A stretch of DNA of 42,355 bases from a virus, in the IMG/VR virus record IMGVR_UViG_3300046533_000104, positions 1-42,355 of that record; one strand, written 5' to 3'. A model generated the notes under the pieces. The model saw nothing but the letters and a program-made list of their open reading frames with translations, had not been told where the DNA came from and did not search any database. The position numbers were made by a program, and so were the translations under genes. Positions 1 to 42,355 of the stretch are shown here, in pieces. Each line of letters opens with the position of its first letter. Within the stretch, counting starts at the first letter, position 1.

Positions 1-1908
1 TCCCGCTTTGGTAATTAGGGTAGATGCACCAGCATTACTCTTACCCTGATACTTCGCCTTTAGATTGGCAATACCGTTTTGCTTAAACGACCCTCGATAA
101 TCCAAGTCGTGTTTCTCGGCATCAATCACTACCATCGAATGGCGAACTGCTCGAGCCATCTCTTCGTTATTGGCACCCTTGATACTCATATCCGCAATGA
201 GATTAGTAGCCTTACCCATCTCAAGTTGCTTGCGATTACCGATCTTCTTCATCCCCTCGTAATAAGGGAACTCAGTCTTCGGATCAAACCCCTTCAATCC
301 TTCTAGGGCGGGGGATGTTTTTATGAGACCACGGTCGTTGGGTACTGCAAGAACGAAATCACCATCAAAATCTGCACCTGAAAGACGCTCAGCAACCAGA
401 GGATGAATACCAACTACATCTTTGGGTTGAGTACCAAAGGTCTTTCGTCCTTCACGGTTCTTGTTGTTGACCGTAACTTCAGGAATCTCAAACGTTCCAC
501 CATGTGGGGATCGAATAAGAGTAAGTCGAGTACCATCTCTGAAGTTTGGTGCATATGCTTCAGTAGGCTTGATCGATTGAATCGGCATGATCACATGGTA
601 TGCCGAGCCAGGAAGAGTAGCGGCCTTGAGATGCACAGCGGCTGAATCAGCATTATCTGCAAATGATTCAAGCAATTTACGTTTCACTGCTGGATTAGTC
701 AGCGCAACGATCTCATCATACTCTTTACGACGATTCTCATAAGTCATGTCCAACTGTGACTTAGCAAGCTCAGGAGATTGCTTAGAGAGAATCTGTGATG
801 AAAGGGCTCGAGTCCAATTATCCCAATCGCCTTCATCACGAATGATGTTCATAGCTGAAGTAGGTCGACCATTCTCATCCTGAAGCTGACGCTTAAGTGA
901 TGCGCCAAACGGATTGATTGGATCTACTTTACCTTGACTGTCCTTCTCAACTTCCTTCATCGCCTTCAGTTTTCCAACACTTCGAGACTTGTTGGTATTG
1001 AATTGAAGGTCTACACCATCAGGAAGGTCGGTCTTGTAAGTTGCCATTCCCTTGAGATAGTGTGTACCATCCACAAGGATACGAACCTGAGCATACTGAT
1101 TAGCTCCGATGGACACATCTTTGACACCAGGACGTACATAGATCACGCCGTCCGCATTGGTGCCGCCATCTTCAGCATACTTGATCTGAACTCGGCCAGA
1201 GCTTATAGCGAGTGGTGCCTTAATGGTATTGTGAGTTTGCCCACCTGTCTCGGACCACTCGTCGATGAGCCTGATCTCACCCTTGTTTCTAGCAACATCG
1301 GCCCAAGTCGTACCAGGAGCTGCCAGAACTTTGCGAGTAGTCGGCTTACCCGTACCAAGCTGAATAACATCAAGCTTATGAACTTCATAGCCTTCCTCCT
1401 GCAACATCGCAAGAGACTTCTTGAGCTTATCCTCTGAAATATCAAGGCTGTACTCAGTACCACTACCGACATCAACTAGAGTTTTATCAGCAACTTGCCG
1501 CTTGAGAACGTTAGCGGTGTTGGTGAGAATTTGAGCCCGAGCTTGAACAGAAGGATCTAGAAGAGATCTAACCGAAGACTCATTCGGAAGACCCATCTCT
1601 TTGGCGATAGCATTGTTCGACATCCCAGTTTCTTTAAGCCGAACAGCTGTGTTGATCTTCTCTTGTGTTTGCTGATTCTTGGCGATGGATTGCCGAGCCC
1701 GGAACTGTGTGGACGTGAGACCCATACCTTCATAGATCTGTTTGTCCGTCATGCCTTCCTTACGCTGCCAAGCAACGAGATCTAGGAAGTCACGATTGCG
1801 CTTTGACTCGAGTTGAACATTTCCACCAGATCCCCATGGATAACGACCTGAGTGTCGAGGGGTTCCATAATGCTTGAGAAATTCTTCTTCAGAAACAACA
1901 AACGTCAT
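1..1908 (-). CDS. Probable phage RNA polymerase with ADFDGD catalytic loop (3' end outside window)
   Basis: Open from ATG 1908 to the window edge (636 codons, no stop), so the C-terminus is missing. The start has AGGAGGAG just upstream and overlaps the stop of the preceding nuclease gene. Residues 511-517 read GADFDGD (D513, D515, D517) in the context HPLVAERLSGADFDGDFVL, which closely resembles the beta-prime loop NADFDGDQMAVH whose three Asp hold the catalytic Mg2+. Related single-chain enzymes are YonO of SPbeta and the QDE-1/crAss-type RNA polymerases. Residues 52-77 and 95-118 look like two helix-turn-helix segments that could bind DNA. Residues 13-28 are HYGTPRHSGRYPWGSG, a peptide I associate with virion-associated phage proteins. 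Seen: the motifs. Inferred: RNA synthesis and possible packaging in the capsid. A structural protein with a chance DFDGD is the main alternative. Confidence 0.7.
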   Translation of the reverse strand, partial: MTFVVSEEEFLKHYGTPRHSGRYPWGSGGNVQLESKRNRDFLDLVAWQRKEGMTDKQIYEGMGLTSTQFRARQSIAKNQQTQEKINTAVRLKETGMSNNAIAKEMGLPNESSVRSLLDPSVQARAQILTNTANVLKRQVADKTLVDVGSGTEYSLDISEDKLKKSLAMLQEEGYEVHKLDVIQLGTGKPTTRKVLAAPGTTWADVARNKGEIRLIDEWSETGGQTHNTIKAPLAISSGRVQIKYAEDGGTNADGVIYVRPGVKDVSIGANQYAQVRILVDGTHYLKGMATYKTDLPDGVDLQFNTNKSRSVGKLKAMKEVEKDSQGKVDPINPFGASLKRQLQDENGRPTSAMNIIRDEGDWDNWTRALSSQILSKQSPELAKSQLDMTYENRRKEYDEIVALTNPAVKRKLLESFADNADSAAVHLKAATLPGSAYHVIMPIQSIKPTEAYAPNFRDGTRLTLIRSPHGGTFEIPEVTVNNKNREGRKTFGTQPKDVVGIHPLVAERLSGADFDGDFVLAVPNDRGLIKTSPALEGLKGFDPKTEFPYYEGMKKIGNRKQLEMGKATNLIADMSIKGANNEEMARAVRHSMVVIDAEKHDLDYRGSFKQNGIANLKAKYQGKSNAGASTLITKAG

Positions 1909-2462
1909 GACTCCTCCTCTAGCCTTAGTTGTTCGATCATCTTGTCGAACTCGATGATCTTCTCCATGATGAACAGAATATCTTCGGGATCAGCATCGTA
2001 GATCTGAACTTCATCGTCTTGATAGATGCGAAGCTCAATCTTGATGGACCGAGGATCAACTTCATACTCGAGACAGAAGAGAGCGACGTACACCTCGAGC
2101 TGATGAATTGACACTTTGCTTCGGCCGGTCTTCAAATCAAATATGCGCAGAGTTCTATATCTGAATGATATTGCATCTGTGGTTCCAAAGGCATTCTCAG
2201 AATAGAACAGAACTTGCTCGGTGACCATCTTATGTTCGATGCAGTCATTGATGTACATCCCGAGTGTACCCACATAACTCGAGAGACGTCCAGCTCTGAT
2301 TTCATGATGGGCATACTCATGTTGAGCTGTACCAGCAGCTGCAGCCTGCATCGTAGTCCAGCGTTCAGCTAGACGAGCTGGTGTGTAGTTGATCCAGTGA
2401 TAGTAACTGGGACTCAGAAATGCATGTTCATTCTCACGAAGCAAATGCCTGTTGAAGCGCAC
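1905..2462 (-). CDS. Cas4/RecB-like PD-(D/E)XK nuclease
   Basis: 185 residues from GTG 2462, with GGAGG about 6 nt upstream. The core of a RecB/Cas4-type nuclease is visible: an early HxE/H-rich helix (HEYAHHEIRAG, about residues 48-58), then GTTDAISFR (about 93-101) supplying the metal-binding Asp, then IFDLKTGRSKV (about 107-117) supplying the D-x-K pair, and a following QLEVYVALF helix like motif QxxxY. No Cys cluster for an iron-sulfur centre is visible, unlike classical Cas4. It overlaps the upstream VRR-NUC-like gene by 29 nt and the RNA polymerase start by 4 nt, so the three are translated together. Likely role: exonuclease in phage recombination or replication. Confidence 0.72.
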   Translation of the reverse strand: MRFNRHLLRENEHAFLSPSYYHWINYTPARLAERWTTMQAAAAGTAQHEYAHHEIRAGRLSSYVGTLGMYINDCIEHKMVTEQVLFYSENAFGTTDAISFRYRTLRIFDLKTGRSKVSIHQLEVYVALFCLEYEVDPRSIKIELRIYQDDEVQIYDADPEDILFIMEKIIEFDKMIEQLRLEEES

Positions 2463-2724
2463 TCAAAACCTCCGCCTCATTCTCAGGATAGATGAATGCC
2501 GCAAATGACATGTCGTCAAGTTGCTGGACATAATAGTCTTGATTCGGTTGATGCGGGGCATTGGCAGAATCCTTCACCTCCAAGGATGCCCAGTGCTTCT
2601 CCCAGAGGATAGTGAGATCCAACATACCTTGTTGATAGCCCGGGTCGTTCTTCAAAACGATGGCACCCGGGAACAAGACCTTGAGTGTCTTGATCAATTT
2701 TGCTTGATACCGGTTTTCAGCCAA
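2434..2724 (-). CDS. Small VRR-NUC-like PD-(D/E)XK nuclease
   Basis: 96 residues. The pattern DPGYQQGMLDLTIL (Asp of the nuclease core), then WASLEVKDS (E-x-K), then a Gln in PNQDYYVQQL, is the usual order of the VRR-NUC / Holliday-junction-resolvase-like nucleases found beside phage SNF2 helicases. The start chosen is TTG 2724; no ATG fits and the ribosome site is weak. A copy of the recurrent promoter-like element lies about 30-60 nt upstream. The gene overlaps the next nuclease by 29 nt. The DNA substrate (branched or flap DNA) is inferred from the family. Confidence 0.65.
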   Translation of the reverse strand: MAENRYQAKLIKTLKVLFPGAIVLKNDPGYQQGMLDLTILWEKHWASLEVKDSANAPHQPNQDYYVQQLDDMSFAAFIYPENEAEVLSALQQAFAS

Positions 2725-2752
2725 AATGTTATCCCGAGTTCTAGAGGTTTTC

Positions 2753-2787
2753 TGTCTCTTCTATCATAATCCGCGTTTTACACGCGC
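2753..2787 (-). promoter_or_regulatory. Recurrent promoter-like element, copy 1
   Basis: On the minus strand: CGCGTGTAAAACGCGGATTATGATAGAAGAGAC (split here as CGCGTGTAAAACGCGG and TATGATAGAAGAGAC). It matches the family CGCGTnnnnAACAYGGnnTAAGATGAGAG seen between the small genes at 13.4-18.3 kb. TATGAT at 2763-2768 would be the -10 box. It sits just upstream of the two nuclease genes and the RNA polymerase gene. Confidence 0.55.
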
Positions 2788-2795
2788 TCTAATAG

Positions 2796-3290
2796 CTAGT
2801 TTCCGAGTGCTCTGAACTGCTGATATGTAGGCCACACATAGGTACGGTTACTAATAGACTCAACTAGGTCCTCTTCCAACAATCCATACCTTTTAGCACA
2901 CTCAAGAGAATTGGCACTGATCTCTCCAGTTGCCATATCTTCGATCTGAAACCGAATATGATGCCGATACCGATACCTGAACTGACGGTTGTATTTGACA
3001 GCGAACCATCTAGGTCGCCATTCTAGATTGTCAACAGCATTGTTCCAACGATCACCATCCAAATTGATAGGAGTGTCATACGCATGATATGGTTGGGGGA
3101 TGAATGCCCTAGCTACAAGCAGAGGAACCGATCGCTTGAACTGCATCCCGCCATCCCATAGTCCAACGAAGACCACATCATACTGATTCATGTTTAGGGC
3201 CATGATTCGTCCTGAGACAACGTTTGCTACTTGCCCATAATTGCTTACTTCATAATTGGAGAACTCAGGAATAGGCCTCCATGTTTCCAT
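2796..3290 (-). CDS. NUMOD4/HNH-family protein with degenerate nuclease core
   Basis: 164 residues from ATG 3290, chosen because AAGGAG lies 5 nt upstream; a longer reading to 3395 has no ribosome site. The N-terminus WRPIPEFSNYEVSNYGQV is a NUMOD4 module, which binds DNA in homing-type endonucleases. The middle follows the HNH_3 layout (LVARAFIPQP, then INLDGDRWNNAVDNLEW), but the expected His before LVA and the His of VNHxDG are both absent. The C-terminal part SLECAKRYGLLEEDLVESIS resembles a NUMOD1/HTH segment. It may therefore bind DNA without cutting, or use other residues. It lies alone between two non-coding stretches. Confidence 0.65.
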   Translation of the reverse strand: METWRPIPEFSNYEVSNYGQVANVVSGRIMALNMNQYDVVFVGLWDGGMQFKRSVPLLVARAFIPQPYHAYDTPINLDGDRWNNAVDNLEWRPRWFAVKYNRQFRYRYRHHIRFQIEDMATGEISANSLECAKRYGLLEEDLVESISNRTYVWPTYQQFRALGN

Positions 3291-3542
3291 AACACTCCTT
3301 TTTAAACGGCACTTGTATAAAACACGGCCTTGTATGGGAAGAAAATTTTTGCCAAGAAAAATCGATTCGAAAACTTTTACAGGGACTACACTCAATATCT
3401 ACCACTACTGGATATTGAGATCTCCTGCGTAGGATAGTGTTTTAGAGCAGATATGGCAGGCAAGCTTTTCCCCACAAAGTAGGGCTTTTTCCCATTCTAG
3501 AGCCAAAAAGTCCTTAACCCATCTGCCAAAATCTGCCAACAT
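3291..3542. other. Intergenic region with 8-bp inverted repeat
   Basis: No gene seen. It holds a perfect inverted repeat TCAATATC/GATATTGA (3392-3399 and 3411-3418, 11-nt loop), two copies of CTTGTAT near 3315-3335, a tandem TTGGCAGAT (minus strand, about 3520-3540) just after the helicase stop, and several A/T runs. A sequence at about 3430-3455 weakly resembles the recurrent promoter element (AAAACAC followed by TAC-rich sequence). Probably the termination and start region between helicase and NUMOD4 genes. Confidence 0.4.
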
Positions 3543-4697
3543 TTAATTCCAGGCAAGCATTTTGAGGTCAAATTCGTTGAAATTGAAGTCCTTTTTCGCA
3601 CTCAAACTACGCCAGATTGCAGTGTCGATTTGTGTCTTCGAACGCAGCACGTGATAAAACAAATTCAAAAATGGCGTATTTATGCGGTCAATTCTCCCAT
3701 GTGCCTGCTCCCACTTCTTGTACGAACTGGTAAGCGAATAGAAGCACATAGCATCTGTTGAGATGCAATTCCAACCCTCAGATCCTGCTATGTACTGCAC
3801 CAGATATAGCCACTTCTCCGTATCTGGGATCTCCTCATGTTTGTGACCGTTCCACTCTCTCAGCTCTACAAGCCCGTTAAGCCCTCTTAGAGCCTCCAGT
3901 TCGTAGTTGAAGTTGTAGAACACTATCAACCTATTATGTGCCCTTAGAAGGCCCTCTACGGCCCTCACACGGCTTGTGTCGCCGTTGACCACCCGGCGCA
4001 TCAACGCAAAGAGTTCCCCGGCATCCTTGATGGGCTTGTTGAGCCATGGATTCCAGCGCTGCTTGACGACCGTCTCCCACATCTCGACGTTGTAATCCGT
4101 CCAGACGATCTTAGTGTGTCTAACCGTTTCCTTCTCGAACCTCATCCGAACGAGGACGTTGTTCCGGTGCTTCACCAGCTTGTTGACTGACAGATACCGA
4201 AGGATCTTGGGGTACTTTGCATAGGGGGCAAACACTACATGCTCTCGGAGGAACTCCGTCCTGTTTGGATAGAAACCATTTGCCACAAAGACAGGGATGT
4301 AGTCCATCCAAGTATCTCCAGGCGTCGCTGAAAGCATGATCCAGCGGTTCTTCCGAGCTATCTTCAGGAAGGCCTTGACCCATTTGCCTCTACCCACCAA
4401 TCTCTGCTCATCGAAGATGAAGAAGGCTCCGACCACCTTGTCGTACTTCTGGATGTTGTTCCACGAGTCGATGACCAACAGATCCGAATCCAGGTTCAGA
4501 GCCGATGCTTCACTGATCCAATCGAGAGTGTCCCTCTTTTTCGCCGTTGTGATCACGTAGATGTTGCGCTGTGATTCGTTCTGCTTGTAGTATGCGAGAG
4601 CGACTCGCGATTTTCCCGTACCGACTGCTCCCCACAAGATCGCTCCGTTGTGGAGTTCCCTCAGTGCTTTCTTCTGATGTTCGCCCAGCTCCTTCAA
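3543..4697 (-). CDS. SNF2/SF2-type DNA helicase
   Basis: 384 residues from TTG 4697; AAGGAGGTG sits 5 nt upstream, which settles the unusual start. Motif I is GAVGTGKS (residues 23-30), motif II reads FIFDEQ (DExx box, about 92-97), motif III is [10 protein letters not shown] (about 120), and motif VI is QAHGRIDR (about 345), all in the order of SNF2-like phage helicases. A nearby VRR-NUC-type nuclease gene is the usual neighbour of this family. Likely an ATP-driven DNA translocase in replication or recombination. Its first 188 nt are also read in another frame by the zinc-ribbon gene upstream. Confidence 0.85.
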
Positions 4698-4872
4698 TTT
4701 TCACCTCCTTCCCGGACCACTTGTCCTGGTTCTGCATTATCCATTTGATCTGGTATTCACTACGAGGGCTCATGCATCTGCGACAATAGATGTGCCCGCC
4801 CTTCATCCCACAGTAAGAGCACTTCTTCAAAGGGATGACGTTATTGGGCTTGTAGAATTTGAGACGGGGCAT
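4510..4872 (-). CDS. Zinc-ribbon protein whose 3' part overlaps the helicase gene
   Basis: 120 residues from ATG 4872 (CTGGAG 7 nt upstream). Residues 18-33 hold two CxxC knuckles separated by eight residues (CSYC and CRRC), a zinc ribbon that could bind DNA, RNA or protein. From about residue 59 the frame runs 188 nt into the helicase gene and becomes low-complexity, S/R/E-rich sequence of shadow type. The ribbon part is convincing; the tail is not. Either the tail is tolerated read-through or the ribbon is fused to the helicase by frameshifting. A reading that begins at 5019 was rejected for lack of a ribosome site. Confidence 0.55.
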
Positions 4873-5068
4873 AAAAAACTCCAGGACTTGTTTATTACGC
4901 GCAGGGGTGGGGCTTTTAGACACATTGCGGCCTAATACCCCACCCCCTATCACTGGGACATACGCTCCCCAGCGAATCCCTCCTTGGCGGATGAGAAGGA
5001 CAACAGCCCTTGCGCCCACGAGTTAGCGCTGCCTACACATCATCCCTTACCGGCTGCTCGGCCAAGTA
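4873..5068. other. Non-coding stretch with 9-bp inverted repeat and degenerate promoter element
   Basis: GGGGTGGGG (4904-4912) and CCCCACCCC (4938-4946) form a perfect 9-bp inverted repeat around a 25-nt loop, upstream of the zinc-ribbon gene. On the minus strand GCGCGTAATAAACAAGTCC near 4884-4906 keeps the CGCGTnnnnAACA spacing of the recurrent element, but no good -10 follows. No terminator with a U-run is evident. Confidence 0.4.
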
Positions 5069-5164
5069 TCACATCTTCAGTAGCGCGTACAGAAAGACTC
5101 CGAGCCCGAGAATAAGGAGCATGATCTGAGCGACTTGGTCCCCATCAAGGCAGTGGCAGATCAC
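5069..5164 (-). CDS. 31-residue membrane micro-protein
   Basis: Starts at GTG 5164, whose GTGA overlaps the stop of the 29-residue gene. Residues 11-29 (VAQIMLLILGLGVFLYALL) form one hydrophobic span. It is last in a chain of four micro-ORFs coupled by 1-8 nt gaps or overlaps. The function is unknown. Confidence 0.5.
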   Translation of the reverse strand: MICHCLDGDQVAQIMLLILGLGVFLYALLKM

Positions 5165-5250
5165 TTGGTAAACCCCCAGATGATCAAAGCCACGATGACT
5201 ACAACCACACTCAAGATGACTATGGCTGCATAGAATCGATCGAGGTTCAT
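5161..5250 (-). CDS. 29-residue membrane micro-protein
   Basis: ATG 5250 overlaps the preceding stop (ATGA). After MNLDRFY the rest is one transmembrane segment (AAIVILSVVVVIVALIIW) ending GFTK. Translational coupling with both neighbours supports real expression. The function is unknown; tiny single-span proteins of this kind occur in lysis and membrane-interaction regions of phages. Confidence 0.55.
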   Translation of the reverse strand: MNLDRFYAAIVILSVVVVIVALIIWGFTK

Positions 5251-5321
5251 CGACAGCTACGCCAGAACTTGATGTACCACTCCTTCTCGGCAGCCTGCTT
5301 CAAATCGGCGTTGCTGACCAT
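5247..5321 (-). CDS. 24-residue micro-protein
   Basis: MVSNADLKQAAEKEWYIKFW then RSCR. ATG 5321 has a strong AGGAGG 4-5 nt upstream and the stop overlaps the next ATG. It is charged and probably helical, without a membrane span. The ribosome site is the main evidence. Confidence 0.5.
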   Translation of the reverse strand: MVSNADLKQAAEKEWYIKFWRSCR

Positions 5322-5328
5322 GATCCTC

Positions 5329-5619
5329 CTAGTCGTGATTGTCCATGTCTGCGTAGAGCGAGAAGTTCTCCTGGAACGCCTTGTTGGAATACACCTTGTA
5401 CCCCATGTCGGTGTAGAGCAGCCAGTCCCCAACGAAGGCCTGGGTCTGCCTGGCGTTCTTCGGCGTGTGCACTCGCACGTGGAGGTACTCATTGGTGCCG
5501 TCGCTCCGAATCTCACCCTGGCACCACTTGGCCAGGTCCTTGAAATTCTTCTCGGTGACCTGTACCGCATCCACGTACAAGGGCTTGCGCACATACCTCA
5601 GTGCCTTGACAGCTGCCAT
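5329..5619 (-). CDS. Conserved phage hypothetical protein (96 aa)
   Basis: ATG 5619 preceded by GGAGGAAGACTA. The pattern YVRKPLYVDAVQVTEKNFKD, WCQGEI, FVGDWLLYTDMGYKVYSNKAF matches a widespread phage family in which a short N-terminal strand pair is followed by a conserved GDW. No enzymatic motif is visible. It lies between the putative ssDNA-binding protein and the micro-ORF chain; its start overlaps the stop of the 27-residue gene (TAATG). Confidence 0.7.
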   Translation of the reverse strand: MAAVKALRYVRKPLYVDAVQVTEKNFKDLAKWCQGEIRSDGTNEYLHVRVHTPKNARQTQAFVGDWLLYTDMGYKVYSNKAFQENFSLYADMDNHD

Positions 5620-5702
5620 TAGTCTTCCTCCGGAATCTTGATAGACCCTAGGCCATAGCCAATCAGGATCCCAATCAATAGAATCAATGCTCCTACTGCC
5701 AT
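5619..5702 (-). CDS. 27-residue membrane micro-protein
   Basis: MAVGALILLIGILIGYGLGS forms a single membrane span followed by IKIPEED. The stop TAA overlaps the next ATG. A GTG four codons upstream overlaps the ssDNA-binding-protein stop as GTGA and would give a 31-residue product; the same arrangement is used at 5164, so either start is possible. Confidence 0.5.
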   Translation of the reverse strand: MAVGALILLIGILIGYGLGSIKIPEED

Positions 5703-5710
5703 GCCACCGA

Positions 5711-6226
5711 TCACTCGTCTTCGCCATACCTCTCAACCATCGTCTCGGCGTACTTACGCTCGAGATAGTCCTCCTCGATGGTGACGAACATCGACTTGAC
5801 CATCGCCTTGATGCCGAACTTGTTGTTCATCTTCCACGCAAAGGGACGAACGATCAAGTCCACGTTCGTGATGTCAGCGAAGTCGAGCATCTCGACGTCA
5901 TCTTCGGTCAGATGGGTGCGCTTCTTGCTACCGATGCACACCACCAGAGGCGGACGCACAGGTCCGTTGCGACCCTGGTACTTCAGAAAGCACGGGAGGA
6001 AAGGTTTGGCGACCTCCCCCTCCGCTGCCTGCTCCGGACGGGGCTCGAGCATCTTGACGTTCCAGCCGTCAGCGTTCATGATCTCGGCCATCTCATCGCT
6101 CAGAAGGACACCGAAGTTCCGGTCACCCTCCTTGTTGAACTCAGTGGGCCTTCCGATGAAGTTGCGGAAGATGATCCTCACGCCCTCCATCACTACTGCT
6201 TCAGTAGGCGCCTTTGGAGCTTCCAT
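5711..6226 (-). CDS. Putative single-stranded DNA-binding protein
   Basis: 171 residues. The segment RIIFRNFIGRPTEFNKEGDRNFGVLLSDEMAE and the later VRPFAWKMNNKFGIKAMVKSMFVTIEEDYLERKY follow an actinophage family often listed as ssDNA-binding proteins; the beta-rich middle and acidic C-terminus (VERYGEDE) fit that idea. The start ATG overlaps the stop of the polymerase fusion (TAATG), so it is made together with the replicase. Assignment rests on family resemblance and context; no unequivocal OB-fold motif can be read by eye. Confidence 0.55.
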   Translation of the reverse strand: MEAPKAPTEAVVMEGVRIIFRNFIGRPTEFNKEGDRNFGVLLSDEMAEIMNADGWNVKMLEPRPEQAAEGEVAKPFLPCFLKYQGRNGPVRPPLVVCIGSKKRTHLTEDDVEMLDFADITNVDLIVRPFAWKMNNKFGIKAMVKSMFVTIEEDYLERKYAETMVERYGEDE

Positions 6227-9200
6227 TAGTTTACGAACTCCTCAAACGAGCCGAATCGCTCAATAGATTTGATTGCGTCTTCTTTCAACTTCTCGAAGTA
6301 CGACATGTCTATCTGGAGATCAGGTCGTTCCTTCGCCACTTCTGCTTCGATCCAGAGATGACCCTTCGTGCCTGTTACGGCGTAGTAGCGTTCGTCTTTG
6401 TATCGATAGAGAGTTCCGCCCCCCGTTGCCACAGGTACAAAGCGCCCAGTGCGCCCGAGATGGCGCATGTTCCGATAATCCAGATCTTCATGGTGCTCCT
6501 TGTCGAGGTACATTGTTCCCTGCGTGACATTTTTCGTCTCACAGAAATCGTCGAATGTTAGCTCCTCATGTGAGAAGAGCATCTTGTACACGTACGGATG
6601 CTGGTACTGTGAACCCACTACGGTCCAGTCGTTACCCTTACGTGCGATATACACTGCGTCGTTCACCAGGCAGAACTTGTCGTAAGTTGCCTCGTGCTCG
6701 AAGTCGTAGCCATGCAGCATTCCATCGGTCTTGATGTAGTCGATGATGTCTGCGTCTGCGTTTGGAATCTTGATCGAGTCCGTCTTGATGTGGGCTACGG
6801 TGTAACCCTTCTTCTGCAAGATGTTCTTCAGACCGATCATGTACAGCGCGCCGCGCTTTGCGACGATGTTGTCTACGTTACGGTTGTCATTGAACGGGTT
6901 CGAGAACTTCGCAGATGTGAGACCGTAGACGATGTTGATCGCTATCTTGAGAGCGTAAGCCAGCGACTCAGCACTACTGGGGTCATCCTCAGCAGACTCA
7001 AGAAACTGGGCGAGACGACCGTCAAAGAGGGTACGGGCTTTTGCGTAGTCCTTACGCTTAATTGCCATTCGTGCCTCAGTGAGACCCGCAAAACGTGCGG
7101 TGTACTCATCTCCGAAGAGGTTGAGAATCTCGATTGTCGTCGGATGCATAGACGCCACGTCCAGAAGGGCGACTTGTTCGTAGATGCCTGGTTCTGCGTA
7201 GACGTACCCGCCTTCTCCGGGATCTTCTCCAAGATATGAACTCTTTCCCATCTCGAATTTGTAGCCGGGGAACACCTCGGCCAGATTAGTGTAAACAAAT
7301 TGACGCTGCGGGTTCTTGTCCTTACCGAAGATGATCTCTGCGGTATGACGTTGAGTCGTGTCGTTGACTGTGAGTCCGCTCAGTTCAGCAAGAATCTGCC
7401 TAGCGACAAAGTCAGGCCAACGAGCTTCCAGAACGGCTTCTGTCGCGACGACATCGTTGACACAGTATTCCACAACACGGAGCCAATCTTTCTCATCAAC
7501 GGGCTCGTCCCAAGGTAGATCCAACTCCATGTGAGATATGCCGAGATCGATTTCGAACTTCTTGAGCCCTTGCTTCTTCGAGCTGAAGTCCCAGATATCG
7601 GTGTATGAGATGTTATACGCTGCTGCGAACGGGGCATTCGCATTCTTGTCGACGATCAGCTTCTGACTCAACTCGAAGAGCTGCTCATTGTTGTATCCCA
7701 TCGAAGCCGCATAGAGGATATGGTTGTCATAGCGCCGGTTATAGAACCCGGTGAGCTTCAACTTGAACAGAGCCTCGACTTCATGCGCCTTGGGATTGAT
7801 CATCTTGACGACGACCGGGTCTCCCCTGAACTTCCAGCAGACGACGAAGAGGTTCTTGTAGACCTCGACGTCGAACAGCACGATGCGATCATCCTCTACC
7901 TCGATGGCCGCATCAGATGCCACCTCTTCAGCCGAGGCGAACTTCATACCGAGGACCGTCTTGATGGACACCTTGCTCTGATTACTACTGTTGTTCGCAA
8001 ACGCCAGGATCTTGGGCCTTAGATCTGTGACGTCGTACTTCATGCCAGACTCGTAAGCATCCTCAAGGATCTGAGCGATGAAATCCACGGATGGCTTGGT
8101 GCCTGGATGGATCTCCTTCCTCAGGTTCCGCTGGATCAGCTCTCGCAGGCCTCGCTCGCTGGTGATTGTTTTGGCCTTGAGCATCTTCTCCTTCTGCTTC
8201 TTCAGAGGAAGTCCGGAATTGATGACTTCAATCGGAATACGATTGCACCAGGTGAGTCGTCGTCGAAGAGACGCATCTCCACTGAATACCTTGACCTCAA
8301 TTCCAGTGGCATAGTTCTGAGCCAAAGCTGAAACATCTCCGTCATAGGTGTAATGAAGATGTACTCCGTTACCTGACTGTGAGATCTCGGCGTAGGTTGG
8401 AGGCCAGCTGCTAGCTGCTTCCAGATTTCGTTCGAGTGCGGTGTGTCCATTTACTTCCTTCAGATCGAAGTCGATGACCACGAGATTTTTCGGCACCTTG
8501 AGGAAGTGCAGCTCTGAAGTGTCAATATCCTGCAGGGTGCTTTTGACGTTCACCCACTTCTTACCGGGCACTCCGTCCTTGTTCGCCAGCTGTGCTGGCT
8601 GATCCCCGAACGCCTCGTCCATCAGTGACACGGTCTCTTCCATGACCAGGGAGAAGGACCTACCCTCTTCCTTGACCACGGGGGTCTTGAACTTCTCGGC
8701 GTTGAATCCGGTATACAGGCTCCGAACATTCGCGCCGTCCAGCTCACCACGATCCTTGAAGTCCTCGAAGTAGTTCCTGAGTTCTTCTCGCATCTTGTAC
8801 TGCGGCATGGGTCGCTCAATCCCACTCTCGTCGCAATACTCCTTGTACATCGAATATGCTTGCTTCAAGGTGATCTTGTCCTGCCCCTTGAAGACGTCGT
8901 AGTACGCCTCGATGAAGTTGAAGAAGATGTCAGTCTGCAACATCATCTCCATCGGGCGGTAGCTGTTGTAGTAATTCTTGCCCATCGACAGATATGTCTC
9001 AAGGCAATGTTGAGCGATCGCACCCAATTCGAAATCTATTTGCTGAATCAGGGCGTTGTAATGTCGGATAGGGATTTTCACCCCACTGGGATGGATGTCA
9101 ATCAATCGGCGAATCAGTCCTGACTTCGCATCAGAGATCTTCACCGGTTGATTGGAACCCACGAACAACAGGGCTTCCACTCTTGCAGTGTAACTCGGCT

Positions 9201-9978
9201 TGTACTTCTCGTTCATCGTCATCTGCTCATGTGAGATGATCGAATTCAGCCGAGTATTATCCTCCAGCCTCGACAGATCGCCATCATGCTGAATGGCAAC
9301 CAGTGGATTGTGCTTGAAGGCCTCAGTGGCAAACGTGCCATTACTGCTTCCCAGCGCTTTCCCGTCAAATGTTGTCGTGTATCCCTCGAACAATCTCTCG
9401 AGGATGTTCAGGATCGTTGACTTCCCTGACCCTGCAGGACCGTAGAAGACCAAGAACTTCTGGATCTTCTTCGAATCTCCGGAAACGATAGATCCGATAG
9501 CCCACTCGATCTTTGCCCGCTCTTCCTCCGAATACAATGTGCCAACGAGTTCGTCCCACGCTGAAATATCTCCTTCTCCAAGGGAATAGCTCAGAGTATG
9601 ACTCGCGTAATCCGACTTCTTCATCGGCGTGTTCGCGAATATGATCTTTGAATCCAGCGGCCGACTGTTGTCGCTGATCTGCCCGATGAACTTTCTGAAC
9701 TGTGTCCACATCTGACTACCGAACGAACTCATGAACATGGGGAAATACTGCACCCCGGTCTCCGCCTTGAGTCTGTCCGCTTCGCGCTGCAGATCATCAT
9801 CCACAAGACGCTGTACATCATACTCGTCACGAGACCACAGGCCCCGCTCTTCATCCCAGATCGCGTAGAAAGTGCGTCCTTGGACCATCAGATCCTTTGA
9901 ACGTCCGATCTTGAAATCGGGATACAGCATGGTCTTGCCGTCCTTCGTTTCCTTAGTTCGGATCTGATAGAAGTCCAC
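6226..9978 (-). CDS. Helicase, AEP primase-like and family-B DNA polymerase in one chain
   Basis: 1250 residues from GTG 9978 (AAGGAGGTG upstream). Residues about 1-400 form a D5-like SF3 helicase: Walker A GPAGSGKS (180-187), then VAIQHDGDL, GSNQPVKISDAKSG and the Arg-finger region LIRRLID. Residues about 470-600 carry AEP primase hallmarks: VIDFD (502-505 region, DxD) and SGNGVHLH (535-542). Residues about 695-1250 are family-B polymerase-like: exonuclease FDVE (D703, E705), NRRYD and YCVND; motif A DVASMHP (940-946); motif B KIAINIVYG (1011-1019); motif C KTDS (1065-1068). The usual DTDS is KTDS here. A single product could therefore unwind, prime and copy DNA. Whether the AEP module is active is unproven because its third motif is uncertain. 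Confidence 0.85.
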   Translation of the reverse strand: MDFYQIRTKETKDGKTMLYPDFKIGRSKDLMVQGRTFYAIWDEERGLWSRDEYDVQRLVDDDLQREADRLKAETGVQYFPMFMSSFGSQMWTQFRKFIGQISDNSRPLDSKIIFANTPMKKSDYASHTLSYSLGEGDISAWDELVGTLYSEEERAKIEWAIGSIVSGDSKKIQKFLVFYGPAGSGKSTILNILERLFEGYTTTFDGKALGSSNGTFATEAFKHNPLVAIQHDGDLSRLEDNTRLNSIISHEQMTMNEKYKPSYTARVEALLFVGSNQPVKISDAKSGLIRRLIDIHPSGVKIPIRHYNALIQQIDFELGAIAQHCLETYLSMGKNYYNSYRPMEMMLQTDIFFNFIEAYYDVFKGQDKITLKQAYSMYKEYCDESGIERPMPQYKMREELRNYFEDFKDRGELDGANVRSLYTGFNAEKFKTPVVKEEGRSFSLVMEETVSLMDEAFGDQPAQLANKDGVPGKKWVNVKSTLQDIDTSELHFLKVPKNLVVIDFDLKEVNGHTALERNLEAASSWPPTYAEISQSGNGVHLHYTYDGDVSALAQNYATGIEVKVFSGDASLRRRLTWCNRIPIEVINSGLPLKKQKEKMLKAKTITSERGLRELIQRNLRKEIHPGTKPSVDFIAQILEDAYESGMKYDVTDLRPKILAFANNSSNQSKVSIKTVLGMKFASAEEVASDAAIEVEDDRIVLFDVEVYKNLFVVCWKFRGDPVVVKMINPKAHEVEALFKLKLTGFYNRRYDNHILYAASMGYNNEQLFELSQKLIVDKNANAPFAAAYNISYTDIWDFSSKKQGLKKFEIDLGISHMELDLPWDEPVDEKDWLRVVEYCVNDVVATEAVLEARWPDFVARQILAELSGLTVNDTTQRHTAEIIFGKDKNPQRQFVYTNLAEVFPGYKFEMGKSSYLGEDPGEGGYVYAEPGIYEQVALLDVASMHPTTIEILNLFGDEYTARFAGLTEARMAIKRKDYAKARTLFDGRLAQFLESAEDDPSSAESLAYALKIAINIVYGLTSAKFSNPFNDNRNVDNIVAKRGALYMIGLKNILQKKGYTVAHIKTDSIKIPNADADIIDYIKTDGMLHGYDFEHEATYDKFCLVNDAVYIARKGNDWTVVGSQYQHPYVYKMLFSHEELTFDDFCETKNVTQGTMYLDKEHHEDLDYRNMRHLGRTGRFVPVATGGGTLYRYKDERYYAVTGTKGHLWIEAEVAKERPDLQIDMSYFEKLKEDAIKSIERFGSFEEFVN

Positions 9979-9992
9979 TACACCTCCTTCCT

Positions 9993-10568
9993 CTATACCG
10001 AGTATTGCTCTTGCAGATAGGCTGCCATCTGATACCAGATCTCAATCCTAGTCTGATCCTCCTGAGGAAACGCAAGTGGGAAGAAACCCCCTACCCCATC
10101 CCACGGATATGTCCTCCAGATGAGCTGGTGGAGAACATCTTCAGTCTGCTCAGCCTTCCTACGACCGAACGGATCCTTCATCTTGTGCAGGTTGATGTTC
10201 TCGATAAGCTTCCATGCCCACCAACCGGGTTCGCCCTGCGCCTGGAAGGCCAGACGCTTGGACAAAGCGACGATCACCTCAAGCATCGAGCAGGGATTAT
10301 GCTGAGGATTACGAAATATCGCGATTGTCTCTGATGTCACTTCCCTGAACGGTGCGTACTCTTGCAGACGCTCATCCTGCAGGAAGTGGTAGCGAAGCTC
10401 CAAACCATCTGCGAGACGATTGTCATCGTTCGGCACCATCCACACGAACTCCTTCTCGTGCAGTGCGTGCATCAGTCCATCATAACTGCTAGTGCTGTTG
10501 TGTTTGTAGTTGCAATGGATCTGCGCAGTCAGCCAATTGAAATATAGCTCATTCAGCAGTGTCTGCAT
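9993..10568 (-). CDS. Conserved phage hypothetical protein (191 aa)
   Basis: Starts at ATG 10568 (TTG 10574 also possible) and overlaps the membrane-protein gene by 20 nt. The pattern CSMLEVIVALSKRLAF, GWWAWKLIENINL and the C-terminal LIWRTYPWDGVGGFFPLAFP followed by IEIWYQMAAYL is a widely conserved phage family with no known enzymatic motif. It directly precedes the replicase, with which it probably shares a message. Confidence 0.7.
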   Translation of the reverse strand: MQTLLNELYFNWLTAQIHCNYKHNSTSSYDGLMHALHEKEFVWMVPNDDNRLADGLELRYHFLQDERLQEYAPFREVTSETIAIFRNPQHNPCSMLEVIVALSKRLAFQAQGEPGWWAWKLIENINLHKMKDPFGRRKAEQTEDVLHQLIWRTYPWDGVGGFFPLAFPQEDQTRIEIWYQMAAYLQEQYSV

Positions 10569-11337
10569 CGTCAAACCGCTCTGCGCGTTTGCGTATCTTC
10601 TCCACCTGATAATACTGATGCTGCAGGAATGGGGTGACGTTGTCGACGTAATTCCCGTCAGCCCTGGAGATCTCGATGTCTGTCTTCGTCTCGGTGTTGC
10701 GCACCAGTACTACATGCGCATTACCTGAGCCGTGCCCAAACCTCTGCAGGTTGTTGATCCCCACCGTCTCGTCGATATTGTCGACTGGTTCATCTCGCTC
10801 GTCAGCGAGAATCTCCTCTTCGAAATACCAGGTGTAACAGACAGTAGTGTAGTCCTCGTCGTGCAACTCCCCGAACTCATCGAGGTGAATGACGAACGGA
10901 ACGTCCGGGTTCTGCTGCCGAGCCATAAGCTCAGCGGGCATGTTCCACTCATGCTCAGACGGGGGGTGCGATTCGAAGACCGTCTGAGATGCTTCTTCTC
11001 CGGGCTCCGGCATGTTGTGGTACTTGACCGACTCAGTCTCGGGAGGATCCTCTTCCCCACCGATCGTGTTCTCGGTCTTCTCGTATCCGAGGTACTCCAC
11101 CACTTCTTCAAGCGGAGCCTTCAGACGTGCCTCAGTCGCAGCCTTCGCTGCCCGGTAGTAATCCCGAGCCTCGTCAATCTCTTCCTGAGCGATCTTGTCG
11201 TACTTGGTCTCAAGGCGCTTCTTGGCGAAGAAATATCCTCCGACCAGACCCAGACCCAGACCACCGACAAACCCTGCCGCGATCCACTGATGCCCGACCA
11301 GAGTTTCGGCGACCTGTTCGATTACGGGTTCTGCCAT
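10549..11337 (-). CDS. Membrane-anchored protein with coiled coil (262 aa)
   Basis: ATG 11337 with GGAG 8 nt upstream. Residues about 16-37 (IAAGFVGGLGLGLVGGYFF) form one membrane span, followed by a charged helical segment (about 38-85) and an acidic, Pro-rich linker. The C-terminal half (VPFVIHLDEFGELHDEDYTTVCYTWY onward) is a globular domain typical of actinophage membrane proteins of unknown function. It overlaps the DUF6353-like gene upstream by 16 nt. Confidence 0.65.
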   Translation of the reverse strand: MAEPVIEQVAETLVGHQWIAAGFVGGLGLGLVGGYFFAKKRLETKYDKIAQEEIDEARDYYRAAKAATEARLKAPLEEVVEYLGYEKTENTIGGEEDPPETESVKYHNMPEPGEEASQTVFESHPPSEHEWNMPAELMARQQNPDVPFVIHLDEFGELHDEDYTTVCYTWYFEEEILADERDEPVDNIDETVGINNLQRFGHGSGNAHVVLVRNTETKTDIEISRADGNYVDNVTPFLQHQYYQVEKIRKRAERFDDADTAE

Positions 11338-12236
11338 CTCAGTGGCTCCTTGTCACCCTCGATGCGGTTGTGAATCGGGCCGTCGACGTTGAAGTCGAGG
11401 AGGATGGCACCTTCGTGACCGTTCATGAAGTCACGGACAGTCTGATCGTCGCGGAAGAGTCCGAAGTCGATGAACCCGTCTCCGCCCCCATCGCGCAGCC
11501 AGCCCACGACGGCTCCCGCTTCGGTACGCGGGATATCGAACATGTCATAGACCTCATTGAGGAACACGTGTCCTCGGAGCGTCAGCAGGTCATTTGCGTA
11601 GCGCTGCTGAGAGCGCACGGTGACCTGATTCACTTCCCAGTCCTTGGACCACAGGCACGAGGTCGGGTCGAAGAACTTCGCGTAACCGGACGGCTCACCC
11701 ATGGCGACACGCTTGACCGTCTTCTTGCGCCCCGTCTCGGGGTTGAGGATCTCGACCGGCTTCACGCCGTAGCGCATCTCACGGTCGGTCTCTTCGCCGA
11801 AAGCGTCACGCACACGGCTGCGGTACTGATTGAACGCCGAATCGATCGCCGTATACGCAGCGGTCAGTGCGAAGTTGCGCTCCATCAGAATATGATGCGA
11901 CTGCGTCAGGCAGGCAATGCCGATGCCACCCAGGATGATGGCCGGAGCGTACTGCTTGGTGATACGAAGCGCTGTCCGGCTGTAGACGATCAGCGTGTCC
12001 TTCCGAGCGTCTTCCTCGGTGTACTCCTCAATGACCTCAGCCGCATGGATCTTCTCCATGTCAGCCTTACCCGTATCGAGAAGCTCTTCGACCTTCAGCG
12101 TGGCGTGGCACGCGAGGACGGTGCTGCCGATCATGGAGACCACACCAGTTCCGAACAGGATCTTTGGTGCATTCTCCTGGAAGAACAGGGACTTTGCCCC
12201 CATCACTCCCTTGATTCCTTCAGAAAGGAATGTCAT
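11322..12236 (-). CDS. DUF6353-like membrane protein, paralogue A (304 aa)
   Basis: N-terminal hydrophobic helix (KILFGTGVVSMIGSTVLACHA, around residues 25-45), a charged helix, a second hydrophobic helix (APAIILGGIGIACLTQSHHI, about 95-115), then AALxAAYTAID-type helix and a soluble C-terminal domain rich in G/D. The same layout and many positions recur in the 269-residue protein at 14215-15024. The family is common in actinophages; the molecular role is unknown. Starts at ATG 12236 and overlaps the 56-residue gene. Confidence 0.7.
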   Translation of the reverse strand: MTFLSEGIKGVMGAKSLFFQENAPKILFGTGVVSMIGSTVLACHATLKVEELLDTGKADMEKIHAAEVIEEYTEEDARKDTLIVYSRTALRITKQYAPAIILGGIGIACLTQSHHILMERNFALTAAYTAIDSAFNQYRSRVRDAFGEETDREMRYGVKPVEILNPETGRKKTVKRVAMGEPSGYAKFFDPTSCLWSKDWEVNQVTVRSQQRYANDLLTLRGHVFLNEVYDMFDIPRTEAGAVVGWLRDGGGDGFIDFGLFRDDQTVRDFMNGHEGAILLDFNVDGPIHNRIEGDKEPLRWQNP

Positions 12237-12390
12237 CGTCTTTTTCCTTCTCCTTCTTCTCTTCGTCTAGTTTTTGTTTTGCTTGGTAAATCGCATACAC
12301 CTGTGCATCAGACATCTTGCCTACGCGGCTGGCCCAACGAGGGCCCTTGTATAGACCAGCCACGTAGTTCCTCATCGCCTGATTGTCCAT
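12220..12390 (-). CDS. Small conserved protein (56 aa)
   Basis: MDNQAMRNYVAGLYKGPRW, then VGKMSDAQVYAIYQ, then a K/E-rich tail ending DDDIPF. ATG 12390 follows the upstream stop at once, and the 3' end overlaps the DUF6353-like gene by 17 nt. The GPRWxxRVxKMSDxQVxAIY pattern recurs in actinophages; the function is unknown. Confidence 0.6.
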   Translation of the reverse strand: MDNQAMRNYVAGLYKGPRWASRVGKMSDAQVYAIYQAKQKLDEEKKEKEKDDDIPF

Positions 12391-12391
12391 C

Positions 12392-13036
12392 TCAACTCAA
12401 TGGGCGAGGCTCCGGCAGATCGAGAAGGTAGCCGCCTCCGCGAAGCCTGGACGCTCGTGAGCCTTGGATGTTCAGCCAACCCCACTTGGTGTCTGTGTGG
12501 TTGCTCGGAATCCCGACCAGCTCGTACAGATCCGCAACCGATGCGGACTCGTAGCGCGAGATGATGTCGAACATCTTCTCGATGACATCTTCCGCTTCCT
12601 GACGCGAGTTCAGGATGATCTCGTCGAAGTCATGCTGAGCCTTTGCCCGGCGCGTCATGCTGCGGGGCTGCTCCTGCTGCTGCATCGAGTAGCGGTTGTA
12701 GCTCACGTAGCCGGTCGGACCAGCTGCTGGCGGCGGAGCGCCATAGCCCCTGCGGTTCCGACGGGACTCACCGAACACCACGCGTTCCATCAACTGCGAG
12801 ACACCCTCGACCATCGTGTCCTTCGCAGCGGGGATCAGCACGTCAAATATGACGTAGTTGCCTGCCGTCTTGGCGTCGCCACCGAAGAACACGCCCTTGA
12901 ACTTCTTGCCGAGGCCGGGCTTGCGCCGAGTTGCCGGTTCTACAGTGACCTGCCTGATCTTCTTCTCCTCCGGAGTGGTCTCCGCAGGGTCCGGCTCACC
13001 CTTCCCTTGGAAGCTGTTGCCTGGAAAGTCGCTCAT
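12392..13036 (-). CDS. Conserved actinophage protein with Pro/Gln-rich linker (214 aa)
   Basis: ATG 13036 with AGAGGA 6 nt upstream. Basic N-terminus and FKGVFFGGDAKTAGNYVIFDVLIPAAKDTM (about 47-76), a conserved core; then an R/G/Y/P/Q-rich linker (about 92-125), then a C-terminal domain with DIISRYESASVADLYELVGIP and WGWLN. This layout occurs in actinophages of several groups. No catalytic motif is visible. It is preceded by a terminator and no obvious promoter. Confidence 0.65.
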   Translation of the reverse strand: MSDFPGNSFQGKGEPDPAETTPEEKKIRQVTVEPATRRKPGLGKKFKGVFFGGDAKTAGNYVIFDVLIPAAKDTMVEGVSQLMERVVFGESRRNRRGYGAPPPAAGPTGYVSYNRYSMQQQEQPRSMTRRAKAQHDFDEIILNSRQEAEDVIEKMFDIISRYESASVADLYELVGIPSNHTDTKWGWLNIQGSRASRLRGGGYLLDLPEPRPLS

Positions 13037-13060
13037 AAATATCCTCTGTTTGGGAAAATC

Positions 13061-13090
13061 AAAAACCTAAGTCCGTGTTAGGGGCTTAGG
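13061..13090 (-). terminator. Intrinsic terminator after the 89-aa gene
   Basis: Minus strand: CCTAAG stem (13085-13090) pairing with CTTAGG (13066-13071), loop containing CCCCTAACACGGA, followed by TTTTTGATTTT. Confidence 0.75.
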
Positions 13091-13099
13091 CTCTGCTTG

Positions 13100-13369
13100 T
13101 TAGGCAGTGGGAGTTTCAACTTCAACAACTGTGGTGGTCTTACGGGCCTTGAGGGCGGCGTAGCGCGAGGCGGTCTTGTCGACAATCGCATTGGTCACCG
13201 GCGACAGCTTGTAGGCGACGTACTGGCCGAATGCCATCGTACCAATCTGGGCAGTGGTGCTGTCCGTATTGATTTCGGTGTATTCGGAGAGTGCGGCTTC
13301 TGTGGCTTTCGCGGTGGAAATGGCGACTGACTGACGAAGGACGGTCTTGGCGACGAACTTCTTGGTCAT
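13100..13369 (-). CDS. Hypothetical protein (89 aa)
   Basis: ATG 13369 with GGAG 6 nt upstream. Basic N-terminus MTKKFVAKTVLRQS, Ala/Thr-rich helices, no clear membrane span, Val/Thr-rich end. The promoter-like element ends about 25 nt upstream and a terminator follows, so it can be transcribed as a single-gene unit. I do not recognise it. Confidence 0.6.
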   Translation of the reverse strand: MTKKFVAKTVLRQSVAISTAKATEAALSEYTEINTDSTTAQIGTMAFGQYVAYKLSPVTNAIVDKTASRYAALKARKTTTVVEVETPTA

Positions 13370-13392
13370 AATGATCTCCAGGGTTAGTAGTG

Positions 13393-13425
13393 GGTTCTCT
13401 TATCTAAGGCCGTGTTTTTTACGCG
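13393..13425 (-). promoter_or_regulatory. Recurrent promoter-like element, copy 2
   Basis: Minus strand: CGCGTAAAAAACACGGCC followed by TTAGATAAGAGAACCC; -10-like TTAGAT at 13402-13407. Upstream of the 89-residue gene. Confidence 0.65.
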
Positions 13426-13443
13426 AGATCCCACCGCTAACGC

Positions 13444-13980
13444 CTACTTCACGTCTTCCACCACCGCTTCTCCCGACGCCAGCTGCGGGGCCAGGAGAAG
13501 GAACTGATCCGGCGGCATAGCCTTGATTTCTTCCGGCGTGTAAATACGCGCATCCTTCTTCACTTCCGGAACGTCCATCTCCAGCGCCTGCTGCTTGGCG
13601 AGTTCGGTCGCTTCCTCGATCAGATCCGCAGGCATGATGGCCGTGATGAAGCTTGCCGCCAGCTCGGCGTCCATCACGAGTTCCATGAAGAATGCCTCAT
13701 AGGCGTTGGACTGGCTGAACTCCAACCAGTTCTCCTCGTTCTTGATGTGACGCTTCCCATCGGGAGACTTCACGCCATAGGACGCCTTGATGAAGTCCTC
13801 CATCTCCTTCATGATCACGAGACCGTTCTCGGCCTTGATCATGCGCTCCATGGACGCCTTCAAACCGCCTTCATGAGCGAGTTCGAGCCTGATGATATCC
13901 ACCTTGGAGAGATGGAAATATAGCTCGTCCTCACGGGGTTCCCCGTTGAAGTCGACGTACTTCACGGTTTTCTTCAGCAT
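13444..13980 (-). CDS. Conserved phage protein, possible tail-assembly-chaperone-like (178 aa)
   Basis: MLKKTVKYVDFNGEPREDEL at the N-terminus, then HLSKVDIIRLELAHEGGL and KASYGVKSPDGKRHIKNEE, a family I recognise from phages of Gram-positive bacteria and which is sometimes placed with tail assembly chaperones. It is not next to the tape measure here, so that role is uncertain. The start ATG overlaps the stop of the 32-residue gene (TAATG). No Shine-Dalgarno is visible; instead a perfect 20-bp palindrome ends at the start codon. Confidence 0.65.
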   Translation of the reverse strand: MLKKTVKYVDFNGEPREDELYFHLSKVDIIRLELAHEGGLKASMERMIKAENGLVIMKEMEDFIKASYGVKSPDGKRHIKNEENWLEFSQSNAYEAFFMELVMDAELAASFITAIMPADLIEEATELAKQQALEMDVPEVKKDARIYTPEEIKAMPPDQFLLLAPQLASGEAVVEDVK

Positions 13981-13999
13981 TAACGGACCGGTCCGTTAA
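13980..13999. promoter_or_regulatory. Perfect 20-bp palindrome at a start codon
   Basis: TTAACGGACCGGTCCGTTAA is self-complementary over its whole length. It covers the last codons and stop of the 32-residue gene and touches the ATG of the 178-residue gene. It could be a dimeric repressor operator or, in RNA, a hairpin controlling re-initiation. Confidence 0.6.
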
Positions 14000-14078
14000 G
14001 AAAGTAGTGGGTGAAGAGGATACCTGCGCAGACCCTCACCACTGTTGCCGTCGGAATATGAATGACAATCTCGGTCAC
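13980..14078 (-). CDS. 32-residue coupled small protein
   Basis: GTG 14078 overlaps the stop of the 46-residue gene (GTGA); the stop overlaps the next ATG. The sequence EIVIHIPTATVVRVCAGILF has a moderately hydrophobic segment and ends THYFLNGPVR, the last residues being encoded by the palindrome. Evidence is coupling only. Confidence 0.45.
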   Translation of the reverse strand: MTEIVIHIPTATVVRVCAGILFTHYFLNGPVR

Positions 14079-14215
14079 TTCTTGTTTTCCTCCTCGTCGC
14101 GTTCCTTGATTTTGGCCAGAAGGGCCTCAAGGCTCTTGTTTGTATCGGCAAGGGTCAGACCCAACTTGGTCATAACCCTCACCAACTCCTGAATATCCCT
14201 ACGCTGCGGTTCCAC
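14075..14215 (-). CDS. Small coiled-coil protein (46 aa)
   Basis: GTG 14215 shares a base with the TAG stop of the DUF6353-like gene (TAGTG). VEPQRRDIQELVRVMTKLGL then TLADTNKSLEALLAKIKERD is a long amphipathic helix with a charged tail. Function unknown; an oligomerising helper is plausible. Confidence 0.55.
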   Translation of the reverse strand: MEPQRRDIQELVRVMTKLGLTLADTNKSLEALLAKIKERDEEENKK

Positions 14216-15024
14216 TAGTACACGTGCTTTCCGTAATCCGGGACTGGCGGGAAGTGATACTCCATCGCCACACACGGGCGGTTGTCGCTAGACAGGTGTG
14301 ATGAGAACTTGATCTCGAGACGGTTGTCGAGGTTGAACCCAAGCACATCCGACATGCCGTTCGGCGGTAGGCCCAGCTCGTCGTAGAACGCACTCAGGCT
14401 GGCGTAGTTGCAGTTGACGATCTCGAAGTTGATCTTGTTCTCGGCCTGCTTGATCGCTTCGACACTGCTCATGAAATATCGCCCGGAATACACGTCGTAG
14501 CAGAGCACCTCACCGTTGCCGATGATGATGATTTCGCTCGACTCGACCGGATGCTCAGCAAGTTTCTTTGCGACGATCTCATCGCGGATGGCCTGCTCTT
14601 TGCCCGGCCCGAGCTTCTCGACGACCTTCTCCTTGTACTCCTGCAAGGCTTTGTCGGATATGGTGTAGGCAGCGGCCAGCGCAGCGATCTCTTTCGAGGC
14701 CAGACGATTGGCCAGGACGATCGCAAGGATCGTGGTAGTGCCCATGATGATCGGTGGGATGAACTCGCGCCACGTAAGCTTGAGTTTCTCCTCACGAGTG
14801 AGGGGCTCCATCTTGTCGAAAGCTTTGTCACCAAACTCAGCCTTGACCCGGATGGCACGCTCAAGGTGCGCATTGTCGATCAGCTCATCCGCCCTGAGAA
14901 CGGCCTTGCCTGTCAGAACCGAGGTCGTGATAACCCCCGCCACACCAACGCCCGTGAGGATGCTAGCGCTGTTGTCGTTCAGGAAATATGACGCTTTGCC
15001 GAACAGTTCACCCAGTGAATTCAC
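14215..15024 (-). CDS. DUF6353-like membrane protein, paralogue B (269 aa)
   Basis: Starts at GTG 15024. Two hydrophobic helices (SILTGVGVAGVITTSVLTG around residues 20-38 and FIPPIIMGTTTILAIVLANR about 90-109) flank a charged helix, followed by ALAAAYTISDKALQEYKEKV and a soluble domain ending in an acidic-aromatic segment. It matches paralogue A (11322-12236) in layout and in the AAYTxxDxAxxxYxxxV helix. Overlaps the 53-residue membrane protein by 17 nt. Role unknown. Confidence 0.7.
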   Translation of the reverse strand: MNSLGELFGKASYFLNDNSASILTGVGVAGVITTSVLTGKAVLRADELIDNAHLERAIRVKAEFGDKAFDKMEPLTREEKLKLTWREFIPPIIMGTTTILAIVLANRLASKEIAALAAAYTISDKALQEYKEKVVEKLGPGKEQAIRDEIVAKKLAEHPVESSEIIIIGNGEVLCYDVYSGRYFMSSVEAIKQAENKINFEIVNCNYASLSAFYDELGLPPNGMSDVLGFNLDNRLEIKFSSHLSSDNRPCVAMEYHFPPVPDYGKHVY

Positions 15025-15169
15025 GGCGGAACCTTTCTGTTTGTTTGAAGTGTTTGTCCGCGTACTGCTCGTGCTTCCAGATCTCGTACTTCTGAGCGAC
15101 CTGACCTGCTACCCACCAGAGTGCCGTCCAGAATATAAGAGCGGCTATGAAAGCGTACAGGAACGTCAT
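15008..15169 (-). CDS. Small membrane protein (53 aa)
   Basis: ATG 15169 overlaps the preceding stop (ATGA). MTFLYAFIAALIFWTALWWV is one membrane span followed by a basic, amphipathic tail (KYEIWKHEQYADKHFKQTER). It overlaps the DUF6353-like start. Confidence 0.6.
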   Translation of the reverse strand: MTFLYAFIAALIFWTALWWVAGQVAQKYEIWKHEQYADKHFKQTERFRREFTG

Positions 15170-15327
15170 CGCTTGACGCCGAGGGCTCCTGTGTTACGCT
15201 TCAATGCCCGACGTTCTGCGACCTCACGACTTGACGCTCGCACCTGAACAGTTCTCGTCACGCCATTGACGAACTCTAGCGTGATGAAATATAGAGTCTG
15301 TTTGCTAGATGTCTTCAGGAACCTCAC
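15166..15327 (-). CDS. Small basic protein (53 aa)
   Basis: GTG 15327 overlaps the preceding stop (GTGA). VRFLKTSSKQTLYFITLEFV, NGVTRTVQVRASSREVAERR, ALKRNTGALGVKR: a beta-hairpin-like N-terminus and a basic helix. Coupled on both sides. Unknown function. Confidence 0.55.
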   Translation of the reverse strand: MRFLKTSSKQTLYFITLEFVNGVTRTVQVRASSREVAERRALKRNTGALGVKR

Positions 15328-15440
15328 CGCCCCCTCATCTCACGGACAAAAATCCAGATGAGCCAGAACCCACCTGTGACGACGACCAGAGCTGCATCGA
15401 AGATGAACTTCATCAGTCCGTACTTCCTGCGCGTGCGCAT
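15324..15440 (-). CDS. Small membrane protein (38 aa)
   Basis: ATG 15440 with AAGGAG 7 nt upstream. MRTRRKYGLMKFIFDAALVV then VTGGFWLIWIFVREMRGR: basic N-terminus, one span, basic end (N-in/C-in ambiguous). It follows directly after the T-run of the structured RNA candidate. A longer reading upstream would run through the RNA repeats and is rejected. Confidence 0.6.
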   Translation of the reverse strand: MRTRRKYGLMKFIFDAALVVVTGGFWLIWIFVREMRGR

Positions 15441-15488
15441 GTGTTTCTCCTTGTGTTTGAAAAAAATGTAAGCCTGTGTTTGTATCAG

Positions 15489-15534
15489 TGTCGTACAGTT
15501 ACGTCTCTGATAAAGATGTCGTACAGTTACGTCT
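15489..15534. repeat. Direct repeat, 18 nt x 2
   Basis: TGTCGTACAGTTACGTCT at 15489-15506 and again at 15517-15534, identical; part of the structured RNA candidate. Confidence 0.9.
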
Positions 15535-15567
15535 TCTTCATAGGCTTTAGAGAGATCCCTTGGGCGG

Positions 15568-15610
15568 CCTCCCATAACTGGGTGACCTATAACCTCCCAT
15601 AACTGGGTGA
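15568..15610. repeat. Direct repeat, 18 nt x 2
   Basis: CCTCCCATAACTGGGTGA at 15568-15585 and 15593-15610, identical, spaced 25 nt start to start; part of the structured RNA candidate. Confidence 0.9.
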
Positions 15611-15617
15611 TCAGGGA

Positions 15618-15648
15618 TCTCTCTATCTTAGGCCGTGTTTACGCCGCG
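15618..15648 (-). promoter_or_regulatory. Recurrent promoter-like element, copy 3
   Basis: Minus strand: ATCGCGGCGTAAACACGGCC then TAAGATAGAGAGATCCC; -10-like TAAGAT at 15625-15630. It overlaps the last codons of the 126-residue gene and would start the structured RNA. Confidence 0.65.
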
Positions 15649-16019
15649 ATCGGTTCGACTGGAAAACCAGCCTTACCGAGGACCTTCAAGGTATGGCCTG
15701 CGACGTGAGCGTTCTTGCCACTCAAATGCTGAGCGACCTGTGCGGGAGACACACCAAGCGCCCTTGCTGCGGCGGCCTGGCTAGCCCACACTTCCTTGGT
15801 GGTGAGGCTCTGAACGACGTTGCCGGGATCGCCCAAAGCAGCAATAACGATGTTGGTCGTCGGAGAGCAGATCTGCACCTTGAAGGCATCCACGATCTGG
15901 ATGACCTCTGCGTTATTGGCGAGTGCAACACCAGCAACGCAACCCACCACGAGGCAGACACCACCAACGATGTACTCTTCCTTGTGGTCCTTCAGATGTT
16001 GCTTGGTACGTTCGAACAT
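15639..16019 (-). CDS. Membrane-anchored NUMOD1-like DNA-binding protein (126 aa)
   Basis: ATG 16019 with CAGGAG 5 nt upstream; a longer reading to 16106 crosses a hairpin and is rejected. Residues about 19-38 (IVGGVCLVVGCVAGVALANN) span the membrane. The C-terminal part, EVWASQAAAARALGVSPAQV then AQHLSGKNAHVAGHTLKVLG, is the NUMOD1/HTH pattern (S-Q-A-A-A-A-R-A-L-G-V-S, H-L-S-G-K, V-x-G-H-x-L/F). It would tether DNA, or RNA, to the membrane. Similar fusions are common in actinophages; the target is unknown. Its stop lies inside the promoter element. Confidence 0.65.
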   Translation of the reverse strand: MFERTKQHLKDHKEEYIVGGVCLVVGCVAGVALANNAEVIQIVDAFKVQICSPTTNIVIAALGDPGNVVQSLTTKEVWASQAAAARALGVSPAQVAQHLSGKNAHVAGHTLKVLGKAGFPVEPIAA

Positions 16020-16055
16020 GACGCTCCTGTGTTTGAAATATGATTGGAAGAAAGT

Positions 16056-16148
16056 GTGACTCCGTGTTGGAGTCAGAGTTTGAGAGACTTGCAGCATCAT
16101 CTGCATGGGATTATCGACTGGGCTTATAGCTCAGTCATCCTGTCTCTC
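16056..16148 (-). ncRNA. Second structured RNA or leader candidate
   Basis: Starts about at the predicted start of copy 4. The outer stem GAGAGAC/GTCTCTC (16142-16148 with 16082-16088) encloses GGATGACTG...CAGTC-GATA-ATCC (9 bp with a 4-nt bulge) and GCAG-ATGATG-CTGC. A terminator-like hairpin follows at 16057-16075. The plan (element, stem beginning at the start site, inner hairpins, terminal hairpin) is like the RNA at 15460-15624, but the sequence differs. Confidence 0.5.
16057..16075 (-). terminator. Hairpin of terminator type
   Basis: TGACTCC-AACAC-GGAGTCA on the minus strand, perfect 7-bp stem, same AACAC loop as the other terminators here, but followed only by CACTTTCTTCC, so termination may be partial. 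Confidence 0.5.
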
Positions 16149-16174
16149 TACTCTATGGCGTGTTTTTGACGCGA
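16141..16174 (-). promoter_or_regulatory. Recurrent promoter-like element, copy 4
   Basis: Minus strand: GTTCGCGTCAAAAACACGCC then ATAGAGTAGAGAGACA; -10-like TAGAGT at 16150-16155. Leads into the second structured RNA and the 126-residue gene. Confidence 0.6.
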
Positions 16175-16175
16175 A

Positions 16176-16550
16176 CTACTTTGCCCAGCGAGAACCGTTG
16201 GACAGATCACGGCAAACGAAGTCCACGGTGACCCCAGTGTCCTCGTCGAGCTGGTACTGAACGTTGCGACGGATGTTCTCTTCATCGGTCACGTACGCCA
16301 TCATCTTGCGCATGACATCCTCGTTGTCCCCCACGAGGTCCATCTCGATGCACCACTGCCCGTCCTTGAGCGCACGCTCCTGAACGAGGTTGATGATGGT
16401 CTCGATCGGGGTGTTCTTCACGAGATCGTTGTAGCCTGCGAACTCGACACCATGGTAGATGCCGATAGTGAAGATGTTCTTGCCGGATCCTGAAGCGATT
16501 GCCTGATCGCGGCTGATCTCGTCCTGGTCTTTCCTGTTACGTCCGAACAT
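16176..16550 (-). CDS. Hypothetical protein (124 aa)
   Basis: ATG 16550 with AAGGA 6 nt upstream. Basic, charged start (MFGRNRKDQDEISRDQ), then an alpha/beta domain with FTIGIYHGVEFAGYNDLVKN, helical NLVQERAL, strands QWCIEMDLVG and GVTVDFVCRDL. No membrane span. A terminator hairpin lies between it and the upstream gene. I do not recognise a family. Confidence 0.6.
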   Translation of the reverse strand: MFGRNRKDQDEISRDQAIASGSGKNIFTIGIYHGVEFAGYNDLVKNTPIETIINLVQERALKDGQWCIEMDLVGDNEDVMRKMMAYVTDEENIRRNVQYQLDEDTGVTVDFVCRDLSNGSRWAK

Positions 16551-16566
16551 GATGTTCCTTGTGATT

Positions 16567-16605
16567 GAAAAACGAAAGCCCTAATCCAGGTTTTGGACTA
16601 GGGCT
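16567..16605 (-). terminator. Intrinsic terminator after the 67-aa gene
   Basis: Minus strand stem AGCCCTAGTCCA/TGGATTAGGGCT (one mismatch), loop AAAACC region, then TTCGTTTTT. Confidence 0.8.
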
Positions 16606-16611
16606 AGAGGT

Positions 16612-16815
16612 TTACCTGATGTAGGTCTGTGCTGCATGAACTGCAATCTTGCTAAGCATGTCGAGGCTTTTGTAAGCGACGATGATCACGACTGCACCCG
16701 TAGTAATATCGGCGGCTACATCGCTGTAGTCAACCGTTCCTGCGGGGACAGTGGGTTCATCGGACTGATGGTCCTTGACGAGCTTAACTAGAAATGACTT
16801 GTTCTTGAACAACAT
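16612..16815 (-). CDS. Small membrane protein (67 aa)
   Basis: ATG 16815 with AAAGGA 5 nt upstream. Charged N-terminal part (MLFKNKSFLVKLVKDHQSDE), then DITTGAVVIIVAYKSLDML as a single span. Promoter element upstream and terminator downstream make a single-gene unit. Function unknown. Confidence 0.6.
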   Translation of the reverse strand: MLFKNKSFLVKLVKDHQSDEPTVPAGTVDYSDVAADITTGAVVIIVAYKSLDMLSKIAVHAAQTYIR

Positions 16816-16831
16816 GGGGTCCTTTCAGTTT

Positions 16832-16866
16832 GGGTTCTCTCACTTTAGTCCGTGTTTCCCACGCGC
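16832..16866 (-). promoter_or_regulatory. Recurrent promoter-like element, copy 5
   Basis: Minus strand: GCGCGTGGGAAACACGGAC then TAAAGTGAGAGAACCC; -10-like TAAAGT at 16842-16847. It overlaps the end of the 75-residue gene, which it makes end in RVGNTD. Confidence 0.65.
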
Positions 16867-17072
16867 TTAGGCTTGACGTTAGGGAGCGCGATATAATCGA
16901 ACTCATCCAAACTGATCTGGTGCTTGTTCAAGATGCTGACCAAATATGACATCTGCTCATTAGCGGACGTAACAGCTTCAGCCTGCTTCTCGATGACGCT
17001 ATTCATCTTCAAGACGCGGTACTCCTGCCAGGTGATGATGCCCAGCAATATGAGTTTGTCGTAGGGAATCAT
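16845..17072 (-). CDS. Hypothetical helical protein (75 aa)
   Basis: ATG 17072 is preceded by AGGGGGG about 11 nt upstream and follows the Acb2-like stop. MIPYDKLILLGIITWQEYRV, then a helix with heptad-like spacing (EKQAEAVTSANEQMSYLVSI) and NKHQISLDEFDYIALPN. Cotranscribed with the Acb2-like gene. Unknown function. Confidence 0.55.
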   Translation of the reverse strand: MIPYDKLILLGIITWQEYRVLKMNSVIEKQAEAVTSANEQMSYLVSILNKHQISLDEFDYIALPNVKPKRVGNTD

Positions 17073-17088
17073 GGCTTCTGCGTCCCCC

Positions 17089-17289
17089 CTATCGTTTGGG
17101 CCATCCTTGTGGGAATACATCTCTACACACACGAACGGCAAGCAAAGATGTGCATTGATGAATGCCTTGTTGAAATTCGCGCATTTCACTCGGATGTTGT
17201 GGTTCGAGTTTGAAGAATGCATTAGCTGCAGCAACGAGATTATCCATCACTACACCTTCTTCTTCTGTAAGTCCATCGTATCTTGCCAA
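17089..17289 (-). CDS. Acb2-like cyclic-nucleotide sponge (anti-CBASS candidate)
   Basis: 66 residues from TTG 17289 with AAGGA 6 nt upstream. The pattern LTEEEGVVMDNLVAAANAFF, then KLEPQHPSEMREFQQGIHQC, then LLAVRV and FPQGWP, is that of the short two-helix phage family containing Acb2 (and the related Tad1-type hairpin proteins). Family knowledge: Acb2 assembles into a hexamer that binds the cyclic nucleotides made by CBASS and so blocks effector activation. The conserved QHP, EF..GIH and the helix lengths fit; ligand binding cannot be shown from sequence. It lies between two terminator-separated small genes, among likely accessory functions. Confidence 0.65.
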   Translation of the reverse strand: MARYDGLTEEEGVVMDNLVAAANAFFKLEPQHPSEMREFQQGIHQCTSLLAVRVCRDVFPQGWPKR

Positions 17290-17307
17290 GATTTTTCCTT
17301 GTGATTG

Positions 17308-17347
17308 AAAAAATGAAAGCCTAAGTCCGTGTTGGGGACTTTTGGCT
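17308..17347 (-). terminator. Intrinsic terminator between the 44-aa and Acb2-like genes
   Basis: Minus strand: AAGCC-AAAAGTCC...GGACTT-AGGCTT stem around an AACAC loop, then TCATTTTTT. No promoter element lies between it and the Acb2-like gene, so that gene may depend on read-through. Confidence 0.7.
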
Positions 17348-17355
17348 TGGGATTA

Positions 17356-17490
17356 TTACCGGTTGATAATGATCTCGTATGTGCGGCCATTCGGGGTGTC
17401 GACGGTCTTAACGGTCTGACCCTTCCGGACGGCGTTAGCAATCTGGAAGAAGCCGGACACGTTTGACATCGAGTTACGAAGGTTGGTCAT
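17356..17490 (-). CDS. Small hypothetical protein (44 aa)
   Basis: ATG 17490, GAAAAGAG about 7 nt upstream. MTNLRNSMSNVSGFFQIANA, then VRKGQTVKTVDTPNGRTYEI, ending IINR. Soluble, with a strand-rich second half. Bounded by promoter element and terminator. Unknown function. Confidence 0.55.
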   Translation of the reverse strand: MTNLRNSMSNVSGFFQIANAVRKGQTVKTVDTPNGRTYEIIINR

Positions 17491-17513
17491 AGTAATCTCT
17501 TTTCAAAGTGGGT

Positions 17514-17550
17514 GGGTTCTCTCATCTTAGTCCATGTTTTTCACGCGAAC
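17514..17550 (-). promoter_or_regulatory. Recurrent promoter-like element, copy 6
   Basis: Minus strand: GTTCGCGTGAAAAACATGGA then CTAAGATGAGAGAACCC; -10-like TAAGAT at 17524-17529. Best representative of the family. Confidence 0.7.
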
Positions 17551-17551
17551 G

Positions 17552-17578
17552 AAAACCTAAGCCCGTGTTAGGGGCTTT
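17552..17578 (-). terminator. Intrinsic terminator after the 67-aa membrane gene
   Basis: Minus strand: AAGCCC-CTAACAC-GGGCTT stem-loop, then AGGTTTTC. It abuts promoter copy 6. Confidence 0.65.
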
Positions 17579-17583
17579 CGGTC

Positions 17584-17787
17584 TTAGAGGTTGAACTCTT
17601 GGGGAAACATCTTGGCGATGTCGTCGAGGGTGGCATTCGCCTTAGCAATGGCTGCTTCGAATTCTTCGTTGTGCTTCCTTTCCTGTCGCTTCTCATACGC
17701 GCGAGTGGCGTAATGGAAACTGACATAAAGGGCGCTTGCAACGATGATTCCGGAAAGCAGGGTGCTTTGGGTAGTGTTCTCAAACAT
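17584..17787 (-). CDS. Small membrane protein (67 aa)
   Basis: ATG 17787 with AAAGGA upstream. MFENTTQSTLLSGIIVASAL then YVSFHYATRAYEKRQERKHN: one N-terminal span, then a charged helix (EEFEAAIAKANATLDDIAKM). Single-gene unit between promoter copy 7 and a terminator. Function unknown. Confidence 0.6.
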   Translation of the reverse strand: MFENTTQSTLLSGIIVASALYVSFHYATRAYEKRQERKHNEEFEAAIAKANATLDDIAKMFPQEFNL

Positions 17788-17810
17788 GGTGGTGTTCCTT
17801 TGTAGTGGTG

Positions 17811-17845
17811 TATCTCTCATTTTACTCCATGTTTTTCACGCGAAC
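17811..17845 (-). promoter_or_regulatory. Recurrent promoter-like element, copy 7
   Basis: Minus strand: GTTCGCGTGAAAAACATGGA then GTAAAATGAGAGATAC; -10-like TAAAAT at 17819-17824. Confidence 0.7.
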
Positions 17846-17900
17846 GAATATAAAGACCTTTTTTCCGAATTCTCCCCCCGGGGAATTTTAGAGGCAAAAA

Positions 17901-17924
17901 ATGTCAGCCCATGTTCCTAACGCG
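17901..17924 (-). promoter_or_regulatory. Degenerate promoter-like element
   Basis: Minus strand: CGCGTTAGGAACATGGGC then TGACAT; keeps CGCGTnnnnAACATGG but the -10 is poor. No gene follows it before copy 7; the stretch to 17846 contains a GC-rich CCCCGGGG core and T/A runs. Confidence 0.4.
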
Positions 17925-17951
17925 AAAAACTAAAGCCCGCGTTTGCGGGCC
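17925..17951 (-). terminator. Intrinsic terminator after the 93-aa gene
   Basis: Minus strand: GCCCGC-AAAC-GCGGGC followed by TTTAGTTTTTC. Confidence 0.8.
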
Positions 17952-17980
17952 CTAGTCTGATCTTCCTGGGGAGGAGTGTG

Positions 17981-18262
17981 TTACTTAAGTCTCATGGCGA
18001 ATGACAGTGCTTTCGTCGTGATCACGTGCGAATTCTCGTACATGAGAATCATGGCGATACCGATCAGATTCGCCGCAACATTGGCTTGGGTGTCAGGGCT
18101 GACACGCTCGGGCTTTTCTAGTTCCTTGAGCGCAAACAGCCTTTCCACTTGGGTCAGGGTTGTAGCGTAATCATCTTCAGTAGGCTTCTTTGTCTTCAAT
18201 ATAGATTGAATTCGAGTGATCTCGGTGTCTAGCGCGGTAAGCGCCTTGGGCTTCTTAAACAT
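17981..18262 (-). CDS. Helical protein with C-terminal membrane span (93 aa)
   Basis: ATG 18262 with AAAGGA upstream. N-terminal charged helices (TALDTEITRIQSILKTKKPT and TQVERLFALKELEKPERVSP), then NVAANLIGIAMILMYENSHV, a moderately hydrophobic segment. The pattern recurs in actinophage genomes; function unknown. Promoter copy 8 precedes it and a strong terminator follows. Confidence 0.65.
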   Translation of the reverse strand: MFKKPKALTALDTEITRIQSILKTKKPTEDDYATTLTQVERLFALKELEKPERVSPDTQANVAANLIGIAMILMYENSHVITTKALSFAMRLK

Positions 18263-18280
18263 GGGTTCCTTTCATAGGGG

Positions 18281-18310
18281 TTCTCATCTTAGTCCATGTT
18301 TCCCACGCGG
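18281..18310 (-). promoter_or_regulatory. Recurrent promoter-like element, copy 8
   Basis: Minus strand: ACCGCGTGGGAAACATGGAC then TAAGATGAGAACCCC; -10-like TAAGAT at 18286-18291. It overlaps the end of the 76-residue gene, which it makes end in RVGNMD. Confidence 0.65.
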
Positions 18311-18519
18311 TTGTTCAGCCCATCCGAAACCACCTTGAACACGACTTGATCCGCCTGCTCAAGCGTTGCTGGATCATCTTCGAGTTCCAGCTGAAACCCT
18401 ATCGAATCTGGAGTGTGAGTTATCCGCATAATGCCCGAATATGACGTTGACTTGCGGACAAGTAGAGCCACAATCACTACAGCTTCGAATATAGCTACGA
18501 TCCCCAGGATCAATGTCAA
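18289..18519 (-). CDS. Small membrane protein (76 aa)
   Basis: TTG 18519 with AGGAAGG upstream. MTLILGIVAIFEAVVIVALL is the single span; the rest is a soluble acidic domain (IGFQLELEDDPATLEQADQV). It follows the Gp37-like tail gene by 13 nt and is last in the tail operon. Function unknown. Confidence 0.55.
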   Translation of the reverse strand: MTLILGIVAIFEAVVIVALLVRKSTSYSGIMRITHTPDSIGFQLELEDDPATLEQADQVVFKVVSDGLNNRVGNMD

Positions 18520-18532
18520 GTTTGACCTTCCT

Positions 18533-19648
18533 CTAGTCCAGGACTGTGACGGTAGGGTACGCTCGCTCGCCCGATTCGTCCTGTGTACGAATATACTCTG
18601 TCACTCGTGCATTCTGCACGATCCCACTGTTCCCCTGAAGCTCAACGACATCGCCGAGATAGTAATGAACGCCATACTTGAACTGAATATCCGGGACGAT
18701 CTCACCGTCTACCACCTTGGTGAACTTGTTGTCCATCAAGGCGTCATGAGCCCTTGTGTTCAGGATAGCGTTCAGGATGTTCGGGTCCGTACCGACCAGA
18801 TCGGTCGTGATGTCATCACAGAAGATCATCAACGCACGCATGTCGAAGCCAGAATATCCCTCGACATAGCTGCTGATACCAGGTACTGTGGCCATGCCCT
18901 CAGGATTGGATGGAACAAACGAATATACGTGCGTCTTGAACTTCTCAATGGAGCGAAGTTCCTTGATGTCCGTCAGTGAGTCCATCTGCGGCGAGAAGCG
19001 TACCTGTGCATTGGCACTCTGACCACTTGTGCGATCAAGACCTCGGTAAGTACGGAACGGCAGAGAATAACTGGTATCAGTAGCGGACGCCAGAGTGATG
19101 GACATACCGATTTCATAGGTAGATGCAATCTCCTTCAGAGCATCGTAGACCGGTCCGTACGGAACAGCTACATCCACCTCGGGGCCCAGCACATCGTATC
19201 CGCCCGAACCCAGTCCCTTGATTGCCATAGCCTGAGGATTCGGGATACCGGTAGGAATGGCTCCAGTCAAATATGGAGAACCCTCAACGCACATGTAATA
19301 CACGATCGCCCATAGGATCCACCCAGGAACACCATGGATAGGCCAATGCTTGTCCTCATGTAGAGGACTAATTCGAACAAAGCGATTATTCAGGAACTTG
19401 AGGAGCGAGCTACCCTGAATCTTGAGTTTACCATCCTCGATGTTCAACGTCTCAACGATGATGATCTCATCTGAGTCGAGCATCCCGAGGAACGTACCCT
19501 CTTTAAGTCTCTGAATCATCTCTGGAGTAGCCGGAACCACCAGCTCAGCCTCGCCATCACCGTAATAGCGCTCAGTCCAGATGGCTGAATGGAATGTGTC
19601 GATGGTGTCTTGCCGAAGAAACCCTCTTGACAGAGTGAAGAGTTCCAC
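18533..19648 (-). CDS. ReqiPepy6 Gp37-like tail protein
   Basis: 371 residues; GTG 19648 shares a base with the TAG of the Dit-like gene. MELFTLSRGFLRQDTIDTFH, then SAIWTERYYGDGEAELVVPA, DSDEIIIVETLNIEDGKLKI, GSSLLKFLNNR and the end YIRTQDESGERAYPTVTVLD fit the siphovirus ReqiPepy6 Gp37-like family, which acts as a baseplate or tail-hub component (a tail-associated-lysin-like position downstream of Dit). No peptidase motif is visible. Confidence 0.8.
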   Translation of the reverse strand: MELFTLSRGFLRQDTIDTFHSAIWTERYYGDGEAELVVPATPEMIQRLKEGTFLGMLDSDEIIIVETLNIEDGKLKIQGSSLLKFLNNRFVRISPLHEDKHWPIHGVPGWILWAIVYYMCVEGSPYLTGAIPTGIPNPQAMAIKGLGSGGYDVLGPEVDVAVPYGPVYDALKEIASTYEIGMSITLASATDTSYSLPFRTYRGLDRTSGQSANAQVRFSPQMDSLTDIKELRSIEKFKTHVYSFVPSNPEGMATVPGISSYVEGYSGFDMRALMIFCDDITTDLVGTDPNILNAILNTRAHDALMDNKFTKVVDGEIVPDIQFKYGVHYYLGDVVELQGNSGIVQNARVTEYIRTQDESGERAYPTVTVLD

Positions 19649-20478
19649 TACAGACCACCGAACTTCTCAAAATATGTAAGCGTCCACTCCTGAGCGCCAC
19701 CATCTGTGATGACCGTGAAGTCATTCTCACCGAACTCGAACATCGGCCACGATGATCCATCTGCCATCTTCGGGAGAAGATTCGTGATGATGCCTGTGCC
19801 AAGCTCAACGTTCTGGACGTATTTCTGTCCGGGCAACGAGTTCATGATGAAATATTTGGTAGCACTCACAGTTGCAGCAACCCGGAAGAACTGCACTGCT
19901 GGATCACCGACCTGAACGCCGATGTTAGCGGGTGCAGGCAGCGTAAGCTCAGTCAACTTCAAGTTCATACCCGCAGCAATTGAGCCATTGTACACAATTG
20001 TCTGTTTCACATTGGATGAACCCACGATGATGCTGGGATTAACTGCTGTAAAATATGGATCAGGACAGATGATGGAGACCTGAAGCTCAACGTCTTTGGA
20101 GAACATGTTGGTCTCGACACCCTCGACATACCCAAATATCTCCACAGTGGGAAAGTCATCATCACTGTGAAAGACCAGTCGTGTACGCATCTTGGGCATG
20201 AAATATGCGTACAGAAGTCTACGAAGTTCTTCCATCGAGTAGTTGGCCCAGTCTGGGTTCAGACCGACCGTAAGCACGATGTTTCTACTTGAGACAAGGC
20301 TGCCGTTATACGCGGCCCCATCAATGGATCCGAAATCCACGGTGTTGACTTTAGCCTTGACGGGATCCAGGCCATCAATAGTGTGGATCTGAATAAGATC
20401 GGTTTCCGGACCACGTCCACTCAAGGGCAGCTGAGGAGCTGATTTCCACGAGCTGTACGCTTGAACTGTGCTCAACAC
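19648..20478 (-). CDS. Distal tail (Dit)-like protein
   Basis: 276 residues. The start GTG 20478 (AAAGGAG about 12 nt upstream) or TTG 20475. IQIHTIDGLDPVKAKVNTVD and FGSIDGAAYNGSLVSSRNIV, then LLYAYFMPKMRTRLVFHSDD, FGYVEGVETNMFSKDVELQV and SIICPDPYF are typical of siphovirus Dit proteins, whose N-terminal domain forms a hexameric hub at the tail tip. It sits between tape measure and Gp37-like genes, as expected. The 111-nt gap upstream (20479-20589) holds no gene that I can support. Confidence 0.8.
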   Translation of the reverse strand: MLSTVQAYSSWKSAPQLPLSGRGPETDLIQIHTIDGLDPVKAKVNTVDFGSIDGAAYNGSLVSSRNIVLTVGLNPDWANYSMEELRRLLYAYFMPKMRTRLVFHSDDDFPTVEIFGYVEGVETNMFSKDVELQVSIICPDPYFTAVNPSIIVGSSNVKQTIVYNGSIAAGMNLKLTELTLPAPANIGVQVGDPAVQFFRVAATVSATKYFIMNSLPGQKYVQNVELGTGIITNLLPKMADGSSWPMFEFGENDFTVITDGGAQEWTLTYFEKFGGL

Positions 20479-20589
20479 TGTGTATCAGATCTCCTTTCAA
20501 ATATAACTCATACGCAGGTCACATGGCTGATACTGCTACGCCTTCCATAGTCCATGTCGTTACCGGCGACTCGACCTACGTATAGTGAG

Positions 20590-23500
20590 TTACGCGAGTG
20601 CGAGCGCACCCTTGGCTTGTGACAACTGATTCTTCGTCTGCCTGTAGATCTCGGCTTCGGACAGCGACTCGGGTGAGTAATTGTTCTGCTCGAACTTGAT
20701 CTGAGTTCCCCCAGAGGCAAGCACCGCGTCGTCCAAAGGCGACTGAACGGTGTTCTGACTTGCAGATATAACCGATGCCTGCCCATAAGAAGCGGCAGCA
20801 GTGATCGGCACGACGTTGAGCATAGACGCCATGGTCTTTGCGTCACTCGCGATCAATGACAGATCCAGAACCGGCGTAATTGTCGGGTTGATGTCGATGT
20901 TGGTCAGTACTGCGCTGGACAACTTCGAGACGCTTTCTCGCATCGCCTCCAATGCTTGCGCAGCAACATCCTCAGCGGCATCGGTGACAACCTTCGTTGA
21001 ATTGGCCAGACCTTCAGCCATACCCATGGTGGCAAACTTACCGATCTCAGCAAACTCCTGAGACGGCGACTTGATCTTCAGCTTCTTCTTGATTGCCTTG
21101 ATCATGGTTGCCGCAATGGCTTCCATAGCCTTACGGATACCTGTCTGCTGAGACTTCAGGCCATTGACGAGACCCTGTGCCGAGTCCACGCCTGCCTGAT
21201 ACAGATTCTGAGATGCCTGATATGCCAACGTCCTGGAAACTTCGCCCAGTTGGGCATCCAGAGCGTTGAGACCGGCAACTGCAGTCCTACCACCAGCAAG
21301 AAGTTGGCTCGCGAATTCCTGGTCAGCAGTACCATCCTCGAGCAGCTTCTGATACGTCTTGTCGTCTAGACCAAGAGAACGTAGCTGCTGAAGAGTTTGC
21401 TGGTACTGGGACACAGCCACAGTACGATCCTGCAGGCCCTTAATATAGGTGCCCAACGGATCCGTGTGAGTCTCGTCGGTCTGAATGATGTCAACCTGAT
21501 CACCGAACTTGCTGGCAAACGAGGAATATGCATCGTCCCGAGCCTTCGTAGAGTCCTCAAGTGACCTTACTGCGGCATCCAGATCGTCAGAGACCTTCTG
21601 GTAGTCCTTTGAGAGACCAACCAGCTGGTTGCGTTCGTCACGTAGATTATTGATCATCTCCGCATGGGCCTGTTTGGCCTGGTCATACAGAGCTTTGCTC
21701 TCAGCAACTGCTTGTTGAGCTTCCTTGATCGCCTTACGGTCCTTCTTCTTAGCATCCCGCAGACGATTGAGCTTGTCCTCTTCGGTGCTGATGGTCTCAC
21801 GAATATTGATCATCGCATCATTGAGCTTTTCCTGCAAGGTGTCAAATGCGCTCTTAATATCATCGCCAGAGCCCATGAGCCCTTCGGCAAAGCCTTCGCC
21901 GACGTACTCACCCAGGTCAGCCATCACCTTGGAGGGTGACGTAATCTGGAATATAGACTTGACTCCATTGATGACACCGTGGGACATCTCTTCGATGGCC
22001 TTGAGTGCACTTGTATTCTTGGCAACACCAATGGCAAAGCCCTCTACCACATTGTCACCAATCTCCATGAATACTGTTGACGGAGAATGTGATCCCACCG
22101 CGTGCTTTGCAGCTGCAATAGCTCCAGCGAACTTGCTCTTGATTGCACCGAGAATATCGCTAGCTCTCAGCCCGTTAAGGAAACCTTGCACAACTGCTCT
22201 ACCAACAGAAGCAGCACCAGAACTAACGGTGCCAACCGCTGAACTGATAGCACCAGTCACACTACGGACAAATGACGAAACCGCTTTACTACCCTCGCTG
22301 GCAAGTTTGCTCATTCCCTTACCAACAGCACTCACGAACTTTGAGGCCAGCTCACTGCCCTTGGCAGCCAAGGCTCCTACCATGCTGCTGATACCCGAGA
22401 TCAACCTCGAGATCATCTTGGAGCCTGTAGATATAATCGCAATACCAGCATTACTGACTGAACTGATAAAGCGAGCAACCAGACTCGCTGCCGTAGAGAC
22501 GACCTTGCCTACCGAATTCACGATACCGCTGACAACCTTCGTCACGATCCCCGAACCAGTAGACATAACACTGCCATAGCCGTTGACGATACCTGAGATG
22601 AATCTCTTCAACAGGTTTGCGCCAGAACTGACAATGCCGCTGAGTTTCCCAGCGATCCCAGATATGATCTTGGTGATGATGCTACTCGCCATAACAGTAA
22701 GGGAACTCAGAACACCAGTAACACCCTTGATAAGGGCCTTCAGCAGGTATGTACCCGTCGAGGCCATACTGGGTGCTTCTGCTCGAAGGACTTTCAATGA
22801 AGCTTCGATCAGCGCAATCATCGCCTCCGCCAACTTAGGCGCAAGCACGATAACAGCGTCGATCATCGTAGTCAAAATCTTGACGAATGCTGCAGCAAAC
22901 TGTGGTGCAACCTCTGCAATCTTCTGAACGATGGTCAACAACCCCATCACGAATCCAACGGCCATCTTGGGGATAGCCTCGATGAACTTCATCATCGCGT
23001 TGAGGAGAATCGCGATCGCAGCCGGACCAGCCACAGCAATCATGGACAATCCGGAACCAATCAAGAATATACCTGCACCAGCCAGAGCCAAACCACCGCC
23101 AATGAGCAGCAGAGCAGCACCCATAGCCAGTAGAGCAGGTGAGATCGGTGCCATCAGAGTCGCGGCAACACCAAGAACGGCCAATGCTGCTGCTAGCCCA
23201 ACAAGTCCCTTGAGGATGGAACCCCAAGACATGTTGCCCAACCGTTCCAATGCAGGAGCAATAAGAGCAAGACTGACTGCAGCAACCGCTAGCGCAGCGG
23301 CGCCAGCAAGACTCCCTGACATGGCATACATCGCCACGCCAAGTAGGAGCAATGCTCCAGCCATGGCTATGAGACCCTTAGCGATCTCGCCAACGGACAT
23401 ACCACCCAATGATTGCAGTGTAGTACCGATGCTCTTCAGAGCATATGCAACCAGCACAAGACCAGCTGAAGTCATCGCCATGTTTGGAGGCATGAGACTC

Positions 23501-26235
23501 ATAGCTCCGGCAATAACCAACATGGCAGCAGCAATAGCGAGGATGCCTTTACCAATGGTACCCCACTTCATGTTGCCAAATGTGGCAACTGCTCCTGCGA
23601 GCAACTTCAGACCAAGCGAAACTGCGATGAGTCCTACGCCGATCGACACCATCCCCGAAGGAAATAGCTTCGCTGCAAGACCGATGGCAACCAGAGCAGC
23701 GGCAACTGCGCCAAGCCCCTTACCAATCTCGGTCCAACTCATGGAGCCGAAGTCCTTCACGGCGCTTGCGAGGATCTTCATAGCAATGGCAATGGCTGTG
23801 ATGCCAAGACCCGCCCGTATCATACCTCCAGAACCCTTGGATAGTGGCTGAACCGCAAGAGCCACCATACCCAGCAATGCCGCAACGCCAGTGAGACCCT
23901 TCAGTAGTCCGCCCCAGCTCAGCTTTGAGAGTCCAATAACAGCCAGAGTCAGGACATCGATTGCCACACCCAACAATATGAGTGAAGCTGCGATGGCTGG
24001 AACCTTGAGGAACCCCGCAGTACCACTGATCACGGTAAGGACCTTCATGGCCCCAAGAAGTTCGCCAAATCCGACCGCCATAGCACTCAAAGAACTGTTG
24101 AGCTTGTCTGAATCAATCAACGACAGGGCAAAGACAGATCCCGTCAGAAGCGCGATCGAGACCGCAATCTTCTTGATCGTATCGGCCTTGATGTTTGTTT
24201 GCATTGCCTGTAGCGAGCCTGTAAGAGCCTCAAACGACTTGCCTACATTGCCCAGAATGCCACCGCCAATGCCCTTGATGCTGTCAGCAAATCCACCACT
24301 GACAAACTTCTTGATCATCAAGGCAATACCACCAAGAAGCCCTGTTTCCAGGAGATTCAGAGAGGTATTGATATTGTCACCACTGAATGCCTTACCGATG
24401 GCATCTCCAATGGCTCCGAAAGCATCACCAATCGCCCCGGCAATAGGCCCTAGCTGTTGCTTCAACCGGCCCAGAGCCGCTATGAAATTGTCCCAGGCCT
24501 TTGAGAGCCCAGACATGATCCGCTGCATGGGGCTGAGCTTCTCGCCCAGTTTGCCGAATGCATCCCCAAGATCCCCCGGGGCTTTTTTGCCAAATCCAAA
24601 TAGCTTCTTGAGTGCACTGCCAAGTATACCAATCAGCTTGATCGGCTTGACGAGAACATCTGCGATCTTGACGAAGAAGTCGTGGAAGCCCGTCCCTGAC
24701 TTAATTGCCTTGTCAAGGGACTTGAGGAACCCACCAACGCCAGCTGTGACATCCAAGAAACCACCAGCACCGCCAGCAATAACACCGAAGAGCCGCTTGA
24801 TGACGTAGAACACTTCACCAAGAATCGACTTACCAATGCTAAATATAGCGAAGAAACCCGCGAAGGATTCCTTGAGCTTGTATGCCGTCTGCGGACCCAT
24901 CTGAAGCGACTTCATGAAACTGGCAAACCTAGTGGTCAATGCCATCAGGTCAGCACCGGTCTTAGCCGGGAATATCTCTCGGAACGCTTGTTTCATCGGC
25001 TTGACGACCATCATCAAAGCAGTGAAGCCGTCTTTGAGTCCTGAAATAAGAACCTTGCGGCCGCCTAGGGCCTTCCAGTCTCCCAGAACCTTGTTGCGAG
25101 CATTAGCAGAAGCAGAGACAAAACCGCCAATAGCGCCAGAAATACCAGTAAAGAGCGTTTTGGCCTCACCGAAGTCGCCAAAGACGATCTGCCACGTATC
25201 TGCCCAACCGGTTCCAATCTGTTCCTTGGTTGTATCGAGCAGTGCTGAGAGCGTCTTGACCTGCGTCGCCGAGTTAAGAGCCAGCTTGGCCGTAGCCTGC
25301 ATACTCTTGATTTGGGCTTTGCTGTACCCCTCGGCCTTCAGCTGTGCATCCGTCATGTCTCCTGACAGGTGCTTCAGCGTAGTCGTCAGAACCTTTGACG
25401 TCAGCCAGGATTCCTCGCCCGGCTTGGCCGAAATCGAGTTACGGAAGGATTGTCCATTGATGGAGACATTCTTCATCGGGCCTTCCATCTTCACGGCACT
25501 GTCTTTGAGCGTGCCCATATGCACAGCTGTTTCAGCCAATGCACGTTTGAAGGTGGAGCTACCCATACTGGCGTTCTCGACGGACTTCCAGTCCTGAAGT
25601 GCGACCTTGCCCGAGGATATGGCCTGTGACAACTGATACATGGCCGTAGAGGCCTGTTGCGAGTTCGCCCCTGATAGAGCCGCCACATTGGCGATACCCT
25701 TGATAGAGGCGACTGAGGTCTTGAGATCTACACCGGCGGCCGTGAAGGTACCGACGTTCTTCGTCATCTCGCCGAAGTTGTAGATCGTCTTGTCGGCGTA
25801 CGTGTTCAGCTCACCAAGAGCCTTTTGAACATCCTTGAGCTTCACGCCAGCTGCAGCAGTATTACCAAGGATGGTCTGAACCGAGTTTATCCCGAGTTCA
25901 TACTCATGGAAACCATCCATGATTGGCTGAAGAGTAAGTGCTTTGAGCATTCTGCCGCCAGCTGATACAGCTTGACTGGCAATATTCGACAGAACCGAGA
26001 GCGCCACGATCCGCATGGCTGAGAATTTGCTCTTGATTCCGTCGATTCCCTCGTGAATCTTGGAGAAATTGAGTTTGTTTGCGGCGGCGTCAACTTCGCC
26101 GAGACCCTTACCAGCATTTGGGAACTGCAGTGCCTTCTTTAGCTTGTCCAAGCCGTTCATCACAGTTTGAACACCGCGCTCAAACTTGCTGGTCTCAAAA
26201 CTCATTGATACGACTTTGTCGTCGACACCGCTCAC
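20590..26235 (-). CDS. Tail tape measure protein
   Basis: 1881 residues from GTG 26235 (GTGA overlap with the upstream stop). It measures tail length and occupies the tail tube. N-terminal helices (KFERGVQTVMNGLDKLKKAL), then hydrophobic central repeats of about 57 residues (5 copies around MSWxxIxKGL, residues about 770-1060), and a series of about 25-residue amphipathic repeats (residues about 1190-1360, e.g. LLKRFISGIVN, VVSGIVNSVGKVVS). Three copies of an SPSxxxxxIGxxxxxGxAxGL motif follow (SPSTVFMEIGDNVVEGFAIG, SPSKVMADLGEYVGEGFAEG, SPSQEFAEIGKFATMGMAEG). No muralytic domain is obvious. Confidence 0.92.
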   Translation of the reverse strand: MSGVDDKVVSMSFETSKFERGVQTVMNGLDKLKKALQFPNAGKGLGEVDAAANKLNFSKIHEGIDGIKSKFSAMRIVALSVLSNIASQAVSAGGRMLKALTLQPIMDGFHEYELGINSVQTILGNTAAAGVKLKDVQKALGELNTYADKTIYNFGEMTKNVGTFTAAGVDLKTSVASIKGIANVAALSGANSQQASTAMYQLSQAISSGKVALQDWKSVENASMGSSTFKRALAETAVHMGTLKDSAVKMEGPMKNVSINGQSFRNSISAKPGEESWLTSKVLTTTLKHLSGDMTDAQLKAEGYSKAQIKSMQATAKLALNSATQVKTLSALLDTTKEQIGTGWADTWQIVFGDFGEAKTLFTGISGAIGGFVSASANARNKVLGDWKALGGRKVLISGLKDGFTALMMVVKPMKQAFREIFPAKTGADLMALTTRFASFMKSLQMGPQTAYKLKESFAGFFAIFSIGKSILGEVFYVIKRLFGVIAGGAGGFLDVTAGVGGFLKSLDKAIKSGTGFHDFFVKIADVLVKPIKLIGILGSALKKLFGFGKKAPGDLGDAFGKLGEKLSPMQRIMSGLSKAWDNFIAALGRLKQQLGPIAGAIGDAFGAIGDAIGKAFSGDNINTSLNLLETGLLGGIALMIKKFVSGGFADSIKGIGGGILGNVGKSFEALTGSLQAMQTNIKADTIKKIAVSIALLTGSVFALSLIDSDKLNSSLSAMAVGFGELLGAMKVLTVISGTAGFLKVPAIAASLILLGVAIDVLTLAVIGLSKLSWGGLLKGLTGVAALLGMVALAVQPLSKGSGGMIRAGLGITAIAIAMKILASAVKDFGSMSWTEIGKGLGAVAAALVAIGLAAKLFPSGMVSIGVGLIAVSLGLKLLAGAVATFGNMKWGTIGKGILAIAAAMLVIAGAMSLMPPNMAMTSAGLVLVAYALKSIGTTLQSLGGMSVGEIAKGLIAMAGALLLLGVAMYAMSGSLAGAAALAVAAVSLALIAPALERLGNMSWGSILKGLVGLAAALAVLGVAATLMAPISPALLAMGAALLLIGGGLALAGAGIFLIGSGLSMIAVAGPAAIAILLNAMMKFIEAIPKMAVGFVMGLLTIVQKIAEVAPQFAAAFVKILTTMIDAVIVLAPKLAEAMIALIEASLKVLRAEAPSMASTGTYLLKALIKGVTGVLSSLTVMASSIITKIISGIAGKLSGIVSSGANLLKRFISGIVNGYGSVMSTGSGIVTKVVSGIVNSVGKVVSTAASLVARFISSVSNAGIAIISTGSKMISRLISGISSMVGALAAKGSELASKFVSAVGKGMSKLASEGSKAVSSFVRSVTGAISSAVGTVSSGAASVGRAVVQGFLNGLRASDILGAIKSKFAGAIAAAKHAVGSHSPSTVFMEIGDNVVEGFAIGVAKNTSALKAIEEMSHGVINGVKSIFQITSPSKVMADLGEYVGEGFAEGLMGSGDDIKSAFDTLQEKLNDAMINIRETISTEEDKLNRLRDAKKKDRKAIKEAQQAVAESKALYDQAKQAHAEMINNLRDERNQLVGLSKDYQKVSDDLDAAVRSLEDSTKARDDAYSSFASKFGDQVDIIQTDETHTDPLGTYIKGLQDRTVAVSQYQQTLQQLRSLGLDDKTYQKLLEDGTADQEFASQLLAGGRTAVAGLNALDAQLGEVSRTLAYQASQNLYQAGVDSAQGLVNGLKSQQTGIRKAMEAIAATMIKAIKKKLKIKSPSQEFAEIGKFATMGMAEGLANSTKVVTDAAEDVAAQALEAMRESVSKLSSAVLTNIDINPTITPVLDLSLIASDAKTMASMLNVVPITAAASYGQASVISASQNTVQSPLDDAVLASGGTQIKFEQNNYSPESLSEAEIYRQTKNQLSQAKGALALA
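23060..23930 (-). repeat. Internal ~57-residue repeats of the tape measure protein
   Basis: Five diverged protein repeats, each starting about [KS]W/SVGxIxKGL and ending xxLxxLGxM, with a long hydrophobic middle. This pattern suits unit-by-unit tail length change and membrane passage at ejection. Confidence 0.7.
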
Positions 26236-26612
26236 AGACTATTCACCTCCCTCACGAGGTCAGCCATCATTTGCTCGAACATGGGTAGTATGACCGGATT
26301 AATATAATCGCGCCCTTGTACGTACCCACCCGTCCCGGTGCCGTGACCATACTGAAGCATCACAGCAACCGGGAATCCACCAGGCTTATTGGTGTTAAGC
26401 CACTTGATCGAGAAATATCCCGGACGATTCTCGATCTTATACGTCCAGGCATTAGCAGTTGCACCGCTATCGGTCGGCGTCGCCGCTGCAAGGGCAGCAG
26501 CACCCATGGGACCGTATCTCTCCAGCACTGCAAATATCTGGTTGGACTTCATCTTCGCCAACCAGCGTTCGGTAGCACTCCAATCACCACTGGTCGTAAC
26601 GGTGATCGACAT
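26232..26612 (-). CDS. HK97 gp10-like/minor tail protein (126 aa)
   Basis: MSITVTTSGDWSATERWLAK, AALAAATPTDSGATANAWTY, GFPVAVMLQYGHGTGTGGYV, QGRDYINPVILPMFEQMMAD. The PxDSGxxxxSW-type strand, the QYGHGTxxGGYVQGRDYI loop and the C-terminal helix are those of HK97 gp10-like small phage proteins. Unusually, it lies directly upstream of the tape measure rather than in the head-tail connector group, so it may act at the tail tip. Start ATG 26612. Confidence 0.7.
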   Translation of the reverse strand: MSITVTTSGDWSATERWLAKMKSNQIFAVLERYGPMGAAALAAATPTDSGATANAWTYKIENRPGYFSIKWLNTNKPGGFPVAVMLQYGHGTGTGGYVQGRDYINPVILPMFEQMMADLVREVNSL

Positions 26613-26614
26613 GA

Positions 26615-27487
26615 CTAAGCCGCTGTCAGACGAATAACCACCGTACCAGGATCACTGGCGTGAAGCGCTCCAATAGACTTGCCGAACACGTAGGGCAGGC
26701 CGTTCACAGGAGCAGCTTTGGCTCCACTTGCACCCCCAGGCATAGTATTGCCTGCCCCGGTTGAACCGTCAGTAGCGGGAGGACTTCCAGGTCCATAGAC
26801 TGACAGATCACCAGGGTTATACGACCCCCGGCCACCGGCTGTAGCAGCATTGCAGGTAATTCCGCCATACTTAGCGACACCTCCTGCTCCGCCGCCTCCG
26901 CCAGCTCCGATAGTGCCAATCCATCCACCATCACCGCCGTTTGTACCTGCCGTGCCGGGGCCAGTAGCGGTTGGAGTACCTGCGGTTCCTCCTAGAGCCC
27001 CACCCCCGGCTGTAATCCGGTTTCCTACTCCACCCTGGCCTCCGTGAGCCTGCGTGGTCACAGTCAGAGAGTTTGATTGGGCTCGCTTTCCGCCCATGCC
27101 CCCTGAGGCTCGGCATGTGGTGTCGTTGAAGGAAGAATATCCTCCGTCTGCACCATCGGTGGTCTTGGTTGGATCGGAACCGTGTTCAGTTCCCGAATTA
27201 CCGCCTGCCCCGACAACGACTGGACATACCGTAGGCAACGCAGATAGAAGGCCTTGGACTCGGTGAAGTCCGCCGCCACCACCCGCGCCCCCGTAATTAC
27301 GGACAAGAGTGCCAGTGTTTGTTGTGTTGATTCCTCCACCGAGACCACCCCCTCCGCCGATGCAGATCACATCGAAGTTGGTATACCCGAGATTGACGAA
27401 ATCTTGCGGATGAAAGGGTACACCGTCCCGCAATTCGATGACAACGGGCTGTGGGTGACTCAGACTCCCCGCAAGTTCCAGTCTCAT
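26615..27487 (-). CDS. Glycine-rich tail protein
   Basis: 290 residues. After a short N-terminal domain (PFHPQDFVNLGYTNFDVICI) the protein is a glycine-rich fold with GGGGGLGGG and GGAGGGGGL blocks, the pattern seen in phage tail-tip proteins, adhesins and structural glycine-rich domains. Probably a tail adhesin or minor tail protein displayed at the tip. Opposite-strand proline-rich readings are its shadow. Start ATG 27487. Confidence 0.7.
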   Translation of the reverse strand: MRLELAGSLSHPQPVVIELRDGVPFHPQDFVNLGYTNFDVICIGGGGGLGGGINTTNTGTLVRNYGGAGGGGGLHRVQGLLSALPTVCPVVVGAGGNSGTEHGSDPTKTTDGADGGYSSFNDTTCRASGGMGGKRAQSNSLTVTTQAHGGQGGVGNRITAGGGALGGTAGTPTATGPGTAGTNGGDGGWIGTIGAGGGGGAGGVAKYGGITCNAATAGGRGSYNPGDLSVYGPGSPPATDGSTGAGNTMPGGASGAKAAPVNGLPYVFGKSIGALHASDPGTVVIRLTAA

Positions 27488-27496
27488 AGATCTGAC

Positions 27497-27826
27497 CTAG
27501 CTGGACGAAGCGGCGAGAGCTTGCACTGTAGCGAGAATATCATCATCGGTAATGACTGCTGAATCTCTACCCGGCTCATAGTCGGGGTCTTCGGGATGCG
27601 CAGCCAAAGCGTAGTCCCACTTCTCGCCCCAGGAAGGAGATGAAGCCCACAGGTACCGATTGTTTTCAACCCAAGCAATAGCGGCGTATGCCCCTTGATT
27701 GATTGGATCGTTGCTGATCTCTGGAGCATTTCCAAGTTCAGCCTGCTGTGTAGCTGCAGATCGCATCCGCTCGATCATGTACTCGTCATTTGCGATCATG
27801 CTAATAGCAAGATAACTATCTGTCAT
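27497..27826 (-). CDS. Conserved tail-region protein (109 aa)
   Basis: ATG 27826 with GGGGAGG 6 nt upstream. MTDSYLAISMIANDEYMIER, WVENNRYLWASSPSWGEKWD, and ITDDDILATVQAL are a conserved small family next to actinophage tail fibre genes. It contains an IANDxYMxERMxxAATQQ helix. The role is unknown; the position suggests tail or fibre assembly. Confidence 0.7.
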   Translation of the reverse strand: MTDSYLAISMIANDEYMIERMRSAATQQAELGNAPEISNDPINQGAYAAIAWVENNRYLWASSPSWGEKWDYALAAHPEDPDYEPGRDSAVITDDDILATVQALAASSS

Positions 27827-28125
27827 CGAGGCCTCCCCTTTATAGAGATCATGAACGGAGCATCTGCGGAGGCCGCATTCGATGCAAACGTGTTTACCTG
27901 AACCACACCGCTTGTTGGAGAAGGCCAAGTTACGTAAATAAATCCTCCTACAGCAAGAGTTGCTTCTATGTCAGTAAACACTGCGAACAGTGATGTACGA
28001 ATTGCATACACGCCAGTTCCAGTTTTACTTGACGTAAACCCAAGGTTAAAGGTACTGCCATCCGCTTGGACCAGTCCACCGATAGCTAGTGGCAATGCTG
28101 GAATATCAGCAATAAGTGATCTCAT
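27823..28125 (-). CDS. Small tail-fibre-associated protein (100 aa)
   Basis: MRSLIADIPALPLAIGGLVQ followed by a beta-rich sequence (GSTFNLGFTSSKTGTGVYAI, IYVTWPSPTSGVVQVNTF). The end overlaps the next start (ATGA) and the start overlaps the LamG protein end by 4 nt. Likely a small tail or fibre component; no family is recognised. Confidence 0.55.
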   Translation of the reverse strand: MRSLIADIPALPLAIGGLVQADGSTFNLGFTSSKTGTGVYAIRTSLFAVFTDIEATLAVGGFIYVTWPSPTSGVVQVNTFASNAASADAPFMISIKGRPR

Positions 28126-29864
28126 GGCGCCACCGTCAAATCAATGAGGTGCTGAGACTCCAGCGAATCGAACGTAGCCAGAATATCAGTAGATGTCAGT
28201 GCCTCGACATGATCGCCAACATTCTTAGGAGAAGGTGCTAGTGTTTGGGATCCCTTGGCATAAATTTTAGCGATCTCGCCAGCAGTCATTGTGTAACCAG
28301 TGACAAACACTGAATCAATTTGGCCCTGAAACCAATAGTTTGTGTTTTCTGAAGTGCTACCAATGCGAAATCGGTCAGCACCAAGCAGGGTAAGAGAATT
28401 CATAACTGTCGAGCCAGCAACCAAACGCCCATCAACGTAAAGTTTACGTTTGAAATCAAGCGCCGTATTGTCTTCTGTTCCAACAATAAAGTGCCATTGT
28501 CCATCTGCTACAAATGGCCCCAGCATGTCATCACTCAATGACCAGCAATGAAGTACACCCATTTGGATCAACAAAGTCACATTACCGGCCCAGGCCACTA
28601 CTGCTTCTAGACCTGCAATATATGAAGTTTTGACCCAAGCTCCATACGATCGTGGAGTCAACAGATTTGGCAAACCAGCATCGGTAGAACCCAAAGATTG
28701 CGATAGTGACGCGGTAAATGAAAAAGCGCTGTCTTTAACGCCATCAGTACCAGAAACTGGAACGGCACCACCACTATTGGCTAGTGCTGTACCGTTAGAT
28801 CCTTCGTCACCCAATGAACCAGCTGAGAAATTATGCAAACGCAACGGTTGGGTTGAAAAATCAGCAACGACTAGAGCACCACCCTTACGCCGTCTACGTA
28901 CATTGAGAGAAGTACGCGAAGGAGCAACACCAAGCGTATGCGGAAGCTTGGCGCAATACAGGTTACGGATCTGATCCTCAGAAAGAACATCAGGAGTCAC
29001 AAAGGTTTCGTCAATTGAACCAAACCATTGCGAACCCGCATTACTGGAAGCGTCACCATTTTCAGCTCCAATATTAAGCGGAAACGATGATCCAGCTATA
29101 ATACCAGAAAGCGGGGTAGCTTGTTCCAGCATTCCATCTACATACACCCGTTGCAATGTTCCATCAAACGTGCACACACCAAAATGCCACCGATTATCAG
29201 CAACATCGGTTACACCTTGACTGATAGAATATGCCGTTCCATTAATTGATATAAACGAAGCCACCATCGGATAGGGATTGCTGAAAAGAAACATTTCCCA
29301 CGAATATCCGCTTGATGGACCACGTTTACTAATAATAGTCTGGTTTATTCCTCTTTTTGATGTTTTAAACCAGCCGCCCCATGACCCCGTTTTAATTCGA
29401 AACGGATCTGCGGCACCAGTGTCTGAAATATACAATGCTTGAGTAACAGAACCTGAAAAGAACATTGCCGTATTTGCCAAACCGTTAATACCTAGGCCTG
29501 AAGCAACGGCGCCCTTGTTCAGCAGATTCCGACCATTACCACTGGCATCCGTCAGATCCGAAAGATTCCAAAGACCAGCAGGAACAGCCAGTCCCATGCT
29601 TGTAAAATCAGCTGCGGTAAGCTGTCGACCAGCACGAATCTGCCCAACAAGACCTACATCAAGCACTGGTTTTGCAGAAACAACAACCAGATCTTGACCA
29701 ACTGGGCCTATAGGTCCGGCAGGACCCCTGACACTGCCTGCATCAATCTGTGAGCCATCATGTTTGGTGAGAATCAGATTGTCGCCGATGACATCGCCAT
29801 CAACAACCGAAGCCGCCTCGATTGCCAGCATTCGATCTGCAGTTAGACCTGTAACTGTAGCCAT
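28122..29864 (-). CDS. Tail receptor-binding protein with collagen-like stretch and two LamG domains
   Basis: 580 residues from ATG 29864 (GAGGAGGTGAAAT upstream). N-terminal tail-attachment part, a short collagen-like GPAGPIGPVG (about 48-57), then two concanavalin/LamG-type jelly-roll modules: SWGGWFKTSKRGINQTIISK with WHFGVCTFDGTLQRVYVDGM and GSIDETFVTPDVLSEDQIRN; and SYGAWVKTSYIAGLEAVVAW with WHFIVGTEDN and GQIDSVFVTGYTMTAGEIAK. Such domains bind host glycans. The gene looks more A/T-rich than the capsid genes at 31-34 kb, consistent with exchange of host-range modules. Confidence 0.75.
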   Translation of the reverse strand: MATVTGLTADRMLAIEAASVVDGDVIGDNLILTKHDGSQIDAGSVRGPAGPIGPVGQDLVVVSAKPVLDVGLVGQIRAGRQLTAADFTSMGLAVPAGLWNLSDLTDASGNGRNLLNKGAVASGLGINGLANTAMFFSGSVTQALYISDTGAADPFRIKTGSWGGWFKTSKRGINQTIISKRGPSSGYSWEMFLFSNPYPMVASFISINGTAYSISQGVTDVADNRWHFGVCTFDGTLQRVYVDGMLEQATPLSGIIAGSSFPLNIGAENGDASSNAGSQWFGSIDETFVTPDVLSEDQIRNLYCAKLPHTLGVAPSRTSLNVRRRRKGGALVVADFSTQPLRLHNFSAGSLGDEGSNGTALANSGGAVPVSGTDGVKDSAFSFTASLSQSLGSTDAGLPNLLTPRSYGAWVKTSYIAGLEAVVAWAGNVTLLIQMGVLHCWSLSDDMLGPFVADGQWHFIVGTEDNTALDFKRKLYVDGRLVAGSTVMNSLTLLGADRFRIGSTSENTNYWFQGQIDSVFVTGYTMTAGEIAKIYAKGSQTLAPSPKNVGDHVEALTSTDILATFDSLESQHLIDLTVAP

Positions 29865-29875
29865 ATTTCACCTCC

Positions 29876-30682
29876 TCATTCGTCATCAGGGTACGTGGTG
29901 GTGATCGTATACGTGGTCACATCCAAATATGTCGCGTCCGCGTTGTCGATCTGGAATGTGGTGCTGTTGGTCATCGAAATATAGTCATTCGCCTGATCAA
30001 TAGCAGTCCACGTGCCGTCACCATTGTCAACGATGACGAGAACGCCCAGCGCCTTGAAGAGATTTGACAGCTCGTCAATAGGCGGAAGCCTGGGATGTGT
30101 ATCTGCGGTGCCGTAGATGATGTCTTCAATTGCTGAAAGAACATCAGGAGGCGTTGTGGTCGAATCGATGGCCACATGAACTGTGGGCCGATAGCCAAGT
30201 ACCTTAGGTGGGGTTCCACTGATTCCCCACGTGAATTCTGTCGGTGCCAGCGTCTCTTTCAGTGTTTCAAAGAGAAACGGATCTGAATTGGCGACCAGAT
30301 TGTACAGAATGTGGATCTTGTAGCCGTAATCAGAGCCTTCAAGATCATTGCCGAGCTTTGTCTGATACGACAGGTTGAAACTCTTGGGCGGCTGATCGTA
30401 ATAGGTCAACCCGGGAGAGACTGTCTCGATCCCGAGAAGATCCTCGAACTCTGAAGGATAGGTGAATGCTTTGAGTTTACCCGAAAAGTCCCCCGGGGTA
30501 ATTTGCTCCAAGTATTTCACACCATCAAGGAAGTATGACTTGTTTTCCTGAGCAGAATCGTCTTCAACGGAACTCAAGCCATTCCAGACTGCAGATCTTC
30601 CGTCATGAAGATACAACACCCCATGGGAAACGCCTGTTTGGAAGAGTCGTTCGCCGACTCGATCCCAAGTAAGAGCTGTCAC
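29876..30682 (-). CDS. Major tail protein paralogue (268 aa)
   Basis: MTALTWDRVGERLFQTGVSH GVLYL is nearly the same opening as the major tail protein at 31271-32149; shared parts include AFTYPSEFEDLLGI, GNDLEGSDYGYKIHILYN, LSAIEDIIYGT and DELSNLFKALG. It lacks the long C-terminal extension of the other copy. GTG 30682 with GGAGG upstream. It could form a specialised tail ring, for example at tail tip or terminator end, or act as a variant tube protein. Confidence 0.75.
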   Translation of the reverse strand: MTALTWDRVGERLFQTGVSHGVLYLHDGRSAVWNGLSSVEDDSAQENKSYFLDGVKYLEQITPGDFSGKLKAFTYPSEFEDLLGIETVSPGLTYYDQPPKSFNLSYQTKLGNDLEGSDYGYKIHILYNLVANSDPFLFETLKETLAPTEFTWGISGTPPKVLGYRPTVHVAIDSTTTPPDVLSAIEDIIYGTADTHPRLPPIDELSNLFKALGVLVIVDNGDGTWTAIDQANDYISMTNSTTFQIDNADATYLDVTTYTITTTYPDDE

Positions 30683-30694
30683 GTCACCTCCTCT

Positions 30695-31237
30695 CTATCC
30701 TTTGGTACCCAGCTGCGCTTTACGCCGGGCGTTGAGTTCTCTGTTACGGGCGGCAACCTCAGTGCGGCTCATCTTCTTCGGTTTGGCGTTCTTGATGTTA
30801 CAAACCCTGATCAAAGTGAACAGTCTATTGAGATGCCAGGTTTCAACCTCAAACGGAATCTGGAAAGTAATCAACCAGTAGTAGATCAGCTCGGCAGTGA
30901 CGACTTCACTGGTCCTAGGTGCTCCAGGAGCCTCATGAAACCAGGTTGCCGTCATCTTCGCATCAATGTATGCGTTGATCTCTGCTAGATTACCTTCAGA
31001 GAGTCTGAGGAAAGTTTCCTCTGGAACTTCGGGGGTCAATAGCATCGCCTTGATGTACCCCAGAACTTCTTCCGTAGACTTCGCGGAATCGCCTAGGAAA
31101 GGCTTTTCGTATTTTGACTCCCATTTTGACAGTGAGACCAGAGAATGCTCCAGCTCCAAGATGACCTCATCAACATTGACGAACTCTTGAGTGGCTTCGT
31201 CGAAATGTTCGACTCCTGGAACTGTAATTGTGAGCAT
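30695..31237 (-). CDS. Tail assembly chaperone candidate (180 aa)
   Basis: ATG 31237 with AGGAG upstream. [20 protein letters not shown] and [20 protein letters not shown] then a helical C-terminus with [20 protein letters not shown] and [17 protein letters not shown]. It is placed directly after the major tail protein, as in siphoviruses, and its size fits. No room for a frameshifted longer product is seen: the paralogue gene begins 12 nt after the stop. Confidence 0.65.
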
Positions 31238-31270
31238 TCCCTGGTCTCCTTCTGTCGGACCCCACTGAGT

Positions 31271-32149
31271 TTAGTGCGAGAAGACCCAGTCGTCGTCGCC
31301 CGTGATGTAGTACCCCGAGGTAGCCTTGGCCTCGACCAGCGCATCCTCACCGGCGGCGAGCGGAGCCTGCGGACCGGCCGCTGCTTCCGTCCCGTTGACC
31401 GTGAAGACCACACCGGTGACGGCGGGGATGGTCACGATGAACGTGGCGCTGTCGTACGTCGGGGCGTTGGCACCGGTCAGCTTGACGGCGATGGACCCAC
31501 CCTCGAAGAGGGCGAAGACCTCGTCGGGGAGCGGCATCCGGGCGTCGACCCCTGCCGTCCCGTAGAGGATGTCCTCGAGCGTCTTGAGGGCGGCCGCATC
31601 GACCTTGGTGGAGTCGACCGTCAGGAGCGCCGTCGGCTTGAGGTCTGTGACCTGAACCGGAGAGGTGGTGACCTCCCAGCTGAAGGCGATCGCCTCGGGC
31701 GAGTCATTGATCGTGGCGAAGGCCTTCTCCGAGGGAGCAGCCAGGGCGCCGTAGATCATGTGCAGCTTGTAGCCGTGATCCGTTCCGTCGAGATCGTTGC
31801 CGATCCTCGAGCGGTACGCGAGCCCGAACGCCTTGCGGGACTGCTGGCCGATGGCGACACCCGGGACCGGAACGGCCGTACCATCGCACTGGGCAAACTC
31901 GTCCGGGTAGGTGAAGGCCTCGATGGTCGCACCGAACTCCTCGGCGGAGACCAGGTTGAGGTACTTGATGTTGTCCGCGTACTGCGGAGACGACTCGGCT
32001 CCCGTGGGGGACTCGGTGACGGTCGTCAGACCGTTCCAGGCGTACCCTGCATCGTACGTGCCCGATGCGCTCGGAATGTAGAGGACACCGTGGTCAACGC
32101 CGGTCTCGTACAGGCGCTCGCCAACCTGGTCCCATTGCAGGACTGTCAT
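31271..32149 (-). CDS. Major tail protein with C-terminal Ig-like extension
   Basis: 292 residues, ATG 32149 with GGAAGGAAAAGA upstream. MTVLQWDQVGERLYETGVDH, AFTYPDEFAQCDGTAVPVPG, GNDLDGTDHGYKLHMIYGAL, LEDILYGTAGVDARMPLPDE form the tube domain. A C-terminal module (TFIVTIPAVTGVVFTVNG to GYYITGDDDWVFSH) resembles that ending the capsid protein. Codons are GC-rich, as expected of an abundant protein. Polymerises into the tail tube. Confidence 0.8.
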   Translation of the reverse strand: MTVLQWDQVGERLYETGVDHGVLYIPSASGTYDAGYAWNGLTTVTESPTGAESSPQYADNIKYLNLVSAEEFGATIEAFTYPDEFAQCDGTAVPVPGVAIGQQSRKAFGLAYRSRIGNDLDGTDHGYKLHMIYGALAAPSEKAFATINDSPEAIAFSWEVTTSPVQVTDLKPTALLTVDSTKVDAAALKTLEDILYGTAGVDARMPLPDEVFALFEGGSIAVKLTGANAPTYDSATFIVTIPAVTGVVFTVNGTEAAAGPQAPLAAGEDALVEAKATSGYYITGDDDWVFSH

Positions 32150-32163
32150 TCTTTTCCTTCCGC

Positions 32164-32463
32164 TCAGAAGAATATGGTGTATACGTCGTGGTTCAGGTTG
32201 TCTGCTATGAAGAACCGATTGTATGAACACATCGGCAACAAAGCCACCTTCGCCGGGATAAGACTATCCGGATTTCGATCAATAACCGTCAGCAAATATC
32301 GCTGTGTGTGACGATACGGACCATTGTCTGCGTGTTCAGTCTCTGCGAAATCACGATGGTATACCACACACGGGTATTCCATTTTCAGATTTGAAGGAGG
32401 CTGAAAATATACGTGCTCCGCAATTGTCTCAAGGAGTGACTGGAGCTGCAGCCTGGGGGCCAT
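32164..32463 (-). CDS. Tail terminator-like protein (99 aa)
   Basis: ATG 32463 with GGGGAGGTG 5 nt upstream; overlaps the head-closure gene by 35 nt. MAPRLQLQSLLETIAEHVYF then EYPCVVYHRDFAETEHADNG and QRYLLTVIDRNPDSLIPAKV are an N-terminal helix and a beta sheet typical of siphovirus tail-terminator proteins, which cap the tail and join the connector. The place between head closure and major tail genes agrees. Confidence 0.65.
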   Translation of the reverse strand: MAPRLQLQSLLETIAEHVYFQPPSNLKMEYPCVVYHRDFAETEHADNGPYRHTQRYLLTVIDRNPDSLIPAKVALLPMCSYNRFFIADNLNHDVYTIFF

Positions 32464-32770
32464 TATACACCTCCCCAAGCCGCAGGAGCAGGCGGGGAAT
32501 CTGCACTTCGACGTTAGAAACCGTCCACAGAGCCCCCGCCCACTCAACGTATCTAATGGCAAAGAAATGGTCATTTGCGTAAGCATCAGCCACGATACTG
32601 ATCGAATTACTCACGCTGAGATCGTTATTGAGGTTTTCACCCTCGTTAGAACGCCTCATGTTTCGGACGACGTCACCGAAATATGAATGTTCAACGATCT
32701 GATCTTCCCATACGCCGGGTGCAGTCTCTACCTGCTCACCGTACCCGACGCGACCAAAGAACCTTGCCAT
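32429..32770 (-). CDS. Head closure-like connector protein (113 aa)
   Basis: ATG 32770 with GGAGGTCTAG upstream. MARFFGRVGYGEQVETAPGV then WEDQIVEHSYFGDVVRNMRR, DLSVSNSISIVADAYANDHF, IRYVEWAGALWTVSNVEVQ: the strand-rich pattern of SPP1 gp16-like stopper proteins (RxGYxxxxxxxPGV..). It closes the portal channel after packaging. Position after capsid supports this. Confidence 0.7.
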   Translation of the reverse strand: MARFFGRVGYGEQVETAPGVWEDQIVEHSYFGDVVRNMRRSNEGENLNNDLSVSNSISIVADAYANDHFFAIRYVEWAGALWTVSNVEVQIPRLLLRLGEVYNGPQAAAPVTP

Positions 32771-32782
32771 CTAGACCTCCGG

Positions 32783-34780
32783 TTAGGCCGAGTTCTTGAA
32801 AGTCCACTCGTCGTTGACGTTGTCCGCGAAGTAGTACGCGGGCGTGGTCGGGACGGCGTAGACCCGCAGCGACTGACCCGAGGCAAGCGCGATCGGGGTG
32901 GCCGTATCCATCACCGCGTCGGTGTCACCGCGATGGTACGTGACGCCCGTGACGGTCGGGACCGTGATGTCGTTGTTCGCGAACGCGGGCTTCGTCGGCT
33001 TGACGAGCACGGAGTTCATGGCGACCTTCCGGACCACGAGAGCGGAACGGATCTTCGTGAGCGCGCCGGAGAGGCGGGTCTCCAGCAGGTACTTGTACTG
33101 GTTGTAGTCGATGTCGAAGTCGTCGAAGAACGCGACGTCGCCACCCTTGTCGGCGCCGAGAGTGTAGTCCCTCAGGTTGACGATGATCCCGACGATCTCG
33201 GGCTCGGACTCCATGACTTCGACCTCGACGATGCCTGCGACGCCCATCGCGGAGGCCAGTTCGGCCTTGTTGTTCCACAGGCGACGGCCCATGCCATCCT
33301 TCGCGAGGATGAGTTCGGTGTAGACCGCCAGCGTCGTGTAGAACGTCGGCGAACCCGAGCCCTTGTAGAGGCCCATGGACCGGATGATGGCCTCGACGAT
33401 CTCCTCGGGGGAGGAGTCGGCGTCATCGATGTTGACGTACACCGAACCGGCGTAGAGGTCGTGATCGTTGGCGATCGAGCGGATGCCAGCGCCTTCGACG
33501 GCACCGATCGGATCCTTGATCTTGTCCTCGTCGTCCACTTCGCGACCGTCACCGATCAGAACCGCGCGCGCGAGTTCCTCATCGAGCATGACCCGCATCT
33601 CGCCCTTGAGCCAGGCGACGACGTCGAAGTCGGTGATGTCGATGATGTCGTCACGGTCCAGCTTCTGCTTCTTGTAGACCGTGGAGGGCGTCGTCACCCT
33701 CTTGGAGACGCCGAACCACTCTTCCTTCTTGAAGTTGCCCTTGATGTAGCCCTTGGCACGGGCTTCGTCGAAGGTGAGGTCGGCGACGAGGGACTTGATT
33801 CGGGAGAACGGGGAGTGCTTGGTCCCGTTGATGACTCCGGCGACCCACTCGGTCCGGCGCTTGTCGAACTCGGGGGTGGCGTCGACTGCGCGGGCGTCGG
33901 GAAACAGGACCTCGATGTTCTCGATGCCGTGCTTTAGCGCGAAGGCCTCAACTGCGCCCTTGAGCGAGCCGTTCTTCTTGGCGTCCTCGACGATTCCCGC
34001 GATCTCGTCGTGCGAGAGAACGCGACTGCCGGGACCGTCCTTCTTGCCTTCTTTCTGCTGCTCGAAGACGTTGCGAGACATCCAGATTCCTTCCTTCTTC
34101 TCAGACTTGTCGGAATGCTGTGCGGTACCCGCCTCTTCGAGCGCGGCGCCGACCATGTAATGCACGACAGCCTGCTCTTCCTCAGACATGGCGTCGTAGA
34201 CTTCTTGGACGGTCGGGCCGTCCCCTTCCTTCGTGTCCTTCTTGGCTGCCGGATCCTCAGCGTGCTTGAGCACGTCGTCGGTGTAGACGATGACCTCATC
34301 GGACAACGTGACGACTTCGCCATCACTGTGAGCGACGGAGACGTTGTCGATAAAGGCGCCCGGATTGGCGCCCGCCATGACCAGGCTGACCTCGCGGATC
34401 ATGCCATGCAGAACGTTCGAAGCCTTCTCGACCAGCTGATTGGCGTAGATCGAGAGGTGCTTGATGTCTTCGTGCTGCACCAGCGTCTTGGCGTTCGTGC
34501 CTTGCGGGGCGTCGTTGAAGTACCCGTAGCAGTAAACGCCATCGTCGCGATTCTCGAGCACCGCGTGGCCGAGGACGTTCGACGGTTCACTATGACCATG
34601 TGACCAGACCAGCGGAACGGTCATCTTGTCTTGATGCTTGAACGCATCCTTCATGATTGTCCGGCCATCCGAGCACTTCAGGCCAGCCTTCGTGGCATAG
34701 CCACTGAAATCGGGCTCGCGATCGTGCATGAGGCTGCCACCGAGCGTAACGCTCAAGTCGGGCTTAGCCTTCGCTCCCAT
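32783..34780 (-). CDS. Protease-scaffold-major capsid polyprotein with Ig-like tail
   Basis: 665 residues, ATG 34780. Residues about 1-150 are an S78-type prohead protease (VPLVWSHGHSEPSNVLGHA, probable His61; KHLSIYAN, probable Ser110; MIREVSLVMAGANPGAFIDN). A charged linker (about 165-235, E/D/K/Q) looks like scaffold. Residues about 240-600 are an HK97-like capsid domain (RIKSLVADLTFDEARAKGYI, YVNIDDADSSPEEIVEAIIR, TLAVYTELILAKDGMGRRLW). The last about 60 residues form an Ig-like module as in the major tail protein. An internal ATG at 34081 (residue 234, MSRNVF) has AAGGAAGGAATC upstream and could give capsid alone. Confidence 0.88.
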   Translation of the reverse strand: MGAKAKPDLSVTLGGSLMHDREPDFSGYATKAGLKCSDGRTIMKDAFKHQDKMTVPLVWSHGHSEPSNVLGHAVLENRDDGVYCYGYFNDAPQGTNAKTLVQHEDIKHLSIYANQLVEKASNVLHGMIREVSLVMAGANPGAFIDNVSVAHSDGEVVTLSDEVIVYTDDVLKHAEDPAAKKDTKEGDGPTVQEVYDAMSEEEQAVVHYMVGAALEEAGTAQHSDKSEKKEGIWMSRNVFEQQKEGKKDGPGSRVLSHDEIAGIVEDAKKNGSLKGAVEAFALKHGIENIEVLFPDARAVDATPEFDKRRTEWVAGVINGTKHSPFSRIKSLVADLTFDEARAKGYIKGNFKKEEWFGVSKRVTTPSTVYKKQKLDRDDIIDITDFDVVAWLKGEMRVMLDEELARAVLIGDGREVDDEDKIKDPIGAVEGAGIRSIANDHDLYAGSVYVNIDDADSSPEEIVEAIIRSMGLYKGSGSPTFYTTLAVYTELILAKDGMGRRLWNNKAELASAMGVAGIVEVEVMESEPEIVGIIVNLRDYTLGADKGGDVAFFDDFDIDYNQYKYLLETRLSGALTKIRSALVVRKVAMNSVLVKPTKPAFANNDITVPTVTGVTYHRGDTDAVMDTATPIALASGQSLRVYAVPTTPAYYFADNVNDEWTFKNSA

Positions 34781-34806
34781 TTTGACTGCTCTCTTTCAGT
34801 TGAGTC

Positions 34807-36078
34807 TTAGGCTTCTTTAGCCAGACTTGACGGTACAGGTGGTCTACGAAGTGGAGTCACAACAGCAGACTTTGCTGTCTCGTCGAGGGGCTGCGGCATG
34901 TTAGCGTTGCGAAGTTCGTCAGCCTTTGGATCCTTGGATGGAGCAATGCCGATGACTTGACGCATCTCGTTGGACGACATGATCTCGTTACGAGTGAACT
35001 TGTCTGCAATCTCAGCGATGTTCTCGATGGGAACCAAGCGGAACGGATCCCGGAAGTACATAACTGTTTGTTTCTGTGACCGAGCAGTCTGTGTAAGAAA
35101 GGAACGCCGATAGGCTTCGACGATAGCGGTGAGAAAGGGCTCGATCGTGCGATTGTAGTAGTTCAACATGGCCTTTTCATCAGCCGTGCCGTTCATGATC
35201 TCTTCGGTAAGCCCGAGTTGACCATAGAGCATCTTGACCAGATACTCGATCTGCGTGAGTAGGTTGTTCTCAGCCGGACGGTTAAGCTGAGTGATCTTCT
35301 CGGTTCCATCGGTGTAGGCGATGCCGTACTGGCTCCCCTTCAACTGGAACTCGATGTCCTGCCTACGCTGCTCAGCCTGCTGTCGCTTAGCTTCACTCTT
35401 GATCACATAGGGAAGCTGAATGATGATGTCCAACTTACCGGATGCAACCAGATCATCAGACGTATCCAACAGATTGAGCTTCCGAATCAGTCTTTGAAGA
35501 GTTGAGTTCGGCTCGTTCATCACCGAATACAACGGATTCTCGATGATCGCGCACGCCTTCTTGGGAAGAGTGATCTCCTCGCGCATACCGTTGAGTTCGT
35601 TATACAGGCTGACTCGAATGTGTTGTGGATACCAGGCCGTAATCTCACCGACCCGCATCGTTTTGATGTCAAAGCCCCCACTCTTCTCAGGACTGATGCT
35701 TGTATCCACTGGGACAATCGCAGCGACACCTCTATCGCACAGCGTCATCGCAATGTCCTGCCTGAATTGCCTAGCGGCCTGATCAATGTTGGCTTCAAGC
35801 ACCAAACACTGATTCAAACCACTGTTAATGTCCTCGAGATAGCGGTTCTGCTCATCTGTACGGACATGCCGCATGTCAATCGCAGCAATGTCAATACTAA
35901 GTCGCGTGTAGATCGAGGAGATGATTGAGCGCTCATTCGAGAACACAATTCGCGTACGATCCGGCCTTGAGCTGTATGCTGAGCCATAATCGCCCGTATA
36001 AGTACGTAGACGACGCTGTTCATCCTGGTTTGTAAATACGTTCCAGGCATGTTTCAGTTTCGCACCAAATCGCGCCAC
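34807..36078 (-). CDS. Portal protein (HK97-type)
   Basis: 423 residues from GTG 36078 (GAGGAGGTG upstream). FSNERSIISSIYTRLSIDIA, then a beta wing with WYPQHIRVSLYNELNG, the stem GQLGLTEEIMNGTADEKAML NYYNRTIEPFL, and TVMYFRDPFRLVPIENIAEI ADKFTRNEIMSSNEMRQVIG match HK97-family portals. Forms the dodecameric ring through which DNA passes. It precedes the protease-capsid gene. Confidence 0.85.
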   Translation of the reverse strand: MARFGAKLKHAWNVFTNQDEQRRLRTYTGDYGSAYSSRPDRTRIVFSNERSIISSIYTRLSIDIAAIDMRHVRTDEQNRYLEDINSGLNQCLVLEANIDQAARQFRQDIAMTLCDRGVAAIVPVDTSISPEKSGGFDIKTMRVGEITAWYPQHIRVSLYNELNGMREEITLPKKACAIIENPLYSVMNEPNSTLQRLIRKLNLLDTSDDLVASGKLDIIIQLPYVIKSEAKRQQAEQRRQDIEFQLKGSQYGIAYTDGTEKITQLNRPAENNLLTQIEYLVKMLYGQLGLTEEIMNGTADEKAMLNYYNRTIEPFLTAIVEAYRRSFLTQTARSQKQTVMYFRDPFRLVPIENIAEIADKFTRNEIMSSNEMRQVIGIAPSKDPKADELRNANMPQPLDETAKSAVVTPLRRPPVPSSLAKEA

Positions 36079-36091
36079 ATTTCACCTCCTC

Positions 36092-36865
36092 TCATCCCTT
36101 AGCCTTCTTGAGGAACTCTTCGGCATACTTCTTGGCTGCATCAGCTTCAGATTTTGAGACCCCGCTTTTATCGATGAACGATTTAGCTGCCTCAGTTTTA
36201 CTAGAATCATATGCAGGCAGATCATAATGTGCATCATATGCAGGCTTCAATTTTGGCCAAATCTTTGACATAACGTCACTTTGACTGTTAATACCTTCAG
36301 TCATCGACTTGGGGATGAGAACCTGATGCGGAATAACTCGTCCAGAAAAATCTTTTCTACCCGATGGATCTAGGAATGAACTCGCTATAGAACCATCATC
36401 AAGCTTCTCAAATACATCAAGTTTACCCGAATTAGCCCCAAATGCTCTCTCATAACTAGCGAGTGGATCGGGTATGCCACCCTTCTTAAGGAACCCAAAA
36501 CCCCTGTTCTTACCTCTTGTAGCGTGAATAATATCGGTAGGTTCTTGGACGATCTTCTTCACGACAGCCGTGGTTTGAGGCGTCGGAGGCTTCTTCTTGA
36601 GCGCAGATAGAGGTAGTTTCCCGTTCTGATGGAGCTTATAGCCCACAAATGCAGCACCAGCAACCGCAACAAGAATGCCTGTACCAATGGCAACTTGTTT
36701 AGCCCTATGCTTTCTTTCAGGTGTCCAGAACGGCCCTTTATCCGCTTTAGCGGGTTTAGCTGCCCCAGATCCTCCAGTTTCCGCCTTCCGAACCCCCCAC
36801 TTCATCCCCTTGGTACCGAAATGTACAAGTTCAGCCGGGGACCCTGGTTTCTCAGTCGAGATCAC
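36092..36865 (-). CDS. Virion-type protein with GTKGMKWGVRK peptide and membrane helix
   Basis: 257 residues from GTG 36865 (GTGA overlap with the terminase stop). Residues 15-27 are HFGTKGMKWGVRK. Residues about 53-76 (HRAKQVAIGTGILVAVAGAA) form a membrane span. The C-terminal part (DIIHATRGKNRGFGFLKKGG, DPLASYERAFG, DVMSKIWPKLKPAYD) is a domain that I cannot name. Proteins with this peptide are frequent near phage portals. Its tail part is A/T-richer than its neighbours. Possible virion-internal, ejected protein. Confidence 0.6.
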   Translation of the reverse strand: MISTEKPGSPAELVHFGTKGMKWGVRKAETGGSGAAKPAKADKGPFWTPERKHRAKQVAIGTGILVAVAGAAFVGYKLHQNGKLPLSALKKKPPTPQTTAVVKKIVQEPTDIIHATRGKNRGFGFLKKGGIPDPLASYERAFGANSGKLDVFEKLDDGSIASSFLDPSGRKDFSGRVIPHQVLIPKSMTEGINSQSDVMSKIWPKLKPAYDAHYDLPAYDSSKTEAAKSFIDKSGVSKSEADAAKKYAEEFLKKAKG

Positions 36866-38607
36866 TCAAAGGCCTCCTTGTTGGCCTTGTACGCAATATA
36901 CGCGTCCATTAGAGCTGCGACATTGTCGATCTTCTCGTCCTGTCGCTTCTTCAGAAGCTTTCTATTACCGTTGGTGTCCTCCAACGTGATGGCGTTACCC
37001 ATAGCGAATGACATGAGCGCCTGATCAAAGATGAGTAGACGTTCTTCAGCCAGAATCTTCAATTCGCCGAGGGGGACCGACTCAGTTCGTGCGCCCTGAA
37101 GGACCTTTTCGATTCCGAACGGTCCATTCTCGCCTTCCCAGCGTGTCACGAACTCTTTGGCGTTGTATGGATCATACCCGAACGCGCGAACGTCAAAGTC
37201 TGATGCAAGAATGAAAGCATCGAGATCTTCGTAGACCTCCATCATGTCCAGAACCTTACCCTCCATGACATGAAGGCTTCCCTCATTGATGAACTCCTCA
37301 TACTTCATACGAATTGAGGCTTGAAGCTTCATCAACGTCAAAGTAGTGATGTAGCTACGGGTTTTTACTCCGTATCTATCTTCACCAATGGGGAAAAGGA
37401 AGGTGAAGGCACAGAAGTCGTCACCCTGAGAGAGGTCTGCGCCTAGAGCGCACGGCATCTGCCAGAATTCTCTCTGTCGATGGGGAATCGTCTCTTCATA
37501 AGTGAAGAAGTACGTGTAACCCTCCATCGGAATCCCGAAACGTTTCGCCAGAATATCATTTCGTGCCGCTGGCGCTTTCTCAGCTCGTTCTACATCAAGC
37601 TGATAGGTTTCGTAGGAGACTGTCGCCCCCAAGTTCGGATTCGCCTTCACCCACATCGCTGGATTGGCAACTTCCTCGATCTCATCGAGTTTGTAGTGCC
37701 AGATCGAAACATGGGGTGCTAGGTACTCACCCTTAAGGATGTCCGCTAGTTCCATTTTGATGGTGTCACCGGAACCATTGCGGACTGTACCTTCAGAGCT
37801 GATTGCGATGATCAAATAGTCCTCCAACTTGGAGGCTCCCTGCTCAACTGCACCAACAACGTCCTCTCTAAGATCTCCGGACAGCCACTCGTCGATTGTG
37901 GAGATCTTGGGACGCAGTCCCTGAAGTTTGTTGATAGCCATAGGACGGACCTCGAGTAGAGATCCGGTCAAGAAGTTCTCGATACCCTTCTTTGTGGCTG
38001 CCAACTTCACACGATTAGCTCTAGACCCAGTAGTGTTCTGGAGAGAGCCCTCGGTCAGGAACCGGAAGAGAGGTCCACGCGCACGGGTGATAGCCGTACG
38101 GAACGGGGACATGACCTCGTCGGCCTGCTTCATTGTCGGTGCAGTGGTGACCTGATGAGTCGTTGTCGTATCGACGTTCAGAAAGTAGCTCTGAATGAGC
38201 GACGCGTACATCGACTTTGCCGCCCCTCTGGCGACGATCAGATACTGCTTGAGGATCAACCGCTTCTTGATCGTTCTCTTCACATACCGTCCGCCCCTGT
38301 CGTGAGGCTTGGGCACGTAGACACTTCGCTCTACGAAGTAATACCATCCGAAGATCTGTTCAGACCACAACTTGAACGTATCGAGCAGATGTAGATCGGA
38401 GCCATCCGTGAGAGTGAGTTCGTTCTCACAGTAGAGAATGAATCCCTCAACGGCTTGGTCGTCGTAATAGATGTTCGGGTTAGCGATGAGTGCATCAATC
38501 CGATTCATCTCCTGAGAGATTTCACGGTTTACTGGAATCGCGCCTCGCAGGACTGCATCACGAAACAGCCCATAATACTTAGGCGTCGCAGTATTCGATA
38601 GACTCAA
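36862..38607 (-). CDS. terL: Terminase large subunit
   Basis: 581 residues from TTG 38607 (AGGGAGGG upstream). The ATPase shows a modified Walker A (LIVARGAAKSMYAS, about 123-136), Walker B KISTIDEW (about 232-239, D-E pair) and a coupling motif AISSEGT; the nuclease half has GADLSQGDDF (first Asp), YGVKTRSY and AFGYDPYN, and the end MDNVAALMDAYIAY-like helix. It packages DNA and makes cuts in concatemers. Family closest to phage Terminase_1 type. Confidence 0.88.
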   Translation of the reverse strand: MSLSNTATPKYYGLFRDAVLRGAIPVNREISQEMNRIDALIANPNIYYDDQAVEGFILYCENELTLTDGSDLHLLDTFKLWSEQIFGWYYFVERSVYVPKPHDRGGRYVKRTIKKRLILKQYLIVARGAAKSMYASLIQSYFLNVDTTTTHQVTTAPTMKQADEVMSPFRTAITRARGPLFRFLTEGSLQNTTGSRANRVKLAATKKGIENFLTGSLLEVRPMAINKLQGLRPKISTIDEWLSGDLREDVVGAVEQGASKLEDYLIIAISSEGTVRNGSGDTIKMELADILKGEYLAPHVSIWHYKLDEIEEVANPAMWVKANPNLGATVSYETYQLDVERAEKAPAARNDILAKRFGIPMEGYTYFFTYEETIPHRQREFWQMPCALGADLSQGDDFCAFTFLFPIGEDRYGVKTRSYITTLTLMKLQASIRMKYEEFINEGSLHVMEGKVLDMMEVYEDLDAFILASDFDVRAFGYDPYNAKEFVTRWEGENGPFGIEKVLQGARTESVPLGELKILAEERLLIFDQALMSFAMGNAITLEDTNGNRKLLKKRQDEKIDNVAALMDAYIAYKANKEAFE

Positions 38608-38620
38608 CTAACCCTCCCTT

Positions 38621-39589
38621 CTAAACTGCTGCGACAGCGGCAGCCTTAGCGGCCGTCTTGGCCATGTCTGCAGCCATCCATGAACCGATCTTCTTGCTTC
38701 CGTTCTTCTTCAACTCGTCCTCGGCCCACTTTCGACCGCTGGCCTTAGTCTTACTTCCAGACAGACGAAGGACGTTCTGCTCAAGATTCAGTCGGTTCAT
38801 CATCGTCTGAAGTTCAGCATTACTAAGAGCATTCGGTCCGCTCTTTTTGAGCGTCTGCTGCATAACTCGAACGTCAATGGCTTCTTTGACAGCAGGCTGA
38901 GCCCGTCCGCCACGAGTAGCCACCTTCGTCTTCATGTGCTTGCGCTGCTTGATCTTCCTGACGTGCGCCTCAGTGGTTGAACTCGAGCTGGCATCCTTCC
39001 GGACACCCCACTTCATCCCCTTGGTACCGTAGTGAGCAAGGGCGTTCGCAACGGCAGTCTTACCGTCTTCTACTACACTCATACTCACCTCCATGTCCCA
39101 GTCATAGGACTTCAGGGGAATCTCGATGCCCTCGTAGTCGCCGAACCAGACAGCGATCTTGTCAAAATTGACCCCGTAGAACTGGGGGTAATCGCGCTTG
39201 TCTTCCTTGGCCGGTGTCTCGGGATAGCCGAGAGTAAGGTGAGGGTGCCACTCGGGGAATTGCTCGACCGAATCATACGCCGTGCGGATGTTGTCATCCT
39301 TGAGCAAATATGAACGGAAGTTCTCGATGTCCTGAGTCCAGCGCTTGGAGAAGAAAAGCACATCGGCTTCATCTTCGCCCAGCGTTCCTCGACGATCCAC
39401 ATCCATGTAGAATCGCTTGAGCGTGACGCTTGCTGCGTGCGCGACGAACTCGGTGATGTCCTGCAGATTCGCGACGTTCTTGGCTTCGCCGAGGAACAAA
39501 ATCGTCATGTGTGGGACTTTTTCGCTGGAGACCTTCCAGACATAATCTTCCTGAGATGGGATGGCAACGATGACGACGTTTTCAGCCAT
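38621..39589 (-). CDS. 2H phosphoesterase fused to a GTKGMKWGVRK peptide and helical tail
   Basis: 322 residues. N-terminal 2H phosphoesterase: KVPHMTILFLG (H27, T29) and WHPHLTLGYP (H115 or H117, T119), the paired HxT/S motifs of RNA 2',3'-cyclic phosphodiesterases. Residues 186-198 are HYGTKGMKWGVRK, followed by a basic, helical C-terminus ending AAKAAAVAAV. This family includes enzymes that open cyclic nucleotides or act on 2'-5' oligoadenylate. The tag and the position beside terminase suggest delivery with the virion. Start ATG 39589. Confidence 0.75.
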   Translation of the reverse strand: MAENVVIVAIPSQEDYVWKVSSEKVPHMTILFLGEAKNVANLQDITEFVAHAASVTLKRFYMDVDRRGTLGEDEADVLFFSKRWTQDIENFRSYLLKDDNIRTAYDSVEQFPEWHPHLTLGYPETPAKEDKRDYPQFYGVNFDKIAVWFGDYEGIEIPLKSYDWDMEVSMSVVEDGKTAVANALAHYGTKGMKWGVRKDASSSSTTEAHVRKIKQRKHMKTKVATRGGRAQPAVKEAIDVRVMQQTLKKSGPNALSNAELQTMMNRLNLEQNVLRLSGSKTKASGRKWAEDELKKNGSKKIGSWMAADMAKTAAKAAAVAAV

Positions 39590-39968
39590 ACCTTACCTCA
39601 GGCAGCTCAGGCGGATCCGGATCAACCCATCCGGTCTCTTCTCGATGCACATTGAGCCGCCACTCAAGCTCGCCGATCTGCCGTTCCATCGCCGAGATCA
39701 AATATGACGTTTGCGGCGGATCGAAAAGCTGACGAGTCTTGAGGTAAACGTAGGTCTTGACCGAATTGTACTGAAGATCCAACGAAACAAAATCTGTCCA
39801 TTCCGCAGTGTCGTCCTCGATCATGAACCCCATGGGAGGTCCCACTCCCAACTGGGTGAGAATGGAGAACGCCGTATTGATGTGAGTAATGACATCATGA
39901 TCGAACACCGTATAGTCAGGTGCTAGGCCCAGGATCTTCTTAGTGCTGATTAGAATACTCGTTTCCAT
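39582..39968 (-). CDS. Head-tail connector (adaptor)-like protein (128 aa)
   Basis: ATG 39968 with GGGGGTGAG upstream. METSILISTKKILGLAPDYT, VFDHDVITHINTAFSILTQL, GFMIEDDTAEWTDFV, LKTRQLFDPPQTSYLISAME resemble phage connector proteins of the HK97 gp6 / SPP1 gp15 type (N-terminal helices and 'LGL..DYTxFDxDI..HIN'). Unusually it is encoded upstream of terL rather than after the capsid gene. Confidence 0.7.
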   Translation of the reverse strand: METSILISTKKILGLAPDYTVFDHDVITHINTAFSILTQLGVGPPMGFMIEDDTAEWTDFVSLDLQYNSVKTYVYLKTRQLFDPPQTSYLISAMERQIGELEWRLNVHREETGWVDPDPPELPEVRYG

Positions 39969-39999
39969 TCACTCACCCCCTTTCTTGTGGGTAAATGTG

Positions 40000-40107
40000 C
40001 TACAGAGTGTGAATGCAGTACACGATCACGAACAGGATCAGTGCGACATCCCGAAGGATCGCGAGCACCCCTGCCAGTGTGAGAGTGCTGTCCGTACGTG
40101 CGACCAT
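40000..40107 (-). CDS. Small membrane protein (35 aa)
   Basis: ATG 40107 with GGGAGG 6 nt upstream, overlapping the previous stop (TGATG). MVARTDSTLTLAGVLAILRD then VALILFVIVYCIHTL: one span, C-terminal. Lies after lysis genes; may assist lysis. Confidence 0.55.
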   Translation of the reverse strand: MVARTDSTLTLAGVLAILRDVALILFVIVYCIHTL

Positions 40108-40271
40108 CAGTCCTCCCGTCGAAGGTTTGGTTCATCAACAGCGGGGGTCATTGCTTCAACCCGTCGCTGCTCATCTTGACGCAGACGATCATCCAACTCG
40201 ATCTGCGGCCAAGGATCGTAGTCCTCAGGGAGCATGTCATCGTTCCCCAGTTCTCGATTCTCCGTTGCCAT
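40107..40271 (-). CDS. Small acidic protein (54 aa)
   Basis: ATG 40271 with AAGGAG 7 nt upstream. MATENRELGNDDMLPEDYDP, WPQIELDDRLRQDEQRRVEA, ending NLRRED: charged, probably disordered. Overlaps the holin candidate by 35 nt. Function unknown. Confidence 0.55.
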   Translation of the reverse strand: MATENRELGNDDMLPEDYDPWPQIELDDRLRQDEQRRVEAMTPAVDEPNLRRED

Positions 40272-40401
40272 TCGCTTTCTCCTTCCGGCGACGTATGATT
40301 CGATAACGACTACTAAGATACCAACCACCAATTGCGCCAATAACGAAAGATTCCGGCGCTTGTGAGATGAAATCCCAGGCTTCATCGAGAAGCGACCACA
40401 T
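40237..40401 (-). CDS. Holin candidate (54 aa)
   Basis: ATG 40401 overlaps the endolysin stop (TGATG). MWSLLDEAWDFISQAPESFV then IGAIGGWYLSSRYRIIRRRK: one hydrophobic segment (about 18-32) followed by a strongly basic tail, the usual plan of small type-II/III holins. Directly downstream of the endolysin. Assignment is by size and place. Confidence 0.5.
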   Translation of the reverse strand: MWSLLDEAWDFISQAPESFVIGAIGGWYLSSRYRIIRRRKEKANGNGESRTGER

Positions 40402-41486
40402 CAATCCGCCCGGATGAGGCCATAGCCCGTCCAGTAGCTGTGATGCCGGGGCTTCTTGGCGACGACGTCGCCGTTCCACTGTGATCCACCGCTGGACTCA
40501 CCCGAAGTGTTGCCTTCAACTCCGAGAATGTTGCCGTTGGTCTGAAGAGTCCCGCGCGCGACGCCCGTATGATCGTCATCGATGAACATGTGATCGCCGA
40601 TACGTACCTTGGAGGGATCAGTGGTGTATCCCTTGTAGATGCCTTTGCCCTGCTTGGCTAGTTCGGTGTTGTTCCAGACTCCGGCGGTTCCGGATCCCGA
40701 GATCCCCGCGTCCCATGCCGAGCAAACCGAAAAGCACGCACACCACGGAACGCCATCATCACCGTAGACACGTTCCTGCCATGTGCTGGGTTGGGGATGG
40801 CCGGTGTTCGATCCCTTCGGACTCTCAGAAACGCCAACGTACTTGTCCAGCCACTTGGCAATTTGTTCCCTCTTGGAATCCTCCGGAGAATATGGTTCAC
40901 CGTACTTGTTGTGTTCCTTGTCCCACTTCTCGTAGGCGGATCCGTAGTGGGTGGCGATGCAGAGGTTGTCGTACCGCGTCTGCCGATCGTTCGCCTTGTT
41001 TCCCTCAGGATCATCCTCCATCAGATGCCAGAGCTTCTTGCGCTGGTTGACCAGCCAGTCGACATTGGCCTGCTTACGAGCTTTCTGCTCCTCGTACTGA
41101 GAACCGAAGGCGAGATAGACTTCCCGCTCCTCGATGTAAGACTTCTCAGCATCCGTAGATGTGCTTGTGCACGGCAAGCGAACTTCGTGCTTGGGCTCTC
41201 CACTGTTAAGAGTGGAAATATAGTCGTACCGCTCACCTCGATTGGAAGTCTCCCAACCAGGCTCCTCACCAGGCACAGCGCCATCGGCCAACTGGACCAA
41301 GTATGCCTGACGATCGAGCAACCACGTACGACTCTGGTCACGACGTTGATCCTGCTGATCATCAAAGCCAGGCCAGTCGGAGATCGCTCTGAGATTCGTG
41401 TACTCATCGAAGGTTGCCTGCTCACCCTCGGTGAGAACGCCGTATGTTCCCGTACCCTTGTACTTAGAGGGTGCGTCGTAACTCAT
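40401..41486 (-). CDS. Endolysin with C-terminal CHAP-type domain
   Basis: 361 residues from ATG 41486 (GAAGGGAGAG upstream). The N-terminal about 200 residues are charged and helical with several YxxxW/WLxxRxxY patterns and may bind the wall. Residues about 220-361 resemble a CHAP amidase/peptidase: WLDKYVGVSESPKGSNTGHP, then DGVPWCACFSVCSAWDAGIS (catalytic Cys candidates), GDHMFIDDDHTGV (His candidate) and ILGVEGNTS. It should cut peptidoglycan at lysis. Confidence 0.75.
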   Translation of the reverse strand: MSYDAPSKYKGTGTYGVLTEGEQATFDEYTNLRAISDWPGFDDQQDQRRDQSRTWLLDRQAYLVQLADGAVPGEEPGWETSNRGERYDYISTLNSGEPKHEVRLPCTSTSTDAEKSYIEEREVYLAFGSQYEEQKARKQANVDWLVNQRKKLWHLMEDDPEGNKANDRQTRYDNLCIATHYGSAYEKWDKEHNKYGEPYSPEDSKREQIAKWLDKYVGVSESPKGSNTGHPQPSTWQERVYGDDGVPWCACFSVCSAWDAGISGSGTAGVWNNTELAKQGKGIYKGYTTDPSKVRIGDHMFIDDDHTGVARGTLQTNGNILGVEGNTSGESSGGSQWNGDVVAKKPRHHSYWTGYGLIRAD

Positions 41487-41502
41487 CGCTCTCCCTTCTT
41501 GG

Positions 41503-41916
41503 TTACCAAAGCTTTGTGTCACCCGCTTTTCGAGGAACATACACCTTGGAAAGCTGGCTTTCGTCGCCGTAATGGATTGCGTTGTGGGTCTGATGTGTTG
41601 TGGTAATGAGGAATTCCGGGTCGATAAGCAGCTCTCTGCCTGCTTCTATGTCCTTCACAGAAATCGGATTCATGTGATGAACCAGCAATCCCTCGAAGAT
41701 CTCATACCCAAAAACACCTAGATCACACCCATGATCACGCAGAATAACGACCGATCGGGCCTGTTTCCACTCCCTGGATGTGTAAAACCCTTGGTTGATC
41801 CACCGATCAAACCCAAACGTGCTCTCACCGACAATACCGACCAAACGAAGGTAGTAATAGCGCTCTTCGAAGGTCTCGTACTGTTTGAGTTCAGAATATG
41901 TTCTAATCTGCGACAT
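41503..41916 (-). CDS. HNH endonuclease
   Basis: 137 residues from ATG 41916, overlapping the upstream gene by 14 nt. ARSVVILRDHGCDLGVFGYE, then LLVHHMNPISVKDI, then DPEFLITTTHQTHNAIHYGD: the HH pair, Asn and final His of a phage HNH domain. Family knowledge: HNH proteins next to terminase genes support DNA cleavage during packaging. The preceding N-terminal part has a Tyr-rich helix (FEERYYYLRLVG). Confidence 0.8.
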   Translation of the reverse strand: MSQIRTYSELKQYETFEERYYYLRLVGIVGESTFGFDRWINQGFYTSREWKQARSVVILRDHGCDLGVFGYEIFEGLLVHHMNPISVKDIEAGRELLIDPEFLITTTHQTHNAIHYGDESQLSKVYVPRKAGDTKLW

Positions 41917-42265
41917 CTTCCTCCAGAGGAGGCGCTTCACCCGCATAGTTACGCATTGCGTTGATAGCATTGACGTAAAGCTCTTCGATGCGCGCCTGCG
42001 ACTCCAAAGCTTGGATCTTGACCTGGGTCAACTGATTCTCGTGCTCCAAACGCTCCTGTTCGAGGCGTTCACGAGATGATCCGAGCTTGAGAAAGTGCGT
42101 GATGACTTGAGACGATGCTGTTCCTTCGCGAATCTGCTTCTCAGCAAGGTCGTGAGCATAGGAAACCAGTTGATTCTCACGTGCTTCAGGAGTTGTGGCC
42201 GGTTTGCTCTTAGTTCTCTTGTCTTCCTCTCCTCTTTTCCTCGCAGGCACAGACTCTCCTTCCAC
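41903..42265 (-). CDS. Probable terminase small subunit
   Basis: 120 residues from GTG 42265. A basic, disordered start (VPARKRGEEDKRTKSKPATT), then TPEARENQLVSYAHDLAEKQ, IREGTASSQVITHFLKLGSS and a coiled coil (LEQERLEHENQLTQVKIQAL ESQ). This family commonly stands directly upstream of HNH and terL genes. DNA recognition is inferred from context. Confidence 0.55.
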   Translation of the reverse strand: MEGESVPARKRGEEDKRTKSKPATTPEARENQLVSYAHDLAEKQIREGTASSQVITHFLKLGSSRERLEQERLEHENQLTQVKIQALESQARIEELYVNAINAMRNYAGEAPPLEEDVAD

Positions 42266-42355
42266 TTTGAGAGAGAATGACCTCCCTTACCAAGACTTTT
42301 AACCGGCAAATATCAAAGACATCAGGGGAAAATATCCCCCGGAGACTTTTTTAAG
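42266..42355. promoter_or_regulatory. Upstream region with 5-bp hairpin
   Basis: Minus strand: GGGGA-TATTT-TCCCC (42325-42329 with 42335-42339) and the hexamer ATATTT nearby; GGGAGG lies about 15 nt before the GTG start. A promoter cannot be confirmed at the window edge. Confidence 0.35.

Follow-up and report, generated by a model that had tools for sequence, protein, structure and literature searches.

The DNA considered in this study, referred to below as the window, is a virus record of 42,355 bases, and the question it raises is whether one of its genes encodes, in a single chain, the means to open DNA, to prime its copying and to copy it. A sequence-only reading had placed at positions 6226-9978 one open frame in which an SF3 helicase, an AEP-type core and the exonuclease and palm of a family-B polymerase follow each other. 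It had called such a combination unusual, and it had doubted the activity of the polymerase because motif C reads KTDS rather than DTDS.

The gene and its neighbours

The single frame was confirmed, and it lies on the minus strand (no strand had been named earlier). Reading the sequence at its two ends, I find GGAGG a few bases 5' of the GTG start, and at the other end a stop codon that overlaps the start codon (ATG) of the neighbouring ssDNA-binding protein gene. The features of the region are collected in Table 1. A scan of 25 window ORFs against PHROGs disclosed no second primase or polymerase among them, and it matched positions 3543-4697 of the window to the DNA helicase family phrog_62.

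Table 1. Replicase gene, its modules and motifs, and the adjoining features (window coordinates; residues are those of the replicase).
Feature	Position	Strand	Details
ssDNA-binding protein gene	5711..6226	minus	PF24083 1.7e-50; phrog_4787 "single strand annealing protein"
HelPrimPolB-type replicase	6226..9978	minus	1250 aa, GTG start, single uninterrupted frame
Family-B palm/fingers/thumb	6229..7281	minus	about residues 900-1250; motif A D940, motif B K1011-N1015-Y1018-G1019
Motif C KTDS	6775..6786	minus	residues 1065-1068
3'-5' exonuclease	7399..7893	minus	about residues 696-860; D703, E705, D751, Y838, D842
Predicted alpha-helical domain (aHD equivalent)	7924..8178	minus	about residues 601-685; Y648, F660
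AEP (PriS-like) core	8179..8613	minus	about residues 456-600; Prim-Pol PF09250, motifs, GP55 identity
AEP DxD, D503-F-D505	8464..8472	minus	D505 = GP55 D509
N-terminal extension and SF3/D5 helicase	8689..9978	minus	about residues 1-430; Pfam, PHROGs, model
Walker A GPAGSGKS	9418..9441	minus	residues 180-187
Ribosome-binding site GAAGGAGGTGTA, strong	9979..9990	minus	directly 5' of the GTG start; read from sequence

Extent of the family

The window protein matches phrog_4210 over residues 1-1249 with 1915 bits. The order of domains (SF3 helicase, AEP, exonuclease, palm) is as it had been read, the catalytic residues are kept, and the motifs named then, VIDFD (D503/D505), SGNGVHLH (535-542), the motif A aspartate D940 and motif C (K1065-T-D1067-S), all lie where they had been put. 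The domain order and the full-length match are far beyond chance, because the 1915 bits extend over the full length and because 30 of the 37 viral loci recovered by sequence searches have a complete homologous frame. The remaining loci comprise two that are long but cut by the edge of the contig, four short edge pieces, and one that is broken, L024, where the helicase region is interrupted by stops and changes of frame that reflect either an error or decay. All 14 of the homologues aligned from phage records are encoded in one frame. A split replicase suggested by the Streptomyces phages Scarif and pSt2402 was rejected, since both have the full-length gene intact and their second hit falls in a small helicase-like ORF of its own.

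By tblastn, 364 of 50,697 phage records match the protein, and in 252 of them 80% or more of its length is found at a single place. The phages that carry it infect Gordonia, Rhodococcus, Arthrobacter, Streptomyces, Curtobacterium and Lactococcus. Among the matches listed, the usual annotation is "DNA primase/polymerase", and those from Enterococcus and Listeria are partial, covering the polymerase part only. The earlier view that the architecture is unusual is not supported: the architecture is represented by phrog_4210 and by hundreds of phage records, and it is in print as HelPrimPolB and as GP55. In bacterial genome contigs, a weak search with peptide patterns taken from the window protein alone returned 74 fitting stretches, none of which encodes a relative.

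Relationship to GP55

In the literature searched, GP55 of lactococcal phage 1706 is the one member of the family for which biochemistry was found. A 2025 report (PMC12205980) attributes to the purified protein polymerase, 3'-5' exonuclease, helicase and RNA-primase activities, and the ability to copy ssM13 without an added primer. According to the same report, GP55 is mainly a dimer, its mutants trace the RNA primers to the PriS-like domain, a new helical domain (aHD) is essential for priming, primase and polymerase are able to act in trans, and unwinding depends on UTP/dTTP.

The kinship of the window protein to GP55 is plain. GP55 too matches phrog_4210 along its length (1799 bits), and the two proteins are 40% identical overall, with 31% in the helicase, 41% in the helical domain, 46% in the polymerase and 52% in the AEP core, the region most like GP55. 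The residues mutated in GP55, K189, D509, Y655, F667, D712, E714 and D949, correspond to K186, D505, Y648, F660, D703, E705 and D940 of the window protein, identical in seven of seven cases. Six of these columns are invariant in an alignment of 47 sequences (44 after removal of those at least 95% identical); the tyrosine column has Y in 45 and F in two.

Helicase module

The helicase region matches DUF5906 in Pfam (8.8e-13) and, weakly and below cut-off, Pox_D5; it also matches PHROGs of D5-type primase-helicases. For residues 1-690, AlphaFold2 gives a model (mean pLDDT 82.0) that aligns best with the SaPI5 primase-helicase (Z 21.1 over 375 residues, rmsd 4.4) and next with poxvirus D5/E5, the helicase part of the ASFV PrimPol and the C-terminal helicase region of NrS-1. 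The Walker A lysine, the sensor-1 asparagine and the two arginines at 290/291 are invariant in all 47 aligned sequences.

The P-loop residue that follows the lysine does vary. It is serine in 43 of the 47, including the window protein (GKS), and glycine in four: GP55, its near copy in CHPC971, P118, and Arthrobacter phage Heisenberger. The GKG form is normal in some other P-loop enzymes, such as adenylate kinase. Since the dependence on UTP/dTTP was measured on a GKG enzyme and the majority have GKS, it may not extend to most of the family. No test of ATP use by GKS-type members was found in the literature searched.

AEP core and helical domain

The middle of the protein is matched by Prim-Pol PF09250 at 1.8e-4, the 22.4 bits falling 0.4 short of the 22.8 cut-off, and the same family is matched at E<=0.01 in 14 of the 47 members. 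A profile of the AEP segment run against PDB sequences found no AEP, its single match (E 0.33) being unrelated. No AEP entry appeared in the rows for this segment in the structure comparisons, but the helicase and polymerase modules filled both lists. A search for viral proteins related to the primase-helicase of the Eggerthella phage, intended to supply a comparison set for the AEP, found none.

The motifs themselves are well kept. DxD, SGxGxHLH and GIEVKV are invariant or nearly so in the alignment, and the residues D503 and D505, H540 (motif II), E561, K563, R572 and R573 are each the same in 47 of 47. In the model, a strand (499-504), a helix (514-522) and further strands (529-532, 539-545 and 560-564) succeed each other, a strand-helix-strand succession of the kind that an AEP core should show. 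The AEP fold claimed for the middle part is supported by its motifs and by the order of its secondary structure; the structure searches, their lists taken up by the other modules, speak neither for nor against it. Judged by motifs, Prim-Pol match and model, a PrimPol/AEP domain is predicted in the replicase chain.

Between the AEP core and the exonuclease lies a helical domain that the sequence-only reading had overlooked. The model gives it four helices (608-619, 631-644, 651-662 and 668-676).

Exonuclease, palm and motif C

The five exonuclease residues of Table 1 are each identical in 47 of 47 sequences, and a match to the stand-alone polymerase family phrog_1252 spans residues 689-891. Residues 440-1250, modelled with AlphaFold2 at a mean pLDDT of 84.9, find archaeal PolBs by Foldseek (best E 1.0e-16) and align with family-B polymerases at Z up to 16.0 (446 residues, rmsd 6.4).

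In canonical PolBs, an aspartate as the first acidic residue of motif C and a lysine in KxY are the usual letters. The window protein has KTDS at the former and NDAVY, with D1107, in the region of the latter. KTDS does not, however, mark the enzyme as dead, because it is invariant in the family (47 of 47 sequences, GP55 included) and the GP55 that carries it polymerises; the ground given for doubting activity has fallen away. Nor is the loss of the first aspartate confined to the replicases, since four related stand-alone phage polymerases of phrog_1252 have NTDG (L054, L055 and L056) or NTDC (L053).

Position 1107 is D in 41 of the 47 and K in six, among them GP55. In a quick tree the K forms fall at several points: L021, L022, L048 and the branch of GP55 (L040/L051/L052). 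A charge swap between K1065 and the aspartate of the KxY region was considered as an obligatory feature and rejected: K1065 is present in all 47, but position 1107 is K in those six.

Proposed function and alternatives

The window protein is almost certainly a tailed-phage replicase of the HelPrimPolB/GP55 family. The duplex would be opened by the SF3 helicase. Short RNA primers would come from the AEP core together with the helical domain next to it, to be extended by the family-B polymerase, whose exonuclease would proofread. The ssDNA-binding protein from the next, overlapping gene probably assists. For the window protein all these activities are inferred, as are dimerisation or coupling, if any, and the role given to the ssDNA-binding protein; the four activities have been shown for GP55. 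Counted against the proposal are the modest identity to GP55 (overall and in the helicase), the AEP score just under the Pfam cut-off with its 14 of 47 matches and empty PDB profile search, and the broken locus, one of 37.

It might be held that the polymerase module is dead or specialised, KTDS having replaced DTDS, and indeed a pair of aspartates at this place is the rule in most family-B enzymes (PMC7544198). I regard this as very improbable, given an active GP55 with the same four letters, sister stand-alone enzymes that also lack the first aspartate, and primer-independent PolBs that do without it yet are active (PMC7544198). It is hardly more credible that the middle module, an AEP by descent, has degenerated and lost the power to prime, with the phage turning to a primase of its host. 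The weak Pfam score would fit such a degeneration, but the invariant residues (the DxD, H540, E561, K563, R572 and R573) would not, nor would the close agreement of this very part with GP55, whose primers come from the PriS-like domain by the evidence of mutants (PMC12205980).

The remaining alternative, that the chain is cut or made as separate pieces and is no single working unit, could appeal to the broken locus and to the ability of GP55 primase and polymerase to work in trans (PMC12205980). The unbroken frame in the 30 complete and two edge-cut loci and in every aligned phage-record homologue speaks against it, as does the purification of GP55 whole (PMC12205980), and I consider it most unlikely. 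The replicase of the HelPrimPolB/GP55 type thus remains the preferred reading.

Within that reading there is room for a further proposal, one that joins two parts: GP55 would be atypical, most helicases of the family using ATP or being broader in their use, and a charge swap between K1065 and D1107 would keep the palm active. Taken jointly and judged from residue patterns, the two are possible but rather doubtful. Were GP55 atypical, its dependence on UTP/dTTP would be a feature of a side branch, with the window protein grouped with the majority. The idea of an atypical GP55 leans on the GKG P-loop and on a helicase only 31% identical to that of the window.

Significance

The window protein adds a further member to a family that is already known and has been studied biochemically. 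Its architecture, family name and activities are already in print, and its value as a discovery is small. What it offers is a second, divergent point of comparison: with 40% identity to GP55 and a canonical P-loop, it may help to tell traits of the family from those of a single branch. The trait most in question is UTP/dTTP-driven unwinding, family-wide or confined to one branch. Replicases made of a single protein have, in addition, a practical interest, as means of amplifying DNA without primers.

Comparison with known systems

The group called HelPrimPolB was named in 2020, in a paper that credits the architecture to a 2016 study and describes profound divergence in motif C and KxY (PMC7544198). 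The window protein likewise has an SF3 helicase and PrimPol N-terminal to a PolB with exonuclease, in one chain, and its KTDS and NDAVY may correspond to that divergence. No difference was found when the window protein was set beside the group's description in that paper.

The "DNA primase/polymerase" proteins of Gordonia, Rhodococcus, Arthrobacter and Streptomyces phages (for example those of Pherobrine and ReqiPoco6, gp072) are colinear with the window protein over the whole length and up to 62% identical to it by tblastn. Divergence of sequence is the sole difference.

The stand-alone PolBs of phrog_1252 (Listeria phage P40 gp31, Eggerthella phage EL753P1) have a related exonuclease-palm module (hhalign probability 99.9), and they too lack the first Asp of motif C. 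They differ in being unfused, with the primase-helicase in a neighbouring gene, and in having NTDG or NTDC in place of KTDS.

GP55 shares with the window protein the order of domains, homology over the full length, the PHROG, the seven functional residues, KTDS and the aHD. It differs in its P-loop (GKG as against GKS), in the residue of the KxY region (K as against D1107), in its host, Lactococcus, and in sequence, at 40% identity.

Genes accompanying the replicase

Upstream of the replicase the window carries two phrog_2152 family members. A gene annotated as 'membrane protein' is found two genes upstream of the replicase in some cultured relatives. Elsewhere in the window, the NUMOD4/HNH ORF is flanked by an exonuclease ORF (1905-2462) and a helicase-like ORF (3543-4697), and the LigT-like/DUF7211 ORF adjoins the terminase gene.

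Features of the window and of the viral loci (L0xx) compared with it
Feature	Location	Strand	Matches or annotation
NUMOD4/HNH homing-endonuclease-like ORF	window 2796-3395	-	
phrog_2152 family, copy 1	window 11322-12236	-	also DUF6353
phrog_2152 family, copy 2	window 14215-15024	-	
Prohead protease (S78) and major-capsid-like domain, single ORF, 665 aa	window 32783-34780	-	Pfam PF04586, PF05065; phrog_3270
2'-5' RNA ligase/LigT-like part and short DUF7211 stretch, one ORF	window 38621-39589	-	
Small Walker A ORF, Streptomyces phage Scarif	L041 1983-2426		'DNA polymerase'
Small Walker A ORF, pSt2402	L042 1983-2438		'DNA polymerase'
Unfused phrog_1252 PolB and adjoining primase-helicase gene	L054 2963-6889		
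Unfused phrog_1252 PolB and adjoining primase-helicase gene	L056 1510-5869		

Variation among replicase loci

The replicase modules also occur unfused, in two phages where the primase-helicase gene lies upstream of the stand-alone PolB in one and downstream in the other. In Scarif and pSt2402 the replicase is intact, and four genes upstream of it a small ORF encodes a product of 147-151 aa with a Walker A motif, which is similar, in shortened form, to residues 140-329 in the replicase helicase (29% identity) and is possibly a partial copy that has decayed or been repurposed. At another viral locus (L024 2779-6467), the helicase half of the replicase contains several stops and frame changes, the result of either sequencing error or decay, while the polymerase half is intact.

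The P-loop ends in GKG, not GKS, in four of the 47 aligned replicases (L040, L045, L051 and L052), a group that includes the biochemically tested GP55 of Lactococcus phage 1706.

Follow-up and report, generated by a model that had tools for sequence, protein, structure and literature searches.

Structure of the element and its gene setting

The locus described here raises the question of what an intergenic phage RNA does that displays one hairpin tip twice and then a second, different tip twice. It lies in the window, i.e., the whole stretch of 42,355 nucleotides analysed (IMG/VR record IMGVR_UViG_3300046533_000104), a viral contig with siphovirus structural genes and genes for a large terminase subunit, a DNA polymerase and an RNA-polymerase-like protein, the relatives of which are Gordonia, Streptomyces and Arthrobacter phages. 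A gene at 1-1908 on the minus strand matches phrog_4291, labeled RNA-dependent RNA polymerase (E 1.5e-269). The RNA element is flanked by the genes of a 126-aa helix-turn-helix protein (15639-16019) and of a 38-aa membrane protein (15324-15440), and the features of the locus are the following:

15639..16019, minus strand: 126-aa membrane-anchored protein with a NUMOD-like helix-turn-helix, proposed as partner of the RNA (weak Pfam matches)
15618..15649, minus strand: promoter-like element TCGC..AAACACGG.CTAAGAT.GAGA, of a repeat family upstream of several window genes
15548..15627, minus strand: domain 1, two hairpins with the same tip closed by a 13-bp stem (z -5.4 when folded by itself)
15591..15612, minus strand: hairpin A, GAUC-A-CCCAGUUAUGGG-A-GGUU (fold and tip family comparison)
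15566..15587, minus strand: hairpin B, GGUC-A-CCCAGUUAUGGG-A-GGCC (fold and tip family comparison)
15471..15546, minus strand: domain 2, two AGA-CGUA-ACUG-UACG-ACA hairpins closed by a common stem (z -3.3 when folded by itself)
15513..15538, minus strand: hairpin C, AAGA-[tip]-UCUU (compensatory changes in eight copies)
15483..15512, minus strand: hairpin D, UAUCAG-[tip]-CUGAUA (compensatory changes in eight copies)
15460..15466, minus strand: U7 run, a terminator-like RNA end (sequence)
15324..15440, minus strand: gene of a 38-aa small membrane protein (phrog_8761), downstream of the RNA

On the minus strand from 15627 to 15460, the sequence folds into two junction domains that each carry one hairpin tip in duplicate, followed by a run of seven T; the two pairs of identical mini-hairpins and the T7 run announced by the earlier note are all present. 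The closing stem of domain 1, given there as 12 bp, exists and measures 13 bp, and that of domain 2 is weaker. The minimum free energy of the whole element is -67.2 kcal/mol versus a mean of -43.6 for dinucleotide shuffles (z -5.25), and none of 200 shuffles folds as well. As RNA, the tip of hairpins A and B reads A-CCCA-GUUA-UGGG-A. The tips of each domain stand on unlike lower helices: those of the second pair differ and both pair (AAGA/UCUU and UAUCAG/CUGAUA), as had been claimed, and the same holds for the first pair (GAUC/GGUU and GGUC/GGCC), which, like the A.A mismatches that bound both tip types, is a feature absent from the earlier note. Rfam 15 contains no match to the window at the gathering score, to positions 13000-18500 at E 0.5 or to five related loci at E 0.1.

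The promoter-like element contains a -10-like TAAGAT (15625-15630), and its layout matches the consensus TCGCA.aAAttACAcG.CCTATAATGAGA derived from 119 sites in related phages. For Gordonia phage Vardy, a 50-bp promoter motif with TATAAT has been described in the same genome region (PMC9671010); its passages on the promoter, rho-dependent terminators and membrane genes make no mention of structured RNA. From the promoter near 15630 to the U run near 15460, a separate small RNA about 160 nt long would be transcribed.

Such an RNA could be a cis-acting leader or attenuator that controls read-through into the 38-aa gene or operon. In the window and in contig G005, where a homolog of the 38-aa protein occupies the same slot, the U run is closely followed by this small gene, and no promoter-like motif was seen in the interval. 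However, in most Gordonia phages examined a promoter separates the RNA from the next gene, and related RNAs occur on either side of the helix-turn-helix gene or inside it, which makes a role as attenuator improbable.

Two further elements of the window are worth recording. The helix-turn-helix gene is preceded by a second structured leader (16082-16150, minus strand), which itself follows another promoter-like element and in which a 7-bp closing stem, GAGAGAC/GUCUCUC, encloses two unlike hairpins (z -4.78 for 16018-16170). At 13062, 17316 and 17552 on the minus strand, a repeated hairpin CCTAAG...CTTAGG is followed by a T run, likely a terminator form that these sites share.

A class of small RNAs in actinophages

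About 25 related RNAs were found in about 17 actinophage genomes and contigs (phages of Gordonia, Rhodococcus and Arthrobacter, and IMG/VR). In most of them, a conserved TATAATGAGA promoter marks the start, the two ends pair and two to four near-identical tips are displayed, and many have a U run at the end. The window element shares this build: it has a promoter of its own and ends that pair, its near-identical tips, two or more in number, stand on different helices, and it lies beside a helix-turn-helix gene. The class seems to be undescribed, and the open-access literature yielded no account of such RNAs.

A scan for the second tip in exact form, occurring twice, led to a single contig, L014. 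There the same 18-nt tip stands twice, with one letter changed in one of the copies, on helices unlike those of the window, within an RNA with a long closing stem and a T run. Comparable RNAs occupy the same slot in Gordonia, Rhodococcus and Arthrobacter phages with the helix-turn-helix gene, and additional contigs were recovered by further pattern scans. Tip families, assigned by eye, include RUC-AUUGC-GAY, AGA-stem-loop-stem-ACA, A-CC..UUAUG..GG-A and others. The family of hairpins A and B recurs in Pepy6 (two copies) and in contigs G006 and G007 (three each). Contigs L014 and G003 also have the tips of hairpins C and D. The tips of a given RNA are identical or almost so (only similar in OhMyWard, Avazak and Untouchable), and between phages they are different or recur on other scaffolds. 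In contig G007, for example, one tip stands on three lower helices (GAUGG/CCAUC, GACGG/CCGUC and GUGG/CCAC), and two RNAs have a common scaffold with different tips, as do the RNAs of Pepy6 and Odesza. Contig G002 holds four tip copies, including an A-U to G-C change within the tip stem.

Not all pattern matches belong to this class. Those of the CCAGTTATGG twin scan are mostly repetitive coding sequence, many of those to the first tip family are coding repeats, and the 20 matches of a degenerate scan for the second family, besides L014, are apparently due to chance. The match at L104:5581 also lies in coding sequence and was kept as a nested member of the class, as it has a full set of promoter, closing stem and T run. 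Automatic detection of twin hairpins returned none in shuffled sequences; the unrelated control loci, which had been picked for repeats, are an unfair background for this count. In Arthrobacter phage Qui, annotated gene 76 overlaps a three-copy hairpin RNA (L036:3447-3581) and may not be a real protein gene.

That the element is an ordinary intergenic terminator or mRNA-stabilising structure, repetitive by accident, would agree with the simple terminator hairpins that are common between genes of these phages. A terminator, however, can do without both the two to four copies and the placing of identical tips on different helices, and it is the tips that are conserved across phages while the remainder is not; this explanation is therefore considered very unlikely. 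Even less probable is a switch in which the two domains kiss through their loops or fold in an alternative way, as the earlier note had suggested. The complementarity of six nucleotides on which the suggestion was built (CAGUUA in one tip type, UAACUG in the other) is real, and shuffled tips match it in 1.3% of cases. However, a 6-nt match occurs in no other genome examined, the partner loops vary (ACUG, ACAC and ACUC in the second tip family), and in other genomes with two tip types the complementarity between these never exceeds 4 nt; kissing loops were accordingly dismissed as a general feature of the class.

Compensatory changes in two tip families

The earlier note had proposed selection on structure and had named a lack of compensatory changes in related phages as the finding that would count against it; such changes are present in relatives. 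In the second tip family (AGA/ACA type, eight copies), 95% of cells are paired and six of eight pairs changed on both sides, and the covariation score was reached neither by any of 500 shuffles nor by slid partners. In a third family, UC-AUUGC-GA (12 copies, those with a lower helix offset by a bulge being omitted from the alignment), four of six pairs changed on both sides, and again none of 500 shuffles reached the score. Because both alignments are short, include relatives and were laid out on the proposed structure, and because of the omitted copies, the shuffles overstate the significance; despite these caveats, slid partners score much worse. As far as can be judged from sequence comparison, selection on RNA structure is thus supported.

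This evidence also bears on the possibility that the repeats are DNA operators of the adjacent helix-turn-helix protein, in which case pairing would be a by-product of their palindromic nature. Tandem identical imperfect palindromes beside a helix-turn-helix gene are what such operators would look like, and both an energy-based comparison of sense and antisense (12/25) and a first wobble count (12 G.U, 17 A.C) gave null results. In contrast, the lower helices are unlike in sequence and yet paired, with compensatory changes, and the elements have long closing stems and U runs. Moreover, a wobble count restricted to shared helices gave 47 G.U versus 27 A.C (p 0.027) in the predicted RNA sense, which would favour selection at the RNA level but is suggestive only. 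Taken with these points, a function as DNA operators has a low probability.

Linkage of the RNA to a helix-turn-helix gene

In all four contigs recovered by RNA pattern alone (L014, G005, G006 and G007), a helix-turn-helix gene adjoins the RNA, in L014 on the side opposite to that in the window. Among the relatives, the RNA lies upstream of this gene, downstream of it or inside it: the gene of G005 and one of the two of G006 contain complete RNA units nested in their coding sequence, with their own consensus promoter, closing stem and T run. Relative to Nadmeg, Untouchable carries a clean insertion of 560 nt that consists of gene plus RNA, with flanks that are 96-97% identical, and relative to Poco6, Pepy6 carries gene and RNA together, about 735 nt. 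Of 18 genomes with the gene (L014, the gene of which runs off the contig end, being scored as gene-bearing), a rule blind to the protein finds such RNAs in 10, and in none of eight genomes without it (Fisher one-sided about 0.008, in a test that is not fully independent, since the genomes were partly selected for gene or motif). In the subset selected by gene alone, the figures are 6/13 and 0/8. Gravy and Tanis have the gene, and a multi-tip RNA was not found in them. Altogether, this distribution suggests that RNA and protein move between phages as a pair, as one unit.

This linkage has to be weighed against a reading in which the RNA titrates a host protein as decoy or sponge, e.g., an RNA-binding defence or regulatory protein, and the neighbouring gene is a mere fellow traveller in an accessory cassette. 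The same tip families occur in distant phages on different scaffolds, as a conserved target would predict, and further structured RNAs, one of them tRNA-like but lacking an anticodon loop, are found in the same regions. Against a host decoy stands the linkage to one protein family, which is tight, repeated and even nested, and a pattern scan of bacterial genomes for one tip family gave a single, chance-like match in a Bacteroidetes contig. A host target is therefore regarded as unlikely.

Proposed function and comparison with known systems

Hairpins that bind proteins typically have a mismatch or bulge under a short apical stem. Identical tips built in this way, which stay constant while the rest of the RNA varies, fit the binding of protein in several copies, and the steady partnership with one gene makes the product of that gene the first candidate. 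In the proposed model, the RNA would fold into two closed domains, each showing two copies of one tip on unlike stems, and the tips would serve as repeated binding sites by which one RNA holds several protein copies in trans, most likely copies of the co-encoded membrane-anchored helix-turn-helix protein. The window RNA would accordingly be a cassette-borne multi-tip RNA that offers binding sites in trans to a protein, probably the co-encoded one, a reading that we hold to be about evenly poised between right and wrong. The protein-binding sponge of the earlier note comes close to it and is plausible, binding, like transcription, the identity of the protein and any effect in the cell, being what we infer.

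What the protein itself could bind is indicated by its predicted fold. Twelve relatives have in common an N-terminal hydrophobic stretch and a C-terminal domain, and a weak I-HmuI_NUMOD-like Pfam match is found in six of seven. Matches in Pfam, PADLOC and NCBIfam are weak and mostly of helix-turn-helix, NUMOD-like or homing-endonuclease type. AlphaFold gives good confidence at residues ~65-112 only, and the best structural matches of this part, both with weak E-values, are a DNA-binding protein of Paulinella (8b6e) and the homing endonuclease I-HmuI (1u3e). From these models, binding to nucleic acid is a fair supposition, and that the nucleic acid is RNA is a guess. The positive-inside rule would allow the C-terminal domain to be placed outside the cytoplasm, a location unsuited to RNA binding. 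Similarity in the helix-turn-helix region is not significantly associated with a shared tip family (p 0.26; p 0.07 with one label corrected).

Phage operator hairpins, such as those of MS2, PP7 and lambda (boxB), consist of a short apical stem with a small loop, with a bulge below in MS2 and PP7, and the tips described here are similar in these respects. Those operators are cis sites in longer RNAs, whereas here multi-copy displays occur in a separate closed RNA.

Nearest in logic are RNA antitoxins of the ToxI type and protein sponges of the RsmZ type; for each of them, defining features were looked for and not found. In ToxIN, a type III toxin-antitoxin system, the repeated RNA units of ToxI, which has its own promoter and terminator, bind a co-encoded protein (PMC10853763), and here, too, repeated RNA units are linked to a protein gene, with the tips beside or inside it. 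However, ToxI is a tandem-repeat array cut by the ribonuclease toxin into units of typically 36-50 nt, whereas in the phage RNAs just tips of ~10-18 nt repeat, the flanks differ and direct repeats of whole 36-50 nt units are absent. The protein is also of another kind, being membrane-anchored with a NUMOD-like helix-turn-helix, and searches of Pfam, NCBIfam and PADLOC and a fold search of the helix-turn-helix protein found no ToxN-like ribonuclease. RsmZ is a small RNA with several stem-loops as protein sites that holds four RsmE dimers (PMC13287468), and RsmZ and CsrB thus resemble the arrangement proposed here. RsmZ binds a host protein of CsrA type through GGA motifs, which lie both in loops and in unpaired stretches. 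The phage tips, in contrast, come in many kinds but are uniform in any given RNA and are located beside a phage gene, and their loops (GUUA, ACUG, AUUGC and others) contain no GGA motif of the Csr/Rsm type.

If the proposed model is correct, these phages harbour a small-RNA class with modular display, in which a constant scaffold presents several copies of swappable tips, tied to one protein family. A more specific version, held tentatively and rather doubted, is that each membrane-anchored helix-turn-helix protein is paired with an RNA showing interchangeable multi-copy tips on a reusable scaffold, and that coexisting pairs, as exemplified by the several gene-RNA pairs of the phage of contig G007, act as orthogonal addiction or superinfection-immunity modules. 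Untouchable and Nadmeg, near-identical phages with and without the cassette on a common Gordonia laboratory host, would then allow a direct test of the function.

Other structured RNAs in related phages

Intergenic stretches of sequenced actinophages hold further unannotated structured RNAs. A tRNA-like RNA lies between a promoter and a T run in Gordonia phages (L039:6632-6856, L041:6347-6619 and L043:1273-1463); it has a T arm and, in the position of the anticodon loop, GCAA or a similar tetraloop. A long, rod-like conserved intergenic RNA with the core GGCGCGAAGAAUUGGA occurs at L038:2310-2582, L041:10793-11073, L042:5458-5733 and L043:5206-5479; its z is -9.7 in Gravy, and a scan of locus L038 gave no Rfam match. 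Upstream of the helix-turn-helix slot, and present with or without the cassette, is a conserved RNA UUGGCAAGGGU...GGAUGCCAARCUUAAACGACA (L038:3627-3796, L035:3830-3994 and L039:12020-12218). Another conserved RNA, with AAUCACAGUUUUARAUGGGCUGUGA, is found between a promoter and a T run at L037:1579-1823 and L040:6194-6449. A further type, which is devoid of repeated tips and reads CUUGAGUCGCUCCUUUAGGAGAGGCC...GAGCACUGAU in Gravy, lies beside the helix-turn-helix gene at L038:4196-4360, L035:4376-4500 and L045:2705-2840.

Follow-up and report, generated by a model that had tools for sequence, protein, structure and literature searches.

Introduction

In phage T4, different internal proteins have in common a short and mostly N-terminal peptide, the capsid-targeting sequence (CTS), by which they are placed in the head. 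This peptide carries fused GFP into the T4 core structure, and its approximately 10 residues are conserved only in IPII and IPIII (available excerpts of PMC9958956). Phage-encoded RNA polymerases of the DFDGD type also travel in the virion, in crAss-like phages together with other cargo and in P23-45 as a fusion with the tape measure (excerpts of PMC10172136 and PMC10770324). Enzymes, e.g., ADP-ribosyltransferases, are packaged in the head and injected as MuF-linked effectors, as polyvalent effectors and, in T4, as Alt (excerpts of PMC5512222).

The DNA described here (‘the window’) is the whole of a 42,355-nucleotide stretch, positions 1 to 42,355 of IMG/VR virus record IMGVR_UViG_3300046533_000104. 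Two of its proteins share the peptide H[YF]GTKGMKWGVRK and its RNA polymerase has a related one; we call these peptides tags, with an A form and a B form, respectively. As with the T4 CTS, a short sequence is common to otherwise different proteins, and we infer that it works in a like manner, the head-internal location being taken here only from labels of phage 1706 proteins; unlike the CTS as described in those excerpts, the tag can be present on as many as 9 proteins of one phage, is sometimes internal or double, and exists in two forms and in within-phage dialects. The polymerase is phage-encoded and of the DFDGD type, as in crAss-like phages and P23-45 (its virion location again from the 1706 label only); however, it bears a form of the tag of the other putative cargo, whereas the excerpts on those phages describe no short shared peptide behind packaging. 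The tagged proteins include some with ADP-ribosyltransferase and acetyltransferase domains, as in the MuF-linked and polyvalent effectors and T4 Alt, but a short peptide would here be the carrier, in place of the MuF or portal domain of the excerpted account.

Results

The features of the window are listed in Table 1. The original prediction had named three peptides, and all of them are present, on the minus strand, at the residues that it gave.

Table 1. Tags, tagged proteins and head genes of the window.
Feature	Position	Strand	Remarks
Tag, A form, HYGTKGMKWGVRK	38996..39034	-	Residues 186-198 of the 38621-39589 protein; internal, 2H phosphoesterase on one side, C-terminal domain on the other; DUF7211 42.9 bits
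Tag, A form, HFGTKGMKWGVRK	36785..36823	-	N-terminal, residues 15-27 of the 36092-36865 protein; DUF7211 36 bits
Tag, B form, HYGTPRHSGRYPWGSG	1825..1872	-	N-terminal, residues 13-28 of the RNA polymerase (1-1908)
Tagged protein, putative cargo	38621..39589	-	2H phosphoesterase with two HxT motifs as N-terminal part (about residues 5-160), then tag, then C-terminal domain
Tagged protein, putative cargo	36092..36865	-	Hydrophobic helix about residues 59-80; conserved C-terminal domain
RNA polymerase, DFDGD (two-barrel) kind	1..1908	-	DFDGD present; phrog_4291
Head connector, relative of 1706 gp06	39582..39968	-	No tag; PF24829; start of putative cargo cassette
Terminase large subunit	36862..38607	-	No tag; profile matches
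Portal protein	34807..36078	-	No tag; profile matches; end of putative cargo cassette
Prohead protease fused to major capsid protein	32783..34780	-	Profile matches; candidate receptor or processing enzyme

The A-form tag is the Pfam family DUF7211 (PF23847), an entry without assigned function whose profile has 25 positions and a curated cut-off of 27 bits. Besides the two A-form proteins (E 3e-11 for the internal tag and 4e-9 for the N-terminal one), no protein of the window record matches this profile, nor does any of 14 control genomes; no publication on the peptide or on DUF7211 was found among openly licensed PubMed Central papers. No match of the RNA polymerase peptide to this profile was reported at E values up to 1; this peptide is a related form of the tag and not a DUF7211 member. 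With a matrix of residues -5 to +2, made from the tags of named phages, the polymerase site is top-ranked of all positions in 104 of the 107 RNA polymerases examined.

The consensus of the A form is [DE][DE][FYE]LxH[YFH]G[VIT]KGM[KRH]WG[VK][RK][RK] and that of the B form is [DE][DE]xLxHYGT[PK]RHSGRYPWGSG; H, G, G, W and G are invariant across 150 members. The A form is basic (K, K/R, R, R/K), and these basic positions vary, unlike H, G and W. The first tag starts no more than 30 residues from the N-terminus in 341 of 443 closed unique ORFs and at residue 100 or later in 44. The original prediction was to be given up if the peptide were buried in a normal fold; in the predicted structures of both A-form window proteins (from shallow alignments), the tag is coil with pLDDT <50.

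The N-terminal part of the 38621-39589 protein has the 2H phosphoesterase fold, that is, Foldseek matches it in the PDB to plant cyclic phosphodiesterase, Usb1 and LigT (E about 1e-6 to 1e-5) and, more weakly, to MHV ns2 (3e-3) and Acb1 (6e-3). Its HxT motifs (H27-T29 and H117-T119) are invariant in all 23 aligned proteins; phmmer with this protein found no match among PDB sequences, although the fold search succeeded. The C-terminal domain stands alone in relatives. For the C-terminal domain of the 36092-36865 protein, the structural matches reach only Z ≤5.9 and are mostly longin/roadblock-like, from a poor model (mean pLDDT 53). The RNA polymerase gene has lost its 3′ end at the contig end; its product matches phrog_4291 with E 1.5e-269 over residues 4-635, including the catalytic DFDGD. 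Profile matches of the polymerase to PDB sequences are weak or unrelated and are led by helix-turn-helix and designed proteins; in one of them (E 0.7), the DFDGD region is matched by a phage beta′ chain.

The phage of the window is a member of a lineage that includes Lactococcus 1706, Rhodococcus ReqiPepy6 and phages of Arthrobacter, Gordonia and Streptomyces, in which the tag is on nearly all the variable genes from connector to portal other than terminase. In 11 named phages and the window, this interval holds 56 genes besides terminase, of which 45 are tagged; most of the 11 untagged ones are in FP_oengus and Eevee. The 97 fetched loci that have all three of connector, portal and terminase contain 281 tagged ORFs, 266 of them inside the connector-portal interval, and the portal of one relative itself has a tag, inside a C-terminal extension (L102). 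The occurrence of the tag nearly always tracks that of the RNA polymerase, but inside one phage lineage, so common descent may be the cause of their co-occurrence. Five of 23 contigs of at least 40 kb that were found by an RNA polymerase pattern have no DUF7211 match. We considered these as phages with the polymerase and without the tag; they look instead like fragments without the cassette, because a search with the window proteins found no terminase or connector in them and because of their contig ends (one starts within a tagged ORF and another has its portal 2.4 kb from its end). None of the organisms named in the tallies of RNA polymerases and of tags, each of which also has a few unnamed ones, is a Streptococcus, and a peptide of this kind is missing from the five head genes examined in IPP5, a Streptococcus phage that is distant but has a related portal.

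Phage 1706 provides a view of location. Its only tagged proteins, gp07 (two tags) and the RNA polymerase orf75, the homologue of the window polymerase, are both labelled ‘structural protein’ in the database text by the depositors, a label given to 11 of the 76 ORFs (chance about 0.02). Two ‘structural’ ORFs away from the head genes, orf62 and orf71, have no tag. The labels are said to have a mass-spectrometry basis in work by Garneau and colleagues of 2008. Support for a virion location of the tagged proteins is that given by these database labels.

The B form takes the place of the A form in equivalent positions, that is, the two forms are equivalent. The connector-terminase gene of one relative (L237) has two B tags, and its C-terminal end resembles, by eye, that of the window protein; in another relative (L213), one protein is composed of a 2H phosphoesterase, a B tag and the RNA polymerase. 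By strict clustering, the tagged bodies form 158 communities (looser clustering collapsed via low-complexity linkers); we scanned 150 representatives, 149 of which match the DUF7211 profile. Among the domains joined to the tag are 2H phosphoesterase, acetyltransferase and ADP-ribosyltransferase; because each community is represented once, their counts are no measure of frequency. These domains are compatible with injected effectors.

The tag is a separable module, that is, near relatives retain it and exchange the rest of the gene. Two relatives (L264 and L334) have terminases that are 99 and 98% identical and portals that are 99 and 98% identical to those of the window; the first 29 residues of their counterparts to the 36092-36865 protein are 97 and 83% identical to it and are followed by an unrelated body. 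The DNA identity to the window drops from 22-23/30 to 8-10/30 directly past the tag.

Counted over 13 positions, tags on unrelated bodies differ by 1.64 within one phage (97 pairs); between phages, orthologous tags differ by 2.67 (108 pairs) and unrelated ones by 3.09. The within-phage resemblance was reached in none of 2000 shuffles. Codon identity at shared residues within a phage is 0.53, compared with 0.44 expected from codon usage; some copying of tags through duplication is therefore likely. The resemblance is, for the most part, not from shared codons.

Discussion

The original prediction had proposed a capsid-targeting or maturation signal; targeting to the capsid or virion gains good, though indirect, support from the location in the head cassette, the 1706 labels, the independence of the module from its cargo and the equivalent form on the RNA polymerase. 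We conclude that the peptide is probably a docking tag: by binding one common receptor, it would load the head with cargo, among which would be a virion RNA polymerase. The A and B forms would be read by this receptor in the assembling head of the same phage; the candidates are the portal, the capsid-protease and an inner scaffold. Docking would lead to the loading of RNA polymerase, 2H phosphoesterases, acetyltransferases, ADP-ribosyltransferases and small membrane proteins, which may then enter the cell alongside the DNA and act at once in early transcription, host take-over and counter-defence.

A broader proposal, to which we give an even chance, is that the tag is the general address code of a large and widespread lineage, with one receptor per phage that reads its own dialect on all cargo, including the virion RNA polymerase, and with bodies swapped freely behind a constant tag. 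If so, the genome of a phage could reveal the full set of proteins that it injects, an open question for most phages that usually needs proteomics. In each lineage, dozens of genes now called ‘hypothetical’ would become predicted virion cargo; 1706-like phages would be predicted to bring their own RNA polymerase into the cell. Attaching the tag to a new protein, as a short handle, could also make it cargo that is loaded into phage heads. The within-phage dialects point to a single receptor, one that could be found.

Other roles for the peptide have to be weighed against docking in the head. It could be a functionless recombination linker, that is, a short island of homology for gene swapping, and the swap in the two near relatives does begin directly after the tag; however, the tags of one phage agree far more in amino acids than in codons, so selection on the protein is needed, and we find this role hardly credible. 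That the tag binds nucleic acid or condenses DNA, so that its proteins ride on the packaged DNA into the head, would fit the basic character of the A form, but the basic positions are the variable ones, while H, G and W are invariant, and dialects that match within a phage are hard to explain with DNA as the partner; this is very unlikely.

The tag could also dock proteins on a shared partner outside the head, e.g., the phage RNA polymerase or a host factor, in a complex for the start of infection, as the near-constant co-occurrence of tags and RNA polymerase might suggest. However, the polymerase looks like a client instead of a receptor, because it is itself tagged at the same kind of place, and the position of the tagged genes between connector and portal, together with the tagged portal, also argues against such a partner, so that we regard it as quite improbable. 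A small chance belongs to a proteolytic maturation signal as the main role, in which the capsid-fused prohead protease would recognise the tag and cut beside it, releasing the cargo: these phages encode such a protease, the T4 capsid-targeting work, by a title cited in PMC9958956, reports proteolytic processing, and the internal tags sit between domains that a cut would part. The strong conservation of aromatic and glycine residues is, however, more like that of a binding surface than of a cut site. Maturation and targeting are not mutually exclusive.

Two forms of a peptide tag on unrelated proteins

On re-reading the sequence, the three peptides that the original prediction had placed on otherwise unrelated proteins of the window were confirmed at their positions. 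Two of them (H[YF]GTKGMKWGVRK, here the A form of the tag) match Pfam DUF7211 (PF23847), an already catalogued 25-residue sequence family without function; these are the only DUF7211 matches in the window record, and 14 control genomes have none. The third, at the RNA polymerase N-terminus, is a related B form (HYGT[PK]RHSGRYPWGSG type). In the openly licensed PubMed Central literature we found no function for the peptide or for DUF7211; what is new here is the breadth of the tag, its second form on RNA polymerase, its phage-specific wordings (dialects) and the exchange of its cargo, that is, of the rest of the tagged protein.

Annotated genes of the window that carry or surround the tags
Feature	Position	Strand
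Connector	39582-39968	-
2H phosphoesterase with internal tag	38621-39589	-
Terminase large subunit	36862-38607	-
Tagged membrane-type protein	36092-36865	-
Portal	34807-36078	-
Prohead protease fused to major capsid protein	32783-34780	-
RNA polymerase, truncated by contig end	1-1908	-

The A and B forms are equivalent as judged from their sequences. The residues ahead of the core are alike: both forms have acidic residues at -5 and -4 and L or I at -2, followed by H-Y-G. Scored with a matrix made from the named A tags, the RNA polymerase site came top in 104 of 107 proteins. In one relative locus (L237), the connector-terminase protein has two B tags in place of the window's A tag and, by eye, a C-terminal end like that of the window protein; another (L213) encodes an RNA polymerase fused in one protein to a 2H domain and a B tag. 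The B form gave 124 matches in 123 ORFs, 108 of them in ORFs containing DFDGD; most of the remaining matches are in ORFs truncated by contig ends.

The tag is a module. In two close relatives (L264 and L334; terminase 99 and 98% and portal 99 and 98% identical to the window), the first 29 residues of the terminase-portal gene product are kept (97 and 83% identical), and behind them stands a 131-residue protein unrelated to that of the window. In 30-base blocks, DNA identity drops from 23 and 22/30 in the final block of the tag to 8 and 10/30 in the following one, and similarity resumes just ahead of the portal gene.

Position of the tags and their cargo

Tagged genes concentrate in the cassette from connector to portal. 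Leaving out the terminase, 45 of 56 cassette genes are tagged in the window and 11 named phages (ReqiPepy6, ClubPenguin, Tokki, Secretariat, Qui, FP_oengus, HazuAndZazu, DizzyRudy, Eevee, Bilo and 1706); none of these genomes has a tag on its connector, terminase, portal or capsid protein. In 97 fetched loci with connector, terminase and portal (overlapping loci unmerged, some located via the tag itself), 266 of the 281 tagged ORFs fall in the connector-portal interval: 106 ahead of the terminase and 160 behind it. The sole tagged portal seen, L102:5124-6575 in a relative, has its tag in a C-terminal extension. Most of the 443 unique closed tagged ORFs (405) bear a single tag, 35 bear two and 3 bear three. 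The first tag begins in the N-terminal 30 residues of 341 of these ORFs and falls inside the last 40 residues in only 0.2%; 55 have a 19-residue stretch with mean hydropathy of at least 1.8.

With Pfam, 150 representatives (one per body community) gave GNAT acetyltransferase (4), ADP-ribosyltransferase (2), 2H phosphoesterase (2) and portal (1) domains; PHROGs added an Alt-like and a head-morphogenesis match. Secretariat gp15 has an acetyltransferase match and a weak papain-fold toxin match, the latter just below its cut-off. The window 2H domain retains both HxT motifs, and its fold resembles those of LigT, Usb1 and MHV ns2, with a weaker resemblance to the anti-CBASS protein Acb1; because of this modelled fold, we would guess at a counter-defence role.

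Likeness of tags within a phage

Within a phage (97 pairs, 12 named loci), tags on bodies with no detectable similarity differ at a mean of 1.64 of 13 positions, versus 3.09 between phages, and none of 2000 label shuffles reached the within-phage value; for orthologous tags in different named phages the figure is 2.67 (108 pairs). Viral contigs, chosen via the tag, gave 2.40 within versus 3.07 between (0/2000 shuffles). For example, GMHWG occurs in 4/4 ClubPenguin tags and GMKWGK in 9/9 Qui tags, with differing codons. Since codons at shared residues agree in 482 of 904 cases (0.53) versus 0.44 expected from codon usage, the likeness lies mostly in the protein sequence, and some copying may have occurred. 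Most simply, the within-phage likeness would reflect one receptor per phage. Two neighbouring L237 proteins (4440-5255 and 5270-5980) carry two tags of a divergent dialect, HYGVPGMKWKNHKYR, that the core pattern missed.

Distribution among phages

The window RNA polymerase (tblastn) matched 250 of 50,697 phage records, mainly Arthrobacter (95), Gordonia (55), Streptomyces (54), Lactococcus (13) and Siphovirus (12), then Curtobacterium (7), Microbacterium (4), Rhodococcus (4), Caudovirus (2), Faecalibacterium (2) and a few others. The tag peptide gave a nearly identical tally over 245 records (Arthrobacter 95, Gordonia 55, Streptomyces 54, Lactococcus 13, Curtobacterium 7, Rhodococcus 5, Microbacterium 4, Faecalibacterium 2; Siphovirus absent among the matches listed). 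Portal and capsid searches found 266 records each, the extras being mainly 21 distant Streptococcus records. Of viral contigs of at least 40 kb collected via the RNA polymerase peptide, 18 of 23 contain DUF7211 (15 above the curated cut-off), and the other five appear to be fragments that lack the terminase cassette; among those collected via the tag, 21 of 23 contain the RNA polymerase, one by a weak partial match, and the two sets overlap by one contig. This co-occurrence is within one lineage and is no proof of a functional link.

A candidate docking peptide for virion cargo

The tag quite probably docks virion cargo. In Lactococcus phage 1706, gp07 and the RNA polymerase, orf75, alone carry the tag, twice in the case of gp07; both are among the 11 of 76 ORFs labelled 'structural protein' by the depositors of EU081845 (probability of two of two by chance ~0.02). 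These labels reportedly derive from mass spectrometry by Garneau and others in 2008. Untagged orf62 and orf71 also have the label, and the label of ReqiPepy6 gp019 rests on similarity only.

The tag has pLDDT <50 in both window protein models (shallow alignments). Most likely it is a flexible peptide that would bind a head protein during assembly and, by analogy, carry the attached cargo into the head. Short head-targeting peptides are already known in T4, and we propose that the tag acts as does the T4 capsid-targeting sequence, which brings cargo into the head (PMC9958956). The cargo would then exit with the DNA, as has been proposed for virion cargo of crAss-like phages (PMC10172136). Possible receptors are the portal, the capsid-protease and an inner protein.

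Four relative loci have a gene between those for portal and capsid (L249:9144-9878, L251:17559-18338, L254:7409-8083 and L255:13823-14371) that the window lacks; its product has a different N-terminal motif, roughly [DE]xFIAHYASxYYDPVKAxEYY, which begins much like the tag, and the DizzyRudy copy is annotated as scaffolding protein. This product might be a partner for the tag or a further client.

Elsewhere in the window, the similar neighbours 29876-30682 and 31271-32230, both starting like M T x L x W D x V G E R L, are probably a duplicated major tail protein. The long proteins 11322-12236 and 14215-15024, alike in their hydrophobic N-terminal halves, probably represent two paralogous early-region membrane proteins, and the 1250-residue protein at 6226-9978 looks, on reading, like a helicase/primase joined to a DNA polymerase.

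What the first reader, a model, noticed from the sequence alone, without database searches (positions are those of the whole stretch)
38621..39589. 2H phosphoesterase carrying the same peptide as a second virion-region protein
Two HxT motifs define a 2H phosphoesterase, a fold used by Acb1-like and 2'-5' phosphodiesterase anti-defence enzymes. It is joined to HYGTKGMKWGVRK and a helical tail and lies between connector and terminase genes. It could be packaged in the capsid and injected to destroy a defence signal before gene expression.
Basis: inference. Interest (0 to 1): 0.75.

Follow-up and report, generated by a model that had tools for sequence, protein, structure and literature searches.

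The report
Phage head-cargo enzyme with packaging tag
This phage gene joins an enzyme domain of a kind that can cut signalling nucleotides or RNA ends to a short peptide shared by many otherwise unrelated proteins of one large group of phages, and the peptide looks like a label that loads proteins into the virus head.

Summary
ORF 38621-39589(-) is a 2H phosphoesterase (invariant HxT pair; predicted fold matches YjcG, LigT and Usb1), then a DUF7211 peptide, then a basic helical module. It lies between connector and TerL. A second protein (36092-36865) carries almost the same peptide.

The peptide is a recurring tag of unknown function that I found in no paper searched. It occurs 421 times in 388 mostly unrelated ORFs, usually near the N-terminus, 1-8 per phage. 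In 26 long virus records, 73 of 75 tags lie just upstream of the protease-capsid fusion gene (7 expected). Genus-level counts of tagged phages and of phages with this head type almost coincide. Tagged proteins include papain-fold toxin, GNAT, ADP-ribosyltransferase and 2H domains. Syntenic Lactococcus phage 1706 gp07 bears two tags and is labelled structural. The same 2H family is fused to MuF, another head protein, in a different phage lineage.

Best reading: DUF7211 is a head-targeting tag, analogous to T4's capsid targeting sequence, and this is a packaged 2H effector. Packaging is inferred; injection and substrate are untested. A 2017 paper already proposed injected MuF/portal-fused 2H; the tag system is the new part.

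The parts
38621..39589 (-). tagged 2H phosphoesterase protein, 322 aa (P0001)
39095..39589 (-). 2H phosphoesterase domain, residues 1-165
   Evidence: Pfam PF13563; phrog_24711 E 9e-70; AF2 blocks mostly 79-90 pLDDT over residues 1-160, one block 67; 2H folds Z up to 13.1
39503..39511 (-). first HxT motif (H27-T29)
   Evidence: invariant H27 and T29 in 20 of 20 aligned homologs
39233..39241 (-). second HxT motif (H117-T119)
   Evidence: invariant H117 and T119 in 20 of 20 aligned homologs
38990..39055 (-). DUF7211 tag, residues 179-200
   Evidence: Pfam PF23847; predicted disordered
38651..38911 (-). conserved core module after the tag (residues 227-313, LSNAEL...RLNLEQ)
   Evidence: module found in 126 ORFs of 125 loci
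36092..36865 (-). second DUF7211-tagged protein, 257 aa: tag, hydrophobic segment, alpha/beta C-terminal part
36779..36838 (-). DUF7211 tag of the second protein
39582..39968 (-). connector protein (context)
   Evidence: PF24829 E 2e-39
36862..38607 (-). terminase large subunit (context)
   Evidence: PF20441 E 2e-35
34807..36078 (-). portal protein (context)
   Evidence: PF04860 E 3e-13
32783..34780 (-). prohead protease-major capsid fusion, the head type that goes with the tag
   Evidence: PF04586 and PF05065; phrog_3270 E 3e-235

Best explanation
The gene makes a head-cargo protein of three modules. A swappable 2H phosphoesterase sits in front of a DUF7211 tag, followed by a conserved basic helical core that most loci examined encode once, between connector and terminase. 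The tag is a short disordered docking peptide that recruits proteins to the growing prohead of 1706-type phages (prohead protease fused to the capsid protein), as T4's capsid targeting sequence does for its internal proteins. The protein would then stay in the head and enter the next host with the DNA, where the 2H domain would hydrolyse a 2'-5' or cyclic phosphate bond in a defence nucleotide or an RNA end. Shown here: the domains, the conserved active site, the tag family, its near-complete link to this head type, and its attachment to many effector-like domains. Inferred: docking, encapsidation, ejection and the substrate.
For: (1) 2H fold and catalytic residues. The 2H part is under strong purifying selection, dN/dS 0.02-0.09 in all 6 pairs of 4 sequences. 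(2) The tag occurs in 388 ORFs, 296 after removing those 50% or more identical. (3) Tag and head type: tagged records Arthrobacter 95, Gordonia 55, Streptomyces 54, Curtobacterium 7, Microbacterium 4, Faecalibacterium 2 against the same six numbers for the protease-capsid fusion. 26 of 26 long tagged virus records hold the fusion; 73 of 75 tags over the cut-off lie within 11 kb upstream of it on its strand, 7.0 expected. Head genes accompany the tag in 119 of 120 viral and 34 of 36 bacterial-genome loci. (4) Cargo: of 138 tagged ORFs, 10 papain-fold toxin 1, 9 2H, up to 4 GNAT, 1 ADP-ribosyltransferase. (5) Phage 1706 gp07, same slot, has two tags and the core module and is labelled structural. 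(6) The same 2H family is fused to MuF in Squash and Tank, which lack the tag in the 13 kb examined. (7) T4 analogy: passages of PMC3012670 and PMC7697877.
Against: No virion proteomics was available; that 1706 gp07 was seen by mass spectrometry is recalled, and that paper is not held. 1706 gp07 itself gave no match to the 2H profile. The tag's partner is unknown. The tag is usually N-terminal but internal here. Tag similarity within a phage is partly DNA copying: identical synonymous codons 2582 of 4770, 2050.5 expected. 2 of 75 tags lie elsewhere, and 1 viral and 2 bacterial-genome loci showed none of the four head genes. A 2H fold does not give a substrate.
Confidence: 0.62

Rival explanations
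1. The tag and core are head-assembly parts (a scaffold-like or portal-vertex protein) that never enter the host; the 2H domain acts in the producing cell late in infection, or only structurally.
For: The core module is found once per locus almost throughout (126 ORFs in 125 of 172 loci) and usually without 2H (21 of 126 have it). It is basic, predicted helical and lies among head genes.
Against: Tags also sit on many unrelated enzyme-like proteins, hard to explain by one assembly role. The 2H catalytic residues are invariant.
Confidence: 0.2
2. The protein is packaged and injected, but the 2H domain acts on RNA ends (2',3'-cyclic phosphate repair or trimming, LigT/Usb1-like), not on a defence signal.
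For: Best structural matches are YjcG, plant CPDase, Usb1 and LigT (Z 12-13), above Acb1 (Z 9.2). NCBIfam's best hit is RNA 2',3'-cyclic phosphodiesterase, below its cut-off. Iyer 2017 lists an RNase role.
Against: Rotavirus VP3, a 2'-5' oligoadenylate PDE, matches as well (Z 12.0). Fold rank does not decide a substrate.
Confidence: 0.3
3. DUF7211 is a recognition or cleavage site of the prohead protease, or a DNA-binding patch, and head location follows from that.
For: The tag goes with the protease-capsid fusion in 26 of 26 records. It is short, basic, predicted disordered here and followed by a Ser/Gly-rich linker in many proteins.
Against: No cleavage data. The nearly invariant H, G, G, W and G go beyond a simple basic patch.
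Confidence: 0.2
4. The tag is only a spreading linker or duplicated cassette without a targeting role.
For: Tags within a phage share more synonymous codons than codon usage predicts. 30 of 284 complete non-redundant ORFs have two or more tags.
Against: A neutral cassette would not be confined to one head type and one gene block, nor keep the same residues across Lactococcus, Gordonia and Faecalibacterium phages.
Confidence: 0.07

Closest known systems
T4 capsid targeting sequence and internal proteins (IPI-III, Alt)
   Same: A short shared peptide on a varied set of phage proteins, many effector-like, made with the head (passages of PMC3012670 and PMC7697877).
   Different: T4's is about 10 residues, N-terminal and removed by the head protease. 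DUF7211 spans 25 model positions, can be internal or repeated, has a different sequence, and its packaging and cleavage are untested.
2H phosphoesterases in MuF/portal fusions (polyvalent proteins, PMC5512222)
   Same: 2H domain attached to a head protein. Squash gp25 and Tank gp18 carry the same 2H family as the window protein.
   Different: The window protein has no MuF or portal match; it carries DUF7211 and the core module instead.
MuF polymorphic toxins (PMC5576092)
   Same: Head-linked delivery of varied effector domains is proposed there too (passages).
   Different: There the anchor is a folded MuF domain; here it is a peptide, with several tagged proteins per phage.
Acb1 anti-CBASS nuclease (PMC9117128)
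   Same: 2H fold with an HxT/HxT tetrad (structure match Z 9.2).
   Different: No head anchor was mentioned in the passages read. Its aromatic base-stacking residues and C-terminal lid were not mapped here. LigT-type folds match better.
Pfam DUF7211 (PF23847) and Lactococcus phage 1706 gp07
   Same: Same peptide family; gp07 sits in the same slot with two tags and the core module.
   Different: gp07 gave no match to the 2H profile. DUF7211 has no assigned function.

Membership tests
2H phosphoesterase superfamily | two HxT motifs | tested here: met
   H27-T29 and H117-T119, invariant in 20 of 20 aligned homologs
2H phosphoesterase superfamily | 2H fold | tested here: met
   residues 1-161: YjcG Z 13.1, plant CPDase 12.8, Usb1 12.4, LigT 12.2
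2H phosphoesterase superfamily | phosphodiesterase activity | not testable with these tools
   needs an enzyme assay
DUF7211 (PF23847) | score over Pfam's curated cut-off | tested here: met
   42.9 and 36 bits against 27 for the two window proteins
Acb1 | HxT/HxT tetrad in a 2H fold | tested here: met
Acb1 | aromatic stacking residues (Y12, W74, F107, W147), E141 and closing C-terminal lid | not tested
   features from passages of PMC9117128; no residue mapping was made
Acb1 | cleavage of cyclic oligonucleotides | not testable with these tools
   needs an enzyme assay
T4 capsid targeting sequence | short N-terminal peptide shared by otherwise unrelated proteins | tested here: not met
   shared peptide yes, but in the window protein it is internal (residues 179-200); over 284 complete non-redundant ORFs, 264 of 315 tags lie in the first 75 residues
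T4 capsid targeting sequence | encapsidates proteins and is cut by the head protease | not testable with these tools
   needs packaging and proteomics experiments
MuF polymorphic toxins | MuF domain (PF04233) | tested here: not met
   no PF04233 match at E up to 1 in the window protein

The most novel reading that the evidence does not exclude
DUF7211 is a largely position-independent head-loading tag used throughout phages with the 1706-type protease-capsid head, infecting Actinobacteria and Firmicutes. Through it each virion carries a small arsenal, one to eight or more different effectors, including nucleotide-cutting 2H enzymes, into the host before any phage gene is expressed.
Probability: 0.5. 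Interest if true: 0.85.

Novelty: new variant of a known kind. Interest (0 to 1): 0.68.

Why it matters
If right, one short peptide marks the packaged cargo of a large phage group and turns hundreds of 'hypothetical protein' genes into a searchable list of likely injected effectors. It would also give a packaging tag for phages of Gram-positive hosts, comparable to T4's targeting sequence. The 2H protein would be a directly testable case of a counter-defence or RNA-acting enzyme delivered with the DNA.

Tried and rejected
Acb1 membership: the fold fits less well than LigT-type enzymes and the substrate-contact residues were not mapped, so I do not file it there.

Tag as part of a fold: the AF2 model leaves residues 164-231 under pLDDT 50, so the tag region gives no structural information. 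Solved structures: no PDB chain matched the whole protein apart from one chance hit at E 1.4, and none matched the tag peptide (E up to 10), the protease-capsid fusion (E up to 0.01) or the portal (E up to 0.01).

Second tagged protein: the model is poor (mean pLDDT 53.6) and the best structural match is Z 4.4, so its domain is unresolved.

Coadaptation of tags to one receptor: tags of non-homologous proteins in one phage are more alike than shuffled (0.778 against a mean of 0.686, maximum 0.709 in 1000 shuffles; first version with harsher merging of loci 0.726 against 0.633), but synonymous codons also show copying, so I do not claim coadaptation. The tag sets were collected by a fixed pattern, so conservation at the patterned positions is partly built in.

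Literature: no paper held DUF7211 or any of six tag peptides. Searches for virion proteomics of Arthrobacter phages and of phage 1706 gave nothing usable; searches for ReqiPepy6, LigT-like phage PDEs and virion 2H gave no tag paper in their listings. Papers were seen as follows: PMC5512222 passages and section 20; PMC3012670, PMC7697877, PMC5576092, PMC9117128, PMC7824862 and PMC4155818 passages; the rest search listings only.

Full report
What is there. The ORF at 38621-39589 on the minus strand encodes 322 residues. Residues 1-165 are a 2H phosphoesterase domain: Pfam 2_5_RNA_ligase2 just over its cut-off (27.3 against 27 bits) and a predicted fold matching YjcG, plant CPDase, Usb1, LigT and rotavirus VP3 at Z 12-13, Acb1 at 9.2. 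H27, T29, H117 and T119 are invariant in 20 of 20 aligned homologs. In all 6 pairs of four close sequences the 2H part has dN/dS 0.02-0.09, the rest 0.13-0.30. Residues 179-200 are Pfam DUF7211, a family of unknown function, in a stretch predicted disordered. Residues 227-313 are a basic, predicted helical module. The gene overlaps the connector gene by 8 bases and is followed by TerL, then a second DUF7211 protein (36092-36865), the portal and a protease-capsid fusion.

The peptide is a widespread tag. With a relaxed pattern, 421 tags were found in 388 ORFs of the loci then held and the window; 296 ORFs remain after removing those 50% or more identical. In 284 complete non-redundant ORFs, 264 of 315 tags lie in the first 75 residues, 46 lie more than 100 residues in, and 30 ORFs have two or more tags. 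The same pattern on reversed sequence gave 0 matches in 1.76 Mb. One phage can carry many: ReqiPepy6 8, ReqiPoco6 7, Paella 6 within the stretches read.

The tag belongs to one kind of head. In 50,697 phage records the tag peptide matched 229 (Arthrobacter 95, Gordonia 55, Streptomyces 54, Curtobacterium 7, Rhodococcus 5, Microbacterium 4, Faecalibacterium 2 and others). The window's protease-capsid fusion matched 244 (95, 55, 54, 7, 4, 4, 2 in the same order, plus Lactococcus 13 and others). The counts agree by genus; identity record by record was not checked. Lactococcus was missed by the tag search, probably because its tags are divergent: phages 1706 and P118, the two I read, carry them. 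All 25 records of 32 kb or more among the 80 loci listed, plus L173, hold the fusion (26 of 26). Of 78 tag matches there, 75 are over the cut-off; all 75 are on the fusion's strand and 73 lie within 11 kb upstream of it, 7.0 expected by chance. At least one of TerL, portal, capsid fusion and connector is in the same stretch in 119 of 120 viral loci (the miss is a 1,991-base locus) and 34 of 36 bacterial-genome loci.

What the tag is attached to. Of 138 tagged ORFs (the two of the window and the longest non-redundant ones), Pfam finds papain-fold toxin 1 in 10, 2H in 9 (LigT in 8), GNAT acetyltransferase in up to 4 and ADP-ribosyltransferase exoenzyme in 1; DUF7211 is in all 138 and most have no other informative match. 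Some ORFs string modules together, such as 2H-tag-GNAT-tag-core in L095.

The core module. A profile of the region behind the tag found 126 ORFs in 125 of 172 loci, 124 of them with a tag in the same ORF and 123 with it upstream. 41 have more than 130 residues before that tag: 21 are 2H, 16 form another cluster by sequence and 4 are singletons. So the window protein is a conserved core protein with an exchangeable 2H domain in front. Lactococcus 1706 gp07, in the same slot, has two tags and this core (E 5e-8) and is labelled 'structural protein' in the original record, where terminase and portal are 'putative'. That this label rests on mass spectrometry is recalled; the paper is not held.

An independent link of 2H to the head. 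The 2H domain alone, with no demand for the tag, matched 125 phage records: Gordonia 55, Streptomyces 7 and Rhodococcus 4 (tag confirmed in the 5 phages I read: ReqiPepy6, ReqiPoco6, ClubPenguin, Tanis, OhMyWard), and Microbacterium 43, Arthrobacter 14 and Curtobacterium 2. Of the 28 rows listed from these last three genera, 24 are annotated as capsid or head maturation protease (several with MuF), 1 as virion structural, 1 as capsid morphogenesis, 1 as RNA ligase and 1 as hypothetical. Squash gp25 and Tank gp18 have MuF followed by 2H (MuF in Squash is below Pfam's cut-off, in Tank just above; both 2H matches are below it). Both keep the HxT pair and have no tag in the 13 kb read. The same enzyme family is thus attached to two unrelated head-linked modules.

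How it probably works. The tag would dock its protein to a prohead component, most simply the portal or the protease-capsid fusion; the protein is enclosed, DNA is packaged, and the protein leaves with the DNA. T4 offers the model: passages of PMC7697877 say a roughly 10-residue N-terminal sequence encapsidates virtually any protein and is removed by the head protease, and PMC3012670 describes the internal proteins as a diverse defence set sharing only that sequence. For the enzyme step, Iyer and colleagues (PMC5512222, section 20) proposed that 2H domains fused to MuF or portal act as RNases or degrade nucleotides of nucleotide-activated defences. My evidence does not choose between these.

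Weak points. No packaging experiment exists here. Similarity of tags within one phage (0.778 against 0.686 shuffled) is partly DNA copying (2582 identical codons of 4770, 2050.5 expected). The tag is internal in this protein. The partner of the tag and the fold of the second window protein are unknown.

Verdict. The defence-signal idea is possible, already published in general form, and untested. The surprise is the tag system: one unexplained peptide marking a varied set of proteins throughout a head lineage.

Noticed in passing
L174:3983-7237 (Squash gp25) and L175:3258-5759 (Tank gp18): The same 2H family is fused behind a MuF domain in phages of another head type that lack the tag in the region read.
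   Followed up: partly
window 36092-36865: The second tagged protein has a hydrophobic segment (residues 58-76, mean hydropathy 1.99) behind its tag; 39 of 358 complete tagged ORFs have such a segment. They might enter a membrane after ejection.
   Followed up: partly
records G005, G010, G019 (TAA), G015 (TGA twice), G017 (TAG): The protease-capsid fusion match runs through in-frame stop codons in five virus records. This could be split genes, recoding or a changed genetic code.
   Followed up: no
L166:2013-2879 (OhMyWard gp05) and the tag at 1061 in record G008: Tagged ORFs far from the head block; a near-identical record to OhMyWard (G011) and G008 give the two exceptions of 75.
   Followed up: no
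L074:1813-2970: A core-module protein with a different N-terminal domain that reminds me of TraB or erythromycin-esterase-like enzymes (recalled); Pfam finds only DUF7211.
   Followed up: no
alignment A1: 10 of 138 tagged ORFs match papain-fold toxin 1 (glutamine deamidase), a polymorphic-toxin domain, in phage head modules.
   Followed up: no
window 40401-41540: 379-residue ORF upstream of the connector that looks to me like a CHAP- or NlpC-type lysin by eye, without a significant Pfam or NCBIfam match.
   Followed up: no
L125: A tag in a Kiritimatiellae metagenome genome with none of the four head genes in 8 kb.
   Followed up: no
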